Below are positions 1 to 64,000 of a stretch of DNA of 64,000 nt, piece by piece. Position 1 is the first letter of the stretch. Every line of letters begins with the position of its first letter. The DNA is from Geodermatophilus sp. DSM 45219 (GTDB lineage Bacteria > Actinomycetota > Actinomycetes > Mycobacteriales > Geodermatophilaceae). The stretch covers positions 62,001 to 126,000 of the forward strand of contig NZ_FNIQ01000002.1 of NCBI RefSeq assembly GCF_900104025.1, in the 5' to 3' direction. The notes under the pieces are model-generated. The model saw only the letters and a program-made list of their open reading frames with translations, searched no databases and had not been told where the DNA came from. Made by a program: the position numbers and the translations under genes.

Positions 1-221
1 AGCGCTCGCTGTCGACGGCCGCACGGCGGGCCGACGGCGTCCGGTCGGCCCGCGCCAGGGCCGGACGGCGTGCCGTGCGGGTGAAGGCCGTGTCGGCCCT
101 GCGCTCGACCGGTGACCTGCAGCAGCCGGTCACGGCGGCCGTCACCGCCCGACTCGAGCAGCTCGGCCTCGGCGGGGTCCTGCGGCCCCGCGTCACCGTC
201 ACGAAGGAGTCCTCCCGGTGA
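1..221 (+). CDS. C-terminal part of an Asp23/DUF6286-type envelope-stress protein (partial)
   Basis: The open frame enters from the left edge (codons in frame from base 3) and stops at 219-221, giving about 72 residues. It is Arg/Ala-rich first and ends in a basic stretch that closes with PRVTVTKESSR. The stop overlaps the GTG start of the next gene (GTGA), so the two are translationally coupled. In actinomycetes a DUF6286 protein commonly sits directly before amaP in the Asp23/Gls24 alkaline-shock cluster, and the tail resembles the end of that domain. The family call rests mostly on the neighbour. The N-terminus is outside the window. Confidence 0.5.
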   Translation, partial: RSLSTAARRADGVRSARARAGRRAVRVKAVSALRSTGDLQQPVTAAVTARLEQLGLGGVLRPRVTVTKESSR

Positions 222-790
222 GCGCACGCGTGAACGGCGTCAACCGCACGGTCCTGGCGCTCCTCGGCCTGGTGCTGCTCGCGGCCGGAGGGCTGGGCCT
301 GGCGTACTCCTTCGGCGCCTTCGGTACCGGGCAGCGCCCGGTCCTGCCCCAGCCGGTGCGCGACTACGCCCGCGAGCAGGGCTGGTTCTGGTGGGCGGTG
401 GCCGGCGTGTGCCTCCTGCTGGCGCTGGTGGGTCTGTGGTGGCTGCTGGCCCAGCTGCGGACCGACCGCGTCAGCCGCCTCGACCTCACCACCGACGACC
501 GGGACGGCCTGACCACCGTGCACGCCGGGGCCGTGACCGACGCGGTCGAGACCGAGGTCGAGGGACTCCGCGGCGTGGCCGGCGCGTCGGCGTCCCTGAT
601 CGAGCGACGCGGGCGGCGCCTGACCCTGTCCGTCGACCTGGCGGAGTACGCCGACATCGCCGAGGTCCGGCAGGCCATCGAGGACCGCGTCGTCGCCCAC
701 GCGCGGCAGGCCCTCGACGACCCGGACCTGCTGGTGGACGTCGAGCTGCGCCCCGGACGCACCCGGTCGGCCGGGCACGGCGTGCGCTGA
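218..790 (+). CDS. amaP: AmaP-like alkaline-shock membrane anchor protein
   Basis: A 190-residue protein with two membrane segments near the N-terminus (about residues 11-32 and 56-80) followed by a soluble domain of about 105 residues. This is the layout of AmaP, which anchors Asp23-family proteins to the cytoplasmic membrane in Gram-positives. The GTG start overlaps the upstream stop by four bases, so it is the last visible gene of an Asp23-type envelope-stress operon. No further co-directional gene follows for about 1.7 kb. The family call is fairly secure; a role in envelope stress is inferred from the family. Confidence 0.75.
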   Translation: MSARVNGVNRTVLALLGLVLLAAGGLGLAYSFGAFGTGQRPVLPQPVRDYAREQGWFWWAVAGVCLLLALVGLWWLLAQLRTDRVSRLDLTTDDRDGLTTVHAGAVTDAVETEVEGLRGVAGASASLIERRGRRLTLSVDLAEYADIAEVRQAIEDRVVAHARQALDDPDLLVDVELRPGRTRSAGHGVR

Positions 791-1016
791 CCGCCGCGCC
801 CGGTCGAGCCGCTCCTGTGGAGGCGGCGCCGGTCACCGGCCCGGTCCCGGAGACCGACGCCGGGCCGTGGCCGGCGCTCGGTCGGCCCGACCCCGATCCG
901 CCAGGACGCGCCCGCCCATGCCGGTCTGCGCGGTGAGCACGCCGGCCAAGCCGAGGACGGCGACGTCCCGGACGTCGAGGCGCGCGAGTGTCTCGCGGCC
1001 GGGATGACAGGACCCG

Positions 1017-1727
1017 TCAGCCGTGCCTTGAGCTGCCCGCGCCGCTGCGTGCCGCAGCGACGACGCCGGCGCCGAACACCAGCACGAGGACCTGGAAGGC
1101 CGGGGAGGCGACCTGCTGGAACCCGCTGTCCAGGCCGCTGTACCCGACGTCGACCCCCACGCTCAGCGACACGATCCCGGCCAGGACGGCGACCCACCCG
1201 GTCCAGCCGGCCAGCAGTCGCGCGACCAGGATCGTCACGCCGAACAGCAGCAGCGTCGCGCCCAGCAGCACGCGGAAGTAGCTCTGCGCACCCCACTCCG
1301 TCCACCGCACGGTCTCCGCGTCGGCGAAGCGGACCGCCTTCTCCGACCCCTCGGCGGCGACCCAGGCGTCGACGGCCTGCTTCAGGGTGATCCCGTCGAC
1401 GGCCTGCAGCAGGGCCCACACGGCGGCCGTGGCCACGGCGAGCCCCGCGGCGGACGCCGACAGCACCGGCGCCCTGGACCGCAGTGCCAGGTGGAGGACG
1501 ACCAGCCCGCCGAGGGCCAGCAGGACCCCGACGAACTGAGCGAGGTGGACCCACTCCCACGAGTCGCTCGCGGCGTACTCGGCGAAGATCGCCTCGTGGA
1601 CGTCCTCGTCCCCGGACGGGTGGAACAGCATGGTCACCGCTGCGGTGAGGACGATCCCGGCGAGGAGCAGGATCCCGCTCCACCGCAGGAGGTGCCGCTC
1701 CGTCCGGAGCTCGGTTGCCGACGTCAT
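1017..1727 (-). CDS. Integral membrane protein, DUF4386-like
   Basis: A 236-residue protein with about six hydrophobic segments: near residues 14-36, 62-82, 88-110, 155-172, 180-197 and 207-228. An extracytoplasmic loop of about 40 residues with several acidic and Trp residues follows the first segment. The pattern resembles the DUF4386 family, whose function is unknown. It faces away from the TetR gene and shows no operon partner. The ATG at 1725-1727 is the only reasonable start. Function cannot be stated. Confidence 0.6.
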   Translation of the reverse strand: MTSATELRTERHLLRWSGILLLAGIVLTAAVTMLFHPSGDEDVHEAIFAEYAASDSWEWVHLAQFVGVLLALGGLVVLHLALRSRAPVLSASAAGLAVATAAVWALLQAVDGITLKQAVDAWVAAEGSEKAVRFADAETVRWTEWGAQSYFRVLLGATLLLFGVTILVARLLAGWTGWVAVLAGIVSLSVGVDVGYSGLDSGFQQVASPAFQVLVLVFGAGVVAAARSGAGSSRHG

Positions 1728-1834
1728 GGCTGCCCCTTCCGCCGAACGGCGGCCTGTGGGTCAGGGTAGCGACGGGGCAGGTCGCACGGGGCCCGACCGC
1801 ACCTGGGGTGCATGGGCCCGCCCGAACGCTCGGT

Positions 1835-2413
1835 TCAGGTCCCCGGGCGCAGCCCCGCGAGGGTCACGTCGACGAGTCGGTGCACCGCCGTCTCCGAGGG
1901 GAGGTCGCCGGCGGCGGCGAGAGCGTGCAGGCAGTAGGTCGCCAGCTCCCCGGCCGGGACGTCGCCGCGCAGCTCCCCGCTCCGCGCTCCGGCCTCGACG
2001 AGCTCCGCCACCATCCCGTGCACGTGCCCGGTCGCGCGGACGACGTCCTGACCGCCGTGCAGCCGGACGGCGAGCTCGCTCTCGCGGTGTCCCCGCGAGG
2101 CCCTCGAGAGCCGCGCGTAGCCGGCGAGCACGGCCCTCAGGCGCTCGCCGGCGCTGCCGGCGCCGGCCCGCAGGCTGGCCAGCTCGGCCAGGTGGGACGC
2201 GACCTGCCGTTCGTGCCAGGCGTGCAGCACCGACTCCAGGTCGGGGAAGTACCTGTACAGCGTCGCCCGGCCGATGCCCGCCTCCTCGGCGACGCGCGAC
2301 ATCGTCACCCCGCGGAGGCCGTGCCGGCCGACGAGCGCGGCGGCGGCGTCCAGGACGGCGTCCCGCACCTCTCGGCGGTGACCCTCGACGGTCGCGGTCC
2401 ACAGCCTCGGCAC
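1835..2413 (-). CDS. TetR-family transcriptional repressor
   Basis: About 192 residues from the GTG at 2411-2413. Residues 10-55 form a typical TetR helix-turn-helix (…AVLDAAAALVGRHGLRG…, then GIGRATLYRYFPD). The rest is a helical ligand-binding domain. An upstream start at 2449 is possible but adds a poorly conserved tail; starts of the type VPRLW are common in this subgroup. It is divergent from a small membrane-protein operon, and the 19-bp palindrome at 2461-2479 lies between them. It probably represses that operon and itself. The ligand is unknown. Confidence 0.85.
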   Translation of the reverse strand: MPRLWTATVEGHRREVRDAVLDAAAALVGRHGLRGVTMSRVAEEAGIGRATLYRYFPDLESVLHAWHERQVASHLAELASLRAGAGSAGERLRAVLAGYARLSRASRGHRESELAVRLHGGQDVVRATGHVHGMVAELVEAGARSGELRGDVPAGELATYCLHALAAAGDLPSETAVHRLVDVTLAGLRPGT

Positions 2414-2460
2414 GGAGCGATCGTACGAACACTGCCGCCGGGTGGACACCGTGTAGCGCG

Positions 2461-2479
2461 ACGAGACACTGTGTCTCGT
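2461..2479. promoter_or_regulatory. Perfect 19-bp palindrome, probable TetR operator
   Basis: ACGAGACACTGTGTCTCGT consists of two 9-bp arms around one central base. Imperfect symmetry extends further (GTAGCG on the left, CGCTAC on the right). It lies between tetR and the 62-residue gene, 35 bases before the latter's ATG. A TACGCT hexamer at 2479-2484 touching its right edge could serve as a -10 box, so bound repressor would block it. Size and position fit a TetR operator; binding is inferred. Confidence 0.7.
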
Positions 2480-2514
2480 ACGCTACGGGCGTCCCCATCT
2501 CGAGAGGAGAACCC

Positions 2515-2703
2515 ATGTCCCCGCGTGCAGAGCCCGGACACCGCCGGCCCCGCTGGGTGACCGTGACCCTCGCAGCCGCGGTGTTCCTGGTGCTGCTGCT
2601 GGCCGTGCTCTGGGCGCTGGGCGTCGAGCACGGCCCCGGCCGGCACCTGTCGTCGTCCGCACCGCAGGCCGCGCCCGTCCTCCCGGTGCCGGTGGGCCGG
2701 TGA
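2515..2703 (+). CDS. Small single-span membrane protein (62 aa)
   Basis: The ATG at 2515 follows a strong GAGAGGAGAA ribosome site. The product is a basic N-terminus (to about residue 14), one hydrophobic helix (about residues 16-36) and a short Ser/Ala/Pro-rich tail. The stop overlaps the GTG of the next gene (GTGA), so it is translationally coupled to a polytopic membrane protein. It is the first gene behind the TetR palindrome. No family was recognised. It could be a small subunit or regulator of the downstream membrane protein. Confidence 0.65.
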   Translation: MSPRAEPGHRRPRWVTVTLAAAVFLVLLLAVLWALGVEHGPGRHLSSSAPQAAPVLPVPVGR

Positions 2704-3224
2704 CCCTGTCCCCACGCGTCCGGAGGATGGCCGTCACGGCGCACGTGACGGTGTCCGTGGGCTGGGTGGGCGCCGTCCTCACGTTCATCGCGATCGCGGC
2801 GGTCGGCCTGACCAGCGACGACGCGACCACGGTCCGCGGCAGCTACCTCGTCATGGACGCTGCCGCCCGCTTCGTCCTCGTGCCGCTGGCCCTGTTGTCC
2901 CTGGCGACCGGCGTGGTCCAGTCGCTCGGCACCCCGTGGGGTCTGCTGCGGCACCACTGGGTGGTGGTGAAGCTGCTCATCACCGTCCTGGCCACCGCGG
3001 TCCTGTTGCTCTACCTGCGGACCTTCGCCGCGATGGCCGGGACGGCGGCGGACCCGGCCGCCGGGCTCGACGCCGTCCGCAACCCCTCGCCGCTGGTGCA
3101 CGCGGTGCTGGCGCTGGGGCTGCTGCTGGCCGCGACCGTGCTGGGGGTGGTCAAGCCGCGCGGGCTGACCCGGTTCGGTCGCCGGGCAGCCGAGAACTCC
3201 CGGAACGCCCACTACGGACCGTAG
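2700..3224 (+). CDS. Integral membrane protein, DUF2269/CopD-like
   Basis: A 174-residue protein with four clear hydrophobic segments: about residues 10-34, 52-74, 88-108 and 134-152. Conserved-looking His residues lie at the membrane edges (AHVTVSVGW, LRHHWVV, LVHAVLALG). The fold resembles the DUF2269 or CopD-like membrane families. The GTG start overlaps the preceding stop. It stands between a tiny membrane protein and a DUF6153/DUF305 pair, a set often linked to copper or other metals. That link is inferred from DUF305, not shown here. Confidence 0.6.
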   Translation: MTLSPRVRRMAVTAHVTVSVGWVGAVLTFIAIAAVGLTSDDATTVRGSYLVMDAAARFVLVPLALLSLATGVVQSLGTPWGLLRHHWVVVKLLITVLATAVLLLYLRTFAAMAGTAADPAAGLDAVRNPSPLVHAVLALGLLLAATVLGVVKPRGLTRFGRRAAENSRNAHYGP

Positions 3225-3228
3225 TACC

Positions 3229-3654
3229 GTGGCGGCGGACCGAGGGGGGATGGCCGTGCCGCTGGGACGGACCTGGATCCTCGTGCTGCTGGCCGCCGTG
3301 TTCCTCATGCACGGGATCCCGTCCACGGCGGTGGGGAACGGCGCCACCCCGGGCGCCCACGCCGAGACGGCGGCCGGTCCGGACATCGCCACGGCCTCGG
3401 CTGCGCACCCCGCGCCGGATTCCCGCGACGGGCGGACGGACCACGACTCCTCGTCGCACTCGACGGCCTCGCACGCGTGGAACGCCTGCCTCGCGGTCCT
3501 CCTCATGGGGATGGCCGTGCTGGTCCTGCTCGTGGTCCGGAGGTCATCTGCCCTCCCGGACCACCGTGCCCCACCGCGCCTGCCCGGCGCGGTCTCCTGG
3601 GTGAGTCCTCCCCGGCCGCCCGAACTGTCCGTCCTCTGCCTGCTCCGGACCTAG
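3229..3654 (+). CDS. DUF6153-like secreted/membrane protein
   Basis: 141 residues: a hydrophobic N-terminal signal or anchor (about residues 15-34), a polar His/Asp/Ser-rich middle (about 40-80, with HDSSSH-type clusters), a second hydrophobic helix (about 84-103) and a Pro-rich tail. This is the DUF6153 layout, often found just before DUF305 genes in actinomycetes. The GTG at 3229 lacks a good ribosome site. An ATG at 3250 is an alternative, though the G-run there sits too close to it. The His-rich middle could bind metal; that is speculative. Confidence 0.6.
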   Translation: MAADRGGMAVPLGRTWILVLLAAVFLMHGIPSTAVGNGATPGAHAETAAGPDIATASAAHPAPDSRDGRTDHDSSSHSTASHAWNACLAVLLMGMAVLVLLVVRRSSALPDHRAPPRLPGAVSWVSPPRPPELSVLCLLRT

Positions 3655-3739
3655 GCCGCCCGACCAGGCCCGCCCAGCACCTCGCTGAGCCGGGCCGCGT
3701 CCGCATGCCTCCCTCCCACCGAGCACCAGGAGACCCGCA

Positions 3740-4372
3740 GTGACCCGTTCCACCACCCGACTCGTCCGCCTGGCCGGCGGCCTCGTCGCCGGCGCCGTCG
3801 TCCTCGTCGGCTGCTCCGGTCCGAGCGACACCTCCGGCGCGCAGACCGGTGCTGCCGCCGAGACGTCCGCCGGGGAGTCGGCGGCCGTCGACGACGCCGA
3901 CGTGACCTTCGTCCAGGGGATGATCCCGCACCACCGCGGCGCCCTCGAGATGGCGCAGCTCGCCGACGGCCGCGCCGAGGACCCGCGGGTGCTCGAGCTG
4001 GCGGACCGGATCGAGGCCGCCCAGCAGCCGGAGATCGAGACGATGACCGGCTGGCTCGAGCAGTGGGGCGAGCCGGTCCCCGAGCAGACCGACGCCGGCA
4101 CGGACCACGGGTCCATGGGCCACGACAGCTCCGACATGGAGGGCATGTCCGCCGAGGACATGGCCGCCCTCGAGGCGGCGTCCGGGGCCGAGTTCGACCG
4201 CATGTGGCTCGAGATGATGATCGCGCACCACCGCGGTGCCGTGGAGATGGCGCAGACCGAGATCGCCGAGGGCAGCGACCCGGACGCCGTCGCGCTGGCC
4301 CGGGAGATCGCGGACTCGCAGGCCGCGGAGATCGAGGAGATGGAGACGCTGCTCGCCGGGCTCGGCGGCTGA
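3740..4372 (+). CDS. DUF305 family lipoprotein
   Basis: 210 residues with a lipoprotein signal (hydrophobic stretch ending LVGC, Cys25). Two repeated DUF305 halves follow, each carrying a His-His signature: GMIPHHRGALEMAQ in the first and MMIAHHRGAVEMAQ in the second. A Met/His/Asp-rich linker joins them. DUF305 proteins are ferritin-like four-helix proteins, often found with copper-handling genes. The protein should be anchored outside the membrane. It is the last gene of the operon and is followed at once by a strong terminator. A metal-related role is likely but unproven. Confidence 0.85.
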   Translation: MTRSTTRLVRLAGGLVAGAVVLVGCSGPSDTSGAQTGAAAETSAGESAAVDDADVTFVQGMIPHHRGALEMAQLADGRAEDPRVLELADRIEAAQQPEIETMTGWLEQWGEPVPEQTDAGTDHGSMGHDSSDMEGMSAEDMAALEAASGAEFDRMWLEMMIAHHRGAVEMAQTEIAEGSDPDAVALAREIADSQAAEIEEMETLLAGLGG

Positions 4373-4379
4373 CGTCCTG

Positions 4380-4419
4380 CCGGAACGCCGCCGGCGTCAG
4401 CTCGCCGGCGGCGTTCCGG
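4380..4419 (+). terminator. Strong hairpin terminator after the DUF305 gene
   Basis: Perfect 17-bp stem (4380-4396 with 4403-4419) and a 6-base loop, starting eight bases after the DUF305 stop. There is no T-run, as is usual in high-GC actinomycetes. Confidence 0.85.
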
Positions 4420-4718
4420 TGCGCGTCCCCCGGTCTGCCGGTGCTCACCAGATGTGCCCTCCCACGCCTGCGGAGTCGGCTCCGAAGGGGGCGGTGACCA
4501 CGCCGCCTCGTTGTCCACCCGGACGACGGGAGCGGCCGGGCCGGGCCGGTCATGGCAGGAGGGATGCACCTCCGGCGCGCTCGCCGTCGGTCGCGCCGGG
4601 ATCGTCGGCCGTGACGGTCCACCGCAGCGCGGTCCGGACGGCGAGGTCTGGACAGCTGCTGCAGATCCGGCTGTACGGTGCCGGACCGGTGTCGGTGCGA
4701 GGTGACGATCGATCGGCC
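4420..4718. other. Intergenic stretch without a supported gene
   Basis: About 300 bases between the DUF305 terminator and the end of the convergent LysR gene. Open frames here have no plausible start, ribosome site or protein family. Nothing functional was recognised. Confidence 0.6.
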
Positions 4719-5627
4719 TCAACCGCCTTGGTACTGGCGGGCCACGTCGGCGAAGACCCTGACCATGGCCGCCTCTGCGGGGGCCGGGACTCGCTCCTGC
4801 CGGCGGGCCAGCAGGATGCGGCGCGCCGGAGCCGTCGTCCCGAGCGAGACGACCCGGACGTCGGGGTGGGGGTTGGTCACCGCGGTGCGGGGTGCGAGTG
4901 CGATGCCGAGCCCGACGCTCACCATCGCCTGGGCCTCCTGGTAGTCGTTGGCGTGGAACGCGATCCGGGGCTGGAAGCCGGCGGCGCGGCAGCTGCGGTC
5001 GAGCACCTCGGCGACCGGGTGGTCGGGCTCGCGAACGACCCAGTCCTCGGCGGCGAGGGCGGCCATGTCGACCCGCGTGCGATCGGCCAGGGGGTGCTCG
5101 GCGGAGACGACGAGCATCGTGGGGTCGTCGAGCAGGTGGGTGAGAGCGTAGGCCTGCGGGTCCACGCGGTTCCAGGCGTAGTCCCACAGCAGTGACAGGT
5201 CGACCTCGCCGGTGTCGAGCATCTCGGTGAGGTGTTCCAGCCGGGCGGAGCGCACGGTCAGGCGCACCCCCGGGTGAGCGGCGCGGAAGCGGCTGACAGC
5301 GAGGGCCAGCAGTGATCCGCCGACCGTGGGGAAGGTGCCCACGGTCAGCCGGCCTCGGCGCAGTCCGGCGACCTGGGCCAGGTCGGCCTCTGCCGCGGCG
5401 AGCTGGCGGCTGACGCGTCGGGCGTGGTCGGCCAGGACCAGGCCGGCCTCGGTCGGCACGATGCCGCGCGGCTGCCGTTGCAGCAGTGGCTGCCCCACTT
5501 CCTGCTCGAGGCGACGGATCTGCTGGGAGACCGCTGACGTCGTGTAGTTCAGCGCCTCGGCCGCCGTGGTCATGGAGCCGCTGTCGATGACAGCGGCCAG
5601 CAGGGTCATGCGCCGGACGTCGAGCAC
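4719..5627 (-). CDS. LysR-family transcriptional regulator
   Basis: 302 residues from a GTG at 5625-5627 behind a perfect AGGAGGT ribosome site. The N-terminal winged helix-turn-helix (about residues 5-62) reads …AAEALNYTTSAVSQQIRRLEQEVGQPLL. A periplasmic-binding-protein-like effector domain follows. It is divergent from the prpF-like/tctC/tctAB operon, the classic arrangement for a LysR activator of a carboxylate uptake and catabolic operon. In gallate clusters a LysR protein (GalR) similarly controls a PrpF-like tautomerase gene; that is an analogy only. Confidence 0.9.
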   Translation of the reverse strand: MLDVRRMTLLAAVIDSGSMTTAAEALNYTTSAVSQQIRRLEQEVGQPLLQRQPRGIVPTEAGLVLADHARRVSRQLAAAEADLAQVAGLRRGRLTVGTFPTVGGSLLALAVSRFRAAHPGVRLTVRSARLEHLTEMLDTGEVDLSLLWDYAWNRVDPQAYALTHLLDDPTMLVVSAEHPLADRTRVDMAALAAEDWVVREPDHPVAEVLDRSCRAAGFQPRIAFHANDYQEAQAMVSVGLGIALAPRTAVTNPHPDVRVVSLGTTAPARRILLARRQERVPAPAEAAMVRVFADVARQYQGG

Positions 5628-5640
5628 GCTACCTCCTGGG

Positions 5641-5655
5641 TTAAGCGTTACTTGA
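5641..5655. promoter_or_regulatory. Candidate LysR binding box
   Basis: TTAAGCGTTACTTGA is a near-perfect interrupted palindrome (TTAAG, 5-base gap, CTTGA). It lies just upstream of the lysR ribosome site, in the lysR/prpF divergent region. It is also an AT-rich island in GC-rich surroundings. This fits a LysR autoregulatory site; no experiment is implied. Confidence 0.45.
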
Positions 5656-5805
5656 GGGGTCTGCACTTTCTCGTGATTGTGCTGCACGGCTGACCGGCCG
5701 CACAGTCGTCGCCGAGCGGCTCCTCCAGAAGGGGAGCGCGGTCCTCCGGCCCGGACGACGACGGCTCGCCCCGGCCGGCTCCACGACAGGAAGTGAGGAC
5801 TCGGC

Positions 5806-7014
5806 GTGCGTGAACTCGCGGCCACATGGATGCGCGGAGGGACCAGCAAGTGCTGGGTGTTCGACCGTGCGGACCTCGACGCCCTCGGTGCGGACACTGC
5901 TGCGGTGCTGCTGCGTGCCTTCGGCAGCCCGGACCCCAGGCAGGTCGACGGGGTCGGGGGAGGGACCTCGACGACGAGCAAGGCGGTGATCCTCACGCCG
6001 TCCGGCGCGGGGGACGCCGACGTGGACTACACGTTCGCCCAGGTCGGCATCCGCGACGCGGTCGTCGACTGGGGCAGCAACTGCGGCAACTGCTCAGCGG
6101 TGGTGGGGTTGTACGCCCTCCGGCGCGGCTGGGTGCGCCCCCAGGGGGAGCTGACGACCGTGCGGGTGCGCAACACCAACACCGGGCAGCTGATCGTGCA
6201 GCAGGTGCCGACCCCCCGCGGGGTGGTGGAGGAGGACGGCGCCGAGCACATCCCTGGTGTCCCGTTCCCCGGCGTGGGGGTGCGGATGTGGTTCCGCGAC
6301 CCCGCCGGACGCACCACCGGGTCGCTGCTGCCCACCGGCTCGCCCCGCGACCGGCTGTGTGTCGACGGCCGCGCCGTGGACGCCACGCTGGTCGACGCCG
6401 GTGCTCCGGTCGTCGTCCTGGACGCGGCCGACGTCGGGCTGGCGGGTGACGAGAGCCCGGCCGAGATCACCGCCCGGCCGGGCCTGCTCGCCGCACTCGA
6501 CGGGGTCCGGCGGCAGGCGGCGGTCCGCATGGGCCTGGCGGCCGACGAGGTGTCGGCCGAGCGGGCCGTGCCCAAGCTGGCCCTCGTCTCCAGACCTCCG
6601 GCGAGCGGGGAAGCCGACCTCACCGTGCGCATGCTCTCGATGGGGGAGGTCCACCCCGCACTGGCCATCACCGGCAGCGTCGCCCTGACCATGGCCGCGA
6701 ACACCCCGGGCAGCCTCGTCGCCGACCACGCCTCGCCGGACGCCGATGGCCGGTTGCGGCTGTCCACCCCGTCCGGCGTGGTCGCGACCCACACCGGCGA
6801 GCTGGACGGCGCCCAGGCGGTGGCCGTCACGCGCACCGCGCGCCGCCTCGCGGATGCCGTCCTCGCGCTGCCCGAGGAGACCACACGCCGGGGATCCGCC
6901 CCGGAGCACTCAGTGGGGACAGCGTCACGGCTCTCCACCGAGGATCGAGCACCGTCCCCGCTGCCGGGACACCCCGTCCCGTCCGCCATCGTGCCCGCGG
7001 AGGTGCACCGATGA
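5806..7014 (+). CDS. PrpF-family isomerase (4-oxalomesaconate tautomerase / aconitate isomerase-like)
   Basis: 402 residues. The N-terminus reads ATWMRGGTSKCWVF and the conserved SNCGNCSAVV motif lies at residues 91-100; both are PrpF-family hallmarks. The family isomerises the double bond of unsaturated tricarboxylates, for example 2-methylaconitate (PrpF) or 4-oxalomesaconate (GalD/LigU). No prpC/prpD genes are nearby. The operon instead encodes a tricarboxylate-type transporter, and ring-cleavage genes lie 14 kb downstream, which favours an oxalomesaconate- or aconitate-like substrate. The last 50 or so residues are a low-complexity tail beyond the usual domain. The stop overlaps the tctC ATG. 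Confidence 0.8.
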   Translation: MRELAATWMRGGTSKCWVFDRADLDALGADTAAVLLRAFGSPDPRQVDGVGGGTSTTSKAVILTPSGAGDADVDYTFAQVGIRDAVVDWGSNCGNCSAVVGLYALRRGWVRPQGELTTVRVRNTNTGQLIVQQVPTPRGVVEEDGAEHIPGVPFPGVGVRMWFRDPAGRTTGSLLPTGSPRDRLCVDGRAVDATLVDAGAPVVVLDAADVGLAGDESPAEITARPGLLAALDGVRRQAAVRMGLAADEVSAERAVPKLALVSRPPASGEADLTVRMLSMGEVHPALAITGSVALTMAANTPGSLVADHASPDADGRLRLSTPSGVVATHTGELDGAQAVAVTRTARRLADAVLALPEETTRRGSAPEHSVGTASRLSTEDRAPSPLPGHPVPSAIVPAEVHR

Positions 7015-8177
7015 GCACGCAGACCCCCGAGCGCGAGGCCCCGGCTCCCGTGCCGGACACCGGCTGCTCGCGACGGGCCGGCCTGACGATCATGGCCGTG
7101 TTCGTCGTCCTCGCCGTGGTCGCGACCACCCTCGGATCGGACCTGCTGCGCAGGGCCGCGGCCACGACCGACGGCGACTTCGCGGGGGAGACCCTGGAGG
7201 TGCTCATCCCGCTCGCCGAGGGCGGTGGGACCGACACCTGGGCCCGCTACGTCGGCACCGAGCTCAGCCACGTGGTGCCCGGGCAGCCGGGCTTCGCCCC
7301 GGTCAACGAGCCCGGGGGGGAGGGCATCGCAGGAACCAACGCCTTCGTCGCCGAGGCCCGGGCCGACGGCACGGAGATCCTCGTGTCCACGGCCAGCAGC
7401 GTCGTCCCGTGGGTGCTGGGCCGCAGCGAGGTGCAGTACGACTTCGACCAGCTGACCCCGGTCCTGGCCAACGGCAGCGGCGGGGTCGTCTACGCGCGGA
7501 CCGCCGCCGGCGTGTCCTCCGTCGAGGACCTGGTGGACCGGGACACCCCGCTGCGCTTCGGCGGCATCAGCGCCACCGGGCTGGACCTCACGACCCTCGT
7601 GGCCTTCGACCTGCTCGCTGCCGACGTGGAGTCCATCTTCGGCTTCGAGGGGCGTGGGCCGGTCAACCTGGCACTCCAGCGCGGCGAGGTGGACCTGGAC
7701 TACCAGACCACGTCGGCGTACGGGCCTGCCGTCGCACCCCTGGTCGAGTCCGGCGCCGCCGTCCCCCTGATGTCCATGGGCCAGGTGGACGCGTCGGGCG
7801 AGATCGTGCGGGACCCCAACTTCCCGGACCTGCCCACCGTGGTCGAGGTCTACGAGCAGCTGCACGGGCAGGCCCCCAGCGGGCCGGCCTTCGAGGCCTA
7901 CCGCTCGCTGCTGGCGCTGACCTACACCTGGCAGAAGGCCATGTGGGTGCCTCAGCAGACCCCCGACGCGGCGGTGCAGACCCTGCGCACCTCGGCCCAC
8001 GAGCTGGCCCAGGACCCCGCGTTCACCGGCGCCGCCGCCGAGGTGCTGGGCGGCTACCCGATCATCGCCGACGACGACCTCCCCGCGCTCGTGCACGACG
8101 CCTACACCGTCGAGCCCGACGTCCGCGACCACGTCGTCGAGCTGCTGACCTCCGACTACGACGTCCAGCTGGACTGA
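7011..8177 (+). CDS. TctC-family extracytoplasmic substrate-binding protein
   Basis: 388 residues with an uncleaved-looking N-terminal membrane helix (about residues 22-42), then a TctC/Bug domain. Recognisable features are LEVLIPLAEGGGTDTWARY near residue 65 and the glycine-rich VNEPGGEGIAGTNAF. Such proteins capture carboxylates (citrate, aromatic acids, others) for the TctAB permease. The ATG overlaps the prpF-like stop (ATGA), and the fused permease follows ten bases after the stop. Proteobacterial homologues are usually about 320 residues and periplasmic; the anchored form suits a Gram-positive. Confidence 0.85.
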   Translation: MSTQTPEREAPAPVPDTGCSRRAGLTIMAVFVVLAVVATTLGSDLLRRAAATTDGDFAGETLEVLIPLAEGGGTDTWARYVGTELSHVVPGQPGFAPVNEPGGEGIAGTNAFVAEARADGTEILVSTASSVVPWVLGRSEVQYDFDQLTPVLANGSGGVVYARTAAGVSSVEDLVDRDTPLRFGGISATGLDLTTLVAFDLLAADVESIFGFEGRGPVNLALQRGEVDLDYQTTSAYGPAVAPLVESGAAVPLMSMGQVDASGEIVRDPNFPDLPTVVEVYEQLHGQAPSGPAFEAYRSLLALTYTWQKAMWVPQQTPDAAVQTLRTSAHELAQDPAFTGAAAEVLGGYPIIADDDLPALVHDAYTVEPDVRDHVVELLTSDYDVQLD

Positions 8178-8187
8178 GGAGCTCACC

Positions 8188-10173
8188 GTGCTCGACTCCG
8201 CACTGGCCGCCCTGGCCTCGCTCACCCAACCGTCGCTGCTGCTCATGCTGGCCGTCGGCGTGGTCGCCGGCCTGGTCATCGGCCTGATCCCCGGCCTCGG
8301 CGGCACCGGCGCCGTCGCCATCCTGCTCCCGGTCACGTTCGGCATGGAGGCCGAGCAGGCGCTCGCCCTGCTCATCGGGGCGCTGGCCGTGGTGCACACC
8401 TCCGACACCGTCGCCGCGGTGCTGCTGGGGGCACCCGGCTCGGCGTCGGCCAGCGTCACCATGCTCGACGGCTACGCCATGGCCAAGAAGGGCCAGGCCG
8501 CACGGGCGCTGTCCCTGGCGTTCCTCTCCTCCATGGCCGGCGGGATCATCGGCGCCATCGGCCTCACCCTGGCCATCCCGCTGGCCCGGCCGCTGGTGCT
8601 CTCCTTCGGCGCGCCCGAGCTGTTCATGCTCACGGTGCTCGGCGTCTCGCTGGCAGCGGTGCTGTCGCGGGGCAACGTGGCCAAGGGCCTGGTCGCCGGT
8701 TGCCTCGGCCTGCTGCTGGGCCTGGTCGGCATCGCGCCCTCCACGGCGGAGTACCGGTTCACCGGCGGCAGCCTCTTCCTCGCCGACGGGCTGTCCCTCG
8801 TCGCCGTCGCGCTCGGCGTGTTCGGTCTGGCCGAGATCGCCTCGCGGGTCGGGCAGCGGCAGCAGCCCGGTGCGGAGATCGCCCTGGGCCACGGCTGGCT
8901 GGCCGGCGTCCGGGAGTGGCTGGGCCACTGGACGCAGGTGGTCCGCGGCGCGCTGATCGGCATCTGGGCCGGCGTGCTGCCCGGCGTCGGCGCCACGGCC
9001 GGCACCTGGCTGGCCTACGGCCAGAGCGTGGCCACGGCCAAGGACAAGAGCGGGTTCGGCAAGGGCGACCCCCGCGGGATCATCGGCCCCGAGAGCGCGA
9101 ACAACTCGGTGGAGGCCGGCGACCTCATCCCCACGTTGCTGTTCGGCATCCCCGGGGGCGTGCCCGCCGCGATGCTGCTGGGCACCCTGCTGACCTACGG
9201 CATCCAGCCCGGCCCGGCCATCGTCACCGACCACCTCGACCTCATGTACCTCATCGTGTGGTCCTTCGCGATCGCCAGCGTCGTGGGCGCCGCGCTGTGC
9301 TTCCTGGTGACCAGGCCGCTGGCCCGCATCACCAAGGTGCCCTTCGCCATCCTCGGCCCCGGCCTCGTGGTCGTGATGCTGCTCGGCGCGTTCCAGGAGA
9401 GCGGTCAGCTCGGCGACCTGTGGGTCATGATCGCGCTCGGACTGCTCGGCTGGCTGCTCAAGGACACCGGGTTCCCGCGGGCGCCGTTCCTCATCGGCTT
9501 CGTCCTGGCCATCCCCCTGGAGCGCTACTACTTCCTCACCGACGCCGTGTACGACGGCGCCGAGTGGCTGGTCCGCCCCTGGGTGCTCGTCTTCCTGGTC
9601 GTGCTGGTCGCACCGGCCGTCTTCGCGCTGATCCGGTACCTGCGCCGGCGCCGGGGCACCGACGCCGACGACCGGACGGTCGAGCCGGCCGGCGAGGACG
9701 AGGGCGAGCTGTCCGGCTCGGTGTGGTCGCTGCTGACCGCCGCGGGGATGCTCGTGGTCTTCGTGACCGCCTTCCTGGTGGCCGGCGGCTACAGCCCGGA
9801 CGCCCGCCTGGTGCCGAGGCTGATCACGGGCGTCGGCGCGCTCGCCGCGCTGGTGCTGCTGCTCGTGGAGATCCGCCGGGTGCGGTCGGTCCCGCCCACC
9901 CCGGCCCAGGCGGAGCGACCCGCACGCCGGCGGTTCCCCGGCGTCGCCGTGGCCGCCCGCACCTTCGTCTGGATGGCGGCCTTCCTGGGCCTGGTCGCCC
10001 TCGGTGGCTACGTCGCCGCAGCCCTGGTCTTCGTCCCGGCCTTCTTGCTCTACGTGGCCCGGGCCCGCACCCGGACGGTGCTCGTCTACGGACTGGTCAC
10101 CGCCGCCCTGCTGGTCCTCGCCCCGATCCTGCTGCCCGTCGAACTACCCCTGGGAGCTCTGATGACCCGATGA
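8188..10173 (+). CDS. Fused TctA-TctB tripartite tricarboxylate transporter
   Basis: 661 residues. The first 490 or so are the 12-helix TctA permease, with the conserved GLIPGLGGTGAVAILLP near the start and GPESANNSVEAGDLIPTLLFG at about residues 300-320. A charged linker (about 492-510, rich in Asp/Glu) leads into a four-helix TctB-like domain to the end. The two subunits are normally separate genes, so this is a natural fusion in the order A-B. It works with the TctC protein encoded just upstream. The stop overlaps the Usp start (ATGA). Confidence 0.85.
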   Translation: MLDSALAALASLTQPSLLLMLAVGVVAGLVIGLIPGLGGTGAVAILLPVTFGMEAEQALALLIGALAVVHTSDTVAAVLLGAPGSASASVTMLDGYAMAKKGQAARALSLAFLSSMAGGIIGAIGLTLAIPLARPLVLSFGAPELFMLTVLGVSLAAVLSRGNVAKGLVAGCLGLLLGLVGIAPSTAEYRFTGGSLFLADGLSLVAVALGVFGLAEIASRVGQRQQPGAEIALGHGWLAGVREWLGHWTQVVRGALIGIWAGVLPGVGATAGTWLAYGQSVATAKDKSGFGKGDPRGIIGPESANNSVEAGDLIPTLLFGIPGGVPAAMLLGTLLTYGIQPGPAIVTDHLDLMYLIVWSFAIASVVGAALCFLVTRPLARITKVPFAILGPGLVVVMLLGAFQESGQLGDLWVMIALGLLGWLLKDTGFPRAPFLIGFVLAIPLERYYFLTDAVYDGAEWLVRPWVLVFLVVLVAPAVFALIRYLRRRRGTDADDRTVEPAGEDEGELSGSVWSLLTAAGMLVVFVTAFLVAGGYSPDARLVPRLITGVGALAALVLLLVEIRRVRSVPPTPAQAERPARRRFPGVAVAARTFVWMAAFLGLVALGGYVAAALVFVPAFLLYVARARTRTVLVYGLVTAALLVLAPILLPVELPLGALMTR

Positions 10174-10544
10174 CCGTCCTGACCGCCGTGGCCAACGCCG
10201 CCGAAGCAGCAGCCGTCCTCCCGGCAGCCGCCGCCGAGGCAGCCCGCCGCAACAGCGACCTGCACGTCCTGGACCTCACCAGCGGCAGGGACACGCAGGC
10301 CCTGGCTGCGGCACTGGAGGCAGCCCGGGCCGAACTGGGCCCGGACGGCCGAGCAGTGGTCGTCACCGAGCCCTCCATCCCGGACCACGCGACGGCGGCA
10401 CTCGTCGCAGCCGACGAGACCAGTGCCGACGTCCTCGTGATCGGAGTCCGACGGCGCAGTCCGGTCGGCAAGCTGGTGATGGGATCGGTCGCCCAGTCGA
10501 TCCTGCTCGACGCCGACTGCCCGGTCCTGGCCGTGCGGGTCTGA
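10170..10544 (+). CDS. Universal stress protein (UspA family)
   Basis: 124 residues, slightly short for the family. The C-terminal half carries the nucleotide-binding pattern (VIGVRRRSPVGKLVMGSVAQ) followed by ADCPVLAV, typical of ATP-binding Usp domains. It overlaps the transporter stop by four bases, so it is translationally coupled and probably regulates or stabilises transport. Usp domains are frequently appended to TRAP and TTT transporter operons. A large terminator follows. Confidence 0.85.
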   Translation: MTVLTAVANAAEAAAVLPAAAAEAARRNSDLHVLDLTSGRDTQALAAALEAARAELGPDGRAVVVTEPSIPDHATAALVAADETSADVLVIGVRRRSPVGKLVMGSVAQSILLDADCPVLAVRV

Positions 10545-10568
10545 TCACCCCCGCGTGGCAGCGTGGAC

Positions 10569-10619
10569 AGGCAGGCCGTGGCCCGGCCACCCCAGGGGTG
10601 GCCGGGCCACGGCCTGCCT
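10569..10619 (+). terminator. Very long perfect hairpin, operon terminator
   Basis: Two perfectly complementary 25-base arms (10569-10593 and 10595-10619) are separated by a single base, beginning 25 bases after the usp stop. It ends the lysR-divergent transport operon and insulates the thioesterase gene. Confidence 0.85.
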
Positions 10620-10658
10620 CGCGATGATCTGTCGACCCGATCCGAGGAGGCCGACGCG

Positions 10659-11192
10659 ATGACCGTCCCCAGCGAGCCTCCGGGCGCCACCCCCGACGCA
10701 GGTCCCGACGAGGACCGCCACCGGCTGTCGATGACGATCCTGATGACGCCGGACATGTCCAACTTCGCGGGCAACGTCCACGGCGGGCTGCTGCTGAAGT
10801 ACCTGGACCAGGTGGCCTACACCTGCGCGACCCGCTGGGCGCGGAACTACGCGGTCACGCTGTCGGTGGACCAGGTCGTGTTCCGGGAACCCGTGCACGT
10901 CGGTGAGCTGGTGACGTTCCGGGCCAGCGTCAACCGCACCGGCCGCACCTCCATGGAGATCGGGGTGCGGGTGACCACGCAGGACCTCGTGAGCCAGGTC
11001 GTCCGGCACACCAACAGCTGCTACTTCACGATGGTCGCGATCGGTCCGGACGGGCGGCCGGTCGAGGTCCCGACGTGGCAGCCGCGCACCGCCGAGGAGC
11101 GCCGCCGGCACGAGGCGGCCGGTCGACGGCGGGAGCTGCGCCAGGAGATCGAGCGCGCCACCTCGGAGATCCGGCAGGCGACGAGCACCTGA
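10659..11192 (+). CDS. Hotdog-fold acyl-CoA thioesterase
   Basis: 177 residues from the ATG at 10659, preceded by CCGAGGAGG. The core (about residues 20-140) shows the YciA/BACH-type hotdog signature: MTPDMSNFAGNVHGG followed by LLKYLDQVAYTCATR. A charged helical tail follows. Enzymes of this group hydrolyse acyl-CoA thioesters in the cytoplasm. It is flanked by a terminator upstream and serA 91 bases downstream, so it is probably monocistronic. Substrate length cannot be read from sequence. Confidence 0.85.
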   Translation: MTVPSEPPGATPDAGPDEDRHRLSMTILMTPDMSNFAGNVHGGLLLKYLDQVAYTCATRWARNYAVTLSVDQVVFREPVHVGELVTFRASVNRTGRTSMEIGVRVTTQDLVSQVVRHTNSCYFTMVAIGPDGRPVEVPTWQPRTAEERRRHEAAGRRRELRQEIERATSEIRQATST

Positions 11193-11283
11193 CCACGACG
11201 GACCCGCCCCCGCCGACCGGGGTCGGCCGTGGGGACTGGGAGGATCCGCGGCGACGCGCCACTCGAGGGGGAATGGACCCGAC

Positions 11284-12489
11284 ATGCCCAGAGCACTGCT
11301 GCTGGAGAACATCGACCCGGTGGCGGTGGAGCTGCTCTCCTCGGCCGGCTACGAGGTGGAGGCGCTGCGGGGGGCGCTGGACGAGGCGGACCTCGCCGCT
11401 GCGCTCGACGGCGTCCACCTGCTGGGGATCCGGTCGAAGACGCAGCTGACCGGGGCCGTGCTGGAGCGGCATCCGGGGTTGGCGGCGGTGGGTGCCTTCT
11501 GCATCGGCACCAACCAGATCGACCTGGTCGCGGCGGCCGCGGCCGGGGTGGCGGTGTTCAACGCGCCGTACTCCAACACGCGCAGCGTCGTCGAGCTGGC
11601 GATCGCGGAGATCATCAGCCTGGCCCGGCGGCTGGTCGACCGGGACCGCGCGCTGCACGCCGGGGTCTGGGACAAGTCGGCGACCGGCAGCCACGAGATC
11701 CGGGGGCGGACCCTGGGCATCGTCGGCTACGGCAACATCGGCAGCCAGCTGTCGGTGCTGGCCGAGGCGCTGGGCATGCGGGTGCTGTTCTACGACCTGG
11801 AGGACAAGCTCGCGCTGGGCAACGCCGAGGCGTGCGGCAGCCTGGAGGAGCTGCTGGAGCGCGCGGAGACCGTGACGCTGCACGTCGACGGGCGCGCCGG
11901 GAACGCCGGGCTGTTCGGCGCCGAGCAGTTCGCCCGGATGCGCCGCCGCAGCCTGTTCCTCAACCTGTCCCGCGGGTTCGTCGTCGACCACGAGGCGCTG
12001 CGCGAGCACGTCCTCAGCGGCCACGTCGCCGGCGCCGCGGTCGACGTGTTCCCCGACGAGCCGAGGAGCCAGGGCGACGAGTTCACCTCCGTGCTGCGCG
12101 GCCTGCCCAACGTCATCCTCACCCCGCACGTCGGCGGGTCGACCCAGGAGGCGCAGTACGACATCGGGCGGTTCGTCGCCGGCAAGCTGGCCGACTACGC
12201 CCGCACCGGGACGACGACGCTCAGCGTCAACCTGCCCCCGGTGGCCCTGCACGGGTCCTCGGCGGCCCGGTTCGCGCTGCTGCACCACAACGTGCCCGGC
12301 GTCCTGGCCCGGGCCGACGCGCTGGTCGGCGAGCACGGTCTCAACGTGGACGGCCAGGTGCTGGCCACCCGCGGGCAGCTCGGCTACGTCGTGACCGACG
12401 TCAGTGGCGACCTGCCCCCGACCCTGCTGGCCTCGCTCGAGGCGCTGCCCGAGACCGTCCGCCTGACGACCTTCGCCCAGCGCCCCTGA
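11284..12489 (+). CDS. serA: D-3-phosphoglycerate dehydrogenase, short ACT-type
   Basis: 401 residues. A split catalytic domain surrounds a Rossmann domain with GIVGYGNIGSQ (GxGxxG at residues 148-153). The sugar-phosphate contact motif GAFCIGTNQIDL lies at about 70-81 and LTPHVGGSTQEAQ near 280-292. The end (about 330-401) is a C-terminal ACT domain. The enzyme oxidises 3-phosphoglycerate to phosphohydroxypyruvate, the first step of serine synthesis. The length matches the E. coli-type enzyme, not the roughly 530-residue mycobacterial type, so it may be a second copy in this genome. A short hairpin follows the stop. Confidence 0.88.
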   Translation: MPRALLLENIDPVAVELLSSAGYEVEALRGALDEADLAAALDGVHLLGIRSKTQLTGAVLERHPGLAAVGAFCIGTNQIDLVAAAAAGVAVFNAPYSNTRSVVELAIAEIISLARRLVDRDRALHAGVWDKSATGSHEIRGRTLGIVGYGNIGSQLSVLAEALGMRVLFYDLEDKLALGNAEACGSLEELLERAETVTLHVDGRAGNAGLFGAEQFARMRRRSLFLNLSRGFVVDHEALREHVLSGHVAGAAVDVFPDEPRSQGDEFTSVLRGLPNVILTPHVGGSTQEAQYDIGRFVAGKLADYARTGTTTLSVNLPPVALHGSSAARFALLHHNVPGVLARADALVGEHGLNVDGQVLATRGQLGYVVTDVSGDLPPTLLASLEALPETVRLTTFAQRP

Positions 12490-12490
12490 A

Positions 12491-12508
12491 CCGGGAGGCA
12501 CCTCCCGG
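12491..12508 (+). terminator. Short hairpin after serA
   Basis: CCGGGAGG (12491-12498) and CCTCCCGG (12501-12508) pair with a two-base gap, two bases after the serA stop. Confidence 0.55.
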
Positions 12509-12650
12509 CGGGCGTCACCGGCGCGGACCTCCTGGCGCGCGACGCGGCCGCGAGGAACTCCCTCACCTCCAGTTGTAGCAGGTTTCGGCCGTCCTCATGA
12601 GCACGGATCCTTCGTTCTAAGGTCGCGGACCTCAGATCGGAGTCGATGCC

Positions 12651-14798
12651 GTGAACCCCGTGACCAGCAGCCCGTTCGACCTCCCCGACCACCTCGCCGC
12701 CAAGGCCGACCCGGCGCTCGTCGCCGGCGACGAGCAGCACTTCGCGGCCATGGCGCACAGCCTCCAGCAGTCGATCGCCGACCTGTCCGAGCGCCTCGAC
12801 GCCGAGCGCAGGGCGCCCGGAGGCACGGGCCAGGCGGCGCTGGACCGCGACCTGGAGGTCCACCGGCTGACCGCCCGGCTGCGCACCCTGCGCCGGTACG
12901 GGCTGGACCTGTGCCTGGGACGCATCGTCGGCGCGGACGGGCCCGAGCCCGTGTACGTCGGGCGACTCGGCCTCACCGACGGCGCGGGGCGCCGGCTGCT
13001 CGTCGACTGGCGCTCCCCGGCCGCCGAGCCGTTCTTCGGCGCCACCCACGCCGACCCGATGGGCCTGGCCAGCCGCCGCCGGTACCGCTGGACCCGCGGC
13101 CGGATCACCGACTACTGGGACGAGGTGTTCACCCCCGACGGGTTCGAGGGGCACGCCGCGCTCGACGACCAGTCCGCCTTCATCGCCAGCCTGGGCAGCA
13201 ACCGGTCGGCCCGGATGCGCGACGTGCTCGGCACCATCCAGGCCGACCAGGACGCCATCGTCCGGGCGGGGTCCGACGGCGTGCTCGTCGTCGACGGCGG
13301 TCCGGGTACCGGGAAGACCGTCGTCGCCCTGCACCGGACCGCCTACCTCCTCTACTCCGACCCCCGCCTCGGTCACCGCCGGGGCGGCGTGCTGTTCGTC
13401 GGTCCGCACGAGCCCTACCTGGCCTACGTCGGCGACGTCCTCCCGAGCCTGGGCGAGGAGGGCGTGCGGACGGCCACCCTGCGGGACCTGGTCCCCGAGG
13501 GCGCCGCGGCGGGGACCGAGGCCGACCCGGAGGTGGCCCGCCTCAAGGCGTCCATGGACGTGGGGACGGTGATCGAGGCGGCGGTCCGGTTCTACGAGGA
13601 GCCGCCCACGACGGGGACGACGGTCGAGACCGGCTCCGCCGACGTCCGGCTGGGCGCCGACGACTGGGCCGAAGCGTTCGAGTCGCCGGATCCCGGCACC
13701 CCGCACAACGAGGCGCGCGACCAGGTGTGGGAGGCGCTGCTCACGATCCTGGTGGACGCGCACGACGGCGACGAACCGGCTGACCTGGTCCGGACGTCGC
13801 TGCAGCGGAACAGGGAGCTGCTCGGCGCCCTCGACCGGGCGTGGCCGCTGCTGGAGGCGGCCGACCTCGTCGGGGACCTGTGGTCGGTGCCGGCCTACCT
13901 GCGCAGGTGCGCCCCCTGGCTCGGCCCCGACGACGTCCGCAGGCTGCAGCGTGCGGCCCCCCGGGCCTGGACGGTGTCCGACCTGCCGTTCCTGGACGCC
14001 GCACGGCAGCGGCTCGGCGACCCGGAGGTGTCCCGGCGCAGGCGCCGGCAGGCGGCGATCGCCGCCGCCGAGCGCGAGCGGATGGCCGGCGTCATCGAGG
14101 AGCTGATCGCGGCCGACGACTCCGAGCTGCTGCTGATGACGAGCCTGCGCCACCAGGACCTCCGGGACGCCCTGGTCGACCAGGCCGCGCTGCCCACCGC
14201 CGACCCGGACCTGCTCGCCGGCCCCTTCGCGCACGTCGTCGTGGACGAGGCCCAGGAGCTGACCGACGCGGAGTGGCAGATGCTGCTGCTCCGCTGCCCG
14301 TCCCGGAGCCTCACCGTCGTCGGGGACCGCGCCCAGGCCCGGCACGGCTTCGCCGGCTCGTGGGAGGAGCGGCTCCGGCGGATCGGCCTGGACCGGGTCA
14401 CCGTGGCCTCGCTGACCGTCAACTACCGGACGCCGGCCGAGGTCATGACCGAGGCCGAGCCGGTCATCCGGGCCGTGCTCCCCGACGCCAACGTGCCGAC
14501 GTCCGTCCGCAGCACCGGCGTCCCCGTCCTGCACGGGTCCGTCTCGGACCTGGACCGCGTCCTCGACACCTGGCTCGCCCAGCACGCCGAGGGGATCGCC
14601 TGCGTCATCGGCGACCCCACGTCCCGGGCGGGATCCCGCGTCCGGTCGCTGACCCCGGAGCTGGCGAAGGGGCTCGAGTTCGACCTGGTCGTCCTCGTCG
14701 ACCCGGAGGGGTTCGGCGAGGGCGTCGAGGGAGCGGTCGACCGCTACGTCGCGATGACCCGGGCGACCCAGCGACTCGTCGTCCTCACCGGCTCCTGA
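12651..14798 (+). CDS. helR: HelR/HelD-like RNA polymerase recycling ATPase
   Basis: 715 residues. The N-terminal arm is helical (residues 20-85). Walker A GGPGTGKT is at residues 216-223, followed by VVALHRTAYLLY. Later come VVVDEAQELTDAEWQ, GDRAQ and a C-terminal KGLEFDLVVLVDPEGFGEG helicase block. This is the UvrD/PcrA-like core of HelD proteins. The size and the DWRSPAAEPFF segment match HelR, which removes stalled or rifamycin-bound RNA polymerase from DNA and gives rifamycin tolerance. I could not identify a rifamycin-associated element upstream by eye. The GTG at 12651 follows weak ribosome-site sequence. Monocistronic. Confidence 0.85.
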   Translation: MNPVTSSPFDLPDHLAAKADPALVAGDEQHFAAMAHSLQQSIADLSERLDAERRAPGGTGQAALDRDLEVHRLTARLRTLRRYGLDLCLGRIVGADGPEPVYVGRLGLTDGAGRRLLVDWRSPAAEPFFGATHADPMGLASRRRYRWTRGRITDYWDEVFTPDGFEGHAALDDQSAFIASLGSNRSARMRDVLGTIQADQDAIVRAGSDGVLVVDGGPGTGKTVVALHRTAYLLYSDPRLGHRRGGVLFVGPHEPYLAYVGDVLPSLGEEGVRTATLRDLVPEGAAAGTEADPEVARLKASMDVGTVIEAAVRFYEEPPTTGTTVETGSADVRLGADDWAEAFESPDPGTPHNEARDQVWEALLTILVDAHDGDEPADLVRTSLQRNRELLGALDRAWPLLEAADLVGDLWSVPAYLRRCAPWLGPDDVRRLQRAAPRAWTVSDLPFLDAARQRLGDPEVSRRRRRQAAIAAAERERMAGVIEELIAADDSELLLMTSLRHQDLRDALVDQAALPTADPDLLAGPFAHVVVDEAQELTDAEWQMLLLRCPSRSLTVVGDRAQARHGFAGSWEERLRRIGLDRVTVASLTVNYRTPAEVMTEAEPVIRAVLPDANVPTSVRSTGVPVLHGSVSDLDRVLDTWLAQHAEGIACVIGDPTSRAGSRVRSLTPELAKGLEFDLVVLVDPEGFGEGVEGAVDRYVAMTRATQRLVVLTGS

Positions 14799-14810
14799 CG
14801 CCGGCCGGGG

Positions 14811-15347
14811 TCAGTGCAGCACCGTCTTGAGCACGACCAGCGCGCAACCGAAGGCCCCGCTGAGGACCACGTACAGCGCCAGCTCGGCCCCCCGCATCCG
14901 GCCGCGCCGGCCGGCGACCACCGCCCAGAGCACCAGCACGGCGGTCGTCGCCCACAGCCCGGCCAGCACGGCGGTGTTCGCCCGGAAGCCGAGCAGGTGC
15001 ACGACGCCCACGACGACCAGCGGGCCGTAGGAGGCGGCGACCAGTGACCACTCGTCACGCAGCAGCTCACGGACGTCCGACCGGTGGGGACGGCGACCGG
15101 TGCGGATGCGCTGGCCGACCAGGTCGGCGTAGACGTGGGCCAGCCAGTACACCAGCTGGGTCACCAGGACCAGGGCGAGCACCCGGGGGACGTCGACGGA
15201 GTCGCGGGCTCCCTCGGTGGCGATGAGCGACCCGGCCAGCACGGTGCCGTACACGGCGCTGGCCGGGTTGCGGCTCGGGCCCGATCCCACGCCGGCCGGT
15301 GGGCCCTCCCGCAGTGCGGACGTGGACCCGGAACCGGGGGCAGTCAT
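14811..15347 (-). CDS. Integral membrane protein of unknown function
   Basis: 178 residues from the ATG at 15345-15347, which follows AGGAGCGCC. There are about four hydrophobic segments: residues 30-45, 54-70, 98-118 and 122-138 or 150-172. A basic loop HVYADLVGQRIRTGRRPHRSDVRELLRDEW sits between the second and third (quoted in part elsewhere as a charged cytoplasmic loop). It is convergent with helR, with the stops 12 bases apart. No family with known function was recognised. Confidence 0.6.
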   Translation of the reverse strand: MTAPGSGSTSALREGPPAGVGSGPSRNPASAVYGTVLAGSLIATEGARDSVDVPRVLALVLVTQLVYWLAHVYADLVGQRIRTGRRPHRSDVRELLRDEWSLVAASYGPLVVVGVVHLLGFRANTAVLAGLWATTAVLVLWAVVAGRRGRMRGAELALYVVLSGAFGCALVVLKTVLH

Positions 15348-15452
15348 CCTGGCGCTCCTCCGCTGGTCGGTGTCGGTCGCCCCTCGGGGCTCGGTCCCGG
15401 ACGGGACGGTCCGAGCGTGCCACCGTCCCACCCGGCGGCTCCCGGCGCCCGG

Positions 15453-16487
15453 CTACAGCTCGGCGCGCAGCATCGCGGCCGCCTCGGCGAGGGCGCGCAT
15501 CTTGCCCGCCGCGGCGGCCCTCGGCAGGTACTTCAGGCCGCAGTCGCTGGAGAGCACCAGCCGGTCGACGTCGACGTCGTCGAGCGCCCGCCGCACCCGG
15601 CCGGCGATCGTCTCCGGCGTCTCGACCTCCGGCGTCGAGAGGTCCAGCACGCCGAGGGCGATCCCCTTGCCCCGCAGCGGGCGGAGGGTCGTGGGGTCCA
15701 GGTGCGACTGCGCCGTCTCGACCGAGATCGTGTCGGCCGGCACGTCGGCGAGCTCGGGCAGGAACGAGTAGCCCTCCGGGCGGTCGGCGACCATCGCGGC
15801 GTAGCCGAAGCAGAGGTGCACGTGCACCGGCCCCGCGACGCCGGCCACGGCGCGGGTCAGCGCCTCGGCGCCGTAGCGGCGGGCCACGTCCGGGCGCGCC
15901 TGCAGCCACGGCTCGTCGAGCTGGACGATGTCGGCACCCGCGGCGAACAGGTCGGCGATCTCCTCGCGGACGACGTCCGCGTACGCCAGGGCCAGGGCGC
16001 GGTCGTCGGGGTAGTGGTCGTCCTGCGCCTGCTGGGCCATGGTGAACGGCCCGGGCACGGTCATCTTGACCGCGCGGTCGGTGTGCTCCCGCAGGAAGCG
16101 GACGTCGCGGACCTGGACCGGCCCCGGACGGCGGATCTCCCCGGTCACCCGCGGCACCGGGATGTCCACACCCGAGCGGTTGCGCACGGTGCCCGGCCGG
16201 TCGAGGTCCACGCCGTCGAGCGCCGTCGCGAAGTGGTTGGAGTAGGACTCCCGGCGGATCTCCCCGTCGGTCAGCACGTCGAGCCCGGCCTCCTCCTGGG
16301 CGGCGATGGCGGCCAGCGTGGCGTCGTCCTGGGCCTCCTCGAGGAACCGCGGCGGGATGCGCCACAGCTCCCGCGCGCGGACCCGCGGCGGGAACTGGTG
16401 CCCCAGCCGGTCCCGGTCGATGAGCCAGTCGGGCTGGGGGAGGCTGCCGACGATCATCGTGGGCAGCGGCGGGAGCGCGAGGGGCAT
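15453..16487 (-). CDS. Cobalamin-independent methionine synthase-like (MetE C-terminal domain) protein
   Basis: 344 residues, equal to the catalytic half of MetE only. The complete zinc site is present: His224 and Cys226 (VHVHLCFGY), Glu257 (SVETAQ) and Cys316 (SSDCGLKYL). The acid pair Asp191-Glu192 (QLDEPW) is also there. Stand-alone proteins of this type transfer methyl groups from donors other than methyltetrahydrofolate-triglutamate, or serve in demethylation. It lies 130 bases after an IclR gene in a catabolic region, not beside methionine genes, so a methyl-transfer step in catabolism is possible. The donor is unknown. Confidence 0.8.
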   Translation of the reverse strand: MPLALPPLPTMIVGSLPQPDWLIDRDRLGHQFPPRVRARELWRIPPRFLEEAQDDATLAAIAAQEEAGLDVLTDGEIRRESYSNHFATALDGVDLDRPGTVRNRSGVDIPVPRVTGEIRRPGPVQVRDVRFLREHTDRAVKMTVPGPFTMAQQAQDDHYPDDRALALAYADVVREEIADLFAAGADIVQLDEPWLQARPDVARRYGAEALTRAVAGVAGPVHVHLCFGYAAMVADRPEGYSFLPELADVPADTISVETAQSHLDPTTLRPLRGKGIALGVLDLSTPEVETPETIAGRVRRALDDVDVDRLVLSSDCGLKYLPRAAAAGKMRALAEAAAMLRAEL

Positions 16488-16616
16488 GGGTCCTCTCCTG
16501 TCGGGCGCGGGACGGCCCCCTGCAGGGGCCCGTCGCGAGTCGAAGGACCCCGTCCTCCCCACCCCTCGCGAGCTCGGGGCGGGCCTCGGGACGGGGCCGG
16601 GGGCGGGGGGCCGCTC

Positions 16617-17447
16617 TCAGCGCGGCCCGGTGCTGATGGTGGCCGGCCGGGTCACCTCGACGTGCGGGCGGCTCTGCCACAGCGCCCAGTCGGCGCTCAC
16701 CTCGCCGGCGGTGCGCAGCAGCCGGGGGAGGTGCTCGCCCAGCAACCGCTCGGTGGAGGTCTCGGCGGCGTGCACGGTGACGTTCACGGCCGCGCGCACC
16801 GCGCCGGTGCCGTCCCGCACCGGCACCGCCACCGACCGGACGCCGGGGGCCAGCTCCTCGTCGGCCAGCGCCCACCCGCGGGCGCGGACCGCCGTGAGCT
16901 CCTCGCGCAGCTGCTCCGGCGTCCGGCCGATGTAGGTGGGCAGCCCCGCCCGGCTGGGCAGCGCCAGGGTCCGGTCCAGCTCGTCGAGCGGCAGGGCGGC
17001 GAGCAGGACCTTGCCCTGCGAGGTCTGCGCGGCGGGGAAGCGGGTGCCGATCTCCACCCGCAGCGTGATCAGCTTCGGCACCGAGACGCGGGCGACGTAG
17101 ACGATGTCCGGGCCGTCGAGCTGCGCCATCGACGAGGACTCGCCGGTCTGCGCGACCAGGGCCTCCAGGTGCGGGCGGGCGACGTCCCACAGGCCCAGCG
17201 CCCCGACGTAGGCCATGCCGAGGGTGAGCACCCGCGGGGTCAGCTCGAAGCCGCCCCCGCCCTGCCGGACGAACCCGAGCTCCTCGAGGGTGAGCAGCAG
17301 CCGCCGGGCCGTGGGCCGGGCGAGGCCGGCGGCGGCCGCCACCTCCGACAGCGACATCGTGCGGTGACCGGCGTCGAAGACGGCCAGCACGTCGAGCCCG
17401 CGCGCCAGCGCCTCCACGAAGTCCGGCCCCGCCCCGCGTCCCGCCAT
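16617..17447 (-). CDS. IclR-family transcriptional regulator
   Basis: 276 residues. The N-terminal winged helix (about residues 8-70) reads …LSEVAAAAGLARPTARRLLLTLEELGFV. The IclR effector-binding domain (about 85-255) follows, with PTYIGRTPEQL and ALADEELAPGVRSVAVPV. It resembles the PcaR/PobR subgroup that controls aromatic-acid genes. It starts 25 bases after the amidohydrolase stop, so the two are co-transcribed. It probably binds the 14-bp inverted repeat at 19040-19082 between the divergent operons. Confidence 0.9.
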   Translation of the reverse strand: MAGRGAGPDFVEALARGLDVLAVFDAGHRTMSLSEVAAAAGLARPTARRLLLTLEELGFVRQGGGGFELTPRVLTLGMAYVGALGLWDVARPHLEALVAQTGESSSMAQLDGPDIVYVARVSVPKLITLRVEIGTRFPAAQTSQGKVLLAALPLDELDRTLALPSRAGLPTYIGRTPEQLREELTAVRARGWALADEELAPGVRSVAVPVRDGTGAVRAAVNVTVHAAETSTERLLGEHLPRLLRTAGEVSADWALWQSRPHVEVTRPATISTGPR

Positions 17448-17472
17448 CCGTCGTCCCTCCCGTCCGGCGCGC

Positions 17473-18948
17473 TCAGCGGCCGAGCACCCGCTCCTCGCCG
17501 CCGGCCCGCTTCGACTCGTCCTTGAAGTCGGAGTACTGGTACGGGTTGTCGAGGATCTCGGCCTCGGCCTCCGGCATCTGGGGGAACATCCCGGCCCGCC
17601 ACGCCTCCTCGCCGATCTCGGCCTTGAGGTACTCGATGGTGTCCTCGATCTCCCGGCGGACCGGTGCGAGGTCGATGCCGACCAGCTTCCCGTCGTGCTT
17701 CACGACCCGGCCGTCCACGATCACCGTGTGCACGTCGCCGCGCTGCGCCTGGAAGACGACGTGGCCCAGGGGGTTGAGCAGCGGGAAGGACACCGGCGAC
17801 GCGTCGTTCTTGACCAGCACGACGTCGGCCTTCTTGCCCGGCTGCAGGGTGCCCAGGTCGTCGCGGCCGATCGTGCGGGCACCGCCCCGGGTCGTCCACT
17901 CCAGGACCTGCTGGGCACGCAGCCGCAGGTGGGTGATCGTCTCGCCCTCCAGGTGGGCGGTCAGGTGCTCCGACATCCGGTCGGCGTTGAGGGTGGCGCG
18001 CATCGCGGAGAACATGTCGCCGCTCCACCACACGCTGGTGTCCATCGACAGCGACACCGGGATGCCGTACTGGAGCACCTGCTCGGTCGGGGCGTGCCCC
18101 TGGCCGGCGCTGCACTCGGACTCCGTGGCCACCGAGATGGAGCCGCCGGTCGCGGCGATGCGCTGGTAGCTGTCCCGGGTGAGCGTGGAGGCGTGCACGT
18201 AGGTGGTCTCCGGCGTCATGAAGCCGCCGTCGTACATCTGCTGGATGCCGGTGTCGCTCGTGGCGCCCCACACGCCGGCGTGGGTGGTGACCGGCAGCCC
18301 CAGCTCGCGCGCCACCTCGAAGGCCGCCTTCTCCGGGAAGGCCGGGTCGCCGGTGACGTCGAAGGCGATCTGCACGCCCATCATGTCGTCGCGCTCGTCG
18401 CGCAGCCGTTCCAGGAACGACCGGACGGCGGGGTCGGCGGTCCACTCCCAGGGGCCGGCCTGGATGTTGCCGTAGGCGAGGACGAACCGGCCGGGCACCG
18501 AGCGGAGGGCGTCGAGGGCGGCCTCGCCGTGCTCGACGGTGTGCAGGTTGTGCGACCAGTCGACCGTGGTCGTGACGCCGGCGTCGAGCGACTCGATGGC
18601 GGCCAGCCGGTTGCCCGCGGCGATGTCCTGCGGGCGGAACTTCTTCCCGTGCTCGAGGTAGTACCAGACGAAGTACTGGGTCAGCGTCCAGTCCGCGCCG
18701 TAGCCGCGCATGGCGGTCTGCCACATGTGCCGGTGGGTGTCGATCATCCCGGGCATGACGATGCCGCCGCGCGCGTCGATCTCCCGGGTGCCCGCGGGCA
18801 CGTCGAGCGCCGTGCCGACGGCGGCGATGCGGTCGTCGACGACCAGCACGTCCGTGTCGGGCAGCACGGTGCCGGCGTCGTCCATGGTCAGCACCGTCCC
18901 CCCGCGCAGGACGACGGGCCGGTCGGCCTCGGTGCTCGGTTCGCTCAC
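17473..18948 (-). CDS. Amidohydrolase of the TRZ/ATZ (chlorohydrolase/deaminase) family
   Basis: 491 residues. An N-terminal beta-sandwich leads into the TIM barrel with the metal motif IDTHRH (His72, His74). Later metal and catalytic positions are VTTHAGVW, TYVHAST and the Asp of SLSMDTSVW. The family removes amino or chloro groups from ring compounds (triazines, guanine, cytosine, others). The GTG start has a CCGAGGAG ribosome site. It is the first gene of a leftward unit with IclR and the MetE-like gene, divergent from CoA-transferase and ring-cleavage genes. The substrate may be an amino-substituted aromatic ring; that is inference. Confidence 0.85.
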   Translation of the reverse strand: MSEPSTEADRPVVLRGGTVLTMDDAGTVLPDTDVLVVDDRIAAVGTALDVPAGTREIDARGGIVMPGMIDTHRHMWQTAMRGYGADWTLTQYFVWYYLEHGKKFRPQDIAAGNRLAAIESLDAGVTTTVDWSHNLHTVEHGEAALDALRSVPGRFVLAYGNIQAGPWEWTADPAVRSFLERLRDERDDMMGVQIAFDVTGDPAFPEKAAFEVARELGLPVTTHAGVWGATSDTGIQQMYDGGFMTPETTYVHASTLTRDSYQRIAATGGSISVATESECSAGQGHAPTEQVLQYGIPVSLSMDTSVWWSGDMFSAMRATLNADRMSEHLTAHLEGETITHLRLRAQQVLEWTTRGGARTIGRDDLGTLQPGKKADVVLVKNDASPVSFPLLNPLGHVVFQAQRGDVHTVIVDGRVVKHDGKLVGIDLAPVRREIEDTIEYLKAEIGEEAWRAGMFPQMPEAEAEILDNPYQYSDFKDESKRAGGEERVLGR

Positions 18949-19039
18949 GGACTACTCCTCGGTTCCGGCGACGGGTTCGGACGTCCGTCCGTACTGCGGA
19001 CAGCTCCGAGTGGCGACACCTTCGCGGTGACTGCGGTCA

Positions 19040-19082
19040 CGTGTCAAGCGCGGCTGCAGTCCGAGCACCCGCGCTTGACACG
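19040..19082. promoter_or_regulatory. 14-bp inverted repeat holding two divergent TTGACA boxes
   Basis: The arms at 19040-19053 and 19069-19082 are perfect inverse complements with a 15-base spacer. Each arm contains TTGACA, reading rightward at 19075-19080 and leftward at 19042-19047. These are good -35 elements for the divergent operons. No strong -10 boxes are visible. Location and symmetry suit an IclR operator that controls both directions. Confidence 0.6.
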
Positions 19083-19172
19083 CGTCGACATCGGTGCGGA
19101 GACTCCGCCGGACGGTCGTCCGCACAGCGGCACGACCAGGACTGCACCAGCGGTGGAAGGACATCCGGACCG

Positions 19173-20345
19173 ATGACGACAGACGGCACCGGGCGCGGCC
19201 CGCTCTCCGGGCTGGTGGTGGCCGACTTCTCCCGCATCCTCGCCGGGCCGTACGCCACGATGCTGCTCGCCGACCTGGGCGCCGACGTGGTCAAGGTGGA
19301 GAGCCCCGGCGGGGACGACACCCGCACCTGGGCCCCGCCGGTCCGCGACGGCGTCTCCACCTACTACCTGGGCGTCAACCGCAACAAGCGCTCGGTCGCC
19401 CTGGACCTCACCGACCCCGACGACGTCGCCGCCGCCCGGGAGCTGGCCCGCCGCGCCGACGTGCTGGTCGAGAACTTCAAGCCCGGCGGGCTGGCCCGCT
19501 TCGGCCTGGACCACGCGACGGTGTCGACGACGAACCCGGGCATCGTCTACGCCTCGATCAGCGGCTTCGGCAGCGGCCCGGGCGGCCGCTCGCTGCCCGG
19601 CTACGACCTCATCGTGCAGGCGATCTCCGGGCTGATGAGCCTGACCGGCGACCCGGACGGCGATCCCTACCGCGCCGGGGTCGCCGTCTTCGACGTCATG
19701 GCGGGCCTGCACGCCACCATCGGCGTGCTGTCCGCGCTGAACCTGCGCCGGGAGACCGGCCGCGGCCAGCACGTCGAGGTCGACCTGCTGTCCTCGGCGC
19801 TGTCCGGGCTGGTCAACCAGACCAGTGCCTACGTCGCCGGCGACGTCGTCCCGTTCCGGATGGGCAACAGCCACCCGAGCCTGTTCCCCTACGAACCGCT
19901 GCCGTGCTCGGACGGCGACCTGATCGTCACCGCCGGCAACGACGGCCAGTTCCGCAAGCTGTGCGACGTGCTCGGGGTGCCGGAGCTGGCCGAGGACCCC
20001 CGCTTCCTCCACAACGAGGACCGCACCGCCAACCGGGACCGGCTGCGCCCACTGCTGGTCGAGCGGCTGCGCACCCGCACCAAGATGGAGTGGTTCCGCG
20101 ACATCATCGGCGCGGGCGTGCCCTGCGGGCCGATCAACACGATCGACCAGGGCGTCGCCTTCGCCGAGGAGGTCGGGTTGGCGCCGGTGGTCACCGTGGG
20201 GGAGGGGGCCGCCGCCGTGCCGTCGGTCCGCAACCCGATCCGCTTCTCCGACACCGCGGCGCAGTACCGCCTGCCGCCGCCCCGGGTCGACGAGCACGGC
20301 GCGGAGATCCGCCGCTGGCTGGCCGAGGGGCCCGGGACGCGGTGA
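19173..20345 (+). CDS. Family III (CaiB/BaiF) CoA transferase
   Basis: 390 residues from the ATG at 19173. The N-terminal Rossmann part reads VVADFSRILAGPYATMLLADLGADVVKVE (quoted in part), and the nucleophilic Asp lies in GYDLIVQA near residue 147. The C-terminal part carries FRDIIGAGVPCGPINTI. These enzymes move CoA between carboxylic acids through an aspartyl-CoA intermediate. The stop overlaps the GTG of the citryl-CoA-lyase-like gene, so the pair probably activates an acid and then cleaves its CoA ester. Confidence 0.88.
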   Translation: MTTDGTGRGPLSGLVVADFSRILAGPYATMLLADLGADVVKVESPGGDDTRTWAPPVRDGVSTYYLGVNRNKRSVALDLTDPDDVAAARELARRADVLVENFKPGGLARFGLDHATVSTTNPGIVYASISGFGSGPGGRSLPGYDLIVQAISGLMSLTGDPDGDPYRAGVAVFDVMAGLHATIGVLSALNLRRETGRGQHVEVDLLSSALSGLVNQTSAYVAGDVVPFRMGNSHPSLFPYEPLPCSDGDLIVTAGNDGQFRKLCDVLGVPELAEDPRFLHNEDRTANRDRLRPLLVERLRTRTKMEWFRDIIGAGVPCGPINTIDQGVAFAEEVGLAPVVTVGEGAAAVPSVRNPIRFSDTAAQYRLPPPRVDEHGAEIRRWLAEGPGTR

Positions 20346-21178
20346 CCGGGTACCCGACGGCGCTGGGCGCCTCCAGCCGCGAGTCCATCACCCTGCTGGG
20401 CACCGACCTGGCCCGCGACGTCATGGGCACGGTCGGCTTCGGCGAGCTGGCCTTCTGGCTGGCCACCCAGCGCCGGCCCACGCCGGGGGAGACCCGGGTC
20501 TTCGAGGCCGTGCTCGCCGCGCTGGCCGACCACGGGTTCACCCCGACGGCGATCGTCACCCGGCTGACCTACCTCTCGGCGCCGGACTCGGTGCAGGGCG
20601 CGCTGGCCGCGGGCCTGCTGGGCGGCGGTTCCCGCTTCCTCGGCGTGACCGAGGACTGCGGCCGGTTCCTGCACGACGTCCTCACCTCCGTCGAGGGCGG
20701 GCTGCCCACCGACGACGCCGGCTGGGACGCCCTGGCGCTGGAGACGGTGACCGCCCAGCGGGCCGCGCGCCGGTTCGTGCCGGGCCTGGGCCACCACGTG
20801 CACAAGGACGGCGACCCGCGCACCCCGCGGCTGTTCCAGATCGCCGCGGAGGAGGACCTGCTCGGCCCGCACCTGGCGCTGTTCGCCGCGATCGGGCGGG
20901 TCCACCCCCAGGTCCTCGGGAAGACCCTGCCGCTCAACGGCGCCGGCGTCTGCGGCGCCGCGCTGGCCGACCTCGGGCTGCCGCTGGAGCTGCTGCGCGG
21001 CTTCGCGCTGCTGGCCCGCACCGCCGGGCTGATCGGCCAGCTCGCCGAGGAGCTGCGCCACCCGGTGGCCAACGAGGTCTTCCTGTCGGTGGACCTCGCC
21101 AACCGGTCGGTCGCGCCCGACCCCTACGTGCCCGACCCGCTCCCGAACACCGATCCGACCGGAGGTCGTCGTGGCTGA
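20342..21178 (+). CDS. Citryl-CoA lyase-like protein (citrate synthase fold)
   Basis: 278 residues, shorter than citrate synthase (about 370-430) and matching stand-alone citryl-CoA lyases. The conserved GLGHHVHKDGDPRTPRLF block holds the family's active-site His. Such enzymes split a citrate-like CoA ester into acetyl-CoA and an oxo-acid. The GTG start overlaps the CoA transferase stop. The stop at 21176-21178 overlaps the dioxygenase start at 21171, so all are one translational unit. Substrate inferred: a hydroxy-tricarboxylate from ring cleavage. Confidence 0.75.
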   Translation: MTGYPTALGASSRESITLLGTDLARDVMGTVGFGELAFWLATQRRPTPGETRVFEAVLAALADHGFTPTAIVTRLTYLSAPDSVQGALAAGLLGGGSRFLGVTEDCGRFLHDVLTSVEGGLPTDDAGWDALALETVTAQRAARRFVPGLGHHVHKDGDPRTPRLFQIAAEEDLLGPHLALFAAIGRVHPQVLGKTLPLNGAGVCGAALADLGLPLELLRGFALLARTAGLIGQLAEELRHPVANEVFLSVDLANRSVAPDPYVPDPLPNTDPTGGRRG

Positions 21179-22034
21179 AGTCGCCGCGGTCATCGCGTCC
21201 ACCCACCACCCGTTCTACTACCGGGCCAGCACCGCGACCGGTGCGGACCGGCCGCCGTTCGCGGACGAGTGGGTGGCCAAGATCGAGCGCTTCCGGGAGA
21301 CCCTGACCCGGGCCGAGCCCGACGTGCTGGTGATGGTCGGCAGCGACCACTTCCACCAGCTGTGGCTGGACAACATGCCGCAGTTCCTCGTGGGCAAGGC
21401 GCCGTTCTTCGACGCGAACTTCTACAACGAGGAGCGGGAGTTCGGCCTGCCGCGGATGACCCTGCGCGGCGAGGAGGACCTGGCCGCGCACCTGCTGCGC
21501 GACGGGCTGGACCGCGACTTCGACCTGGCCTTCAGCAACGAGCTGCGGATCGACCACAGCATCACCTGCCCGATCATCACGCTGCGCCCCCAGGCCGACC
21601 TGCCGATCGTGCCGGTCTACACCAACATCTTCGCCCCGCCGCTGCCGCAGCCGCGCCGGTTCGTCGCCCTGGGCAGGGCCATCCGGGAGATGGTCGAGTC
21701 CTGGGAGAGCGACAAGCGGGTGGCGGTCATCGGCACCGGCCACCTGTCGCTGGAGCTCGGCGGGCCGCGCCAGTTCGGCGAGCACGGCCCGGACCCGGAG
21801 TTCGACCGCAGGGCCGTGGAGTGGATCGCCTCGGGCGACGTCGAAGGCTGCCTGGCCGAGGTCTCGCTGGAGTCCCTGCACGCCCCGGGCAACGCCACCC
21901 ACGGGTTCATGGACTTCATGCTGATGATGGGCGTCGCCGGCGCGGGGCAGAAGGCCGACCACGTCGACACCCTCGACCTGTTCCACACGATGGAGGCCTA
22001 CTTCACCTGGTACCCGAACGGAGCCCCGGCGTGA
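21171..22034 (+). CDS. LigB-type class III extradiol dioxygenase, beta (catalytic) subunit
   Basis: 287 residues. Metal-ligand regions are recognisable: STHHPF near residue 10 and GSDHFHQLW near 60. A C-terminal block TGHLSLELGG lies near residue 190. These are the marks of the LigB/protocatechuate 4,5-dioxygenase superfamily, which cleaves catecholic rings next to the hydroxyls using Fe(II). The start is a GTG inside the preceding gene. The small alpha subunit follows with a four-base overlap. The exact substrate (protocatechuate, gallate or another dihydroxy acid) cannot be told. Confidence 0.85.
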   Translation: MAEVAAVIASTHHPFYYRASTATGADRPPFADEWVAKIERFRETLTRAEPDVLVMVGSDHFHQLWLDNMPQFLVGKAPFFDANFYNEEREFGLPRMTLRGEEDLAAHLLRDGLDRDFDLAFSNELRIDHSITCPIITLRPQADLPIVPVYTNIFAPPLPQPRRFVALGRAIREMVESWESDKRVAVIGTGHLSLELGGPRQFGEHGPDPEFDRRAVEWIASGDVEGCLAEVSLESLHAPGNATHGFMDFMLMMGVAGAGQKADHVDTLDLFHTMEAYFTWYPNGAPA

Positions 22035-22390
22035 GTCGCTACCTGCTGGACAAGTTCCTCTACACCGTCGACCGCGACCCCGAGCTGGTCGAGCGCTACC
22101 GCGAGGACCCGGCCGGCACCGTCGAGTGGTGGGAGGCGGAGATGGCCGACAGGATCCTCAACTGCACCGACGACGAGCGCTCGACCTGGCTCGAGTTCAC
22201 CGAGGACGAGCGCCGCGCGCTGCGCGAGCACGACCACGTGACGCTCTTCCAGATGGGCGCCCACCCGTTCCTCACGCTGACGCTGTTCATCGCCCTGTTC
22301 GAGCGCGACCACGGGCCGCTGGAGTACCAGAAGGCCTACGGCGCGGCGATGGCCCACATCTCGCTGCCCTACCCCGACATCGCGACCTGA
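22031..22390 (+). CDS. LigA-type extradiol dioxygenase, alpha (small) subunit
   Basis: 119 residues. An all-helical LigA domain begins SRYLLDKFLYTVDRDPELVERY and contains LREHDHVTLFQMGAHPFLTL. The LigA subunit caps the active site of the LigB subunit. Its GTG overlaps the ligB-like stop (GTGA), giving order beta-alpha, the reverse of Sphingobium ligAB. In gallate dioxygenases the two domains are fused; here they are separate. Confidence 0.85.
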   Translation: MSRYLLDKFLYTVDRDPELVERYREDPAGTVEWWEAEMADRILNCTDDERSTWLEFTEDERRALREHDHVTLFQMGAHPFLTLTLFIALFERDHGPLEYQKAYGAAMAHISLPYPDIAT

Positions 22391-22401
22391 GCGGAGGGGA
22401 C

Positions 22402-23373
22402 GTGCGCGCCGCCGTCCTGCACACCCCGGGCAGCCCGCCGTCCCACCGGGAGCACCCGACCCCGGAGCCGGCGCCGGGCCGGACGCTGGTCCGGGTCACC
22501 GCCGCGCCGGTCGTCCCGCTGGACCTGCTCTGCGCCTCCGGGACGTCGTACTTCGGCCGCCCGGCCGTCCCGTACGTGCCCGGGGTGCAGGGCGTCGGCG
22601 TGGTGGAGCGGTCCGACGCCCTGCCGCCCGGCGCCCGGGTGTGGTTCGCCACGTCGGCCGGGATGGCGCCCGGGGACGGCGCCCTCGCCGAGCGCTGCGC
22701 CGTGCCGGACGCCGACGTGGTGCCGGTGACCGCCGACCTGCCGGACACCGCGGTCGCCGCGCTGGGGCTCTCGGCGGTCGCGGCGTGGATGGCGCTGACC
22801 TGGCGCGGCCGGTTCACCGCGGGGGAGCGGGTGGTCGTCCTCGGCGGCGGCGGGGCGGTCGGGCAGGTCGCCGTCGGTGCGGCCCGGCTGCTGGGTGCCG
22901 CGCGGGTCGTCGCCGTCTGCCGCTCGGCCGCGGCCGCGGAGCGGGCCCGCGCCGCCGGCGCCGAGGAGGTGGTGGCGCCGGACGGCGATGCGGACGCGCT
23001 CGCCGAGCGGCTGCGCGGGGCCGCCGGCGGCGCGGTCGACGTCGTCGTCGACCCGGTGTTCGGCGTGGCGGCGGCGGCCGCGGCCCGCGTGCTCGCGCCC
23101 GGCGGCCGGCTGGTCAACCTGGGCAGTGCCGGCGGTGACGAGGCCGCCTTCTCCTCTGCGGTGCTGCGCAGCCGGTCGGCCGAGGTGCTCGGGTACACCA
23201 ACAACGCGCTGACCCCCGGGCAGCGGGCCGGGGCGCTGGCCACGGTGCTCGGGCACGCCGCGGCGGGCCGGCTCGGCGTCGCGCACGAGGTGCTGCCGCT
23301 GACCGAGATCGAGCGGGCCTGGCGGCGGCAGGCCGCCGGCGACGCCGGCGTCCGGTCCGTGCTCACCCCCTGA
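22402..23373 (+). CDS. Quinone oxidoreductase-like medium-chain dehydrogenase (zinc-free)
   Basis: 323 residues from the GTG at 22402 behind GCGGAGGGG. The GroES-like half includes VPYVPGVQGVGVVE. The NADPH Rossmann half has VVVLGGGGAVGQVAVGAARLLGA near residue 150. The Cys/His zinc ligands of true alcohol dehydrogenases are missing, which points to the QOR group. It starts 12 bases after the ligA-like stop, so it is part of the ring-cleavage operon. It could reduce an unsaturated intermediate. Confidence 0.8.
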   Translation: MRAAVLHTPGSPPSHREHPTPEPAPGRTLVRVTAAPVVPLDLLCASGTSYFGRPAVPYVPGVQGVGVVERSDALPPGARVWFATSAGMAPGDGALAERCAVPDADVVPVTADLPDTAVAALGLSAVAAWMALTWRGRFTAGERVVVLGGGGAVGQVAVGAARLLGAARVVAVCRSAAAAERARAAGAEEVVAPDGDADALAERLRGAAGGAVDVVVDPVFGVAAAAAARVLAPGGRLVNLGSAGGDEAAFSSAVLRSRSAEVLGYTNNALTPGQRAGALATVLGHAAAGRLGVAHEVLPLTEIERAWRRQAAGDAGVRSVLTP

Positions 23374-23412
23374 CCGGCGGGTGCCCCGACCCAGTGGGCC
23401 ATCATCGCCCTG

Positions 23413-24129
23413 GTGACCACCGCGCGACCCGACCGCCTCGTGTGGGTGCGGCTCACCCTGCTGGTCCTCGTCGTCACGCTGGCGGCGGTGGTCGCCGCCG
23501 TGGTGGGGCTGCCGGACGTGGCGCAGCTGCGGGCGGACGTCGCCGGCCTCGGGCCGGCGGGCCCCGCCGTCTTCGTCCTGCTGTACGCCGCGGCCACCCT
23601 GGCTCCGCTGCCGAAGAACGTGCTCACCGCCGCGGCCGGTGTGCTGTTCGGGCTCGCCGAGGGGGTCGTGGTCGTCCTGGTGGCGGCGCTGCTGGGGGCG
23701 GTGGCCGCGTTCGCGCTGGGCCGGGCGCTGGGCCGCGACGCGGTCGAGCGGATCACCGGCACCCGGGTGGCCCGCGTCGACGCGCTGCTCCGCCGGCACG
23801 GGCTGCCGGCGGTCCTGGCGGTGCGGCTGGTGCCGGTGCTGCCGTTCACCGCCATCAACTACGCGGCCGGGCTGACCGCCGTCCGGTTCCGGGACTACCT
23901 GGGCGGCACCGCGCTCGGGATCGTCCCCGGCACCGTCGCCTTCGTCGCGCTCGGCGCCTACGGCACCTCGCCGGGGTCCTGGCCGTTCGTCGTGGCGGTC
24001 GCGGTCCTGGTGGCGCTGACCGCCGGGGGAGTGGTCGCCGCGCGTCGCTCCCGCCGCCGCGGGACGACCCCGGAGCCGGGCACGGCGGTCACCCGAGGCC
24101 CAGGGCGCGGACGGCGTTGGCCTTCATGA
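23413..24129 (+). CDS. TVP38/TMEM64 (DedA-like) membrane protein
   Basis: 238 residues with about six hydrophobic segments. The family signature is present: LAPLPKNVLTAAAGVLFG near residues 62-80 and RLVPVLPFTAINYAAGL near 138-154. These SNARE-associated/VTT-domain proteins are thought to scramble or transport lipids in the cytoplasmic membrane. It lies 39 bases after the oxidoreductase gene. Its 3' end overlaps the convergent amidohydrolase gene by 41 bases, so the basic tail may be longer than needed. Confidence 0.85.
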   Translation: MTTARPDRLVWVRLTLLVLVVTLAAVVAAVVGLPDVAQLRADVAGLGPAGPAVFVLLYAAATLAPLPKNVLTAAAGVLFGLAEGVVVVLVAALLGAVAAFALGRALGRDAVERITGTRVARVDALLRRHGLPAVLAVRLVPVLPFTAINYAAGLTAVRFRDYLGGTALGIVPGTVAFVALGAYGTSPGSWPFVVAVAVLVALTAGGVVAARRSRRRGTTPEPGTAVTRGPGRGRRWPS

Positions 24130-24976
24130 CCAGCGGGCGGACGTCGTCCCTGATCTCCAGCTGCTCGAAGTCGCGGATCCACCGCTCGGGGCGCAGCAGC
24201 GGGTAGTCCGAGCCGAACAGCACCTTGGTCTTGAGCAGGGTGTTGGTGGCGCGCACCAGCTGGGGTGGGAAGTACTTCGGCGACCAGCCGGACAGGTCGA
24301 TGTAGACGTTGGCCTTGTGCTGGGCGACGGCGATCGCGGCGTCCTGCCAGGGCACCGAGGGGTGGGCCATGATGATCGTCAGGCCGGGGAAGTCGGCCGC
24401 GACGTCGTCGAGCAGCATCGGGTCGGAGTAGCGCAGCTTGATGCCGCGCCCGCCGGGCAGCCCGGAGCCGATGCCGGTCTGCCCGGTGTGGAACAGCGCC
24501 GGCACGCCGAGGGACTCGAGCTCCGCGTACAGCGGGTAGTGCCGGCGGTCGTCGGGCCGGAAGCCCTGCAGGCTGGGGTGGAACTTGAACCCGCGGACGC
24601 CGTGGGACTCCACCAGGCGCCGGGCGGTGCGGACGCCGGCCGTCCCGCGGGCGGGGTCGACGGAGCCGAACGGGATGAGCACGTCGGGGTGCTCGGCGGC
24701 CGCTTCGGCGATCTCCTCGTTGGACAGCGCGCGCTGCCCGGTCGCGGCCTCGGCGTCGACGGTGAAGACCACCGCGGCCATGCGCAGGGCGCGGTAGTCG
24801 GCGGCGATCTGCGGCACCGTCGGGTGGTAGGGGTCGCCCTTGAAGTACTGCGTGGCGGCTGCCCGCAGCTCGTCGTCCAGCGCGAAGTGGCCGTGGTCGT
24901 CGGCCTCGACGTGCACGTGGACGTCGATGGCGACGAGCGCGTCGAGGTCCGGGCCGTGGGCGGTCGGCGGGGTCAT
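24089..24976 (-). CDS. Amidohydrolase_2 family metal-dependent hydrolase/decarboxylase
   Basis: 295 residues forming a TIM barrel. The HxH metal motif is AIDVHVHVE near residue 17. Barrel-strand ligands are FKFHPSLQGF, LFHTGQTG, IMAHPSVPW and the Asp of LFGSDYPLL. The family includes LigI-like lactonases, LigJ-type oxalomesaconate hydratases and ACMSD-type decarboxylases. With the nearby LigB/LigA and PrpF-like genes, a post-cleavage step is a reasonable guess. It lies 48 bases after the GAF/Fis regulator stop in the same direction. Its end overlaps the TVP38 gene. Confidence 0.8.
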   Translation of the reverse strand: MTPPTAHGPDLDALVAIDVHVHVEADDHGHFALDDELRAAATQYFKGDPYHPTVPQIAADYRALRMAAVVFTVDAEAATGQRALSNEEIAEAAAEHPDVLIPFGSVDPARGTAGVRTARRLVESHGVRGFKFHPSLQGFRPDDRRHYPLYAELESLGVPALFHTGQTGIGSGLPGGRGIKLRYSDPMLLDDVAADFPGLTIIMAHPSVPWQDAAIAVAQHKANVYIDLSGWSPKYFPPQLVRATNTLLKTKVLFGSDYPLLRPERWIRDFEQLEIRDDVRPLVMKANAVRALGLG

Positions 24977-25024
24977 GTCAGCGCCTCCGGGCGGTCGTCC
25001 AGCTGAGCTCGCCGGCCCGGCCGG

Positions 25025-26512
25025 TCAGTCCGTCGACCGGGGCAGCGTGATCTTGTACTGGGCGATCTTCCGGTACAGCGTGGCGCGGCCGATGCCGAGC
25101 GCCTCCGCCGCGCGGGTCACGGTGGTGCCCGGCTCGGTCAGGCACCGGACGATCTCGTCGCGCTCCAGGCGCTCGAGCCGGGTGAGCGTGCGGGTCCCGC
25201 TGTCGAGCACCTCGGGCGCCAGGTGCTGGACGTCCACGACGTCGGCACGGGACACCGCCTCGCGGACGACGCGGCGCAGCTGCCGGACGTTGCCCGGCCA
25301 GGAGTAGCCGGTCAGCGCCCGGGCCGCCCGCGGGGTGACGCCCACCGTGCGGCGGCGCTCGTGCAGGGCGAAGGCGTGCGCGAGCGGCAGGACGTCGTCG
25401 GTGCGGTGCCGCAGCGGCGGGGTCTCCACCACCGTGTCGACCAGGGCGGCCAGCGGGCCGGGGAGCACGGCGTACTCGGGGGCGCTGAGCACGAACCGCT
25501 GCGGCCCGGCGGGACGGCGGACCGCCCCGAGGATCCGCGCCAGCTCGTCGGCCGCCCAGGCCGGGAGCTCGGTCAGCCCGGAGACGATCACGCAGGTGTC
25601 GGCGTCGCGCAGCTCCGGCGTCCACAGCTCCAGCCAGGCGGCGACGTCGCCGCGGTCGGGAGCCCGGGCGTGCAGCAGCCGCTGGCGGCCGGTCAGCCGG
25701 CGGCGGGCCACGGCGGCGAGCGTGGCCTTGCCCGCGCCCGCCTCGCCCACGACCGCCACCACCCGCCCGGCGGCGACGGCGGTGGCGGCATCGGACACCG
25801 CGGCGCGCCAGCCGGGGGAGACGCACGGGTCGCCGTCCCCGGCCCCCAGGTGGCCGCCGACGACGTGGAAGACCTCGCCCCGGGGCGCCGGCCGCATGGT
25901 GCGCCCGCCGGAGCGGACCAGCATCAGCGCGCTCGTGGCGCTCGCCGCCGCCTGGGCCAGCCCGAGGAGCAGCTCGGAGCCGGTGGACGACCAGGTCGTC
26001 AGGTTGATGCTGCCGGCCAGTTCGCCGGTCACCGGCTCGATGACCGGCGCGGCCGCGCAGGTGTAGCCGCGCAGCTCGGCGACGTAGTGGTCCTCCGCCC
26101 GGACGAGCGAGGGGGTCCGGTCGGCGAGGGAGAGCCCCAGCCCGTTGGTGCCGGCGTTGCGCTCGTTGTAGGAGAACCCGGGCGCCAGGTGCACCCGGTC
26201 CAGGGCGCGCTGGATGGTCGGGTCGTCGCCGAGCCGCGCGAGGACCAGCCCCTCGGAGTCGGCCACCATGAGGCTGACCGGCTCGTTGGCGATCGTCGCC
26301 TGCAGGTCGGTGAGGACCCGGTGCGCGCACTCGTAGAGCAGCGAGTCGGTGTCGACCGTGCCGGTGAAGACCGGGATGACCTCGTCGGGGGTGACGCCGT
26401 AGTCGTGGCTGCGCCGCCAGGACGCCCGCAGTCGCGGTGCGGCCGCCCGCCCGGCCAGCTGGGGGTCGGGCAGGGGAGCGGGCGCCGCCGAGGGGTCGTC
26501 GTGCGTCTCCAC
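25025..26512 (-). CDS. GAF/Fis-type activator (AcoR/MimR-like) with degenerate AAA domain
   Basis: 495 residues from a GTG behind CGGAGGTGG. A GAF domain (about 55-200) has the AcoR-like ERNAGTNGLGLSLADRTP. The AAA-like part keeps a Walker-type GEAGAGKA (256-263) but has no GAFTGA loop, so sigma-54 contact is not expected. The C-terminal Fis helix-turn-helix (about 450-490) reads VTRAAEALGIGRATLYRKI. MimR and related actinobacterial proteins of this build activate alkane/ketone oxidation genes. It is divergent from the amidohydrolase/DUF59/alcohol dehydrogenase operon. Confidence 0.88.
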   Translation of the reverse strand: METHDDPSAAPAPLPDPQLAGRAAAPRLRASWRRSHDYGVTPDEVIPVFTGTVDTDSLLYECAHRVLTDLQATIANEPVSLMVADSEGLVLARLGDDPTIQRALDRVHLAPGFSYNERNAGTNGLGLSLADRTPSLVRAEDHYVAELRGYTCAAAPVIEPVTGELAGSINLTTWSSTGSELLLGLAQAAASATSALMLVRSGGRTMRPAPRGEVFHVVGGHLGAGDGDPCVSPGWRAAVSDAATAVAAGRVVAVVGEAGAGKATLAAVARRRLTGRQRLLHARAPDRGDVAAWLELWTPELRDADTCVIVSGLTELPAWAADELARILGAVRRPAGPQRFVLSAPEYAVLPGPLAALVDTVVETPPLRHRTDDVLPLAHAFALHERRRTVGVTPRAARALTGYSWPGNVRQLRRVVREAVSRADVVDVQHLAPEVLDSGTRTLTRLERLERDEIVRCLTEPGTTVTRAAEALGIGRATLYRKIAQYKITLPRSTD

Positions 26513-26623
26513 GACCCACCTCCGAGGTCCACGGACGGCCGAGCGCCGTGCGCCGGCGGACGTCCGGCCCGTGTGCGTTGCGCCACACTGAATCTACGCT
26601 CGGGGCCGACGGCCCAGGTGGAA

Positions 26624-26667
26624 CCGGCGTCCCAAAGTGAGACAGCGACCGCCTACTGGGACGCCGG
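26624..26667. promoter_or_regulatory. 11-bp inverted repeat upstream of the amidohydrolase operon, candidate activator site
   Basis: CCGGCGTCCCA (26624-26634) and TGGGACGCCGG (26657-26667) are perfect inverse complements with a 22-base spacer. The arm centres are about 33 bases apart, three helical turns. It sits 67 bases before the operon ATG, in the divergent region next to the GAF/Fis gene. A second imperfect repeat (GTGTG, CACAC) is at 26571-26588. Confidence 0.5.
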
Positions 26668-26733
26668 GGGGCTGCCTAGCGTCGTCGGCCAGAGCGGTGA
26701 CTGCCATCACACCGTGACCGAGGGAGGCCGGAG

Positions 26734-27777
26734 ATGTACCGCAAGGACGGCGAGAGCTACTACGTCGTGGACGCCCACATCGCCCTGTGGGACGGACGCC
26801 CGGAGAACCAGCGCAACATCCACGGCAAGCAGTTCATCGACTGCTTCTACGACTACCACCGCAACCTCAGCCCCGAGTCCGAGGTCTGGAGCTACGAGGA
26901 GTACCTCTACCAGGGCGGCGAGCGGCTGATGCGCGACGTCTTCGTCGACGGCATCGTCGACCACGCGATCTTCCAGCCGGCCCGGCTCAAGGAGTTCTAC
27001 CACCGGGGCTTCGGCCAGACCGAGGAGGCGTTCGCCCTCGCCCAGGCCCACCCGGACAAGCTGACCTACAACCACTACTGGGACCCCCGCGACGGGGAGA
27101 ACGGCCTGGACGAGCTGCGCCGCAACGCCGAGCGCATGCAGCTCAAGGGCGTGAAGCTCTACACCGCCGACTGGCACGGGGAGTCCCGCGGCTGGAAGCT
27201 CACCGACCCGATGGCCTACCGCTACCTGGAGGCCTGCCGCGAGCTCGGCATCAAGAACATCCACATCCACAAGGGCCCGACCATCCGCCCGCTGGACCGC
27301 GACGCCTTCGACGTCGCCGACGTCGACCACGTGGCCACCGACTTCACCGACCTGAACTTCGTCGTGGAGCACTGCGGCCTGCCGCGGCTGGAGGACTTCT
27401 GCTGGATCGCCACCCAGGAGCCCAACGTGTACGCGGGCCTCGCGGTCGCCATCCCGTTCATCCACACCCGCCCGCGCTACTTCGCGCAGATCATGGGCGA
27501 GCTCACCTACTGGCTGGGGGAGGACCGGATCCTGTTCTCCAGCGACTACGCGCTGTGGACGCCGAAGTGGCTGGTCGAGAAGTTCGTGGACTTCCAGATC
27601 CCCGAGGACCTGACCGAGTACGCGCCGCTGAGCACTCCGCTGAAGAAGAAGGTGCTGGGTCTCAACGCCGCGAAGCTCTACGACCTGCCGGTGCCGGCCG
27701 AGCTGCAGCTGCCCGACGCCGACGAGACCGCCACCGGCCCGCGCGAGCCCGCCGCGGCCGACCTGGCCTCGGTCTGA
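26734..27777 (+). CDS. Amidohydrolase-like protein of propane/acetone-oxidation type operons
   Basis: 347 residues, an amidohydrolase-2 barrel beginning YYVVDAHIALWDGRPEN. The usual HxH is altered to AHIALW, so metal binding may differ. Later blocks are KNIHIHKGPT, FVVEHCGLPRLEDF and LFSSDYALWTP. Close relatives sit directly after the monooxygenase genes in propane/acetone-oxidation clusters of Rhodococcus and Mycobacterium, with unknown function. Here no monooxygenase gene precedes it. The ribosome site GGAGGCCGGAG is strong. The DUF59 gene follows 13 bases later. Confidence 0.75.
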   Translation: MYRKDGESYYVVDAHIALWDGRPENQRNIHGKQFIDCFYDYHRNLSPESEVWSYEEYLYQGGERLMRDVFVDGIVDHAIFQPARLKEFYHRGFGQTEEAFALAQAHPDKLTYNHYWDPRDGENGLDELRRNAERMQLKGVKLYTADWHGESRGWKLTDPMAYRYLEACRELGIKNIHIHKGPTIRPLDRDAFDVADVDHVATDFTDLNFVVEHCGLPRLEDFCWIATQEPNVYAGLAVAIPFIHTRPRYFAQIMGELTYWLGEDRILFSSDYALWTPKWLVEKFVDFQIPEDLTEYAPLSTPLKKKVLGLNAAKLYDLPVPAELQLPDADETATGPREPAAADLASV

Positions 27778-27790
27778 GGAGGACCCTGCG

Positions 27791-28558
27791 ATGACCGCCG
27801 TGCTGCCCGACCTCACCGTGACCGAGGCCGAGGTCAGGGCCGCGCTGGGCACCGTCGTCGACCCCGAGCTGGACGAGCCGATCACCGACGTCGGCTTCGT
27901 CCGCTCGGTGTCGGTCCAGGGAGGCGCCGTCGAGGTGCACCTGCGGCTGCCCACCTCCTTCTGCGCGCCGAACTTCGCCTGGCTGATGGTCTCCGACGCC
28001 CACGACGCGGTGTCCGCCGTCCCGGGGGTGGGATCCGTGGTGGTCGAGCTCGACGACCACCACGACTCCGACCTGATCAACCGTGGGATGGCGGCCGGGC
28101 TGGGCTACCGGGGCACCTTCGGCCACGAGGCGGAGGACTCGCTCGACGAGCTGCGGGCGACCTTCCAGCGCAAGGCGCACACCGCGGCGATGGAGCGGGC
28201 GATCACCGCCCTCGTCCGCACCGACCCGGCGGTGGACGTCGCGGCGCTCACCCTCGGCGACCTGCCGGCGGGGGAGCACACCACCGACGCGCTGCTGCGC
28301 CGGCGGGCGACCCTGGGCCTGCCCGTCGACGACGGGGCGCCGGTCCTCGTGCGCGACGACGGCACCCGCCCCGACCCCGCGCAGGCCGAGATGGTGCTGC
28401 GCCGGGCCCGCTCGGTGCGCATCTCCGTCGACGGCAACGCGCACTTCTGCCGGGGTCTGCTCACCACTCGCTACCCCGGGTCGGAGGCCGACCAGACCCC
28501 CCGTCCCGAGGACCGCCTCCTGCTCCCGCTCACCGTCTCGAAGGGAACCCACCCGTGA
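27791..28558 (+). CDS. DUF59/MIP18-domain protein
   Basis: 255 residues. The N-terminal DUF59 domain (about 8-95) contains VVDPELDEPITDVGFVRSV and the Cys-bearing LPTSFCAPNFAW. DUF59 domains occur in iron-sulfur assembly factors (SufT, PaaD) and in MimG-like partners of binuclear-iron monooxygenases. The remaining 150 residues are unrecognised and include a Cys near the end (NAHFCRGLLTTRY). It has a GAGGAGGA ribosome site, and its stop overlaps the GTG of the dehydrogenase. Confidence 0.75.
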   Translation: MTAVLPDLTVTEAEVRAALGTVVDPELDEPITDVGFVRSVSVQGGAVEVHLRLPTSFCAPNFAWLMVSDAHDAVSAVPGVGSVVVELDDHHDSDLINRGMAAGLGYRGTFGHEAEDSLDELRATFQRKAHTAAMERAITALVRTDPAVDVAALTLGDLPAGEHTTDALLRRRATLGLPVDDGAPVLVRDDGTRPDPAQAEMVLRRARSVRISVDGNAHFCRGLLTTRYPGSEADQTPRPEDRLLLPLTVSKGTHP

Positions 28559-29580
28559 AGGCCGTCCGCGTGCACGAGTACCACGCCGACCCCACGATCG
28601 ACGACATCCCCGAACCGCAGCTGCAGGGTCCCCTCGACGTCATCGTCAAGATCGGTGGCGCCGGGGTCTGCCGGACCGACCTGCACATCCTCGAGGGCCA
28701 GTGGGCCGACATCCAGAACCCGGAGCTGCCCTACGTCATCGGGCACGAGAACGCCGGCTGGGTGCACGCGGTCGGGGAGGGCGTCACCAACGTCGCCGTC
28801 GGTGACACCGTCATCCTGCACCCGCACCCGAGCTGCGGGCTGTGCATGCCCTGCCGCGCCGGCCGGGACATGCAGTGCGAGAACGCCTTCTTCCCCGGGC
28901 TGTCCAACAACGACGGGGGCATGGCCGAGTACCTGCGCACCACCGCCCGCGCCTGCGTGAAGCTCGACCCGTCCACCAACCCCGCCGACGTCGCCGCACT
29001 CGCGGACGCGGGCATCACCGCCTACCACGCCGTGCGCAAGGCCCTGCCGCTGCTGCACCCGGGCACGACGGCGGTCGTGCAGGGCGCCGGCGGTCTCGGC
29101 CACATCGGCGTCCAGTGCCTGGCCGCACTGTCGGGCACCCGGATCGTCGTCGTCGACCGCAACCCCGATGCCCTGGAGCTCGCCCGGCAGATCGGCGCCG
29201 ACGAGACCGTGGTCGCCGACGGCAACCAGGTGCAGGCGGTCCAGGACCTGACCGGCGGGGGCGCGGACGTCGTCTTCGACTTCGTCGCCGAGCAGGGCGC
29301 GGAGATGGACGGCTGGCACATGACCGGCCCGGCCGGCTCGTACTACGTCATCGGGTACGGCGGCGAGCTCCGGATCCCGACGCTGGACTTCGTCGCCGGC
29401 GAGAAGAACATCGTCGGCAACATCGTCGGCACCTACACCGACCTGGCCGAGCTGATGGTGCTCGCGCAGGCCGGGAAGGTCACCCTGCACACCCAGCAGT
29501 ACCCGCTCGACCGGGCCGTGGACGCGCTCCGCGACCTCGACGCCGGGAAGGTCCGGGGCCGGGCGATCCTCGTGCCCTAG
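28555..29580 (+). CDS. Zinc-dependent NAD(P) alcohol dehydrogenase
   Basis: 341 residues. The catalytic zinc region has GVCRTDLHILEG and GHENAGWVHAVGEG. The four-cysteine structural zinc loop CGLCMPCRAGRDMQC is intact. The Rossmann motif is GAGGLGHIGVQCLAAL near residue 178. It resembles the alcohol dehydrogenase that closes propane-oxidation operons and oxidises secondary or primary alcohols. The GTG overlaps the DUF59 stop (GTGA). A two-hairpin terminator region follows. Confidence 0.88.
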   Translation: MKAVRVHEYHADPTIDDIPEPQLQGPLDVIVKIGGAGVCRTDLHILEGQWADIQNPELPYVIGHENAGWVHAVGEGVTNVAVGDTVILHPHPSCGLCMPCRAGRDMQCENAFFPGLSNNDGGMAEYLRTTARACVKLDPSTNPADVAALADAGITAYHAVRKALPLLHPGTTAVVQGAGGLGHIGVQCLAALSGTRIVVVDRNPDALELARQIGADETVVADGNQVQAVQDLTGGGADVVFDFVAEQGAEMDGWHMTGPAGSYYVIGYGGELRIPTLDFVAGEKNIVGNIVGTYTDLAELMVLAQAGKVTLHTQQYPLDRAVDALRDLDAGKVRGRAILVP

Positions 29581-29585
29581 AAGGA

Positions 29586-29687
29586 CCACCCTTCTCCCCA
29601 CGCTGCGCAGACTCAGCGCGGGCCCCTGAAGGGTGGCCGTTCCAGCACGTCGCCAGGGGCCGTTCCGGAGTGATCCGGAGCGGCCCC
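29586..29687. terminator. Two hairpins between convergent genes
   Basis: The first is a 9-bp stem (29586-29594 with 29628-29636) enclosing a small CGCTG/CAGCG hairpin. The second is a 14-bp stem with one G-T pair (29656-29669 with 29674-29687) and a GTGA loop. Together they separate the alcohol dehydrogenase operon from the convergent coiled-coil gene. Confidence 0.75.
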
Positions 29688-29731
29688 TCGGCGTTCCGCC
29701 CGGTCCCGCCTGCCCTCGGGTGGTGCGCCGG

Positions 29732-30913
29732 TCAGGGCTCGTGCGGCCCGGCCGAGGCCGGGCCCGGAGCCGCGGGTGGCGGCTGATCGGTGCCGGGCGC
29801 CGCGTCGGCCGGCCGCCCCGCGGCGGGCTCCGCCCGCCGGGCACGCAGCGCCTCCTCCAGCCGGGCCTGCGCGGCGACCGCCCGGTCCCGCGCCTCCTCG
29901 GCGGTGAGCCGGTCGCGCCGGCTCTCCTCGGCCCGGCGCTCCGCGCGCTCGGCACGGACCGCCTGCGCCTCCGCCCGCCCGGCCTCGGCCTCCGCCCGCG
30001 CGTCGGCGGCACGCGCGCGGCCGTCCGCGGCGGCGGCCTCCAGCCGGGCCGCCGCTGCCGCCTGCTCGGCGCGGTGCACCGCCTCCGCCGTCTCTGCCCG
30101 GACGCGTTCGAGCTGCTCGCGGGCGGCCCGCTCGGCCGCCAGTGCCTCGTCGCGCGCCGCGTCCGCGTGCGCCGCCCGCTCCCGTGCCGCCGCCGCGTCG
30201 GCGACCGCCCGGTCCCACCCCTGCTGCGCCCGGGCCTGCTCACCGCGCGCGCTCTCGGCGTCCCGCACCGCGGCGTCCCGCCGGCGCTCGGCGTCCCGTC
30301 GTCCCGCGTCGGCCTCCGCCCGGGCCGCCTCCGCCGCGCCGAGGTCGAGGCGCGCCCGGTCGGCCTCCGCGTGTGCGACCTCGGTCGCGGCCTGCGCGGT
30401 CGCGGCCTCGTCCCGGGCGACGGCCGCCTCCTCCCGCGCCCGGGCGGCACCGTCCTCGGCCCGGGCGGCGGCCTCGAGCGCCTCCCGCGTCGTCCGCTCG
30501 GCGACCGCCCGCAGCCGGTCGGCGGCCGACGCCCGCTGCTCGGCCTCGGCGACCTCCCGCCGCGCGTCGGTGCGGATCGCCGCCCGCTCTGCCTCCAGCA
30601 GCTCGGCGTCGGCGGCCCGGGTCAGCGCGTCGGTGGCTGAGTGCACCTGCTCCTCGATCGCGGCCAGCGTCTGGCGCAGCCGGTCGGCGACCCGGGTGAG
30701 CGTGTCCGCCGCGCGGGGCGCGGGCGGCGTCCCGGCGGGCGTCCCGCCGGGGGCGGGGGAGTCCTCGGCGGCCCGCGCCCGGCGGGCGGCGAAGGCGGTC
30801 GTGCGGTTGTGGTCGGGGCGGGCGCAGTAGGCCGACCTCCCGCCGGTGGGCGGGGGCGGGGCCACCGGCAGCTCACAGCCGGGGAAGGCGCACGCGGCCG
30901 ATGGGGCGGTCAT
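29732..30913 (-). CDS. Long Ala/Glu/Arg coiled-coil protein with N-terminal Cys/His cluster
   Basis: 393 residues from the ATG at 30911-30913 (AGGA nine bases upstream; a TTG at 30943 is an alternative). The N-terminus has Cys8, Cys13, Cys30 and His35 (CAFPGC and YCARPDH), spaced like a small zinc-binding motif. Residues 70-360 are almost uninterrupted heptad-rich helix composed of Ala, Glu, Arg and Asp. The tail is Pro/Ala-rich. Overall it resembles KfrA-like, plasmid-borne coiled-coil proteins in style, without a clear KfrA DNA-binding head. It is divergent from a tyrosine recombinase, 105 bases apart. Function unknown. Confidence 0.65.
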   Translation of the reverse strand: MTAPSAACAFPGCELPVAPPPPTGGRSAYCARPDHNRTTAFAARRARAAEDSPAPGGTPAGTPPAPRAADTLTRVADRLRQTLAAIEEQVHSATDALTRAADAELLEAERAAIRTDARREVAEAEQRASAADRLRAVAERTTREALEAAARAEDGAARAREEAAVARDEAATAQAATEVAHAEADRARLDLGAAEAARAEADAGRRDAERRRDAAVRDAESARGEQARAQQGWDRAVADAAAARERAAHADAARDEALAAERAAREQLERVRAETAEAVHRAEQAAAAARLEAAAADGRARAADARAEAEAGRAEAQAVRAERAERRAEESRRDRLTAEEARDRAVAAQARLEEALRARRAEPAAGRPADAAPGTDQPPPAAPGPASAGPHEP

Positions 30914-30928
30914 GCCGCCATCCTGCGC

Positions 30929-30969
30929 CCGTTCGTCCGTCAAAGCTCGCTCAACACACGAACGAACGG
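30929..30969. repeat. 8-bp inverted repeat in the coiled-coil/recombinase divergent region
   Basis: CCGTTCGT (30929-30936) and ACGAACGG (30962-30969) face each other across 25 bases, just upstream of the coiled-coil gene. It could be an operator for that gene. Weak by itself. Confidence 0.35.
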
Positions 30970-30998
30970 CGTCGGGTCGGGGAGACGAGACGCCATCC

Positions 30999-31027
30999 GC
31001 ACTCCATAATCAACTCTTATGGAGTCC
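30999..31027. other. dif-like inverted repeat overlapping the recombinase start codon
   Basis: The arms GCACTCCATAA (30999-31009) and TTATGGAGTCC (31017-31027) match at 10 of 11 positions as inverse complements. They flank a 7-base spacer, TCAACTC. The inner CATAA and TTATG equal the inner ends of XerC/XerD sites such as E. coli dif, which has a 6-base centre. The recombinase ATG (31019-31021) lies inside the right arm. CATAAT at 31005-31010 could also be a -10 box giving a leaderless transcript. The site could be a recombination core, an autoregulatory operator, or both. Confidence 0.5.
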
Positions 31028-32038
31028 GCCCCGGAAGACCTCAGGACGTCGACACAGTCGGTCGTGCCGGCCGTCGCCGAGGGCGGGCTGCTCCTCCCCG
31101 GGGACGTCGCGTCCGTCGGCCGCTACCTCGGCGCGGCGCGCGCCGACTCGACCCGGAAGGCCTACGACGCGGACTTCCGCGCCTGGTCGGACTGGGCCCG
31201 GCGGCGCGGCTTCACCCCGCTGCCCGCGGCCGACAGCGCGGTGGCGACCTACCTCGCCGCGCTCGGCGACGCGGGGGCGAGCCCCCGCACCATCGCCCGG
31301 CGGCTGTCCGGCATCGGGCACGCCCACCGCGAGGCCGGTCACCCCAGTCCGTCGGAGCACCCGGGCACCCGCGAGGTGCTCCGGGGCATCCGCCGCACCG
31401 CGGCCCGCGACGGCCGCCGCCCGCGCAAGGCGCGTGCCCTCGACACCGCGACGATCCGGCTGCTCGTCGAGGAGCTGCCCGACGGCGTGGCCGGTCTGCG
31501 CGACCGGGCGCTGATCCTGACCTCGTTCGCCCTCGGGCTGCGGGCGTCGGACGCGTGCGGGCTGGACGTGGCCGACCTCGTGCCGGCCGGGCACGGCGGC
31601 CTGGACGTCACCATCGGCCGGTCGAAGACCGACCAGGAGGGCGCCGGCGAGGTGCTGGCGCTCGCGCCGGGGGTGCGGGCGCGGACCTGCCCGGTGCGCG
31701 CCCTGCAGGCGTGGGTCGACGCGGCGGGCATCGCGGGGGAGGACGGGCCGCTGTTCCGCAGCGTCGGGCGCGGCCCGACTCCCCGGATCGGGCGCACCCG
31801 GATGGCCCGGTCCTCGGTCCGGCTTGTCCTGCGCCGCGCCGCCGAGCGCGCCGGCGTCCCGCTCGACGGGCTCAGCCCGCACAGCCTCCGCCGGTCGTTC
31901 GCGACCGAGGGCTACAAGGCCGGCGTGACCGAGCGGGAGCTGGCCCGCACCGGGCGGTGGGCCTCGGTCACGACCATGCGCGGCTACGACGCCAGCAGCC
32001 GCTGGGCCGATCCGGCGTCCGCCCGGCTCGGCCTGTGA
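31019..32038 (+). CDS. Tyrosine recombinase/integrase
   Basis: 339 residues. The SAM-like core-binding domain spans about 30-125. The catalytic domain has Arg175 (LGLRASD), Lys203 (RSKTDQ), His288 and Arg291 (SPHSLRRSF), Trp314 in the usual second-His position (TGRWAS) and nucleophile Tyr323 (MRGYDASS). All catalytic residues needed for DNA strand exchange are present. No Shine-Dalgarno precedes the ATG, consistent with a leaderless message. It is divergent from the coiled-coil gene. No att-flanked element or phage gene was seen around it, so it does not look like a simple prophage integrase. Confidence 0.88.
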   Translation: MESAPEDLRTSTQSVVPAVAEGGLLLPGDVASVGRYLGAARADSTRKAYDADFRAWSDWARRRGFTPLPAADSAVATYLAALGDAGASPRTIARRLSGIGHAHREAGHPSPSEHPGTREVLRGIRRTAARDGRRPRKARALDTATIRLLVEELPDGVAGLRDRALILTSFALGLRASDACGLDVADLVPAGHGGLDVTIGRSKTDQEGAGEVLALAPGVRARTCPVRALQAWVDAAGIAGEDGPLFRSVGRGPTPRIGRTRMARSSVRLVLRRAAERAGVPLDGLSPHSLRRSFATEGYKAGVTERELARTGRWASVTTMRGYDASSRWADPASARLGL

Positions 32039-32060
32039 GGACGCCCGGCGGCCGGCGTCC
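32039..32060. terminator. Hairpin between recombinase and convergent gene
   Basis: GGACGCC (32039-32045) pairs with GGCGTCC (32054-32060) immediately after the recombinase stop. The same arm sequences recur in the hairpin at 52747-52771. Confidence 0.6.
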
Positions 32061-32066
32061 CCGGGG

Positions 32067-32681
32067 TCAGAGCACCGACCAGCCCGCCGGGAGCTCCCGC
32101 CGGCCGGTGGCGGCCAGCAGGAGCGGCCCGGCCCGGCCGTCGGCGACGGCCAGGTCGGCGACCAGCCGCAGGGCCTGGGCCGCCACCGCGGCCGGGACCT
32201 CCAGCGGCAGACCCAGCGCCGTGGCGAGGTCCGCGGTGTGCACGGCCAGCTCGAAGGTGCGCGTCGGCAGGTAGTCGGCCAGGCGCATGCCCCCCGCCAC
32301 CGTCGTGAGCAGCTCGGTGCCGTCCCGGGCGTCGACGAGCGGGACCACGCGGGCGGCGACCTGCGCCACGGCGGCCGCGGGATCCGGCCCCAGGGCGACC
32401 CCGGCCTGGCGTCCGCGGGCGGCGACCTCGGGGCCGGCGGCGATCGCCCGCGTGGCGCGGACGTAGTCGGCGGCGGACCGGATCCCGACGCTCCCGGCGG
32501 GGCGCTCGAGGTAGCCCTCGACCGTCAGCAGCGACCGGCTGGTGTGGCCCACGAGGGCGCGGACGTCCCACTCGCCCAGACCGGGCCGGCCCCACCGGTC
32601 CCCGACCAGGGCGCTGGTGCGGACGAACCACGCGGCGGCGTCGCCGAAGGCCCGGCGCGAGTCGTCCCACGCAGACGGCAT
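32067..32681 (-). CDS. Maleylpyruvate-isomerase N-terminal domain (mycothiol-dependent DinB-like) protein
   Basis: 204 residues. The N-terminal DinB-like helical bundle contains WDVRALVGHTSRSLLTVEGYL, whose GHT matches the first metal His of mycothiol-dependent MDMPI_N proteins. A second metal region is TFELAVHTADLATALG near residue 145. The family includes mycothiol-dependent maleylpyruvate isomerase and many thiol transferases of unknown substrate. It stands alone, converging on the recombinase gene. Confidence 0.75.
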   Translation of the reverse strand: MPSAWDDSRRAFGDAAAWFVRTSALVGDRWGRPGLGEWDVRALVGHTSRSLLTVEGYLERPAGSVGIRSAADYVRATRAIAAGPEVAARGRQAGVALGPDPAAAVAQVAARVVPLVDARDGTELLTTVAGGMRLADYLPTRTFELAVHTADLATALGLPLEVPAAVAAQALRLVADLAVADGRAGPLLLAATGRRELPAGWSVL

Positions 32682-32823
32682 GCCGGCCAGCCTGGCACGG
32701 CGCAGGGGGGGTCAGGCGCGCGCGGACCGCGGGCGGCCTCGGTCCCGACGACGTCGGAGCACTCCTCGCTGGTCGACCGGATGACGCGCCGCACCGGGCC
32801 ACTCGATTGACATTCGATAGGTA

Positions 32824-33321
32824 GTGAACGATCGTCGATGGGTGCTCACGACGCGCCGGGTGGTCGGCCCGCTCCGGATCCTGCTCGCGCTGGCCTTCGC
32901 CGCCCTGCTGGTCGCCCAGGTCGCCGTCCTGCCCCCGCTGTGGGCGGAGATGGCGCAGGAGTCGCCGAACAGCCAGTTCTGGCGGTGGGGGACGCTCGTG
33001 GGGACGATCCTCGGGCTGGCCTGCGTCCAGGTCGTCATCGTGTGCACCTGGCAGCTGCTCACCCTGGTCCGCGACGACCGCATCTTCAGCGACGCGTCCC
33101 TGGTCTGGGTGAACGCGATCGTGGGTGCGATCGGCGCCGCCGAGCTGCTGCTCCTCGGCTGCTTCGCCTGGTCCGCCCTCACCTGGGAGCACCCCGGGCT
33201 GCCGGTCGCCCTCCTGGTGATGCTGGTGGCCGGGGCCGCGCTCGGGCTGCTCGTCGTGGTGCTGCGCGCGCTGCTGCGGCAGGCCACGACGCTGCGGGCG
33301 GACCTGGACGGGGTCATCTGA
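32824..33321 (+). CDS. DUF2975 membrane protein
   Basis: 165 residues with four hydrophobic helices: about 18-40, 62-84, 104-126 and 134-154. The domain begins with a long first helix and has the DUF2975 motif RDDRIFSDASLVWVNAIVGAIG (quoted in part) in the loop after helix two. DUF2975 proteins are regularly paired with a small YozG-like HTH protein, as here: the stop shares its A with the next ATG. Upstream, ATTGACATTCGATAG at 32806-32820 may contain a promoter or operator. Function is unknown; it may act as a membrane partner of the HTH protein. Confidence 0.75.
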   Translation: MNDRRWVLTTRRVVGPLRILLALAFAALLVAQVAVLPPLWAEMAQESPNSQFWRWGTLVGTILGLACVQVVIVCTWQLLTLVRDDRIFSDASLVWVNAIVGAIGAAELLLLGCFAWSALTWEHPGLPVALLVMLVAGAALGLLVVVLRALLRQATTLRADLDGVI

Positions 33322-33527
33322 TGCCGATCGTGGTGCGCATCGACGTCGAGCTGGCCAGGCGCAAGATGAGCGTCGGGGAGTTCGCCGAGCGGGTCGGGCT
33401 GACCCCGGCCAACGTGGCGGTGCTGAAGAACGGCCGCGCCAAGGCCGTCCGCTTCAGCACCCTGGAGGCGATGTGCCGGGTGCTGGACTGCCAGCCCGGC
33501 GACCTGCTCGAGTGGGTCGACGGGTGA
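33321..33527 (+). CDS. YozG-like small HTH regulator
   Basis: 68 residues, essentially one Cro/C1-type helix-turn-helix: MSVGEFAERVGLTPANVAVLKNG followed by LEAMCRVLDCQPGDLLEW (quoted in part). That build is typical of YozG. The ATG overlaps the DUF2975 stop by one base, and the stop overlaps the GTG of the FAD enzyme (GTGA), so three genes are coupled. It probably regulates its own operon. Confidence 0.8.
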   Translation: MPIVVRIDVELARRKMSVGEFAERVGLTPANVAVLKNGRAKAVRFSTLEAMCRVLDCQPGDLLEWVDG

Positions 33528-34648
33528 CCGGCGACGCCACCGCGGACGTGCTGGTCGTCGGCGCCGGGCTGGCCGGGTTGCACACGGCCACGGAGCTCGC
33601 CCGGCGCGGCCACGACGTGCTGCTGGCCGAGCGGCGGCCCACGCTCACCGGGGCCATCCGCACCACGGGGATCTTCGTCCGCAAGACCCTCGACGACTTC
33701 CCGCTGCCGCCGGAGTGCCTGGGGCCGCCCATCCGGCGGGTGGTGCTCTACCCGCCGGGGCTGCGCCGCCCGGTCGACCTGGTCAGCGACCGCGACGAGT
33801 ACCGGGTCGGCGACATGGGGCCGCTGTACCTGTCCGCCGCCCGCGCCGCGGCCGACGCCGGCGTGCGGCTCGCGCTGGGCGTCCGCTACGCCGGCCGCCG
33901 GGACGACGGCTGCTGCCTGCTGGAGGGCCGCGACGGGCCGGTGCGCATGCGGGCGCGGTTCCTCGTCGGCGCCGACGGGGCCCGCTCGCGGGTGGCCCGC
34001 GACCTCGGCCTGGACCGCAACCGGCACCTCATCGTCGGCGCCGAGGAGGTCTTCGCCGTCCCCGGCGGCGACGGGCCGCCCACCTTCCACTGCGTGCTCG
34101 ACCCCTCGCTGGCCCCCGGCTACCTCGCCTGGGTCGTCAACGACGGGCGGCACGCGCACGTCGGCGTGGCCGGCTACGCCGACCGCTACCCCGACGGCAT
34201 GCGCCGGGCCCTGGCGCGCTTCGCCGGCTCGGCGCCGGGACTGCCCGGCGGCGACCGCCCGACGGAGGTGGAGCGGCGCGGCGGCCCGATCCCCGTCGGC
34301 GGCCTGCTGCGCCGGATCGGCGGCCCCGGGGGCCTCCTGGTGGGGGACGCGGCCGGTGCGGTCTCCCCGCTCACCGCCGGTGGCCTCGACCCGTGCCTGC
34401 GGTTGTCGCAGCTCGCGGCCGACGTCCTCGACGACGCCCTGCGGGCGGGGGTGCCGGACCCGCTGGCCGGTTACGACGGAGCCGCGCTGCGCGCCCGCTT
34501 CCGCGGGCGGCTCGCGCTGCGCCGGGGACTGGCCCAGGTGCGCACACCCGCCGTCGCGGCGGCGGTGTTCCCCCTGCTGCGGACGCCGGTCGGGCGGGCC
34601 GCGGCCCGCCGGGTCCTCTTCGGCGACCGGTCCTTCCCCGACGGCTGA
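33524..34648 (+). CDS. FAD-dependent oxidoreductase, geranylgeranyl-reductase-like
   Basis: 374 residues. The N-terminal FAD Rossmann motif is VLVVGAGLAGLHTATELARRG. A central ARFLVGADGARSRVARDLGL and the C-terminal GDAAGAVSPLTAGGLDPCLR complete the family pattern of geranylgeranyl reductases and related monooxygenase-like flavoproteins. It may reduce isoprenoid double bonds or oxidise a small molecule. It is translationally coupled to the YozG-like HTH gene, which is an unusual partnership. Confidence 0.75.
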   Translation: MTGDATADVLVVGAGLAGLHTATELARRGHDVLLAERRPTLTGAIRTTGIFVRKTLDDFPLPPECLGPPIRRVVLYPPGLRRPVDLVSDRDEYRVGDMGPLYLSAARAAADAGVRLALGVRYAGRRDDGCCLLEGRDGPVRMRARFLVGADGARSRVARDLGLDRNRHLIVGAEEVFAVPGGDGPPTFHCVLDPSLAPGYLAWVVNDGRHAHVGVAGYADRYPDGMRRALARFAGSAPGLPGGDRPTEVERRGGPIPVGGLLRRIGGPGGLLVGDAAGAVSPLTAGGLDPCLRLSQLAADVLDDALRAGVPDPLAGYDGAALRARFRGRLALRRGLAQVRTPAVAAAVFPLLRTPVGRAAARRVLFGDRSFPDG

Positions 34649-34657
34649 CCGGGTGGG

Positions 34658-35113
34658 TCAGCGCCCGTTGCGGCTGCGGTAGCGGGCGGCGCGCCGGGCC
34701 GCGGCGGCCCGCCGGCGCTCGCTGTCCCGCTGGTCGCGCAGGTGCGCGGCGTGCTCCCGGTGGGCGGTGGCGGTGCCGGCCGGGTAGCCGGCCTTGACCA
34801 CCCGGTTCTCCGTGGTCTCGGGCATGTAGGCCAGCGAGTAGATCAGGCCGAGGAAGACCCCGCCGCCGGCCACGGCGGCGCGCAGCTCCCAGGACGCGGG
34901 CAGGAGGACCATGATCAGCACGATCGGGATCGACATCTGGACCAGCATGCGGGCGATGTGGCGCAGCCCCCAGGTGCCGGTCGTGGTGTCGTGCAGCACC
35001 CAGCCGCGGTGGCGCGCGGGCAGCCCGCCGCCGAGGGCGTACCACAGCCACCGGTGCGGAGCGGGCCGGACGACCGGCTCGGAGGTCGTGCCGGGCTCGT
35101 CGGGCTGTGCCAT
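34658..35113 (-). CDS. DUF5313 family membrane protein
   Basis: 151 residues from the ATG at 35111-35113. The conserved entry HRWLWYALGGGLPARHRGWV and WVLHDTTTGTWGLRHIARML are hallmarks of DUF5313, an actinobacterial family. Two hydrophobic helices (about 58-76 and 81-100) follow, then a basic tail with many Arg. Function is unknown. It converges on the FAD gene with ten bases between stops. A GTG at 35146 is an alternative start. Confidence 0.7.
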   Translation of the reverse strand: MAQPDEPGTTSEPVVRPAPHRWLWYALGGGLPARHRGWVLHDTTTGTWGLRHIARMLVQMSIPIVLIMVLLPASWELRAAVAGGGVFLGLIYSLAYMPETTENRVVKAGYPAGTATAHREHAAHLRDQRDSERRRAAAARRAARYRSRNGR

Positions 35114-35228
35114 GACCGGTGTCCGCTCCCGTCCGGTGGTGTCCACGCCCCGATGGTCCCCGAGGATGATGGGCACGCCAAGCATTGGGGCACCAACTGT
35201 CGCCGATCGCACAGTGTGCCGGTCGCGC

Positions 35229-35741
35229 TCAGCCGTCGCCGGACGCCGCTCCGCCGGTCCGCGGAGCGGCGGACAGCGCCTGCTGCGAGGCGGCGATGAC
35301 CTCGGTGAGCGCGCCGTGCAGGGAGACCAGCTCCTCCACCGGCATGCCCAGGCGCTCCACGATGCCGGCGGGGATCGATTCCGCCCGCGCGCGCAGGGCC
35401 TGGCCCTCCTCGGTCAGGGCCAGCGCCAGGTTGCGCTGGTCCCGCGGATCGCGCTCGCGGCGCAGCAGGCCGGCCGCCTCCAACCGCTTGAGCAGCGGCG
35501 ACAGGGTGCCGGGGTCCAGCTGCAGCAGGCCGGAGAGCTCCTTGACCGACAGCCGGCCGTGCTGCCACAGCGCCAGCATCACCAGGTACTGCGGGTGGGT
35601 CAGCCCCAGCGGCTCGAGCACCGGCCGGTAGACGGCGACCACATTGCGGGCGGCCACCGAGAGGGCGAAGCACACCTGCCGCTCCAGGGCGAGCGCGTCG
35701 CCGGGGTCCAGGGCCGAGGGCGTCGTCCGGCTGGTCGTCAC
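35229..35741 (-). CDS. MarR-family regulator, OhrR-like
   Basis: 170 residues. The winged helix spans about 55-120 and includes LTHPQYLVMLALWQHGRLSV and LDPGTLSPLLKRLEAAGLL. Cys24 (ERQVCFALS) matches the peroxide-sensing cysteine of OhrR. No ohr gene is adjacent. It is transcribed in the same direction as the ole operon, after it. It could sense organic peroxides or lipid oxidation; the Cys supports this but the target is unknown. Confidence 0.85.
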   Translation of the reverse strand: MTTSRTTPSALDPGDALALERQVCFALSVAARNVVAVYRPVLEPLGLTHPQYLVMLALWQHGRLSVKELSGLLQLDPGTLSPLLKRLEAAGLLRRERDPRDQRNLALALTEEGQALRARAESIPAGIVERLGMPVEELVSLHGALTEVIAASQQALSAAPRTGGAASGDG

Positions 35742-35815
35742 CGGCCCAGCCTAGGACCGTGGCCGGCCGGCGGTCGGGGCGCCGACGGCCGGAGCACCCC
35801 TTGCCGGAGGACGCC

Positions 35816-36805
35816 TCAGCGTGCCGCCGGACGCGGGCCCGCGGCGGCGTACCAGGCGGCCAGGCGGGCGAACCCCTCCTCCAGGGCGACGTGCGGGCGC
35901 CAGCCCAGCGCGGCCCGGGTCCGCCGCTGGTCGAACCAGTGCGCGGTCGCCAGCTGCTCGGCCAGGAAGCGGGTGAGCGGGGGGACCGTGCGGCGTCCCG
36001 TCGCCGCCCAGACCCCGTCGACCAGCGCGCCGGCCAGGAACGCCGCCCGGGAGGGCACCCGGCCGCGCGGGCCGCGCACCCCCGCTGCCCGGCACAGCCG
36101 GGTGAGCACCTCGGCGACCGGGCGCGGTTCGCCGTTGGACACGACCAGCGCCTCGCCGTGCACCGGCCCGCAGGCGTCCACCGCGGCGACCAGGGCCGCG
36201 GCGGCGTTGTCGACGTAGGTGGTGTCGACCAGGGCCGCGCCGGACCCGATGACCGGCAGCCGCCCGGCCCGGGCCCGCTCGACGATGCGGGCGACGAGCT
36301 GGGTGTCGCCGGGGCCCCACACCAGGTGCGGGCGGACGGCCAGGACGGCGAGCCCGGCGGAGTCCGCGGCCAGGGCGTCCAGCTCGGCCACCGCCTTGGA
36401 GCGCGAGTAGGGCCCCCGGGCGGACGCCGGGTCGGCCGGTCCGGCACCGACCCCGGTCAGCGCCGTCCCGGCGTGCGCCACCGACGGGGACGAGACGTGC
36501 ACCAGCCGGCCGACGCCCTCGGCCCGGCAGGCGTCGACGACGGTGCGGGTGCCGGTGACGTTGGCCGCGGCGTACTCCGCCCACGGGCCGGTGACGTCGA
36601 CCTTCGCGGCCAGGTGCAGCACGGCGTCCTGGCCGCGGGCGGCGCGCCGCACGACGTCGGGGTCGGCGACGTCCCCCAGCTCCTCGCGGCACGGCAGGCC
36701 GGCGGGACGGCGCTGCAGCACGGTGACCTCGTCGCCCCGTGCGAGCAGCGCCTCGGCCGTGGCCCGGCCGAGCATCCCGCTCGCGCCGGTGACCAGCACC
36801 CTCAC
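35816..36805 (-). CDS. oleD: OleD: NADPH-dependent 2-alkyl-3-ketoacid reductase
   Basis: 329 residues from the GTG at 36803-36805. The extended short-chain dehydrogenase fold has VRVLVTGASGMLGRATAE at the N-terminus and catalytic Tyr133-Lys137 (GPYSRSKAVAE). It is annotated by family as 3-beta-hydroxysteroid dehydrogenase/epimerase. The context (oleA and an oleB-oleC fusion directly upstream, ten bases from the fusion stop) identifies it as OleD. OleD reduces the beta-keto acid made by OleA to a beta-hydroxy acid in long-chain olefin synthesis. Confidence 0.85.
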   Translation of the reverse strand: MRVLVTGASGMLGRATAEALLARGDEVTVLQRRPAGLPCREELGDVADPDVVRRAARGQDAVLHLAAKVDVTGPWAEYAAANVTGTRTVVDACRAEGVGRLVHVSSPSVAHAGTALTGVGAGPADPASARGPYSRSKAVAELDALAADSAGLAVLAVRPHLVWGPGDTQLVARIVERARAGRLPVIGSGAALVDTTYVDNAAAALVAAVDACGPVHGEALVVSNGEPRPVAEVLTRLCRAAGVRGPRGRVPSRAAFLAGALVDGVWAATGRRTVPPLTRFLAEQLATAHWFDQRRTRAALGWRPHVALEEGFARLAAWYAAAGPRPAAR

Positions 36806-36815
36806 GACCGCACCC

Positions 36816-39374
36816 TCACGACCGGCCGGCCAGCACCCGCGCGGCCCGGCGGGCGACCTCCCCGCGGTCCACCTTCGACTGGTGCCGGACGTCCACCGGC
36901 AGCCGGCCGGCGAGGAGCACCGCGGCGACGTCGACGCCGGCGACCGCCCGCACGGCGTCGGCCAGGTCGGTGCCGGCGAGCCGCAGCCGGCCGGCCCGGC
37001 CGGAGCGCGCCGGGTCGGTGCCGTCCGCCACGACGACCACGACGACGACCTGCGTCCCGGCCGGGCCGACGCCGACGGCCGCGGCCGCCGACACCCCGGG
37101 GAGCTGCTCCACGCGCTGCTCGACGCCGACGGGCGTGACCGGTCCGGCGGCGGTGGTGACCACGTGCGGGAGGCGGCCCTCGACCCACAGCCGGCCCTCG
37201 GCGTCCAGGTGCCCGACGTCGCCGGTGCGGTGCCAGCCGGGGTCGCGGGACGTCGTGCGCTCCAGCGCCCACAGCGCGTCGTAGCGGTCCTTGACGTGCG
37301 CGGCCCGCACGCAGACCTCACCCACCACGCCGGCGCGGTCGGTCAGCGGACCGTCGGCGGTGCCGTCCGGGGAGAGCGGGCTGACCCGCACGTCCACGCC
37401 GGGCAGCGGCGGCCCCACGCAGACGCCCTCCCCGTCGCCGGCGGCCTCGATCCCGGCCAGCGACACGTCGGTCACCGGCAGCACCTCGGTCATCCCGTAG
37501 GGGGTGTGCGCGTCGGCGGCCGGCAGGACCTCCCGCAGCGAGCGCAGCAGGGCCGCCGGGACCGGCGCGCCGGCCGACATCAGCAGCCGGATCCGGGCCA
37601 GCGCCGCGCGCTGGTCGCCCGCGAGGTCCGGCGCGGTGGCCGCGACGCGCCGCAGCGCCGCGGGTGAGGCGAAGACGACCGTGGCGTCGACGGCGGCCGC
37701 GGCGTCGGCCAGCGCCGCCGCGGTCAGCGACCCGGGCGCGGTCACGTCGACGTCGGGGACCGCCGACCCGATGCCCAGCGCCGGCCCGAGGATCGCGAAC
37801 GGGGCGAACGCCGCGACCAGCCGGTCGGTGCCGGTGAGGCCGTAGGCGGCCCGCACCAGCTCCAGCTGCGCGGCGGCCTGGCGGTGGGTGTAGACGACGC
37901 CCTTGGCCGGGCCGGTGGCGCCGGAGGTGAACAGCACGGCGCAGTCGGCGTCCACCGGGGGAGCGGCGGGGGCGGGCGCCGTCCGGCCGAGCGTCTCCAG
38001 GTCCTCCAGCGTCGAGGGAGCCCCGAGCGCGCGCAGCGCGGCCGCAGGGACCCGGCCGGCGGCGATCCGGGAGCCGGGCAGGCCCATCAGGCGCGCCGCG
38101 GCCAGCCCCGTCGCGCTGCCGACGACGGCGTCGACCCCGGCGCTGCGCAGCGCCCGCCGCATCCCGGCGAAGCCGAGCCCCTTGTCCGCGACCACGACCA
38201 CCGCACCCGCGCGCCAGACGGCGTAGACCGCGGCGGTGAGGTCGGCCGATGGCTCCACGAGGAGCGCGACGCGGTGTCCCGGGCGGACGCCGGACGACGC
38301 CAGGCCGGCGGCCAGGTCCGCGACCCGCCGGGCCAGCCCGGACCAGGTCACCGTCGCGCCGCCGACCTCCACGACCGCGGGCGTGTCGTCGTCCGACCGC
38401 TCGTCCAGCGCCGACCACAGCCGGCGCCGGGCCCCGCCGGGCGGAGCCGGCCGTGCCGCCGCGGGGTCGTGCCCGGCGTCGAGGTCGGCCACCCACCGCA
38501 CGACGGCGTCGGCGTACTGCGGGGCGTCCTCGGGCAGCAGGTGCGAGGCGCTCTCGTAGCGGTGCAGCCGGGCCCGGGGCAGCCGGCTGCGCAGGTCGGT
38601 CAGGTACCGCTCGCCGAAGACCGGGTCGCGCGGGCCCCACAGCAGCAGCGCCGGGACGTCGAGGGTGCGGATGCCCTCGGCGATCGCCTCCTGCACCGGG
38701 CGGGACGGGTGGCCGGGGGAGAACGGGATGTCGGCGACGAAGTCCCCGACGGCGCGTCGTCGCGCCGCCGACCGGTAGGGGGCGGCGAAGGCGTCCCGGA
38801 CGTCGGCGGGCAGCGCCGGCCGGGACAGCGCCGTCGTCGCCCGGACGAACACCGGGGTGCCGACGGTGACCGCCGAGCGCACACCGGGGGCGTGGGCCAG
38901 CCGGATCAGCGCCGGGCCGAGGTCCCCCTCCGGCATGGCGACGGCGGTGTTGGCCAGGACGACGCCGCGCAGCTGCTCGCGGTGCTCCAGGGCCCAGCCG
39001 AGGGAGATGACCCCGCCCCAGTCGTGGCCGACGGTGACCACCGGGCCGGTGACCCCCAGCGCCGCCGTGAGGTCGCCGAGGTCGGTCACCCGCTGGCGCA
39101 GCGACCGCGGCCCGGGCAGCCGGTCGGAGAAGCCCATGCCGAGGTGGTCGGGGGCGACGACCCGCCAGCCGGGCGGCGCGGCGGCCACCAGCCGGCGCCA
39201 CAGGTAGGACCAGGTCGGGTTGCCGTGGACGCACAGCAGCGTGCCGACCGGGTCGGGGACGCCGTTGTCGAGGACGTGCCAGCAGTGCTCCGCGCCGGTG
39301 TCGTCGGCGACGGTCACCGAGCGGGACCAGGCGGGGTCCAGACCGGGGAGGGCGGCCGGGGAGTCGGGCCTCAC
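36816..39374 (-). CDS. oleBC: OleBC fusion: beta-lactone decarboxylase plus beta-lactone synthetase
   Basis: 852 residues. Residues 1-300 are an alpha/beta hydrolase of the haloalkane dehalogenase type with nucleophile Asp118 (VGHDWGG) and CVHGNPTWSYLWRRL: the OleB domain. Residues about 330-852 are an AMP-forming synthetase with FTSGATGPAKGVVYTHRQ near 500, PYGMTEVLPVTD and the C-terminal HQSKVDRGEV: the OleC domain. OleC closes a beta-lactone from the beta-hydroxy acid and OleB decarboxylates it to a cis-olefin. The domain order B-C matches actinobacterial OleBC fusions. The GTG overlaps the oleA stop (GTGA). Confidence 0.9.
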   Translation of the reverse strand: MRPDSPAALPGLDPAWSRSVTVADDTGAEHCWHVLDNGVPDPVGTLLCVHGNPTWSYLWRRLVAAAPPGWRVVAPDHLGMGFSDRLPGPRSLRQRVTDLGDLTAALGVTGPVVTVGHDWGGVISLGWALEHREQLRGVVLANTAVAMPEGDLGPALIRLAHAPGVRSAVTVGTPVFVRATTALSRPALPADVRDAFAAPYRSAARRRAVGDFVADIPFSPGHPSRPVQEAIAEGIRTLDVPALLLWGPRDPVFGERYLTDLRSRLPRARLHRYESASHLLPEDAPQYADAVVRWVADLDAGHDPAAARPAPPGGARRRLWSALDERSDDDTPAVVEVGGATVTWSGLARRVADLAAGLASSGVRPGHRVALLVEPSADLTAAVYAVWRAGAVVVVADKGLGFAGMRRALRSAGVDAVVGSATGLAAARLMGLPGSRIAAGRVPAAALRALGAPSTLEDLETLGRTAPAPAAPPVDADCAVLFTSGATGPAKGVVYTHRQAAAQLELVRAAYGLTGTDRLVAAFAPFAILGPALGIGSAVPDVDVTAPGSLTAAALADAAAAVDATVVFASPAALRRVAATAPDLAGDQRAALARIRLLMSAGAPVPAALLRSLREVLPAADAHTPYGMTEVLPVTDVSLAGIEAAGDGEGVCVGPPLPGVDVRVSPLSPDGTADGPLTDRAGVVGEVCVRAAHVKDRYDALWALERTTSRDPGWHRTGDVGHLDAEGRLWVEGRLPHVVTTAAGPVTPVGVEQRVEQLPGVSAAAAVGVGPAGTQVVVVVVVADGTDPARSGRAGRLRLAGTDLADAVRAVAGVDVAAVLLAGRLPVDVRHQSKVDRGEVARRAARVLAGRS

Positions 39375-40396
39375 CAGGCGATCTCGAGGCAGGAGGCGTT
39401 CAGGCCCGACCCGATGCCCATGAGCAGCACCCGGTCGCCGTCGACGAGGGAGTCCTGCCGGTCGGCGAGGGTGAAGGGGACCGAGGCCGGGCCCAGGTTG
39501 CCGCGGGTCGGGAAGGTCGTGGGCACCAGCGCGGGGTCGATGGAGAACCGGTCGCACATCGCCTGGGTGTGCACCTTGGAGACCTGGTGGACGATGTAGC
39601 GGTCCATGCCGCCGGCCCAGTCGAAGTCGGCGGCGGCGTCCACCCACAGGTCCGCTGACAGGGCGAGCCCGGCGTCGAGCAGCCCCTTGAGGTCGGTCCG
39701 CATGAGGTCGTTGTCGCCGACGCACAGCTCGTGGTGCTCGCTGCCCGCCCGGCTGGCCGACCCGACGAGGCGGTGCCCCTCGGGGTGCTCGTCGGCGCGG
39801 CCCAGCACCATGGCGGCGGCGCCCGAGCCGAGGGTGAGCGTGGCGAACTGCGCCAGCACGTCCTTGGAGACGGTGCCCGGGCCGTTGAGCCGCTCGATGG
39901 TGCGCTCCTGGACCGGCCGCGAGTCCTCGCCGTTGACGACGAGGGCGTACTCGACCATCCCGGAGTCGATCATGGCGGCGGCCAGCTCCATGCCGTTGAC
40001 GAACCCCAGGCAGGCGTTGGTCACGTCGAAGTTCTGGCAGGAGCGCGGCAGGCCCAGCGCGTGGTGCACCGCGACCGCGGTCGAGGGCTCCAGGTGCTTG
40101 CGGCTCACCGAGGTGTTCACCATCAGCCCGATGGCCGCCGGGTCGACGCCGCTCTCGCTGACGGCCTTGGCGCCGGCCGTCGCGGCGCCGTCGACGAAGG
40201 TGACGCCGTCGGCCCACCAGCGGCGCTCCCGGATGCCCGCGAGGCGCTCGAGCAGACCGGGCCGCAGCCCCACCCGCCGGTAGGTGTCGGCGAGTGCCTC
40301 GTCGAACGCGTCGGAGCTGATCACCTGGGAGGCGTCGGCGGTCTGCACGGCCAGGACGGCCGTGTTGGTGAACCGGTGTGTGGCGTTACCGCTCAT
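39371..40396 (-). CDS. oleA: OleA: thiolase-superfamily acyl-CoA head-to-head condensing enzyme
   Basis: 341 residues. The catalytic triad is Cys129 (FDVTNACLGF), His270 (YIVHQVSK) and Asn300 (TRGNLGPASVP). Glu103 in HLEPSTA marks the OleA-specific glutamate. OleA joins two fatty acyl-CoAs to a 2-alkyl-3-ketoacid in the cytoplasm. It is the first gene of oleA-oleBC-oleD; the upstream 140 bases must hold the promoter. No desaturase or other tailoring gene is attached. Confidence 0.92.
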   Translation of the reverse strand: MSGNATHRFTNTAVLAVQTADASQVISSDAFDEALADTYRRVGLRPGLLERLAGIRERRWWADGVTFVDGAATAGAKAVSESGVDPAAIGLMVNTSVSRKHLEPSTAVAVHHALGLPRSCQNFDVTNACLGFVNGMELAAAMIDSGMVEYALVVNGEDSRPVQERTIERLNGPGTVSKDVLAQFATLTLGSGAAAMVLGRADEHPEGHRLVGSASRAGSEHHELCVGDNDLMRTDLKGLLDAGLALSADLWVDAAADFDWAGGMDRYIVHQVSKVHTQAMCDRFSIDPALVPTTFPTRGNLGPASVPFTLADRQDSLVDGDRVLLMGIGSGLNASCLEIAW

Positions 40397-40537
40397 CTGC
40401 TCGTATCAGTCCTCGATGGGGGAGTCGCTGGTCTGCGGCGGTCGGGTCGGGTCCGGACGTCCGGGAGCCGATACCCGGCCGACGCCCTGTGTACCCGGCG
40501 GGACGGGGGTGCCGGTCGCCACGGCACGGGGGCGCGC

Positions 40538-41008
40538 TCAGGGGCGGGCGCGGTCGATCAGCCGGGAGAGCACGACCTCGCTGCGGGTCTGGTGCACGTT
40601 GGGCTGCTGCCGGAGCCGCTCGATGGCCTCCTCCAGGTGCGGGATGTCGGCGGCCAGGATGTGCACCAGCGCGTCGGCGGAGCCGGTGACGCTCCACGCG
40701 CCGACGACCTCGGGCACCTTCTCCAGGCTGCGGCGCAGCTCCAGCGGGGACGGCGTCCCCTCCCAGTAGACCTCCACGTAGGCCTCGGTCGCCCAGCCGA
40801 GCACCTCGGGGTCGACCAGCGCGGTGAACCCGCGGATCACCCCCTCGGCGAGCAGCCGGTCGACGCGGCGCTTGACCGCCGGCGCCGACAGCCCGACCTC
40901 CGCGCCGACGACCGCGTAGGTGGCCCGCGCGTCGCGGGTCAGGCAGCCGATGATCTGCCGGTCGAGGGAGTCCAGCCGGTCCGCGGTCCTCTGCAACACA
41001 CCGTGCAC
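40538..41008 (-). CDS. Lrp/AsnC-family regulator
   Basis: 156 residues from a GTG at 41006-41008 (GTG at 40999 is equally possible). The N-terminal HTH reads LDSLDRQIIGCLTRDARATY and VGLSAPAVKRRVDRLLAEGVIRGF. A C-terminal RAM ligand-binding domain follows. It is divergent from a class III aminotransferase gene, the standard arrangement for control of ornithine or lysine catabolism. A direct repeat in the shared region is a probable binding site. Effector unknown, probably an amino acid. Confidence 0.9.
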   Translation of the reverse strand: MHGVLQRTADRLDSLDRQIIGCLTRDARATYAVVGAEVGLSAPAVKRRVDRLLAEGVIRGFTALVDPEVLGWATEAYVEVYWEGTPSPLELRRSLEKVPEVVGAWSVTGSADALVHILAADIPHLEEAIERLRQQPNVHQTRSEVVLSRLIDRARP

Positions 41009-41021
41009 CGTAGCCGCACAC

Positions 41022-41053
41022 GCGCAACGGATCGATGGCCGGAGCGCAACGGA
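41022..41053. promoter_or_regulatory. Direct repeat in the lrp/aminotransferase divergent region
   Basis: GCGCAACGGA occurs at 41022-41031 and again at 41044-41053, 22 bases apart (two helical turns), 100-130 bases before the aminotransferase ATG. This spacing fits cooperative binding by an Lrp-type regulator. Confidence 0.5.
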
Positions 41054-41152
41054 GGTGCATTGATCGCGCCTCCCGGCGTCCCTAACCTCTGCCTTACACG
41101 GTCCCGGCCGGCCCGGCCGCGGTCCGAGGTCCGATCCGCGAGGAGGCCCCCC

Positions 41153-42391
41153 ATGGTCACGGCGCAGCGCAGCGAGGGCCGGTTGTCCTCGAGCGGGCAC
41201 ACGGCGCTCACCAGCGCGGTCACCGCCCCCAACTACGCGCCGCTGCCGGTGGTCGTCGCCGAGGCCCGCGGGGCGTGGGTGACCGACGTCGAGGGACGGC
41301 GCTACCTCGACTGCCTGGCCGGGTACTCGGCGCTGAACTTCGGCCACGGGCACCCGGTGCTGCTGCGGGCGGCGCGCGAGCAGCTGGAGCGGGTGACGCT
41401 GACCAGCCGGGCCTTCTACAACGACCGCCTCGGGCCCTTCGCCCGCGACCTGGCCGCCCTCGCCGGGATGGACCAGGTGCTCCCGATGAACACCGGCGCC
41501 GAGGCGGTGGAGACGGCGATCAAGCTCAGCCGGCGCTGGGGCTACCAGGTGAAGGGCGTCCCGGCGGACCGGGCGCAGATCGTGGTCGCGGCGGGCAACT
41601 TCCACGGCCGGACCACCACGATCGTCAGCTTCTCCACCGACGACTCCGCGCGCGAGGGCTTCGGCCCGTTCACGCCGGGCTTCACCGTCGTCCCCTACGG
41701 CGACGCCGAGGCGCTGCGGGCCGCGCTCACCCCGGAGACGGTCGCGGTGCTCATCGAGCCGATCCAGGGCGAGGCCGGCGTCATCGTGCCGCCGCCGGGC
41801 TACCTGGCCGCGGTGCGGCAGGCCTGCACCGACGCCGGGGTGCTGCTCGTCGCCGACGAGGTGCAGTCCGGGCTCGGCCGGACCGGGGCCACCTTCGCCT
41901 GCGAGCTGGAGGGCGTCGTCCCCGACGTGTACCTGCTCGGCAAGGCCCTCGGCGGCGGCATCGTGCCGGTCTCGGCGGTGGTCTCCACCCGCGAGGTGCT
42001 GGGCGTCTTCACCCCCGGCAGCCACGGGTCGACGTTCGGCGGCAACCCGCTGGCGGCCGCGGTCGGGCACGCGGTGGTGGGCCTGCTGGAGACCGGCGAG
42101 TACCAGGAGCGGGCGGCCAAGCTCGGGGTGCACCTGCGGGACCGGCTCGAGGGCCTGGTCGGGCACGGCGTGCAGGCGGTGCGCAGCCGCGGTCTGTGGG
42201 CCGGCGTCGACATCGACCCCGGCCTGATGACCGGACGGGCGGCCTGCGAGGGGCTGGCCGGGCGCGGCGTGCTGGTCAAGGACACGCACGGGTCCACCAT
42301 CCGGCTGGCGCCGCCGCTGGTGATCGAGCCCGAGGACGTCGACCGGGCGGTGGACGCCCTCGCCGCGGTCCTCGCCGGCGGAGGCCGCTGA
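41153..42391 (+). CDS. rocD: Class III aminotransferase, ornithine/lysine aminotransferase type
   Basis: 412 residues from the ATG at 41153 behind AGGAGG. PLP lysine is Lys264 (YLLGKALGGG), with Asp235 in LLVADEVQSGLGRTG. TGAEAVETAIKLSRRWGY and the N-terminal APNYAPLPVVVAEARGAWV are typical of RocD. The enzyme moves a terminal amino group of ornithine, or possibly lysine, to 2-oxoglutarate, giving a semialdehyde. Lrp lies divergent and an aldehyde dehydrogenase follows 155 bases downstream. RocD is the best name, but a lysine or omega-amine substrate is possible. Confidence 0.8.
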   Translation: MVTAQRSEGRLSSSGHTALTSAVTAPNYAPLPVVVAEARGAWVTDVEGRRYLDCLAGYSALNFGHGHPVLLRAAREQLERVTLTSRAFYNDRLGPFARDLAALAGMDQVLPMNTGAEAVETAIKLSRRWGYQVKGVPADRAQIVVAAGNFHGRTTTIVSFSTDDSAREGFGPFTPGFTVVPYGDAEALRAALTPETVAVLIEPIQGEAGVIVPPPGYLAAVRQACTDAGVLLVADEVQSGLGRTGATFACELEGVVPDVYLLGKALGGGIVPVSAVVSTREVLGVFTPGSHGSTFGGNPLAAAVGHAVVGLLETGEYQERAAKLGVHLRDRLEGLVGHGVQAVRSRGLWAGVDIDPGLMTGRAACEGLAGRGVLVKDTHGSTIRLAPPLVIEPEDVDRAVDALAAVLAGGGR

Positions 42392-42546
42392 CCCGTCGCC
42401 GGCCGCGACCCCGGTCGAAAGGCGCACCCGAGCCCTCCGGCGGCGTCGTCCCCGGGGTCGCGTTCGGCACCGGTGGCGACGAGGGTGTGTCCGTGGGCTA
42501 CGACCTGCGGTCCCCGGCCGGACACACACCCGCACAGGAGCAGACC

Positions 42547-44076
42547 ATGACCGAGCACAGCGTCCTGAGCCCCCCCGCCGGCGAGTCGTCCCCGCCCACC
42601 CGGCTGATGCTCATCGGCGGGGACTGGGTGGCGGCCGCCGACGGCGGGTGGCGGGAGATCACCAGCCCCGCCCGGCGGGGCTCCGTCATCGCCCGCGTCC
42701 CGCGCGGCAACGCGACGGACGTCGACCGCGCCGTCGCCGCCGCCCGGGAGGCGTTCCCCGCCTGGCGCGACCTGCACTTCAAGGAGCGCCAGCGGGTGCT
42801 GCTGCGCATCGCCGACGCGCTCGAGGGCCGCGCCGAGGAGCTCGCCCGGGTCACCGCCGAGGACACCGGCAACGCGCTGCGCACCCAGGCGCGGCCGGAG
42901 GCGTCTCTGCTGGTGGACCTGTTCCGCTACTTCGGCGGGGTCGCCGGGGAGGTCAAGGGCACCACCCTGCCGGCCGGGGCGACCCAGCTGCAGTACACCC
43001 GGCAGGAGCCGCTCGGTGTGGTCGGCGCGATCCTGCCCTGGAACTCGCCGCTGATGATCGCCGGCTTCAAGGTCCCGGCCGCCCTGGCCGCGGGGAACAC
43101 CATCGTGCTCAAGGCCGCCGAGGACGCGCCGCTGTCGATCCTGCTGATGGCGGAGATCTGCGAGGAGTCCCTGCCACCGGGCGTGCTCAACGTGGTCACC
43201 GGGACCGGCCGGGCCGCGGGCAACGCCCTGGTCGAGCACCCCGGCGTCGACAAGATCTCCTTCACCGGCTCCACCGAGGTCGGCCGCGGCATCGCCGGCA
43301 AGGCGGGGGAGCGGCTGGCCCACCTGTCCCTGGAGCTGGGCGGCAAGAACCCGTCGATCGTGTTCCCCGGTGCGGTGACCGACGAGCTCATCGAGGGGCT
43401 GGTGCTGTCCTCGCGGATCAGCCGGCAGGGCCAGAGCTGCACCGCCGGGTCCCGGCTGTTCCTGCACAGGGACGTCCACGACGAGGTGCTCGCCCGGCTG
43501 AGCGACCGGCTGGGGTCGATGCGGGTCGGGGACCCGCTGGACGAGGCCAGCGACATCGGCGCGGTGATCAACGAGACCCAGTTCGGCTCCATCCGCGAGT
43601 ACCTGGAGGACGGGCTGGCCGACCCCGCGCTGCACGTCGAGACCGGTGGGTTGCCGCCGACCAGCGGGCCCCTCGCCGAGGGGTTCTACCACGTGCCCAC
43701 GCTGTTCTCCGGGGGCGACAACAGCTTCCGCCTCGCCCGCGAGGAGATCTTCGGGCCCGTGGTCGTCGCCATCGCCTGGGACGACGTCGACGACGTCGTC
43801 GGCATGGCCAACGACACCGCCTACGGGCTGGGTGCCTACGTCTGGTGCCATGACATCGACCTGGCGATCACCACCGCGCACCGGCTCGAGGCGGGGTGGG
43901 TGCAGGTCAACCAGGGTGGCGGGCAGGTCGTCGGCCAGTCCTACGGCGGCTACAAGCAGAGCGGCATCGGCCGGGAGGTGTCCCTCGAGGGCATGATCGC
44001 CGGTTTCACCCAGACCAAGCAGGTCAACGTGCGCCTCGGCTCCACCGTCACCCCCGCCCCCAGGACGGGGCCCTGA
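42547..44076 (+). CDS. Aldehyde dehydrogenase family protein
   Basis: 509 residues from the ATG at 42547 behind CAGGAGCAG. The active-site set is PWNSPL (near 162), Glu in LELGGKNPSIVF and catalytic Cys in SRQGQSCTAGSRLF near residue 300. It oxidises an aldehyde to the acid with NAD(P). Downstream of the aminotransferase it could take the semialdehyde product or another amine-derived aldehyde. A second ALDH of a different subfamily lies 1.5 kb further on. Confidence 0.85.
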   Translation: MTEHSVLSPPAGESSPPTRLMLIGGDWVAAADGGWREITSPARRGSVIARVPRGNATDVDRAVAAAREAFPAWRDLHFKERQRVLLRIADALEGRAEELARVTAEDTGNALRTQARPEASLLVDLFRYFGGVAGEVKGTTLPAGATQLQYTRQEPLGVVGAILPWNSPLMIAGFKVPAALAAGNTIVLKAAEDAPLSILLMAEICEESLPPGVLNVVTGTGRAAGNALVEHPGVDKISFTGSTEVGRGIAGKAGERLAHLSLELGGKNPSIVFPGAVTDELIEGLVLSSRISRQGQSCTAGSRLFLHRDVHDEVLARLSDRLGSMRVGDPLDEASDIGAVINETQFGSIREYLEDGLADPALHVETGGLPPTSGPLAEGFYHVPTLFSGGDNSFRLAREEIFGPVVVAIAWDDVDDVVGMANDTAYGLGAYVWCHDIDLAITTAHRLEAGWVQVNQGGGQVVGQSYGGYKQSGIGREVSLEGMIAGFTQTKQVNVRLGSTVTPAPRTGP

Positions 44077-44096
44077 GCACGCACCCGTCGCCGTGA

Positions 44097-44252
44097 CGGC
44101 GGCGGACACCAGGCACCCGGGACGGGGACGTCGTCGACGACGCCGTCGCCCTGGCCACCGCCGCCCGGCGGCTGGCCCAGGACCGCGTCCTCGCCGCCAT
44201 GCGGCTGCGCGGGCAGCTCCCGACGGACGCCCACCCGGAGCCGCTGCCGTGA
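44097..44252 (+). pseudogene. Startless coding-like remnant
   Basis: An open frame of 51 codons after an in-frame stop, with no ATG, GTG or TTG until a late internal ATG. It ends AARRLAQDRVLAAMRLRGQL plus a short tail. The predicted end is helical and has coding-like third-position GC. It lies in the 291-base gap between the ALDH and FAD-oxidase genes. It may be the 3' end of a lost gene. The rest of the gap (to 44367) contains nothing I recognise. Confidence 0.3.
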
Positions 44253-44367
44253 GCCGGGTCCGGACAGGAGCTGGAGTGGAGGAGCGACGTAGCAGAGGTG
44301 GTCCCGTACCGCTGTCGACCACGACGATGACCGCACGCTGCAGCGTCCCCGTCCTCCGAGGACTGCG

Positions 44368-45543
44368 ATGACCGATCCCCGCCGCCTTCCGGCGTCCGCC
44401 TCCGTCGTCGTCATCGGTGGCGGCGTGATGGGGCTCAGCACGGCCCACCACCTGGCGCGGGCGGGGGTGCGCGACGTCGTCCTGCTGGACAAGGGCGGGC
44501 TGGGCTCCGGGTCGACCTGCAAGGCGGCCGGCGGCGTCCGGGCGCAGTTCTCCGACCCGGTGAACATCGCGCTGAGAGCCCGCAGCCTGGAGACCTTCCG
44601 GGAGTTCCCCCGCCTGTTCGGCCAGGAGATCGACTTCCACGAGGTCGGCTACCTCTTCCTGCTCGACAGCCGGCCGGCCGTCACGGCCTTCGAGGCCAAC
44701 GTCGCCCTGCAGAACGACCTCGGCGTCCCGAGCCGGGTGATCGGCGTCGACGAGGCCTGCCGCCTGTCGCCGCTGGTCTCGACCGACGGGCTGCTCGCCG
44801 CGGCCTACTCGCCGACCGACGGCCACTGCACCCCGGAGTCGGTGGTGCTCGGCTACGCGTCGGCGGCCCGCCGGGCGGGGGCCACGCTGCTGCCGCACTG
44901 CGCGGCCACCGGCATCGACGTCCGGGACGGGCAGGTCGTGGGTGTGCGGACCGAGGCGGGGACGATCCGCACCGACGCCGTGGTGTGTGCCGCCGGCGCG
45001 TGGTCGGCCGAGGTCGGCTCCTGGGCGGGGGTGGACCTCCCGGTCAGCCCGCTGCGCCGTCAGGTCCTGGTGACCGGGCCGGTGCCCGGCCTCGATCCCC
45101 GCACGCCGTTCACCGTCGACTTCGGCACCAGCCTCTACTTCCACGGCGAGGGCCACGGAGCGGGCCGGGGACTGCTCCTCGGCATGTCCGACCCCGACGA
45201 GACCCCCGGTTTCGCGCTCACCCGGTCCGACGGCTGGCTGCCCCGCCTGGGTGCGGCGATCGAACGTCGCGCGCCCGCGCTGGCGGAGGTCGGGATCGCC
45301 GGCGGGTGGGCGGGCCTGTACGAGACGACACCGGACCACAACGCCCTCATCGGCCGCGCCGACGCGGTCGAGGGCTTCCTCTACGCCACGGGCTTCTCCG
45401 GGCACGGTTTCCTCATGGGGCCGGCGGTGGGGGAGGTCGTGCGCGACCTGTACCTCGGCGCGGAGCCCTTCGTCGACGTCGGCGGCCTGAGCGCTGCGCG
45501 TTTCGCCGGCGTGGACGTCCGCCCCGAACTCACCATCGTCTGA
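44368..45543 (+). CDS. FAD-dependent amine/amino-acid oxidase (DAO family, sarcosine oxidase/AmaA-like)
   Basis: 391 residues. The FAD motif is VVVIGGGVMGLSTAHHLARAG. GSTCKAAGGVRAQFSDPVN marks the substrate side and GGWAGLYETTPDHNALIG with GFSGHGFLMGPAVGE the C-terminal DAO signature. Relatives oxidise N-methyl amino acids, proline-like rings or pipecolate. Because the next gene encodes an ALDH7-type semialdehyde dehydrogenase, an AmaA-like L-pipecolate oxidase is an attractive guess. The gap between the two genes is 28 bases. Confidence 0.75.
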   Translation: MTDPRRLPASASVVVIGGGVMGLSTAHHLARAGVRDVVLLDKGGLGSGSTCKAAGGVRAQFSDPVNIALRARSLETFREFPRLFGQEIDFHEVGYLFLLDSRPAVTAFEANVALQNDLGVPSRVIGVDEACRLSPLVSTDGLLAAAYSPTDGHCTPESVVLGYASAARRAGATLLPHCAATGIDVRDGQVVGVRTEAGTIRTDAVVCAAGAWSAEVGSWAGVDLPVSPLRRQVLVTGPVPGLDPRTPFTVDFGTSLYFHGEGHGAGRGLLLGMSDPDETPGFALTRSDGWLPRLGAAIERRAPALAEVGIAGGWAGLYETTPDHNALIGRADAVEGFLYATGFSGHGFLMGPAVGEVVRDLYLGAEPFVDVGGLSAARFAGVDVRPELTIV

Positions 45544-45571
45544 GCACCACACCGAACCGAGGGAGCACTCC

Positions 45572-47101
45572 ATGACGACCCTGCCCACCGCCGACGACCT
45601 CGGCCGTCTGGCCCGGGAGGCCGCCTCCCGGTGCGGCGTGGACCTCGACGCGTACGCCGGCGACCGGCCGGTGACCTCGCCGGTCAACGGCCGGCCGATC
45701 GCCTCGCTCCGCTGGCAGGACGCGGCCGACGTGGACGCCGCGGTCACCCGCGCGGGCCGGGCGTTCCGCGAGTGGCGGACCGTCCCCGCCCCGGTCCGGG
45801 GCCGGCTGGTGCGCCGCCTCGGTGAGCTGCTCCGGGAGCACCAGGAGGACCTCGGGACGCTGGTCAGCCTGGAGGTCGGCAAGATCACCTCCGAGGCCCG
45901 CGGGGAGGTCCAGGAGATGGTGGACATCTGCGAGTTCGCCGTCGGGCTCTCCCGCCAGCTCTACGGGCGGACGATCAGCTCCGAGCGCCCCGGCCACCGG
46001 CTGGCGGAGACCTGGCACCCGCTCGGCGTCGTGGGCGTGATCAGCGCGTTCAACTTCCCGGTGGCCGTCTGGTCGTGGAACACCGCGCTCGCCCTGGTCT
46101 GCGGTGACCCGGTGGTCTGGAAGCCCTCGGAGCTCGCGCCGCTGTCCGCGCTGGCCGCCGCTGCCCTGCTCGACCGGGCGATCGCGGAGGAGGGCGCGCC
46201 GGAGGGGCTCAGCCAGGTGGTCGTCGGCGGCCACGACGTCGGCGAGGCCCTCGTCGGCTCCCGCGGCGTCGCGCTGCTCAGCGCCACCGGTTCGACCCGC
46301 ATGGGCCGGGCGGTCGGGCCGCGGGTCGCCGACCGGTTCGGCCGCTCGCTGCTGGAGCTCGGCGGCAACAACGCCGCCGTCGTGACGCCCTCCGCCGACC
46401 TGGACCTGACCACCCGGGGCGTCGTCTTCTCGGCGGCCGGCACGGCCGGGCAGCGCTGCACCACCCTGCGCCGGGTGATCGCCCACGTCGACGTCATCGA
46501 CGAGCTGACCGACCGCGTCGCCGCCGCCTACCGGCGACTGCCCATCGGCTCGCCGCTCGCCGCGGGGACGCTCGTCGGCCCGCTCGTGCACGACGCGGCC
46601 CACAAGGCGATGCAGGACGCCCTCGAGGCCGCGCAGCAGCAGGGCGGCGAGCTCGTCGTCGGCGGGGGACGGCGCCTCGCCGACGAGGCGCCGGACGCGT
46701 ACTACGTGGAGCCGGCGCTGGTGCGGATGCCCGGGCAGACCGACATCGTGCGCCAGGAGACCTTCGCGCCGGTCCTCTACGTGATGCCGTACCGGACGCT
46801 GGAGGAGGCGATCGCCCTGAACAACGACGTCCCGCAGGGGCTGTCGTCGAGCATCTTCACCGGCGACCAGGCCGAGGCCGAGCGGTTCCTCGCCGCCGAC
46901 GGCTCCGACTGCGGCATCGTCAACGTCAACATCGGCACCTCCGGCGCCGAGATCGGCGGGGCCTTCGGCGGGGAGAAGGAGACCGGCGGTGGCCGCGAGT
47001 CCGGCTCGGACGCGTGGCGCGGCTACATGCGCCGCGCGACCAACACGGTCAACTACTCGGGCGAGCTGCCCCTGGCCCAGGGGGTGCAGTTCACGGTCTG
47101 A
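45572..47101 (+). CDS. amaB: ALDH7-type aldehyde dehydrogenase (aminoadipate semialdehyde / piperideine-6-carboxylate dehydrogenase)
   Basis: 509 residues. SAFNFPVAVWSWNTALALV, LELGGNNAAVV and catalytic Cys in GTAGQRCTTLRR are characteristic of the antiquitin/ALDH7 family. NIGTSGAEIGGAFGGEKETGGGRESGSD near the end (quoted only as a block) is also ALDH7-like. Members oxidise alpha-aminoadipate semialdehyde in lysine breakdown. It pairs with the FAD oxidase upstream, as amaA-amaB do in Pseudomonas. Symbol used on family and context. Confidence 0.75.
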   Translation: MTTLPTADDLGRLAREAASRCGVDLDAYAGDRPVTSPVNGRPIASLRWQDAADVDAAVTRAGRAFREWRTVPAPVRGRLVRRLGELLREHQEDLGTLVSLEVGKITSEARGEVQEMVDICEFAVGLSRQLYGRTISSERPGHRLAETWHPLGVVGVISAFNFPVAVWSWNTALALVCGDPVVWKPSELAPLSALAAAALLDRAIAEEGAPEGLSQVVVGGHDVGEALVGSRGVALLSATGSTRMGRAVGPRVADRFGRSLLELGGNNAAVVTPSADLDLTTRGVVFSAAGTAGQRCTTLRRVIAHVDVIDELTDRVAAAYRRLPIGSPLAAGTLVGPLVHDAAHKAMQDALEAAQQQGGELVVGGGRRLADEAPDAYYVEPALVRMPGQTDIVRQETFAPVLYVMPYRTLEEAIALNNDVPQGLSSSIFTGDQAEAERFLAADGSDCGIVNVNIGTSGAEIGGAFGGEKETGGGRESGSDAWRGYMRRATNTVNYSGELPLAQGVQFTV

Positions 47102-47110
47102 CCGCGGCGG

Positions 47111-48295
47111 TCAGGAGGGCACCACCCGGTGGCCGCCGCCGGTGAGCCACTCCAGGACGACGATGCTGGCGTCGTCCTGGAGCCGGCCGGCCTGGTGGTC
47201 GAGGACCTGGTGCATCAGCCGCCGGACCGTCTCCGGCGCGGGCTGGCCGGCGGCCACGGCCGCGCTGACGAGGTCGGCCAGCCGCTGCTCCCCGAAGAAC
47301 TCCCCGCCCGGGGAGCGGGCCTCGGTGATGCCGTCGGTGTACAGCAGCAGCCGGTCGCCGGGCTCCAGCCGGGTCTCGCAGCCGGCCGGCCTGCCCTCCT
47401 GCAGACCCAGCGGCCGGGACGGCGGGCAGGCCGGGAGCCGCACCAGCGACGTGCCGCGCAGGATGAGCGGCTCGGGGTGGCCGGCGTTGATCCACCGCAG
47501 CCGGCCGGTGCCGAGGTCCAGGCGGGCGAGCACGGCGGTGGCGAACCGGCTGGCGCCGAGCTGGCCGGCGATGGCCGCGTCGACCGCGACGGCGATGTCG
47601 GGCAGGTCGAGGCCGTGGCGGCGGGCGTGCCGGTAGGCGCTGATCGCGACGCCGGCCAGCACCGCGGCCGGCAGCCCGTGCCCGACGGAGTCGACGACCA
47701 GCAGCTCCGCGGTGTCGCCGTTGACCGCGTAGTCGAAGGAGTCACCGCCGATGTCGTAGGCCGGCTCCAGCCCGCCGGTGATGACGACCCGGTCGGTGCC
47801 GAAGGACAGCGGCGGCAGCAGCTCCCACTGCATCTCCGCGGCCAGCGACAGGGCCCGCCGGCGGCGCAGCCGGGAGAACACGTCGCTGTAGGCGTCGCGC
47901 ACCACGAGCAGCTCGGCGGTGAGGGTGACGAACGCCCAGAGGGAGTCCCGCAGGTCGTCGGTCGGCTCCTCGGGCAGCAGCAGTTCGGCGACGCCGAGGC
48001 GCTCCACGCCGTCCAGCAGCGGCATCCACAGCCGGTGGCCGTGCTCCCCGGCGCTGCCGAGCACCTCGACCCGCTGGAAGGCCCGCCCGGCCAGCGTGCC
48101 CTCGATCGACAGCTCGGGTCGCTCGGGCACGCCGGCGCCGGGCACGGGGAGCAGCGTGGCCTGCTCGTAGTCGGCCAGGTAGAGCACCGTCTCCCGGACA
48201 CCGAGCCGGGCGGCCTCGGCGGCCACGGTCGCGGCGAGCTCGTCGGGCGCCAGCAGGTGGCACGCCAGCAGCAGCGACCTCAGCGCATCCGGCAC
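47111..48295 (-). CDS. SpoIIE/PP2C-type serine phosphatase regulator
   Basis: 394 residues from a GTG. The N-terminal 150 residues form a GAF-like domain without clear ligand motifs. The C-terminal PP2C domain (about 165-390) has the metal motifs GGLEPAYDIGGDSFDYA, DSVGHGLPAAVLAG and LLLYTDGITEARSP. Such proteins dephosphorylate anti-sigma-factor antagonists in partner-switching networks. It stands alone, convergent with the ALDH7 gene. A related protein is encoded at 53958-55859. Confidence 0.85.
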   Translation of the reverse strand: MPDALRSLLLACHLLAPDELAATVAAEAARLGVRETVLYLADYEQATLLPVPGAGVPERPELSIEGTLAGRAFQRVEVLGSAGEHGHRLWMPLLDGVERLGVAELLLPEEPTDDLRDSLWAFVTLTAELLVVRDAYSDVFSRLRRRRALSLAAEMQWELLPPLSFGTDRVVITGGLEPAYDIGGDSFDYAVNGDTAELLVVDSVGHGLPAAVLAGVAISAYRHARRHGLDLPDIAVAVDAAIAGQLGASRFATAVLARLDLGTGRLRWINAGHPEPLILRGTSLVRLPACPPSRPLGLQEGRPAGCETRLEPGDRLLLYTDGITEARSPGGEFFGEQRLADLVSAAVAAGQPAPETVRRLMHQVLDHQAGRLQDDASIVVLEWLTGGGHRVVPS

Positions 48296-48403
48296 CGCGA
48301 CCGTCCTCCCGCTCGGCCCGTCGTGACGCGCAGGACGCTACCGACCCCCACCGGGGACGAGCCGGTCCGCCGTCGCAGGGCCGGGTGGTCGTCCGACCCC
48401 GGC

Positions 48404-49561
48404 TCAGTACGAGCGCGGGAGCCCGAGCACCCGGGTGGCGACGAAGGCCTTGACCATGTTGTTGCCGACCGGGGCCACCCGGTAGAGCCGGGTCTCGCGG
48501 AACTTGCGCTCGACGTCGTACTCGTCGACGAAGCCGTTGCCGCCGTGCGTGTCGAGGGCGGCGTTCGCGGCGGCCCAGCTCGCTTCCGCGGCGAGGTGCT
48601 TGGCCATGTTGGCCTCGGCGCCGCACGGCTCGCCCGCGTCGAACAGCCGGGCGGCCTCGTACCGCATCAGGTCCGCCGCCCGCACCTGCATGTAGGCGTC
48701 GGCCAGCGGGAACGCGACGCCCTGGTTCGCGCCGATCGGGCGGCCGAACACCTCGCGCGTGCTCGCGTAGGCGACGGCCCGCTCGACGAACCAGTAGCCG
48801 TCGCCGATCGCCTCGGCGGCGAGCAGGACGCGCTCGGCGTTCCAGCCGTCGACGACGTGGCGGAAGCCGGCGTCGACCTCGCCGACGACGTGGTCGGCGG
48901 GCACCCGCAGGCCGCGGTAGGTCACCTGGTTGGTGGCGTAGTTGAACATCGTGCGCACCGGCACGACCTCGAGGGCCTCCGGCTGCTCGGCGCGCACGCG
49001 GCGCAGGTCGACGAGGAACAAGGTGAGCCCGCGGGTCCGGTCCGCGGCCCGCTCGGCGGTGCGGGCGAGGACGAGCGCGAGGTCGGACTCGGCGATCCGG
49101 CTGGTCCAGTTCTTGTGCCCGTCGAGCACGTAGTCGGCGCCGTCCCGGGTCGCGGTGGTGGCGATGGCGGTGGTGTCCGAGCCGGCGGCGGCCTCGGTGA
49201 TCGAGAAGGCCTGCAGCCGCAGCTCGCCCCGGGCGATCGGCGGCAGGTACGCGTCCTTGAGCCGGTCGCTGCCGTGCCGCAGGAGCGCGCCCATCGTGTA
49301 CAGCTGCGCGTGGCACGCGGCGGAGTGCCCGCCGGAGCGGTTGATCTCCTCCACGACCACCGACGCCTCGGTCACGCCCAGCCCGCCGCCGCCGTACTCC
49401 GTCGGGACGAGCACCGACAGCAGGCCGGCCGCGGTGAGGGTGTCGACGAACTCCTGCGGATAGCGGCGGTCGCGGTCGGTCTCCCGCCAGTACTCGTCGG
49501 GGAACCCGGCGCACAGCGCACGCGTGCGCTCCCGCAGGGCGTCGAGGCCGGGCCGGTCCAT
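48404..49561 (-). CDS. Acyl-CoA dehydrogenase
   Basis: 385 residues from the ATG at 49559-49561. The flavoprotein blocks are LSVLVPTEYGGGGLGVTEA, QAFSITEAAAGSDTTA, the C-terminal DTHGGNGFVDEYDVERKFRE and YRVAPVGNNMVKAF. It introduces an alpha-beta double bond in an acyl-CoA and passes electrons to ETF. The ATG overlaps the stop of the VOC gene (ATGA). The substrate class is not evident. Monocistronic after the VOC gene. Confidence 0.85.
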   Translation of the reverse strand: MDRPGLDALRERTRALCAGFPDEYWRETDRDRRYPQEFVDTLTAAGLLSVLVPTEYGGGGLGVTEASVVVEEINRSGGHSAACHAQLYTMGALLRHGSDRLKDAYLPPIARGELRLQAFSITEAAAGSDTTAIATTATRDGADYVLDGHKNWTSRIAESDLALVLARTAERAADRTRGLTLFLVDLRRVRAEQPEALEVVPVRTMFNYATNQVTYRGLRVPADHVVGEVDAGFRHVVDGWNAERVLLAAEAIGDGYWFVERAVAYASTREVFGRPIGANQGVAFPLADAYMQVRAADLMRYEAARLFDAGEPCGAEANMAKHLAAEASWAAANAALDTHGGNGFVDEYDVERKFRETRLYRVAPVGNNMVKAFVATRVLGLPRSY

Positions 49562-50301
49562 CAGCGGTCCGGGTCGTTCCGGGTCACGCAGAACGGCAGG
49601 CCCACCGGGTCCGCCAGCGCCACGAACCCCTCGCCCGGCCACAGCACCCGGGCACCCAGCGCCTGCACCCGGGCGACCTCGGCACCGAGGTCGTCGGTAC
49701 CCAGGTCCAGGTGGGCGCGCGCCCGCGTGCCCCCGTCGTCGGGGCCGAGCCGCTGGACCAGCAGCTGCAGCGCGCTCTCCGCCCGGTGCACCAGCCGGGA
49801 GGACCCGGGCGCGTCGGCCGGTTCGTCGGCCCACCCCGTGGCGGCCCGCCAGAAGTCCCGCTCGCCGTCGTGCTGCCGCGCGGGGACGTCGACGCACAGC
49901 TGCACCGGCCGGCTGCGGTGCCCGCCGGGCCAGACCGCGGCGCCGGGACGCCGGTGCGGCCGGGACTCGTCGCACACGCAGAACGGCAGGCCGGCCGGCG
50001 AGGTCATCGCCTGCCACCCGTCGCCGCGGTACCCGCGGACCGCGCCCAGCCGCTCCAGGCGGGCGACGTCGGCGGCCGGGTCGCCGAGCAGGTCCAGGTG
50101 CACCCGCGGCACGTGATCGACGGTCTGCACGTGCAGGTACGGCGCCCCGGACGGCGGGGTGAGCGACACGAACTCCGGGTGCCCGGGCCACGGGTCCCCG
50201 GGCGGCCAGCCGGTCACGGCGGACCAGAACGCCCGCGCCGTCCCGGCGTGTTCGGCCGGCACGTCGACGAAGGCGTGCACCCACGCGGTCGGACCCGGCA
50301 C
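49561..50301 (-). CDS. Tandem VOC (glyoxalase-like) domain protein
   Basis: 246 residues from a GTG at 50299-50301; a longer reading to an ATG at about 50398 would overlap the divergent gene start. Two similar halves each have a TAWVHAFVDV- or VQLCVDVPA-type first strand, ARAFWSAVTGW or RDFWRAATGW, and an AGLPFCV or VGLPFCV strand near the end. These are duplicated VOC domains. VOC proteins bind metals or small ligands (resistance, isomerases, dioxygenases). It is coupled to the acyl-CoA dehydrogenase gene. Confidence 0.75.
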   Translation of the reverse strand: MPGPTAWVHAFVDVPAEHAGTARAFWSAVTGWPPGDPWPGHPEFVSLTPPSGAPYLHVQTVDHVPRVHLDLLGDPAADVARLERLGAVRGYRGDGWQAMTSPAGLPFCVCDESRPHRRPGAAVWPGGHRSRPVQLCVDVPARQHDGERDFWRAATGWADEPADAPGSSRLVHRAESALQLLVQRLGPDDGGTRARAHLDLGTDDLGAEVARVQALGARVLWPGEGFVALADPVGLPFCVTRNDPDR

Positions 50302-50395
50302 GCCGACGAGGCTGGCACACCCGCCGCCGGTCCGCCGGGCGGCGGGCCCGCGGGTGGTCGCGGGGGCGCCGCCGGGGTGTGGCAGCGTTCCGGGC

Positions 50396-51718
50396 ATGGT
50401 CGGACACGAGGACCTCGCCGTGCGCACGCTCGGACCCTGCCGGATCGACTCCCCGCTCGCCTCCCGGCTCAGCGCGCGGGAGACGACCCAGCACTCGGTC
50501 GTGGAGGAGGACCGGATCCTCTTCGACGACACCCTCTCCATGGCCGGTGCCCGCGGCCTGCCCGTCGAGCAGCTGCCGAGCCTGGAGCCCGGCGGCCCCC
50601 GGAAGAAGATCTACTTCGACCCGGCCAAGACCCGCGTCGGGATCGTCACCTGCGGTGGCCTGTGCCCCGGCCTGAACGACGTCATCCGCGGGCTGGTGCT
50701 CGAGCTCTCCCGGCACTACGGGGTGCGGCGCATCGTCGGCTTCCGCAACGGCTACCGCGGCTTCGTCCCGCGGTACGGCGAGGACGTCGTCGACCTCACC
50801 CCGGAGGTCGTCATGCACATCGACGACGAGGGCGGCACGATCCTCGGCACCTCCCGCGGGCAGCAGGACCCCGAGGAGGTCGTCGACGCCCTCGAGCGGC
50901 TCAACATCAACATCCTGTTCGTCATCGGCGGGGACGGCACGATCCGCGGGGCGATGGACGTCGTCCGCGTGGTGGGGGAGCGGGGGCTGAAGGTCGCCGT
51001 GGTCGGAGTCCCGAAGACCATCGACAACGACATCCCCTACATCGACCAGAGCTTCGGCTTCCAGACCGCGATGGCCGAGGCGACCAAGTCCATCCACGCG
51101 GCCAGCGTCGAGGCCCGCTCCGCGCCCGGCGGGATCGGCCTGGTCAAGCTCATGGGCCGGCACTCGGGTTTCATCGCCTGCTACTCGACCCTGGCCAAGG
51201 ACGACGCCGACTACGTCCTCATCCCCGAGGTGCCCTTCGCCCTGGACGGCGAGCGGGGCTTCCTGGAGCACCTGCGCCGCCGGGTGGCCGAGCGCGGGCA
51301 CGCCGTGGTGGTCGTGGCCGAGGGCGCCGGGCAGGAGCACGTCGAGGCGGAGGAGCCGGGCACCGACGCGTCGGGCAACGTCCGCCTCGGCGACATCGGC
51401 CGGCTGCTGCGCAAGAAGGTGATCGAGCACCTGGACGCCGCCGGGGTGGAGAACAACGTCCGGTACTTCGACCCCAGCTACGCGATCCGCAGCGTGCCGG
51501 CCAACCCCTACGACAGCGCCTACTGCCTGCGCCTCGCCCACGCCGCCGTGCACGCCGCGATGGCCGGGCGCACGGAGGTCATCGTCGCGCGCCGGCGGCG
51601 GCGGTTCGTGCACATGCCCATGCCGCTGGCGGTCAGCCGGCGCAACCACGTCGACCCGCTGGGCGACCTGTGGATGTCGGTGCTGGAGGCCACCGGGCAG
51701 CCGGTGCGCTTCGAGTGA
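50396..51718 (+). CDS. 6-phosphofructokinase, Gly/Lys (clade X-like) type
   Basis: 440 residues from the ATG at 50396. The N-terminal extension (about 75 residues) is longer than in E. coli PfkA. VGIVTCGGLCPGLNDVIRG, VIGGDGT (178-182) and PKTIDND (206-212) define the active site. Gly181 predicts ATP use, while Lys207 is the residue usual in PPi-type and clade X enzymes. It phosphorylates fructose 6-phosphate in glycolysis. It is divergent from the VOC gene and has no operon partner. Confidence 0.88.
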   Translation: MVGHEDLAVRTLGPCRIDSPLASRLSARETTQHSVVEEDRILFDDTLSMAGARGLPVEQLPSLEPGGPRKKIYFDPAKTRVGIVTCGGLCPGLNDVIRGLVLELSRHYGVRRIVGFRNGYRGFVPRYGEDVVDLTPEVVMHIDDEGGTILGTSRGQQDPEEVVDALERLNINILFVIGGDGTIRGAMDVVRVVGERGLKVAVVGVPKTIDNDIPYIDQSFGFQTAMAEATKSIHAASVEARSAPGGIGLVKLMGRHSGFIACYSTLAKDDADYVLIPEVPFALDGERGFLEHLRRRVAERGHAVVVVAEGAGQEHVEAEEPGTDASGNVRLGDIGRLLRKKVIEHLDAAGVENNVRYFDPSYAIRSVPANPYDSAYCLRLAHAAVHAAMAGRTEVIVARRRRRFVHMPMPLAVSRRNHVDPLGDLWMSVLEATGQPVRFE

Positions 51719-51803
51719 CCCCGCCGGCGGGGCCGTTCCGTGGTCACCCTCCAGTACGGTCACGGCCCCGGTCTCGCCGGGGATCGTCGTACGGGGGAGG
51801 GGC

Positions 51804-52733
51804 ATGGGTGGTCGGTCGCCGGGGAACCAGCAGGTGGTGTCCCAGTCGGGTGACGTCACGATGACCACCGCGCAGGCCGGTTTCCTGCACGCGGCCTTCG
51901 TGCACGCGCCCATGGGCATGGCCGTCACGACGGTCGACGGCGTCCTGGTCGAGGTCAACCTGGCCCTCGGTCAGCTGCTGGGCCAGGAGCCCCGCCGTCT
52001 GCCCGGCCGGTCGCTGTTCGACCTGACGCACCCGGACGACGTCGACGGTGCGCGCCGGTCCTGCGACGCCCTGCAGGTCCACCGCAGCTCCCGCTGGCGC
52101 CACGAGTGCCGGTTCCTGCGCCTGGACGGCGGGCACGTGCCGGTGCAGGTCACGACGTCGTGGGTGGACGCCCGGGATGGCCAGCCGGACCACCTGGTCA
52201 TGGTCATCGAGGACATCGGGGACCGGAAGGCCGTCGAGGCGGGGTTGCGCCACCAGGCGGTGCACGACCCGCTGACCGGGCTGCCCAACCGGCTGCTGTT
52301 CCGTGACCGCCTGCAGCACGCGCTGGAACGGGGGCACCGGGAGGGCACCGAGACCTGCGTGCTCATGATCGACCTGGACGACTTCAAGGCGGTCAACGAC
52401 CGGTTCGGGCACCAGGTGGGCGACCAGGTGCTGGCCGCGTTCGCCGACCGGCTCACCGCTGCGCTGCGCGCCAGCGACACCGCGGCGCGCCTCGGCGGTG
52501 ACGAGTTCGCCGTCATCTGCGAGCGGAGCGCCCCGCACGACGCGGAGGCCCTCGTCGACCGGCTGCACGCGCTGCTGGAGCAGCCCCTGGACCTGGACGG
52601 CACGCCGGTGACGGTCCGCTGCTCCATCGGGCTGGGTCACGTGCGCGGCGGGATGGACCCGTCCGTGGGGGCGCAGCTGATCGGGGACGCCGACCGGCGG
52701 ATGTACGCCAACAAGCGCCGCCGCCGCGCCTGA
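51804..52733 (+). CDS. PAS-GGDEF diguanylate cyclase
   Basis: 309 residues. The PAS domain (about 30-140) ends in VMVIEDIGDRKAVEAGLRHQ. The GGDEF domain (about 150-305) has DPLTGLPNR, an intact GGDEF (231-235) and an RxxD inhibitory site (Arg222, Asp225) five residues before it. It should make cyclic di-GMP and be product-inhibited. No transmembrane segment is present, so the signal is cytoplasmic. A GTG/ATG start at 51804 (GGAGGGGC upstream) suits the family. Confidence 0.88.
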   Translation: MGGRSPGNQQVVSQSGDVTMTTAQAGFLHAAFVHAPMGMAVTTVDGVLVEVNLALGQLLGQEPRRLPGRSLFDLTHPDDVDGARRSCDALQVHRSSRWRHECRFLRLDGGHVPVQVTTSWVDARDGQPDHLVMVIEDIGDRKAVEAGLRHQAVHDPLTGLPNRLLFRDRLQHALERGHREGTETCVLMIDLDDFKAVNDRFGHQVGDQVLAAFADRLTAALRASDTAARLGGDEFAVICERSAPHDAEALVDRLHALLEQPLDLDGTPVTVRCSIGLGHVRGGMDPSVGAQLIGDADRRMYANKRRRRA

Positions 52734-52746
52734 CACCGGCCGCGAC

Positions 52747-52771
52747 GGACGCCTGGCGCCGGCCGGCGTCC
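52747..52771 (+). terminator. Hairpin after the GGDEF gene
   Basis: GGACGCC (52747-52753) pairs with GGCGTCC (52765-52771), with further GC pairing inside. It begins 14 bases after the stop. Confidence 0.65.
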
Positions 52772-52788
52772 CCGGACGGCTCAGGCGC

Positions 52789-52992
52789 TCAGGCCGGAGG
52801 AGGCGGGTCCCCGCCTCGCCGTCCCCGGTGGTGCGGAACGCGAAAGGCCTCCTCCAGCGCGGCCCGGTACTGCTCGGCCTCCTCCTCGGTGATCTCCCCG
52901 GTGGCGAGCACGGTGTCGATCGCGGGGAGGTGCGGCCCGCGAGCTGCGGCGCCGTGCCGTCCTGACCGCCCGCCCGGGACCCGAGGCGGTGA
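52789..52992 (-). pseudogene. Startless 3' gene fragment cut off by a palindromic repeat
   Basis: 67 open codons on the minus strand ending at 52789. The recognisable part reads LPAIDTVLATGEITEEEAEQ, then a helical continuation, an Arg/Gly stretch and Pro at the end; this resembles a short SHOCT-like C-terminal segment. No start codon exists before the upstream stop, which lies within the palindrome at 52988-53010. It looks like the end of a gene whose front has been replaced by the repeat. Confidence 0.35.
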
Positions 52993-53078
52993 TCAGCTGA
53001 GCTGATCACCGCAGGTCCTGGCTCGCCACTGGTCGTGAGCCAGGACCCTCGACAGTGAGCTCAGCTGATCATCGCAGG
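52988..53078. repeat. REP-like palindromic repeat cluster
   Basis: A perfect 23-bp palindrome (arms 52988-52998 and 53000-53010) is followed by an 11-bp inverted repeat (53014-53024 with 53037-53047). A second copy of the motif GCTGATCA-Y-CGCAGG then appears (53001-53015 and 53064-53078, one mismatch). This sits between the GGDEF and ANTAR genes and is unlike any other intergenic region in the window. Confidence 0.6.
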
Positions 53079-53097
53079 ACCGGGCGGGCCGCCCTGG

Positions 53098-53835
53098 TCA
53101 GCGGTCGCTGCCCTCGCCGGCGCTCAGCCGCTCGGGCTCGAGGCGTCGCTCGACCAGGTCGGCGGCGACGTCGTCGGCGGTCCGATCCGCGGCGTAGGCG
53201 TGGCCGCGCAGCAGCGCGAGGGCGTCCTCGGCGGGCACCTCGAGGGCGACCACGAGCATGCCCACGGCCCGCCACAGCCGGCCACGCCGCTGCGCGTCCG
53301 GGGTGTCCACCCAGTCGGGCGTCTCGGTCGGGGTCCACGCCGACCAGTCGGCCGCCGCGGCGAGGTGGTCGGCGACGAGCTCGGCGACGCACCGGGCGTC
53401 CAGGGCGTTGACGGCGGTCGCGCCACCGGGGTCGGCGCAGTAGAGGTCCATGCCGCCGACGCCCCGGAGCCGGCCGCGCAGCGAGAGGGCCAGCACGCTG
53501 CGCAGCGGCGTGCGGGTGACCAGCAGGTCGTGGAAGACCGGCCACCGGCGCGCCAGGAGCTCCTCGGTGGCGAACACCGGCAGCCCGGACTCCGCCGCGA
53601 GCAGGCACGGCCCGCTGCCGGCGGTGAACTGCAGCCGCTCGGCGGTGCTGGCGACGTCGCTGCTGGCCGCCAGCGGCGTCCGCAGCCCCGGCTCGCCGTG
53701 GATGCTCAGCCCGACCCCCTCGACCGGGAGCACCGCCGCGGCAGCGGTGGCCAGCCGCACGGCGAGCAGGTCGGGGTCGTCGGGACCGCTGCAGCGGCTG
53801 TCCAGCGCCTCGGCGAAGCGGATGGCGATGTCCAC
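53098..53835 (-). CDS. GAF-ANTAR domain regulator
   Basis: 245 residues from a GTG at 53833-53835. The GAF domain (about 20-165) carries AGSGPCLLAAESGLPVFATEELLARRWPVF (quoted as the conserved block). The C-terminal ANTAR-type RNA-binding helices (about 180-235) include RRGRLWRAVGMLVVALEVPAEDALALL. ANTAR proteins prevent transcription termination by binding dual-hairpin RNA. The signal bound by GAF is unknown. It lies 122 bases after the GAF-SpoIIE gene in the same direction, so one unit is possible. Confidence 0.8.
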   Translation of the reverse strand: MDIAIRFAEALDSRCSGPDDPDLLAVRLATAAAAVLPVEGVGLSIHGEPGLRTPLAASSDVASTAERLQFTAGSGPCLLAAESGLPVFATEELLARRWPVFHDLLVTRTPLRSVLALSLRGRLRGVGGMDLYCADPGGATAVNALDARCVAELVADHLAAAADWSAWTPTETPDWVDTPDAQRRGRLWRAVGMLVVALEVPAEDALALLRGHAYAADRTADDVAADLVERRLEPERLSAGEGSDR

Positions 53836-53957
53836 GGGGTGCCTCTCGACGTCCCGCGGTGCGGACGGGCGACCGCGAGCGGGCTCGGAGGGGACCTGCC
53901 CGCGCCGCTCCGCCCGAAACCCGCCGGCCGCCGCGGTGGGTCCGGGAGCGGCGCGGC

Positions 53958-55859
53958 TCAGCCGCCGGCCGTGCGGTCCGGCCGGTCCTGCGGGTGGGCG
54001 CGCACGGCGATGAGCGCGACGTCGTCGGCGGCTCCGTCCGGTGGGAGCAGCCGGGCGAGCAGGTGGTCGCACAGCTCGTCCAGGGACAGGCCGGCCGCGT
54101 CCCGCAGTGCGCTCGTCAGGGCGGCGAGGCCGGCGTCCAGGTCGCGGTCCCGCCGTTCGATGAGCCCGTCGGTGAACAGCAGCAGCGTGCCGGACGCCGG
54201 CAGGACGACGTCGTGCTCCGGGCGGTCCCGGTCGTGGCCGACGCCGAGGGGGAGGCCGGGCGCCCCGGTCAGGGACCGCACCTCCCCGCCGGCGGTGAGC
54301 AGCACCGGCGGCGGGTGCCCGGCGCTGGCCCAGCGCACGCGGTGGGTGCGGGCGGGCCGGCCGGGATCGGCGTGCCCGACCTGCGCGACGAGGGCGGTGG
54401 CGAACACCTGCCGGTCCATGGTGTGCACGGCGTCGTCGACCAGGCGCAGGACGGCCGCCGGGCCGTTGCTGCCGTCGTGACCGGCCATCCGGACCATGGT
54501 GCGCAGGCGGCCCATGGTGGCGGCGGCGCGGACGTCGTGGCCGGCCACGTCGCCGATGACCAGGTTCGTGGTGCCGCTGCCGTCGACGTAGGCGTCGTAC
54601 CAGTCACCGCCGACCAGCTGGCTGGGGCCGGCCGGCCGGTAGCGGGCGGCGAGCTGGAGGGAGTCGGGCTGGGGGAGCGCCTCGGGGAGCAGGGCCTGCT
54701 GCAGGTGCAGGGAGACGGTGCGCTGCCGGGCGTGCGCGAGCGCGTTGTCCAGGGCCAGCGCGGCGCGGTCGGCGATCGCCTCCACCAGGACCAGGTCCTC
54801 GGCGTCGTAGGGCGTCGCCCCCAGCAGCCGGACGACGGTGAGGACGGCGATCAGCTCGCCCCGCGCGCGGAGCGGCACGGTGATGCTGCTGTCCCCGCCG
54901 GTCTGCTCCACCACGAGCCGCCGCTCGGGGGTGAGCTCCGGTTGGGCCGAGAGGGAGCGCACGATCTGCGACCTGCCGGTCAGCGCGACCTGGCCGGGAC
55001 CGTCGCCGCTGCCGGCGTGCCGGTCCACGGACCTGACGGCCGTGTCCAGACGGCCCTGCAGCGCAGGGTCGCGGTGCAGCGTCACGGCCGGGACCAGGAC
55101 GCCGCCGCGGCCGACGGTGTGGATGTGCGTGTAGTCGCCCAGCGCCGGGACCGCCAGGTGGGCGATCGCGGCCCAGACGGCGTCCAGCTCCAGCCCGGCC
55201 GTGAGCAGCTCGCCGATCCGGGCGAAGAACCGGGCCCGCTCCCGCTCCTGCCGGGCCACCTGCAGCGCGTCGTCGGCGCGGACGACGGCGGCGCGCAGGG
55301 CGACCTCGCGGCTGGCGACCGCCGCCAGGTCCTCCAGGATCCGCACGTCGTCCTCGCTCCAGACGTGCACCTCGGTGTCGACCACGCACAGGGTGCCCAT
55401 CACCTGGTCGTCGGGGGTGCGCACCGGGAAGCCGGCCCACGCCACCACGCCCATCGACCCGATGGACGGGTTGTGCCGGGTGCGCTCGTCGGTCCGCACG
55501 TCGCTGAGCACCAGCGGCTCCCCGCGGTCGACGACGTACTGGCAGAACGACTCCTGCAGCGTGTTCTGGCGGGGGCCGCCCTCGGCGATGCCCAGGCGGC
55601 TCTTCCAGAACGACCGCTCGTCGTCGACGACGGTGAGGAACGCGAACGGCGTCCCGAGCAGCCGGCGGGCGAGCCCGGTCAGCCGGTCGAAGGACTCCTC
55701 GGCCGCCGTGTCCAGCAGGCCCGTGGCGCGCACGGCGTCGAGCCGCTGCCGCGAGTGCGCTCCGTGGCCGGTGCCGGGGGTCCCGTCGTTGCGCAGTGTC
55801 CGTCCTCCCGACGCGTGGCCGTGGACCCGAGGTCGCCGGCGCAGCCTGTGCCGCCTCAC
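53958..55859 (-). CDS. Multi-GAF SpoIIE-type phosphatase
   Basis: 633 residues. The N-terminal GAF (about 45-190) has FLTVVDDERSFWKSRLG and NTLQESFCQYVVDRGEPLV. A second GAF (about 210-390) follows, then a PP2C/SpoIIE domain (about 400-630) with VGGDWYDAYVD, GDVAGHDVRAAATMGRLR and LLLFTDGLIERRD. The metal-binding Asp/Gly positions are intact. It should dephosphorylate STAS-type antagonists in response to small-molecule or redox signals. GTG start at the very 5' end is assumed. Confidence 0.88.
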   Translation of the reverse strand: MRRHRLRRRPRVHGHASGGRTLRNDGTPGTGHGAHSRQRLDAVRATGLLDTAAEESFDRLTGLARRLLGTPFAFLTVVDDERSFWKSRLGIAEGGPRQNTLQESFCQYVVDRGEPLVLSDVRTDERTRHNPSIGSMGVVAWAGFPVRTPDDQVMGTLCVVDTEVHVWSEDDVRILEDLAAVASREVALRAAVVRADDALQVARQERERARFFARIGELLTAGLELDAVWAAIAHLAVPALGDYTHIHTVGRGGVLVPAVTLHRDPALQGRLDTAVRSVDRHAGSGDGPGQVALTGRSQIVRSLSAQPELTPERRLVVEQTGGDSSITVPLRARGELIAVLTVVRLLGATPYDAEDLVLVEAIADRAALALDNALAHARQRTVSLHLQQALLPEALPQPDSLQLAARYRPAGPSQLVGGDWYDAYVDGSGTTNLVIGDVAGHDVRAAATMGRLRTMVRMAGHDGSNGPAAVLRLVDDAVHTMDRQVFATALVAQVGHADPGRPARTHRVRWASAGHPPPVLLTAGGEVRSLTGAPGLPLGVGHDRDRPEHDVVLPASGTLLLFTDGLIERRDRDLDAGLAALTSALRDAAGLSLDELCDHLLARLLPPDGAADDVALIAVRAHPQDRPDRTAGG

Positions 55860-55917
55860 GGTAACGCCGTTCCGGCGCGTGCAGACGGTGCGCGTCAGGG
55901 TGCGGGCGGGGAGGCGG

Positions 55918-56094
55918 TCACTGCGTGGGCGGGGGGACCGGCTCCTCCAGCCGGTCCCAGCTGTGGTGGCTGAACACGGTCTTGCTGCCGGCGGCGTCGT
56001 ACACGACGAGGTGACCCGTGGCGGTGAAGCTGAAGCGGGCGTCGTCGCCGTAGCGGATCACTTCACCGTCGGATCGGTGCAGGTCGAAGGCCAT
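55918..56094 (-). CDS. Small conserved-looking protein (58 aa)
   Basis: ATG at 56092-56094, stop at 55918-55920. The product is mainly beta-prone: an amphipathic start (MAFDLHRSDGEVIRYGDD), then FSFTATGHLVVYD and a Trp-containing end (SHHSWDRLEEP). The pattern resembles a small beta-sheet domain and the composition is coding-like. It is the last gene of the leftward BCCT-flavin reductase run, 43 bases after the lipoprotein stop. No family was recognised and there is no clear ribosome site. Confidence 0.55.
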   Translation of the reverse strand: MAFDLHRSDGEVIRYGDDARFSFTATGHLVVYDAAGSKTVFSHHSWDRLEEPVPPPTQ

Positions 56095-56137
56095 CCCCGA
56101 AGCGTGGCACGAGGAGCGGTCCGCGGCGGCCCGCGGC

Positions 56138-56278
56138 TCAGCCGACCCGGTACCCGGCGTCGTCCACCGCGGCGGCGGTCTCCTCGGCCGCGCCGCCCCC
56201 GCAGGCGGGGAGGGCGAGGGCGGCGACCAGGGGCCGGAGCAGTCGGGATCGGTGGGAGCGGGACGAGGGCGCGCTCAC
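56138..56278 (-). CDS. Tiny lipoprotein-like peptide (46 aa)
   Basis: GTG at 56276-56278 overlapping the stop of the RibBA-like gene (GTGA). The product has a basic N-terminus, a hydrophobic stretch ending LALPAC (Cys26, lipobox-like), then a short Gly/Ala/Glu tail. It could be an exported lipopeptide or regulatory small protein. Being in the overlapped operon supports that it is translated. No homologue recognised. Confidence 0.45.
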   Translation of the reverse strand: MSAPSSRSHRSRLLRPLVAALALPACGGGAAEETAAAVDDAGYRVG

Positions 56279-57468
56279 CCGGACCGGTCGGCCGCCTCCA
56301 CCGGCCGGTGCCACGACGCCGTCGCACCGCACGCGTCCGGACGGCCGCGCACCGACCGCCGGCTGCGGACACCGAGGTCGCGCAGGATCTGCCCGCCGAC
56401 GCCGTCGTCGGGCCGCGCCGCGGCGCACGACGGGTCGTCCGCGCCCCGGTGCGGACGGGGGAGGACCCCGCGGGGGAGTCCGGCTCCCGGCTCGCCCCGG
56501 ACGTAGACGACGACCCCGCGGCCGGCCTCGGCGATCCCGGCCAGCGCCGCCTGCAGCCGACCGCCGCAGCCGCACCGGGCCGAGCCGAGGACGTCGCCCG
56601 CGAGGCACTCGTGGTGGACGTGCACCGGGACGTCGTCGCCGTCGCCGATCTCCCCGTGGACGAGCGCCAGGTGCTCCCGGCCGTCGAGGCGGCCGCGGTA
56701 GCCCACGGCGGTGAACCGGCCGGCGCCCAGGGGCAGCGAGGTCTCCGCGCCCCGCTCGACGAGCGTCTCGACCTGCGTGCGGTGGGCCACCAGGTCGCCG
56801 ACGCCGACGAGCGCCAGGCCGTGCTCACGGGCGAAGGCGGCGAGCTCGGCGCCGCTGGCCGTCCTCCGCGGGTCGGCCGGGCTGACCAGGTCGCAGAGGG
56901 CACCGGCCGGGTGCAGCCCGGCGAGGACGGCGAGGTCCACCGCCGCCTCCGCCCGGCCCCGGCGGGCCAGCACACCCCCGGGCCGCGCGCGCAGGGGGAC
57001 GACGTGTCCCGGCCGCACCAGGTCGGCGGCGTCGGTGTCCGGCGCGGCCAGCAGCCGGATCGTCCGGGCCCGGTCCGCGGCCGAGATGCCGGTGCCGACC
57101 CCGTCGCGGGCGTCGACAGCCACGCACTGCGCCGCGGCGGGGCGGTCCCCGTCGCGGCCGGCCAGCAGCGGCAGGTCGAGCCGGTCGGCGTCGTCCCCTG
57201 TCACGGCCACGCAGAGGAAGCCGGAGGTGTGCCGGACGACGAACGCGACCGCCTCCGGGGTGGCCAGGCCCGCGGCGAGGACGAGGGCGCCGCCGTCCTC
57301 GTCGTCGACCAGCGCGACCGGCCGGCCGGCCGCGAGGTCGGCCAGCGCCGCCCGGACCCGCTCGCCGCCGGCCGGCGCCGGCCACGGGGTCGCGTGCCGC
57401 AGCGCGGCCACCGTCGCGTCGCGGCGGCGGGCCGGCAGGACGGCGGCCGCGTGCGGCTCGGCGGTCAC
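56275..57468 (-). CDS. Degenerate RibB-RibA (DHBP synthase / GTP cyclohydrolase II) paralogue
   Basis: 397 residues. The RibB half (about 36-230) keeps [19 protein letters not shown] and [14 protein letters not shown], but the catalytic RENEGD block after VDDED is lost and three residues shorter. The RibA half keeps the zinc cysteines Cys288, Cys299 and Cys301, but the usual RGHEGRGIGL is replaced by [11 protein letters not shown] and the C-terminal GTP-handling part is shortened. Riboflavin-pathway activity is therefore unlikely. It overlaps the ALDH stop (GTGA) inside a flavin-reductase operon, so a flavin- or nucleotide-binding role is possible. Confidence 0.75.
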
Positions 57469-58928
57469 AGGGCCACCCCGGAGAGGACCAGGACCCGCGG
57501 TTCGGTGTAGTCCTCCATGGCCGAGCGCACGCCCTCGCGTCCGATGCCGGACTCCTTCACCCCGCCGTAGGGCATCTGCTCGGCGCGGAAGGTGGGCACG
57601 TCGCCGACCACCACGCCGCCGACCTCCAGCTCCCGGTGGGCACGGAAGGCCACGGCGATGTCGCGGGTGAACACGCCGGCCTGCAGGCCGAACCGGGAGT
57701 CGTCGACGCGGGCGAGGCCGTCGTCCACGCCGTCGACGGGGGTGACCGCCAGCACCGGGCCGAAGACCTCCTGGCAGGACACCGCCGACCCCGGCGCGAC
57801 GTCGGCGAGGACGGTCGGCGTCACGACGCTGCCGGTCCGGGAGCCGCCGACCAGCACCCGGGCGCCCTCGCGCACGGCCTCCTCGACCCACGACGCGACC
57901 CGGTGCGCGGCGGCCTCGTCGATGAGCGGGCCGACGTCGGTGGCCTCGTCCCACGGGTCGCCGACCGCCAGCTCGCCGACGGCCGCCACGAGCAGCTCGA
58001 CGAACCGCGGGTACAGCGCCCGGTCGACGAACACCCGCTGCACCGCGATGCAGGACTGCCCGCCCTGGTAGTTGGCGCACAGGGCCACCCGCCGCGCGGC
58101 GAGGGCCAGGTCGGCCTCGCCCGCCCAGTCGGGGCAGACCAGCACCGCGGCGTTGCCGCCGAGCTCCAGCGCGACGTGCTTGCGGGGCACGGCGTCGCGG
58201 ATGCGCCAGCCCACCGGCCCCGACCCGGTGAAGGACACGACCGGGAGCCGGGGGTCGGCGACGAGCCGGGCGGCCTCCTCGTTCGGGACGGTGACGACCG
58301 CGAAGGCCCCCGCCGGCAGGTCGCACTCGGCGACGAGCTCGGCGAGCAGCAGCGCGCTCAGCGGCGTCTTCGGCGCCGGCTTGAGGACGACGGGGGCGCC
58401 GACCGCCAGCGCGGGCGCGACCTTGTGCGCCACCAGGTTCAGCGGGAAGTTGAACGGGGTGATGCCCAGCACCGGCCCGCGGGGGGCGCGGCGGACCAGG
58501 GCGAGGCGTCCGGTCGAGCCGGGGTCGGTGTCCAGCCGCTGCAGCTCACCGGACCAGCGCAGCGCCTCCTCGGCGGCCCACCGGAAGGTCACGGCCGCCC
58601 GCTCCACCTCGGCGCGGGCCCACCGGATCGGCTTGCCGCTCTCGCGGGTGATCGTGGCGGCGAACTCGTCGAGGCGCTCGAGCAGGCGGGTGGCGACGTG
58701 CCGGAGGGCGTCGGCACGCCGGTGCGCGGGCAGCGCGGCGAGCTCCCGGCGCACCGCCCACGCCGCGGCCACGGCCCGTTCGACGTCGTCCGGGCCGGTG
58801 TGCGAGACGGTGGCGACCACCTCGCCGGTCCAGGGGTCGTGCACCGGGAACGGGTCGACCCCGCCGACCGGCTCGCCGCACACCCACGAGCCGGGGGTCA
58901 CCGCGGTCACCTCGGCCTGCGCGGTCAC
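57465..58928 (-). CDS. Aldehyde dehydrogenase, GapN/PhnY-like
   Basis: 487 residues from the GTG at 58926-58928, which is eight bases after AGGAG; the GTG at 58937 is too close to that site. [31 protein letters not shown] and catalytic Cys in [12 protein letters not shown] are present, with [16 protein letters not shown] near the end. The group includes non-phosphorylating glyceraldehyde-3-phosphate and phosphonoacetaldehyde dehydrogenases. It is in the same run as GntR and flavin reductase genes, so it probably oxidises an aldehyde from a flavin-dependent oxidation. Confidence 0.85.
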
Positions 58929-59006
58929 GGCGCCCACTCCTGCGGGGCGCCGGCGGGGCGGGGGTCGTGCATGTCTGTCTCCTCCTGGAGGGGGTGCGGG
59001 GACGGC

Positions 59007-59681
59007 TCAGCGGGGGAGCGGCAGGCGGGCGAGCACGGCCTGCCGGCTGGCGCGGACGTGCTCGCGCATGACCCGCTCCGCGCTGTCGCCGTCCTTGGCG
59101 GCGATCAGCTCGACCACCCGGTGGTGCTCCTGGTCGGACTGGGCCGGCCGGCCGGGCTGGCTGAGGGAGGTGGTGACCAGCCGCGGGTAGGCGAGCTGGT
59201 TCATGAGGGTGCGGTAGTGCGCCTCGAGCTTGCGGTTGTCCGAGCCGACGATGAGCAGGTCGTGGAACTCCTGCACCAGCTCGGCGTAGCGGGCGGTGTC
59301 GTCCCGCTGGACCGCGGCGTCGGCCTCGCGGAGGTTCTCCTCCAGCCGGTCGAGCTCCGGGACGCGGCCGCGCTGCGCCAGCAGCCGCGCGGCCGCGCCC
59401 TCGAGCAGTTCCTTCATCTCGAACAGCTCGGTGATCTCGCGGCGCGAGGGGGTGGTGACGAAGGTGCCCACCCGCGGGCGGATCTCGACCAGGCCTTCGG
59501 TCTGCAGCTGCTTGAACGCCTCGCGGACGGGGGTGCGGCTGACGCCGAACTCCTCGGCCAGCGCGAGCTCGGAGAGGTTGACGTCGGGCGGGAGGTCCCC
59601 GCTGATGATGCGGCGGCGCATCTCGGCGATGACCCGGGCCTGGATGCTCCCGTTGCCCGCCCCGTCCATGACCTGGCTCAT
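59007..59681 (-). CDS. GntR-family (FadR/FCD subgroup) regulator
   Basis: 224 residues. The winged HTH (about 10-75) reads NLSELALAEEFGVSRTPVREAFKQL. The FCD effector domain (about 90-215) has metal-binding-type His residues in FHDLLIVGSDN and HYRTLMNQLAY and a HHRVVELI block. It sits inside the operon and likely represses it; a TGGTATGCCA motif at the BCCT promoter is a candidate operator. Confidence 0.9.
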   Translation of the reverse strand: MSQVMDGAGNGSIQARVIAEMRRRIISGDLPPDVNLSELALAEEFGVSRTPVREAFKQLQTEGLVEIRPRVGTFVTTPSRREITELFEMKELLEGAAARLLAQRGRVPELDRLEENLREADAAVQRDDTARYAELVQEFHDLLIVGSDNRKLEAHYRTLMNQLAYPRLVTTSLSQPGRPAQSDQEHHRVVELIAAKDGDSAERVMREHVRASRQAVLARLPLPR

Positions 59682-59711
59682 CTGTCTCCCCCCGTCGGTG
59701 GACCGGCCGCG

Positions 59712-60215
59712 TCAGGCCAGCTCGGTCAGCTCGCCGCCGTCGAAGAACCGGCCGGCGCTGTAGATCATCGGTGGGGTGTCGGTGACCCGGGCGTCCACCA
59801 CGCGGCAGATGAACACCGTGTGCGTGCTCGCCTGCAGCCGCTCGCGGATCTCCACCTCCATCTGCGCGCTGCTGCGCGCCAGCAGCGGGCTGCCGAAGGG
59901 GCCCGGCGCCCAGTCCAGGCCGGCGAACTTGTCCGGGGACTTGCCCGCGAACCGGGTGACGACGTCGAGCTGGTCGGTGGAGAGGATGTTGACCGCCAGG
60001 TGACCGGCCCGGAACAGGCAGTCGTGGGTGCCCGACGTGCGCTGCACGCACACCATCACCGTCGGCGGCTCCAGCGAGACGCTGGCGAACGCGTTCACCG
60101 CCAGGCCCCGGGGGACCCCGCCGTCCATCGTGGTCACCACGGTGACGCCGGTGACGAAGCGCCGGTTGACCTGCTTGACCAGGTCGCTGTCGAGGGTGCT
60201 GGTCGGAGTGGTCAC
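59712..60215 (-). CDS. Flavin reductase (HpaC-like, short-chain FMN reductase domain)
   Basis: 167 residues from a GTG behind AGGAGGT. Family features: VNRRFVTGVTVVTTMDG, GLAVNAFASVSLEPPTVMVCVQ and FRAGHLAVNIL. Such proteins supply reduced FMN or FAD to a two-component flavin monooxygenase. No monooxygenase is in the window; it could lie beyond the right edge. It is 28 bases after the NTF2-like gene stop. Confidence 0.88.
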   Translation of the reverse strand: MTTPTSTLDSDLVKQVNRRFVTGVTVVTTMDGGVPRGLAVNAFASVSLEPPTVMVCVQRTSGTHDCLFRAGHLAVNILSTDQLDVVTRFAGKSPDKFAGLDWAPGPFGSPLLARSSAQMEVEIRERLQASTHTVFICRVVDARVTDTPPMIYSAGRFFDGGELTELA

Positions 60216-60243
60216 GAGACCTCCTGTGCCGGTGGGCGGGACC

Positions 60244-60675
60244 TCATCGGTCCTGCCCGACGCTGATGATGCCGAGCGCGGTGAGCAGGGCGCGGGGGTC
60301 CCAGGTGACCTGCTCCTCGACGATCCGGTCCCCCTCGAAGCGGGCGAAGGTCGCCCCGCCGACCTCGACCTGCCGGTGCGTGGGCGGCACGCCGAGGAAC
60401 GGGCCGTCGTGCCGGCCGGTGGTGTGCCAGCGCACCGCGGCGCGGTCGCCCTCGACGACGACCTCGTCGATCGTCGTCACCAGGTCGGGGAAGGCCTGGC
60501 GGGTGGTGACGATCGAGGCCTTGAAGGTGGCGAGGTCCTGACCGGCGTCGCTCCCACCGCCGTGGCGCCGGTAGTCCGGGCTCAGCAGCGTGTCCAGCGC
60601 GTCGACGTCGCCGTGGTCCCAGGCGGCGGCCCAGGTCTCGGTGATCGCCTTCCGGCGGGCGTCGGGGTCGCTCAC
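60244..60675 (-). CDS. SnoaL/NTF2-like ester cyclase-family protein
   Basis: 143 residues from a GTG behind GCAGAGGAGGA. The cone-shaped NTF2 fold is indicated by DHGDVDALDTLLSPDYRRHG, VVVEGDRAAVRWHTTGRHDGPF and FARFEGDRIVEEQVTWD. SnoaL-like proteins isomerise or hydrolyse polar ring compounds or act as dehydratases. It lies in the BCCT-flavin reductase run. Precise reaction unknown. Confidence 0.8.
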   Translation of the reverse strand: MSDPDARRKAITETWAAAWDHGDVDALDTLLSPDYRRHGGGSDAGQDLATFKASIVTTRQAFPDLVTTIDEVVVEGDRAAVRWHTTGRHDGPFLGVPPTHRQVEVGGATFARFEGDRIVEEQVTWDPRALLTALGIISVGQDR

Positions 60676-60707
60676 GGTGTCCTCCTCTGCTCGGGTCCTG
60701 CGGTGGG

Positions 60708-62420
60708 TCAGGTGGTGGACCGGTCGGCCGGGGCCGGGACGGCGGGGTCCCGCTCCGCCGCCCCGTCGTGGGCCGCCGCGGCCGGCGCCGCGAGGGGAGC
60801 CGGTGCGGAGGCGGCGGCCATGGCCGCGGCCGCCGCGCGCCGGTCGGCGGTGAGGTCCTTCCAGAAGGCGACGGTCAGCCCCGCGATGATGAGCAGGAAC
60901 GGCGCCGAGGTGACGATCACCGTGTTCTGCAGGGCGCTGAGGCCGCCGGCCAGCATGAGGACGATCGCGGTGACGCCGGTGAGCACGCCCCACAGCACCA
61001 GCACCGGGCGGCGCGGGTTCAGCGAGCCGTCGGACGTCAGCATGCCCAGGACGTAGGTGTTCGCGTCCGCGCCGGAGACGAAGAACATGACCACCAGGAC
61101 GATCGCGATCACCGAGGTCACCTCGGCGAGCGGGAAGGCCTCCAGCGTCGCGAAGAACGCGCTGTTGAGGTCGGCCGCGGTCTGCTCGGCGATGGTGCCG
61201 CCCTGGAACATGTCGATGTGGATGGCGGACCCGCCGAACACGGTGAACCAGGTGAAGAAGACGATGCTGGGGACGACGAGGACGCCGGTGACGAAGCCGC
61301 GGATCGTGCGGCCGCGGGAGATGCGGGCCAGGAAGATCCCGACGAAGGCCCCCCAGGAGACCCACCAGGCCATCATGAAGTAGGTCCACCACTGCATCCA
61401 CTGCAGGTCGCCGAAGGCCGTGCCCTGCAGGCTCATCCGGAAGAAGTCGGTGGCCCACAGGCCGATCGACTCGGCGTAGAGGTTGAACAGGAACACCGTC
61501 GGGCCGGCCACCAGCACGAAGAGGAACAGCAGCACCGCCAGCACCGCGCTGCCCTGGCTGAGGTACTTGATGCCCCGGCTCACGCCGGTCACCGCCGACA
61601 TCGTGAACAGCGCGGTGATCGCCGCGATGATCAGCACCTGGCTCACCGAGTTCACCGGGACGCCGAACAGCGTGGCCAGGCCGTTGTTCACCTGCAGCGC
61701 CCCGAGCCCCAGCGAGGTCGTGGTGCCGAAGAGGGTCGCGAAGACCGCCAGGATGTCGATCGCCTTGCCGATCGGGCCGTCGACCCGGTCGCCCAGCAGC
61801 GGGCGGAACAGCTGGGCGACCGTCGTCCGCCGGCCCTTGCGGTAGGTGGAGTAGGCGATGGCCAGGCCGAAGACGGCGAAGATCGCCCAGGCGTGCAGGC
61901 CCCAGTCGAAGTAGGCGTACTGCAGCGCCCGCACCGCGGCCTCCGGTGAGCCGGCCTCCGCGAGGCCGTGCGGCGGGGTGGCGAAGTGCGAGATCGGCTC
62001 GGCGACGCCGTAGGAGACCAGGCCGATCCCCATGACCGCGGCGCAGATCATCGCGAACCAGGTCGGCGTGGAGAACTCGGGGCGGTCGGTGTCCCGGCCC
62101 AGCCGGATGTCACCGGCCGGGCTGAAGGCCAGGAACACGAGGAAGACCAGGATCGCCAGCGTCACGACCAGGTAGGTCCACCCGAAGGACTCGGTGAGCC
62201 AGTTCAGCGACGTCGTGGTGACGGTCGTGAGGTTCTCCGTGAGCAGGACCCCCCACGCGACGAACACCGCGGAGATGGCCACCGAGGTCCAGAAGACCGA
62301 TCCCAGCCGGCCGCTGTCCGCGGTGTCGGGGACGGCGTCGGCCGGCAGCGTGGCGAGGTCCGGAGCCGGCGCGGGGGCCGCCGGCTGCTGGGGCACGCGC
62401 GCTCCGAGGTCACTGGACAT
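60708..62420 (-). CDS. BCCT-family transporter
   Basis: 570 residues with 12 membrane helices. The BCCT tryptophan motif is present (MMAWWVSWGAFVGIFLARIS), with GWTYLVVTLAILVFLVF earlier. The N-terminal 50 and C-terminal 50 residues are cytoplasmic, Ala/Pro-rich. It imports quaternary ammonium or related compounds (betaine, choline, carnitine, others) by sodium or proton symport. The ATG has GAGGAGCCT upstream. It begins the leftward operon; the promoter is at 62477-62506. Confidence 0.88.
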   Translation of the reverse strand: MSSDLGARVPQQPAAPAPAPDLATLPADAVPDTADSGRLGSVFWTSVAISAVFVAWGVLLTENLTTVTTTSLNWLTESFGWTYLVVTLAILVFLVFLAFSPAGDIRLGRDTDRPEFSTPTWFAMICAAVMGIGLVSYGVAEPISHFATPPHGLAEAGSPEAAVRALQYAYFDWGLHAWAIFAVFGLAIAYSTYRKGRRTTVAQLFRPLLGDRVDGPIGKAIDILAVFATLFGTTTSLGLGALQVNNGLATLFGVPVNSVSQVLIIAAITALFTMSAVTGVSRGIKYLSQGSAVLAVLLFLFVLVAGPTVFLFNLYAESIGLWATDFFRMSLQGTAFGDLQWMQWWTYFMMAWWVSWGAFVGIFLARISRGRTIRGFVTGVLVVPSIVFFTWFTVFGGSAIHIDMFQGGTIAEQTAADLNSAFFATLEAFPLAEVTSVIAIVLVVMFFVSGADANTYVLGMLTSDGSLNPRRPVLVLWGVLTGVTAIVLMLAGGLSALQNTVIVTSAPFLLIIAGLTVAFWKDLTADRRAAAAAMAAASAPAPLAAPAAAAHDGAAERDPAVPAPADRSTT

Positions 62421-62462
62421 GAGGCTCCTCGAGGGGTGGTACGGCGCGATCTACGCCGTCTC

Positions 62463-62506
62463 TGGTATGCCACAGGACGTTAGGAGCGACACACTCCGGC
62501 TGTCAA
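62463..62506 (-). promoter_or_regulatory. BCCT operon promoter with candidate GntR operator
   Basis: Reading leftward, TTGACA (62501-62506) and TAACGT (62477-62482) are 18 bases apart. The palindrome-like TGGTATGCCA (62463-62472) falls where transcription should begin. A FadR-type GntR bound there would repress. The operon encodes such a regulator. Confidence 0.55.
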
Positions 62507-62676
62507 TAGGCAGCCTCCGGTTCGTCGCCGCACGACCCTGCCGGTCAGCCCCCGCCGTGCGTGCAGAAGGCGGTACGCCGACGTATCGACGCAGCTCAAC
62601 GCCGATCAAGTGATCAAGGAGCCGCGCGTCCGACATGGCGGCCCGTCGCTCGCTACCAGCACTTCGCGGCCCGGCG

Positions 62677-62706
62677 TTGACGGCCCGGCGATGACGGCGC
62701 TACCGT
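62677..62706 (+). promoter_or_regulatory. Promoter of the AA_synth gene pair
   Basis: TTGACG (62677-62682) and TACCGT (62701-62706) with an 18-base spacer precede a GGAGG ribosome site at 62740-62744. Confidence 0.5.
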
Positions 62707-62749
62707 CCTGTGCCATGCAACAAGCTCCCACCAGGCAGTGGAGGTGCGC

Positions 62750-63436
62750 GTGACCGCCATCGAGATCGCCCAGGCCCGGCACGCCACCCCGGCAGGCGTG
62801 ACCCGGGGGGCGGGACCGGCCGTGCACGAGGGCGCGGCCCACGCGGCGGTCGGCGTCCGGAAGGTCGTGCTCTACCGCGAGACGGTGCTCGGCGAGAACG
62901 GCAGCGCCCCCGCCGTCCCGGTGCAGCGGGCCACCGCCGCCGCGGTGCTCGCCAACCCCTGGGCCGGCACCGGCCCGGCGACCGACCTGTCCGCGGAGGT
63001 GGCGGTCCTCGCCCCGGTGCTGGCCCGGCTGCTGACCGACCGGCTGATCGCCGCCCTGGGCGGCGTGGACCGCATCGAGGCCTTCGGCAAGGCGGCCGTC
63101 GTCGGGACCGCCGGGGAGCTCGAGCACGCGGCCGCGCTGATCCACACGCCGTACTTCGGCAACCTGGTGCGCGACTTCCTGGACGGCGAGTCGATCATCT
63201 GCTTCGCCGACACACGGGCCGACGCGGGCGAGGCGTTGGTCGTGCCCATGTGGCACAAGACCCAGGCAGCCACCCGCAGCCACTACCAGACGGTGACCGC
63301 GCGGGTGTCCGACGCGCCCCGTGCCGACGAGATCGTCGTCATCGCCGCAGCTTCCACCGGTCCCCGCCCGCACCCGCGCATCGGGGACCGCACCACCGAC
63401 CCCGTCGTGACCGCCGAGAGCCTGGGAGTTTCCTGA
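62750..63436 (+). CDS. AA_synth (DUF1185) family protein, first copy
   Basis: 228 residues from the GTG at 62750 (GGAGG 5 bases before; a GTG at 62738 is further out). The AA_synth domain spans about 38-215: VRKVVLYRETVLGENG, VLANPWAGTGPATDLS, AFGKAAVVGTAGELEHAAAL and VVPMWHKTQAATRSHYQTV. The 35-residue N-terminal extension is absent from the second copy. The family was named for a suggested amino-acid biosynthesis role, but its reaction is unknown to me. It faces a flavin-reductase/BCCT operon and is followed two bases later by a paralogue. Confidence 0.8.
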   Translation: MTAIEIAQARHATPAGVTRGAGPAVHEGAAHAAVGVRKVVLYRETVLGENGSAPAVPVQRATAAAVLANPWAGTGPATDLSAEVAVLAPVLARLLTDRLIAALGGVDRIEAFGKAAVVGTAGELEHAAALIHTPYFGNLVRDFLDGESIICFADTRADAGEALVVPMWHKTQAATRSHYQTVTARVSDAPRADEIVVIAAASTGPRPHPRIGDRTTDPVVTAESLGVS

Positions 63437-63437
63437 C

Positions 63438-63989
63438 ATGAAGGTGCGCAAGATCGTGACCATCGTCGAGGAGACCTGCGCGGAGGGCGGCCGTGAGGTC
63501 AGCCCCGCCGCGCGGGTCGCCGTCGTCGCCGCCGTGATCGAGAACCCCTGGGCGGGGCAGGGCTTCGTCGAGGACCTCCAGCCCGGCATCGAGCAGAACG
63601 CCTCGCCCCTGGGCGCCCTCATCGCCCCTCAGGTGCTGGAGGCGCTCGGCGCACCGGCCGAGGCCTACGGCAAGGCCGCCGTCGTCGGGCTGGACGGCGA
63701 GGTCGAGCACGGGTCCGCGCTGATCCACACGCTCAAGTTCGGCGACCACTTCCGGAAGGCCGCCGGCGCGACGACCCTCCTGCCGGCCGTGGAGAAGCGC
63801 GGTCCCGCCGGCGTCGTCTTCGACATCCCGCTCAAGCACGTCACCGACGCGACCATCCGGTCGCACCACCAGACGATCGAGGTCCGCCTCGCCGACGCGC
63901 CCCACCCGGGCGAGCTGGTCATCGCCCTGGCGGCGGCTGCGCAGGGGCGGCCCCAGCAGCGGCTGGCCCCGCTCTCGACCGAGCGCTGA
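63438..63989 (+). CDS. AA_synth (DUF1185) family protein, second copy
   Basis: 183 residues from the ATG at 63438. It shares with the first copy VRKIVTIVEETCAEGG at the start, AAVIENPWAGQGFVEDL, AYGKAAVVGLDGEVEHGSALIHT and HVTDATIRSHHQTIEVR. The pair therefore arose by duplication or is a two-subunit enzyme. The gap of one base to the first gene supports coupled translation. It ends 11 bases before the window edge, so more operon genes may follow. Confidence 0.8.
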   Translation: MKVRKIVTIVEETCAEGGREVSPAARVAVVAAVIENPWAGQGFVEDLQPGIEQNASPLGALIAPQVLEALGAPAEAYGKAAVVGLDGEVEHGSALIHTLKFGDHFRKAAGATTLLPAVEKRGPAGVVFDIPLKHVTDATIRSHHQTIEVRLADAPHPGELVIALAAAAQGRPQQRLAPLSTER

Positions 63990-64000
63990 GCTGACGGCCA

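Follow-up and report, generated by a model that had tools for sequence, protein, structure and literature searches.

A putative crossover site at the start codon of a Cre/TnpS-like recombinase gene in a terminus-region module of Geodermatophilaceae

An inverted repeat that covers the start codon of a tyrosine recombinase gene in the soil actinobacterium Geodermatophilus sp. DSM 45219 would best be explained as the core (crossover) site of that recombinase, as part of a resolvase-type module of the terminus region in which the same site would also be an operator, and to this reading we assign a probability of about 0.6. It is supported by arms that are exact in 18/18 clade-A genomes while eight different spacers lie between them, by the co-divergence of site and enzyme, and by a dN/dS of 0.163 for the recombinase. 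The features concerned are listed below by their positions in the window, that is, the whole stretch of 64,000 nucleotides that was analysed.

29732-30913, minus strand: divergent partner gene, 393 aa, a motif-bearing reading frame present in 28/28 loci examined
30929-30969, no strand assigned: accessory inverted repeat CCGTTCGTCCGT-N17-ACGAACGAACGG, 11/12 paired
30999-31027, no strand assigned: core dyad, 10/11 arm match, with perfect 9-bp inner arms
31001-31009: left arm, ACTCCATAA
31010-31016: spacer, TCAACTC (7 bp)
31017-31025: right arm, TTATGGAGT
31005-31010, plus strand: CATAAT, by its sequence perhaps the -10 box of an mRNA that is leaderless or nearly so
31019-31021, plus strand: start codon ATG, inside the right arm
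31019-32038, plus strand: Cre/TnpS-like tyrosine recombinase, 339 aa, assigned by homology and invariant active-site residues

The site, the recombinase and its partner

The first-pass annotation had placed the dyad correctly and had seen the ATG of an intact tyrosine recombinase in one of its arms, and both observations stand: the 11-bp arms (30999-31009, GCACTCCATAA; 31017-31027, TTATGGAGTCC) agree at 10/11 positions, their inner 9 bp are perfect on either side of the 7-bp spacer, and an intact frame of 339 aa begins with the ATG at 31019. Dyads with 11-bp arms, at least 10 matches, a spacer of 6-8 bp and at least 40% A+T number two in the window, the core dyad and another of 11-7-11 form at 52985-53013 (GGCGGTGATCAGCTGAGCTGATCACCGCA), and 40 first-order Markov resamplings of the window yielded a mean of 0.05 and a maximum of 1 of these A+T-rich dyads. 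When the A+T condition is dropped such dyads become common (30 in the window vs a mean of 12.3 in the resamplings), and it is therefore the A+T content, together with the conservation, that carries the case for the dyad.

Judged by its sequence, the enzyme is a Cre/TnpS-like recombinase and not a Xer protein. The residues R175, K203, H288, R291, W314 and Y323 are invariant in 28 aligned sequences (the alignment leaves out four partial matches on short contigs, namely those of G103, G105 twice and the second G107 copy, as well as loci L008 and L017), and they match the R-K-H-R-W-Y of the Cre active site. The best relatives of solved structure are those of Cre, to which the protein is 26.5% identical, and it is 35% identical over 319 aa (138 bits) to a TnpS-like protein of plasmid pND6-1 and 29% identical over 322 aa (103 bits) to one of pWW0; the plasmid records carry no TnpS or TnpT names, and these were assigned from the layout and from the presence of Tn4651 on pWW0. 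The scores against Xer models lie far below the cut-offs (63.8 bits vs 279 for PRK00283, 57.5 vs 329.6 for XerD and 46.8 vs 335.15 for XerC), and the recombinase splits from three Xer-type proteins of the host with a support of 99/98, in a tree that has many long and uncertain branches. Relatives on plasmids amount to 592 records at E 1e-15, all of less than 60% identity, and phages contribute one distant recombinase match. The gene is under purifying selection, with a median dN/dS of 0.163 (range 0.066-0.278) in 91 clade-A pairs. Structure prediction in the module gave a mean pLDDT of 60.4 and a pTM of 0.48.

The order of the module is divergent partner, accessory repeat, core site and recombinase. 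The partner, found in all of the 28 loci examined among the 30 of clades A and B (L008 and L017 are not in this set), has an N-terminal C-x4-C...YC-x4-H motif that is followed by a long Ala/Arg/Glu-rich stretch, which from its composition is probably a coiled coil. Searches of Pfam, PHROG and PADLOC returned no match for it, and comparison with two TnpT-like plasmid proteins gave 15.0 bits (E 4.0) and 14.6 bits (E 4.4), that is, no detectable kinship; those two proteins both contain a KfrA_N domain and align with one another at 62 bits. Relatives of the N-terminus occur in at least 6 of 396 genomes of the phylum, the window genome included, when the best candidates are scored per genome; no plasmid protein matches the partner at E 1e-3, and a search of the open-licence literature for "KfrA" with a tyrosine recombinase and a coiled coil found nothing. 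At locus L159 (7301-8560) a protein of the partner family lies near a ParB-like gene, so named from its sequence, which suggests that on plasmids or islands the family may have a role like that of KfrA.

By eye, a repeat of the accessory type recurs in the clade-A alignment at a varying distance from the core, and the DNA between the two varies in length and is not conserved. This repeat is proposed as the putative binding site of the partner protein.

Conservation of the site and its divergence with the enzyme

The full-length relatives of the recombinase in the genus and family form clade A (15 loci and that of the window, 84-89% identical) and its sister, clade B (57-63% identical; 14 loci), in a survey that scored the ten best candidates per genome, so that absences of the recombinase are not exhaustive. 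In all 16 full-length clade-A loci the dyad is kept with at most one mismatch, and over 14 aligned loci its 25 bp are 97% conserved, as compared with 51% for the 40 bp next to it on the upstream side and 55% for those on the downstream side. A scan allowing up to 2 mismatches found the exact 8-bp inner arms at 19 sites in 18/112 family genomes, and these are precisely the 18 with a clade-A recombinase (best candidates scored per genome); the other 94 contain three matches with 2 mismatches and none with 1. G107, a draft 70% complete, has two clade-A recombinase copies and two sites on contigs C268 and C317, with one spacer base different.

Between the unchanged inner arms there are eight spacers: TCAACTG, TCAGCTG, TCACCTG, TCAACTC, TGTTCTG, TGTTCTT, TCAACGC and TCAACGG. 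Over the 19 sites 5/7 spacer positions vary, and 2/7 do so in the 14 aligned loci, which are the best ones, most of the variants outside these coming from drafts that are 67-80% complete; the first spacer base, T, is invariant in the 19 sites and is also the last base of CATAAT. To judge from these sequences, invariant arms around a variable spacer behave like the core site of a tyrosine recombinase.

In the sister clade 9/14 loci have a different dyad at or just before the start, close to CTTCCGAGAA-GCACCTA-TTCTGCGAAG, with 0-5 mismatches to a consensus that was typed from those same loci, and at L053 the dyad GGTTCGAAGAA-gtccgct-TTCTCCGAACC was identified by eye. Four further loci (L049, L057, L058 and L060) have only a weak, poorly symmetrical dyad of this second kind. 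In these four (genomes G023, G009, G024 and G015) a gene read from its sequence as HNH/endonuclease VII-like stands between the site and the recombinase, and the weak site still adjoins the partner's repeat. Further away, L154 (G131, of another family of the order) has both genes of the module, partner and recombinase, along with a perfect dyad of 11-7-11 form whose sequence is of a third kind, ACCTCCGATAA-gtgaaca-TTATCGGAGGT. At L070 (G117) a recombinase and a partner-like gene are present and the dyad was looked for and not found, and among 13 distant relatives (about 30-40% identical) only four have, by the rule applied, an A+T-rich dyad upstream, L065-L067 and, weakly, L072, with spacers of 5 or 8-9 bp. 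The comparison of these sequences shows that site and enzyme have diverged together.

The position of the start codon bears on what the site could do. At the window locus an in-frame TAA (31007-31009) 12 nt upstream of the ATG excludes an earlier start, and the ATG of the site is thus the first possible one; the same holds in 14/14 clade-A loci examined, where the ATG is in frame with no stop after it and the TAA stands at the same distance. Among the 10 clade-B loci examined, 7 have a GTG or ATG in frame at the end of the site. CATAAT begins 14 nt before the ATG, no Shine-Dalgarno sequence is visible, and a consensus promoter scan returned no sigma-70 match and did not pick up CATAAT. In the available text of PMC3160421, the leaderless signal of bacteria lies about 12 nt upstream of the start, and leaderless genes are described as common in Actinobacteria.

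These properties, with the invariant last T of CATAAT, are what could be said for a promoter as the only reason for the A+T-rich stretch, an alternative that the first-pass annotation had itself set against its proposal. It would leave unexplained the conservation of the outer parts of both arms as well as the different dyad that the sister clade keeps in the same place. The dyad is conserved upstream of the orthologues in both its arms, beyond what a promoter alone requires, and the symmetry of the arms and the co-divergence largely refute the promoter reading, which we hold to be very improbable.

Another possibility is that the recombinase has lost its recombining activity and now sits on the dyad at the start of its gene as an autorepressor or an architect of DNA. 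The start codon within the site in the 14 clade-A loci, the GTG or ATG at its end in clade B and the single site of the window genome would all suit such an operator. Against it, the catalytic residues are all invariant, the tyrosine among them, the gene is under purifying selection, and it is the spacer that varies and not the inner arms, as in a crossover site; we would leave to it a small but appreciable chance.

Position in the genome, dif and mobility

The first reading of the repeat was as a dif-like site of Xer type. A dif was predicted on the basis of the Frankia alni sequence given in PMC3025954, a source whose available text states that no actinobacterial dif has been experimentally confirmed, and it is single-copy in 32/33 genomes searched; in the window genome it lies at G000:C11:169622, where the sequence departs from the pattern by 1 mismatch, and is separated from the module by 76.6 kb. 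Each of the 26/26 genomes of the genus gives two Xer-type matches, whether the module is present or not, and those of the window genome fall one above the model cut-off (366 bits) and one just below it (277.3 vs 279). The CATAA and TTATG inner ends, taken earlier as a Xer signature, are absent from the sister clade. The core site shares with dif the property of being a single site in the terminus region of the chromosome (one copy in G000), and its inner ends are of the expected form; with a predicted dif elsewhere, two Xer-type genes and an enzyme far below the Xer cut-offs, the reading as a Xer site is not supported, and that this would be the chromosomal dif of the organism has next to no probability.

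Of the 26 module-bearing genomes compared, 16 have module and dif on one contig (10 have them on separate contigs), at a distance of 77-306 kb. The recombinase points toward dif in 16/16 and is on the same side of it in 15/16, the one exception being the window genome, for which an inversion around dif would fit; the genomes so measured are related and are not independent tests. Because side and direction are common to clade B (8/8 measurable) and clade A (7/8), the two clades are probably orthologues that have diverged in place along with their sites. In 5 complete genomes the module lies at 0.429-0.482 of the circle from dnaA, and its immediate neighbours vary among genomes.

From such a position one could imagine a second, Xer-independent system for chromosome dimers or decatenation acting from the terminus region, and the constant location and the direction toward dif, kept despite differing neighbours, are in its favour. 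On the other side, two Xer-type genes are present in 26/26 genomes of the genus and a predicted dif in 32/33 genomes searched, the recombinase search at E 1e-20 came up empty in 5/26 genomes of the genus (with the ten best candidates of each genome scored), and in related genomes the position may simply be inherited; its chance appears slim.

In the window, about 19 kb including the module (29600-48400) are situated between an alcohol dehydrogenase gene (28555-29580) and a gene at 48398-49549, and in 4/7 relatives fetched there the latter gene comes 0.5-10.2 kb after the alcohol dehydrogenase.

It had also been suggested that by cutting at its own start the recombinase could switch or mobilise its gene. 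Even when up to 3 mismatches are allowed, the genome-wide scan gives a single copy of the core site in the window genome, and to have only one site in each genome speaks against a switch or an excision of the gene by itself: there is no second site for an invertible switch or an excision, and the layout of phase variation, two inverted sites flanking a segment, is not what is seen. A remnant of a Tn3-family element with its transposase was considered and rejected, PF01526 being found in 0/28 genomes (control positive in 2/14). Flanking genes that differ, and one module location that is empty in three other genomes, are a hint of mobility; a small self-mobile element of two genes was nevertheless rejected, since no conserved end is seen by eye past the recombinase stop codon in 28 loci (on the partner side only four loci were inspected for such an end) and since side and orientation relative to dif are consistent. 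The module is read as inherited within a fluid terminus region.

A related alternative is an attachment site for incoming circular elements that bear the same core site. That the chromosome has one such site, conserved but for a variable spacer, and that relatives of the recombinase are common on plasmids at the distant level given above, would be in keeping with this, as would the case of G166 (L153/L073, contig C100), where the partner and a 10/11 dyad are 22 kb from the related recombinase. Near that recombinase, however, no good second site was found, only one weak match with 2 mismatches about 0.3 kb past its 3' end, which was taken as chance; a pattern covering the commonest spacers has 0 exact matches in viral contigs, and no plasmid DNA matches window positions 30900-31300 (401 bp of the module). 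Such an attachment site is improbable.

Known systems and the proposed mode of action

With Cre/loxP of phage P1 the module shares a simple recombinase and a palindromic site, and structures of Cre, whose active site includes a Trp, are the top solved-structure matches; the differences are the 26.5% identity and the dimensions of the site, loxP having 13-bp arms and an 8-bp spacer and the module 9-11-bp arms and a 7-bp spacer. The closest layout is that of TnpT-rst-TnpS of the Tn4651/TnXax1-type Tn3-family transposons, in which, according to the available text of PMC7157771 and PMC4619425, rst consists of core and accessory inverted repeats between divergent genes, with the accessory repeat regarded as the binding site of TnpT and the core as the place where TnpS recombines. 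Common to both are a Cre-like recombinase, a divergent coiled-coil helper and, as far as those texts describe rst, core and accessory repeats in the stretch that separates the genes, a likeness that covers the presence of the repeats and not their order. The module differs in that its helper is unrelated in sequence and has a zinc-type motif instead of KfrA_N, in that it is chromosomal, in the terminus region and without a Tn3 transposase, and in that its core site includes the start codon of the recombinase. It is proposed, by analogy, that the module would work like TnpS/TnpT, and it is not classed as a member, because the tests of helper homology and of a transposon failed.

Two other systems have the site beside the recombinase gene. 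This is so for XerS/difSL and XerH/difH in the available text of PMC5357621, from which the module is distinguished by an enzyme that is not Xer, a site that is not dif, and Xer-type genes and a predicted dif in addition. It is likewise so for TnpI/irs of Tn4430 and Tn5401, where the part of PMC7157771 on these elements describes a core site upstream of the gene and adjoining it, TnpI binding that modulates expression, and direct repeats DR1 and DR2; these irs direct repeats, as described there, were not seen in the module, which has a separate partner gene and no transposase.

If the dyad is indeed the core site of the adjacent recombinase, two recombinase monomers would bind its arms, the partner would bind the accessory repeat and help to build the synapse, and strand exchange would take place within the 7-bp spacer, a division of labour suggested by the rst layout of core and accessory repeats with a divergent helper. 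With one site per genome, two sites could arise only through duplication of the DNA, as in a dimer or a cointegrate, and the likeliest reaction would be the resolution of such direct copies, which might come from chromosome dimers or from integrated circles, or may no longer be formed. As the site covers the start codon and what is probably the promoter, free recombinase would be expected to repress the gene that encodes it. Binding, recombination, the role of the helper, autoregulation and resolution as the biological use are what we infer from these arrangements.

Several points weigh against this explanation. No pair of genomes has been seen in which the site is recombined, the spacer varies at only 2/7 positions in the best loci, no dyad was found at L070 or, by the rule applied, in most of the 13 distant relatives, four clade-B loci have only the poorly symmetrical dyad, and the partner does not resemble TnpT. 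The genomes are moreover equipped with Xer-type genes and dif, and, as no Tn3 transposase was found in 28/28 genomes, there is no known cointegrate to resolve.

For the Geodermatophilaceae, a wider proposal, itself an unlikely one that we would nonetheless keep in view, is that the family possesses a second, Xer-independent terminus system, made up of a Cre-like recombinase, a zinc-motif coiled-coil helper dedicated to it and an oriented site of its own, and resolving chromosome dimers or entanglements of the terminus, in which the site is at once operator and start codon. If the module is active, the question becomes why a terminus-region resolvase module would be kept as well by chromosomes equipped with Xer genes and dif. 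In any case, the family offers natural pairs of Cre-like recombinases and sites, with predicted, testable specificities and at least three site sequences. In these modules a Cre-like recombinase has a helper of another kind, and its putative crossover site includes the codon at which its own translation starts; recombinase binding, the crossover, the repression of the gene and the initiation codon might thus all have to be accommodated in a single short sequence.
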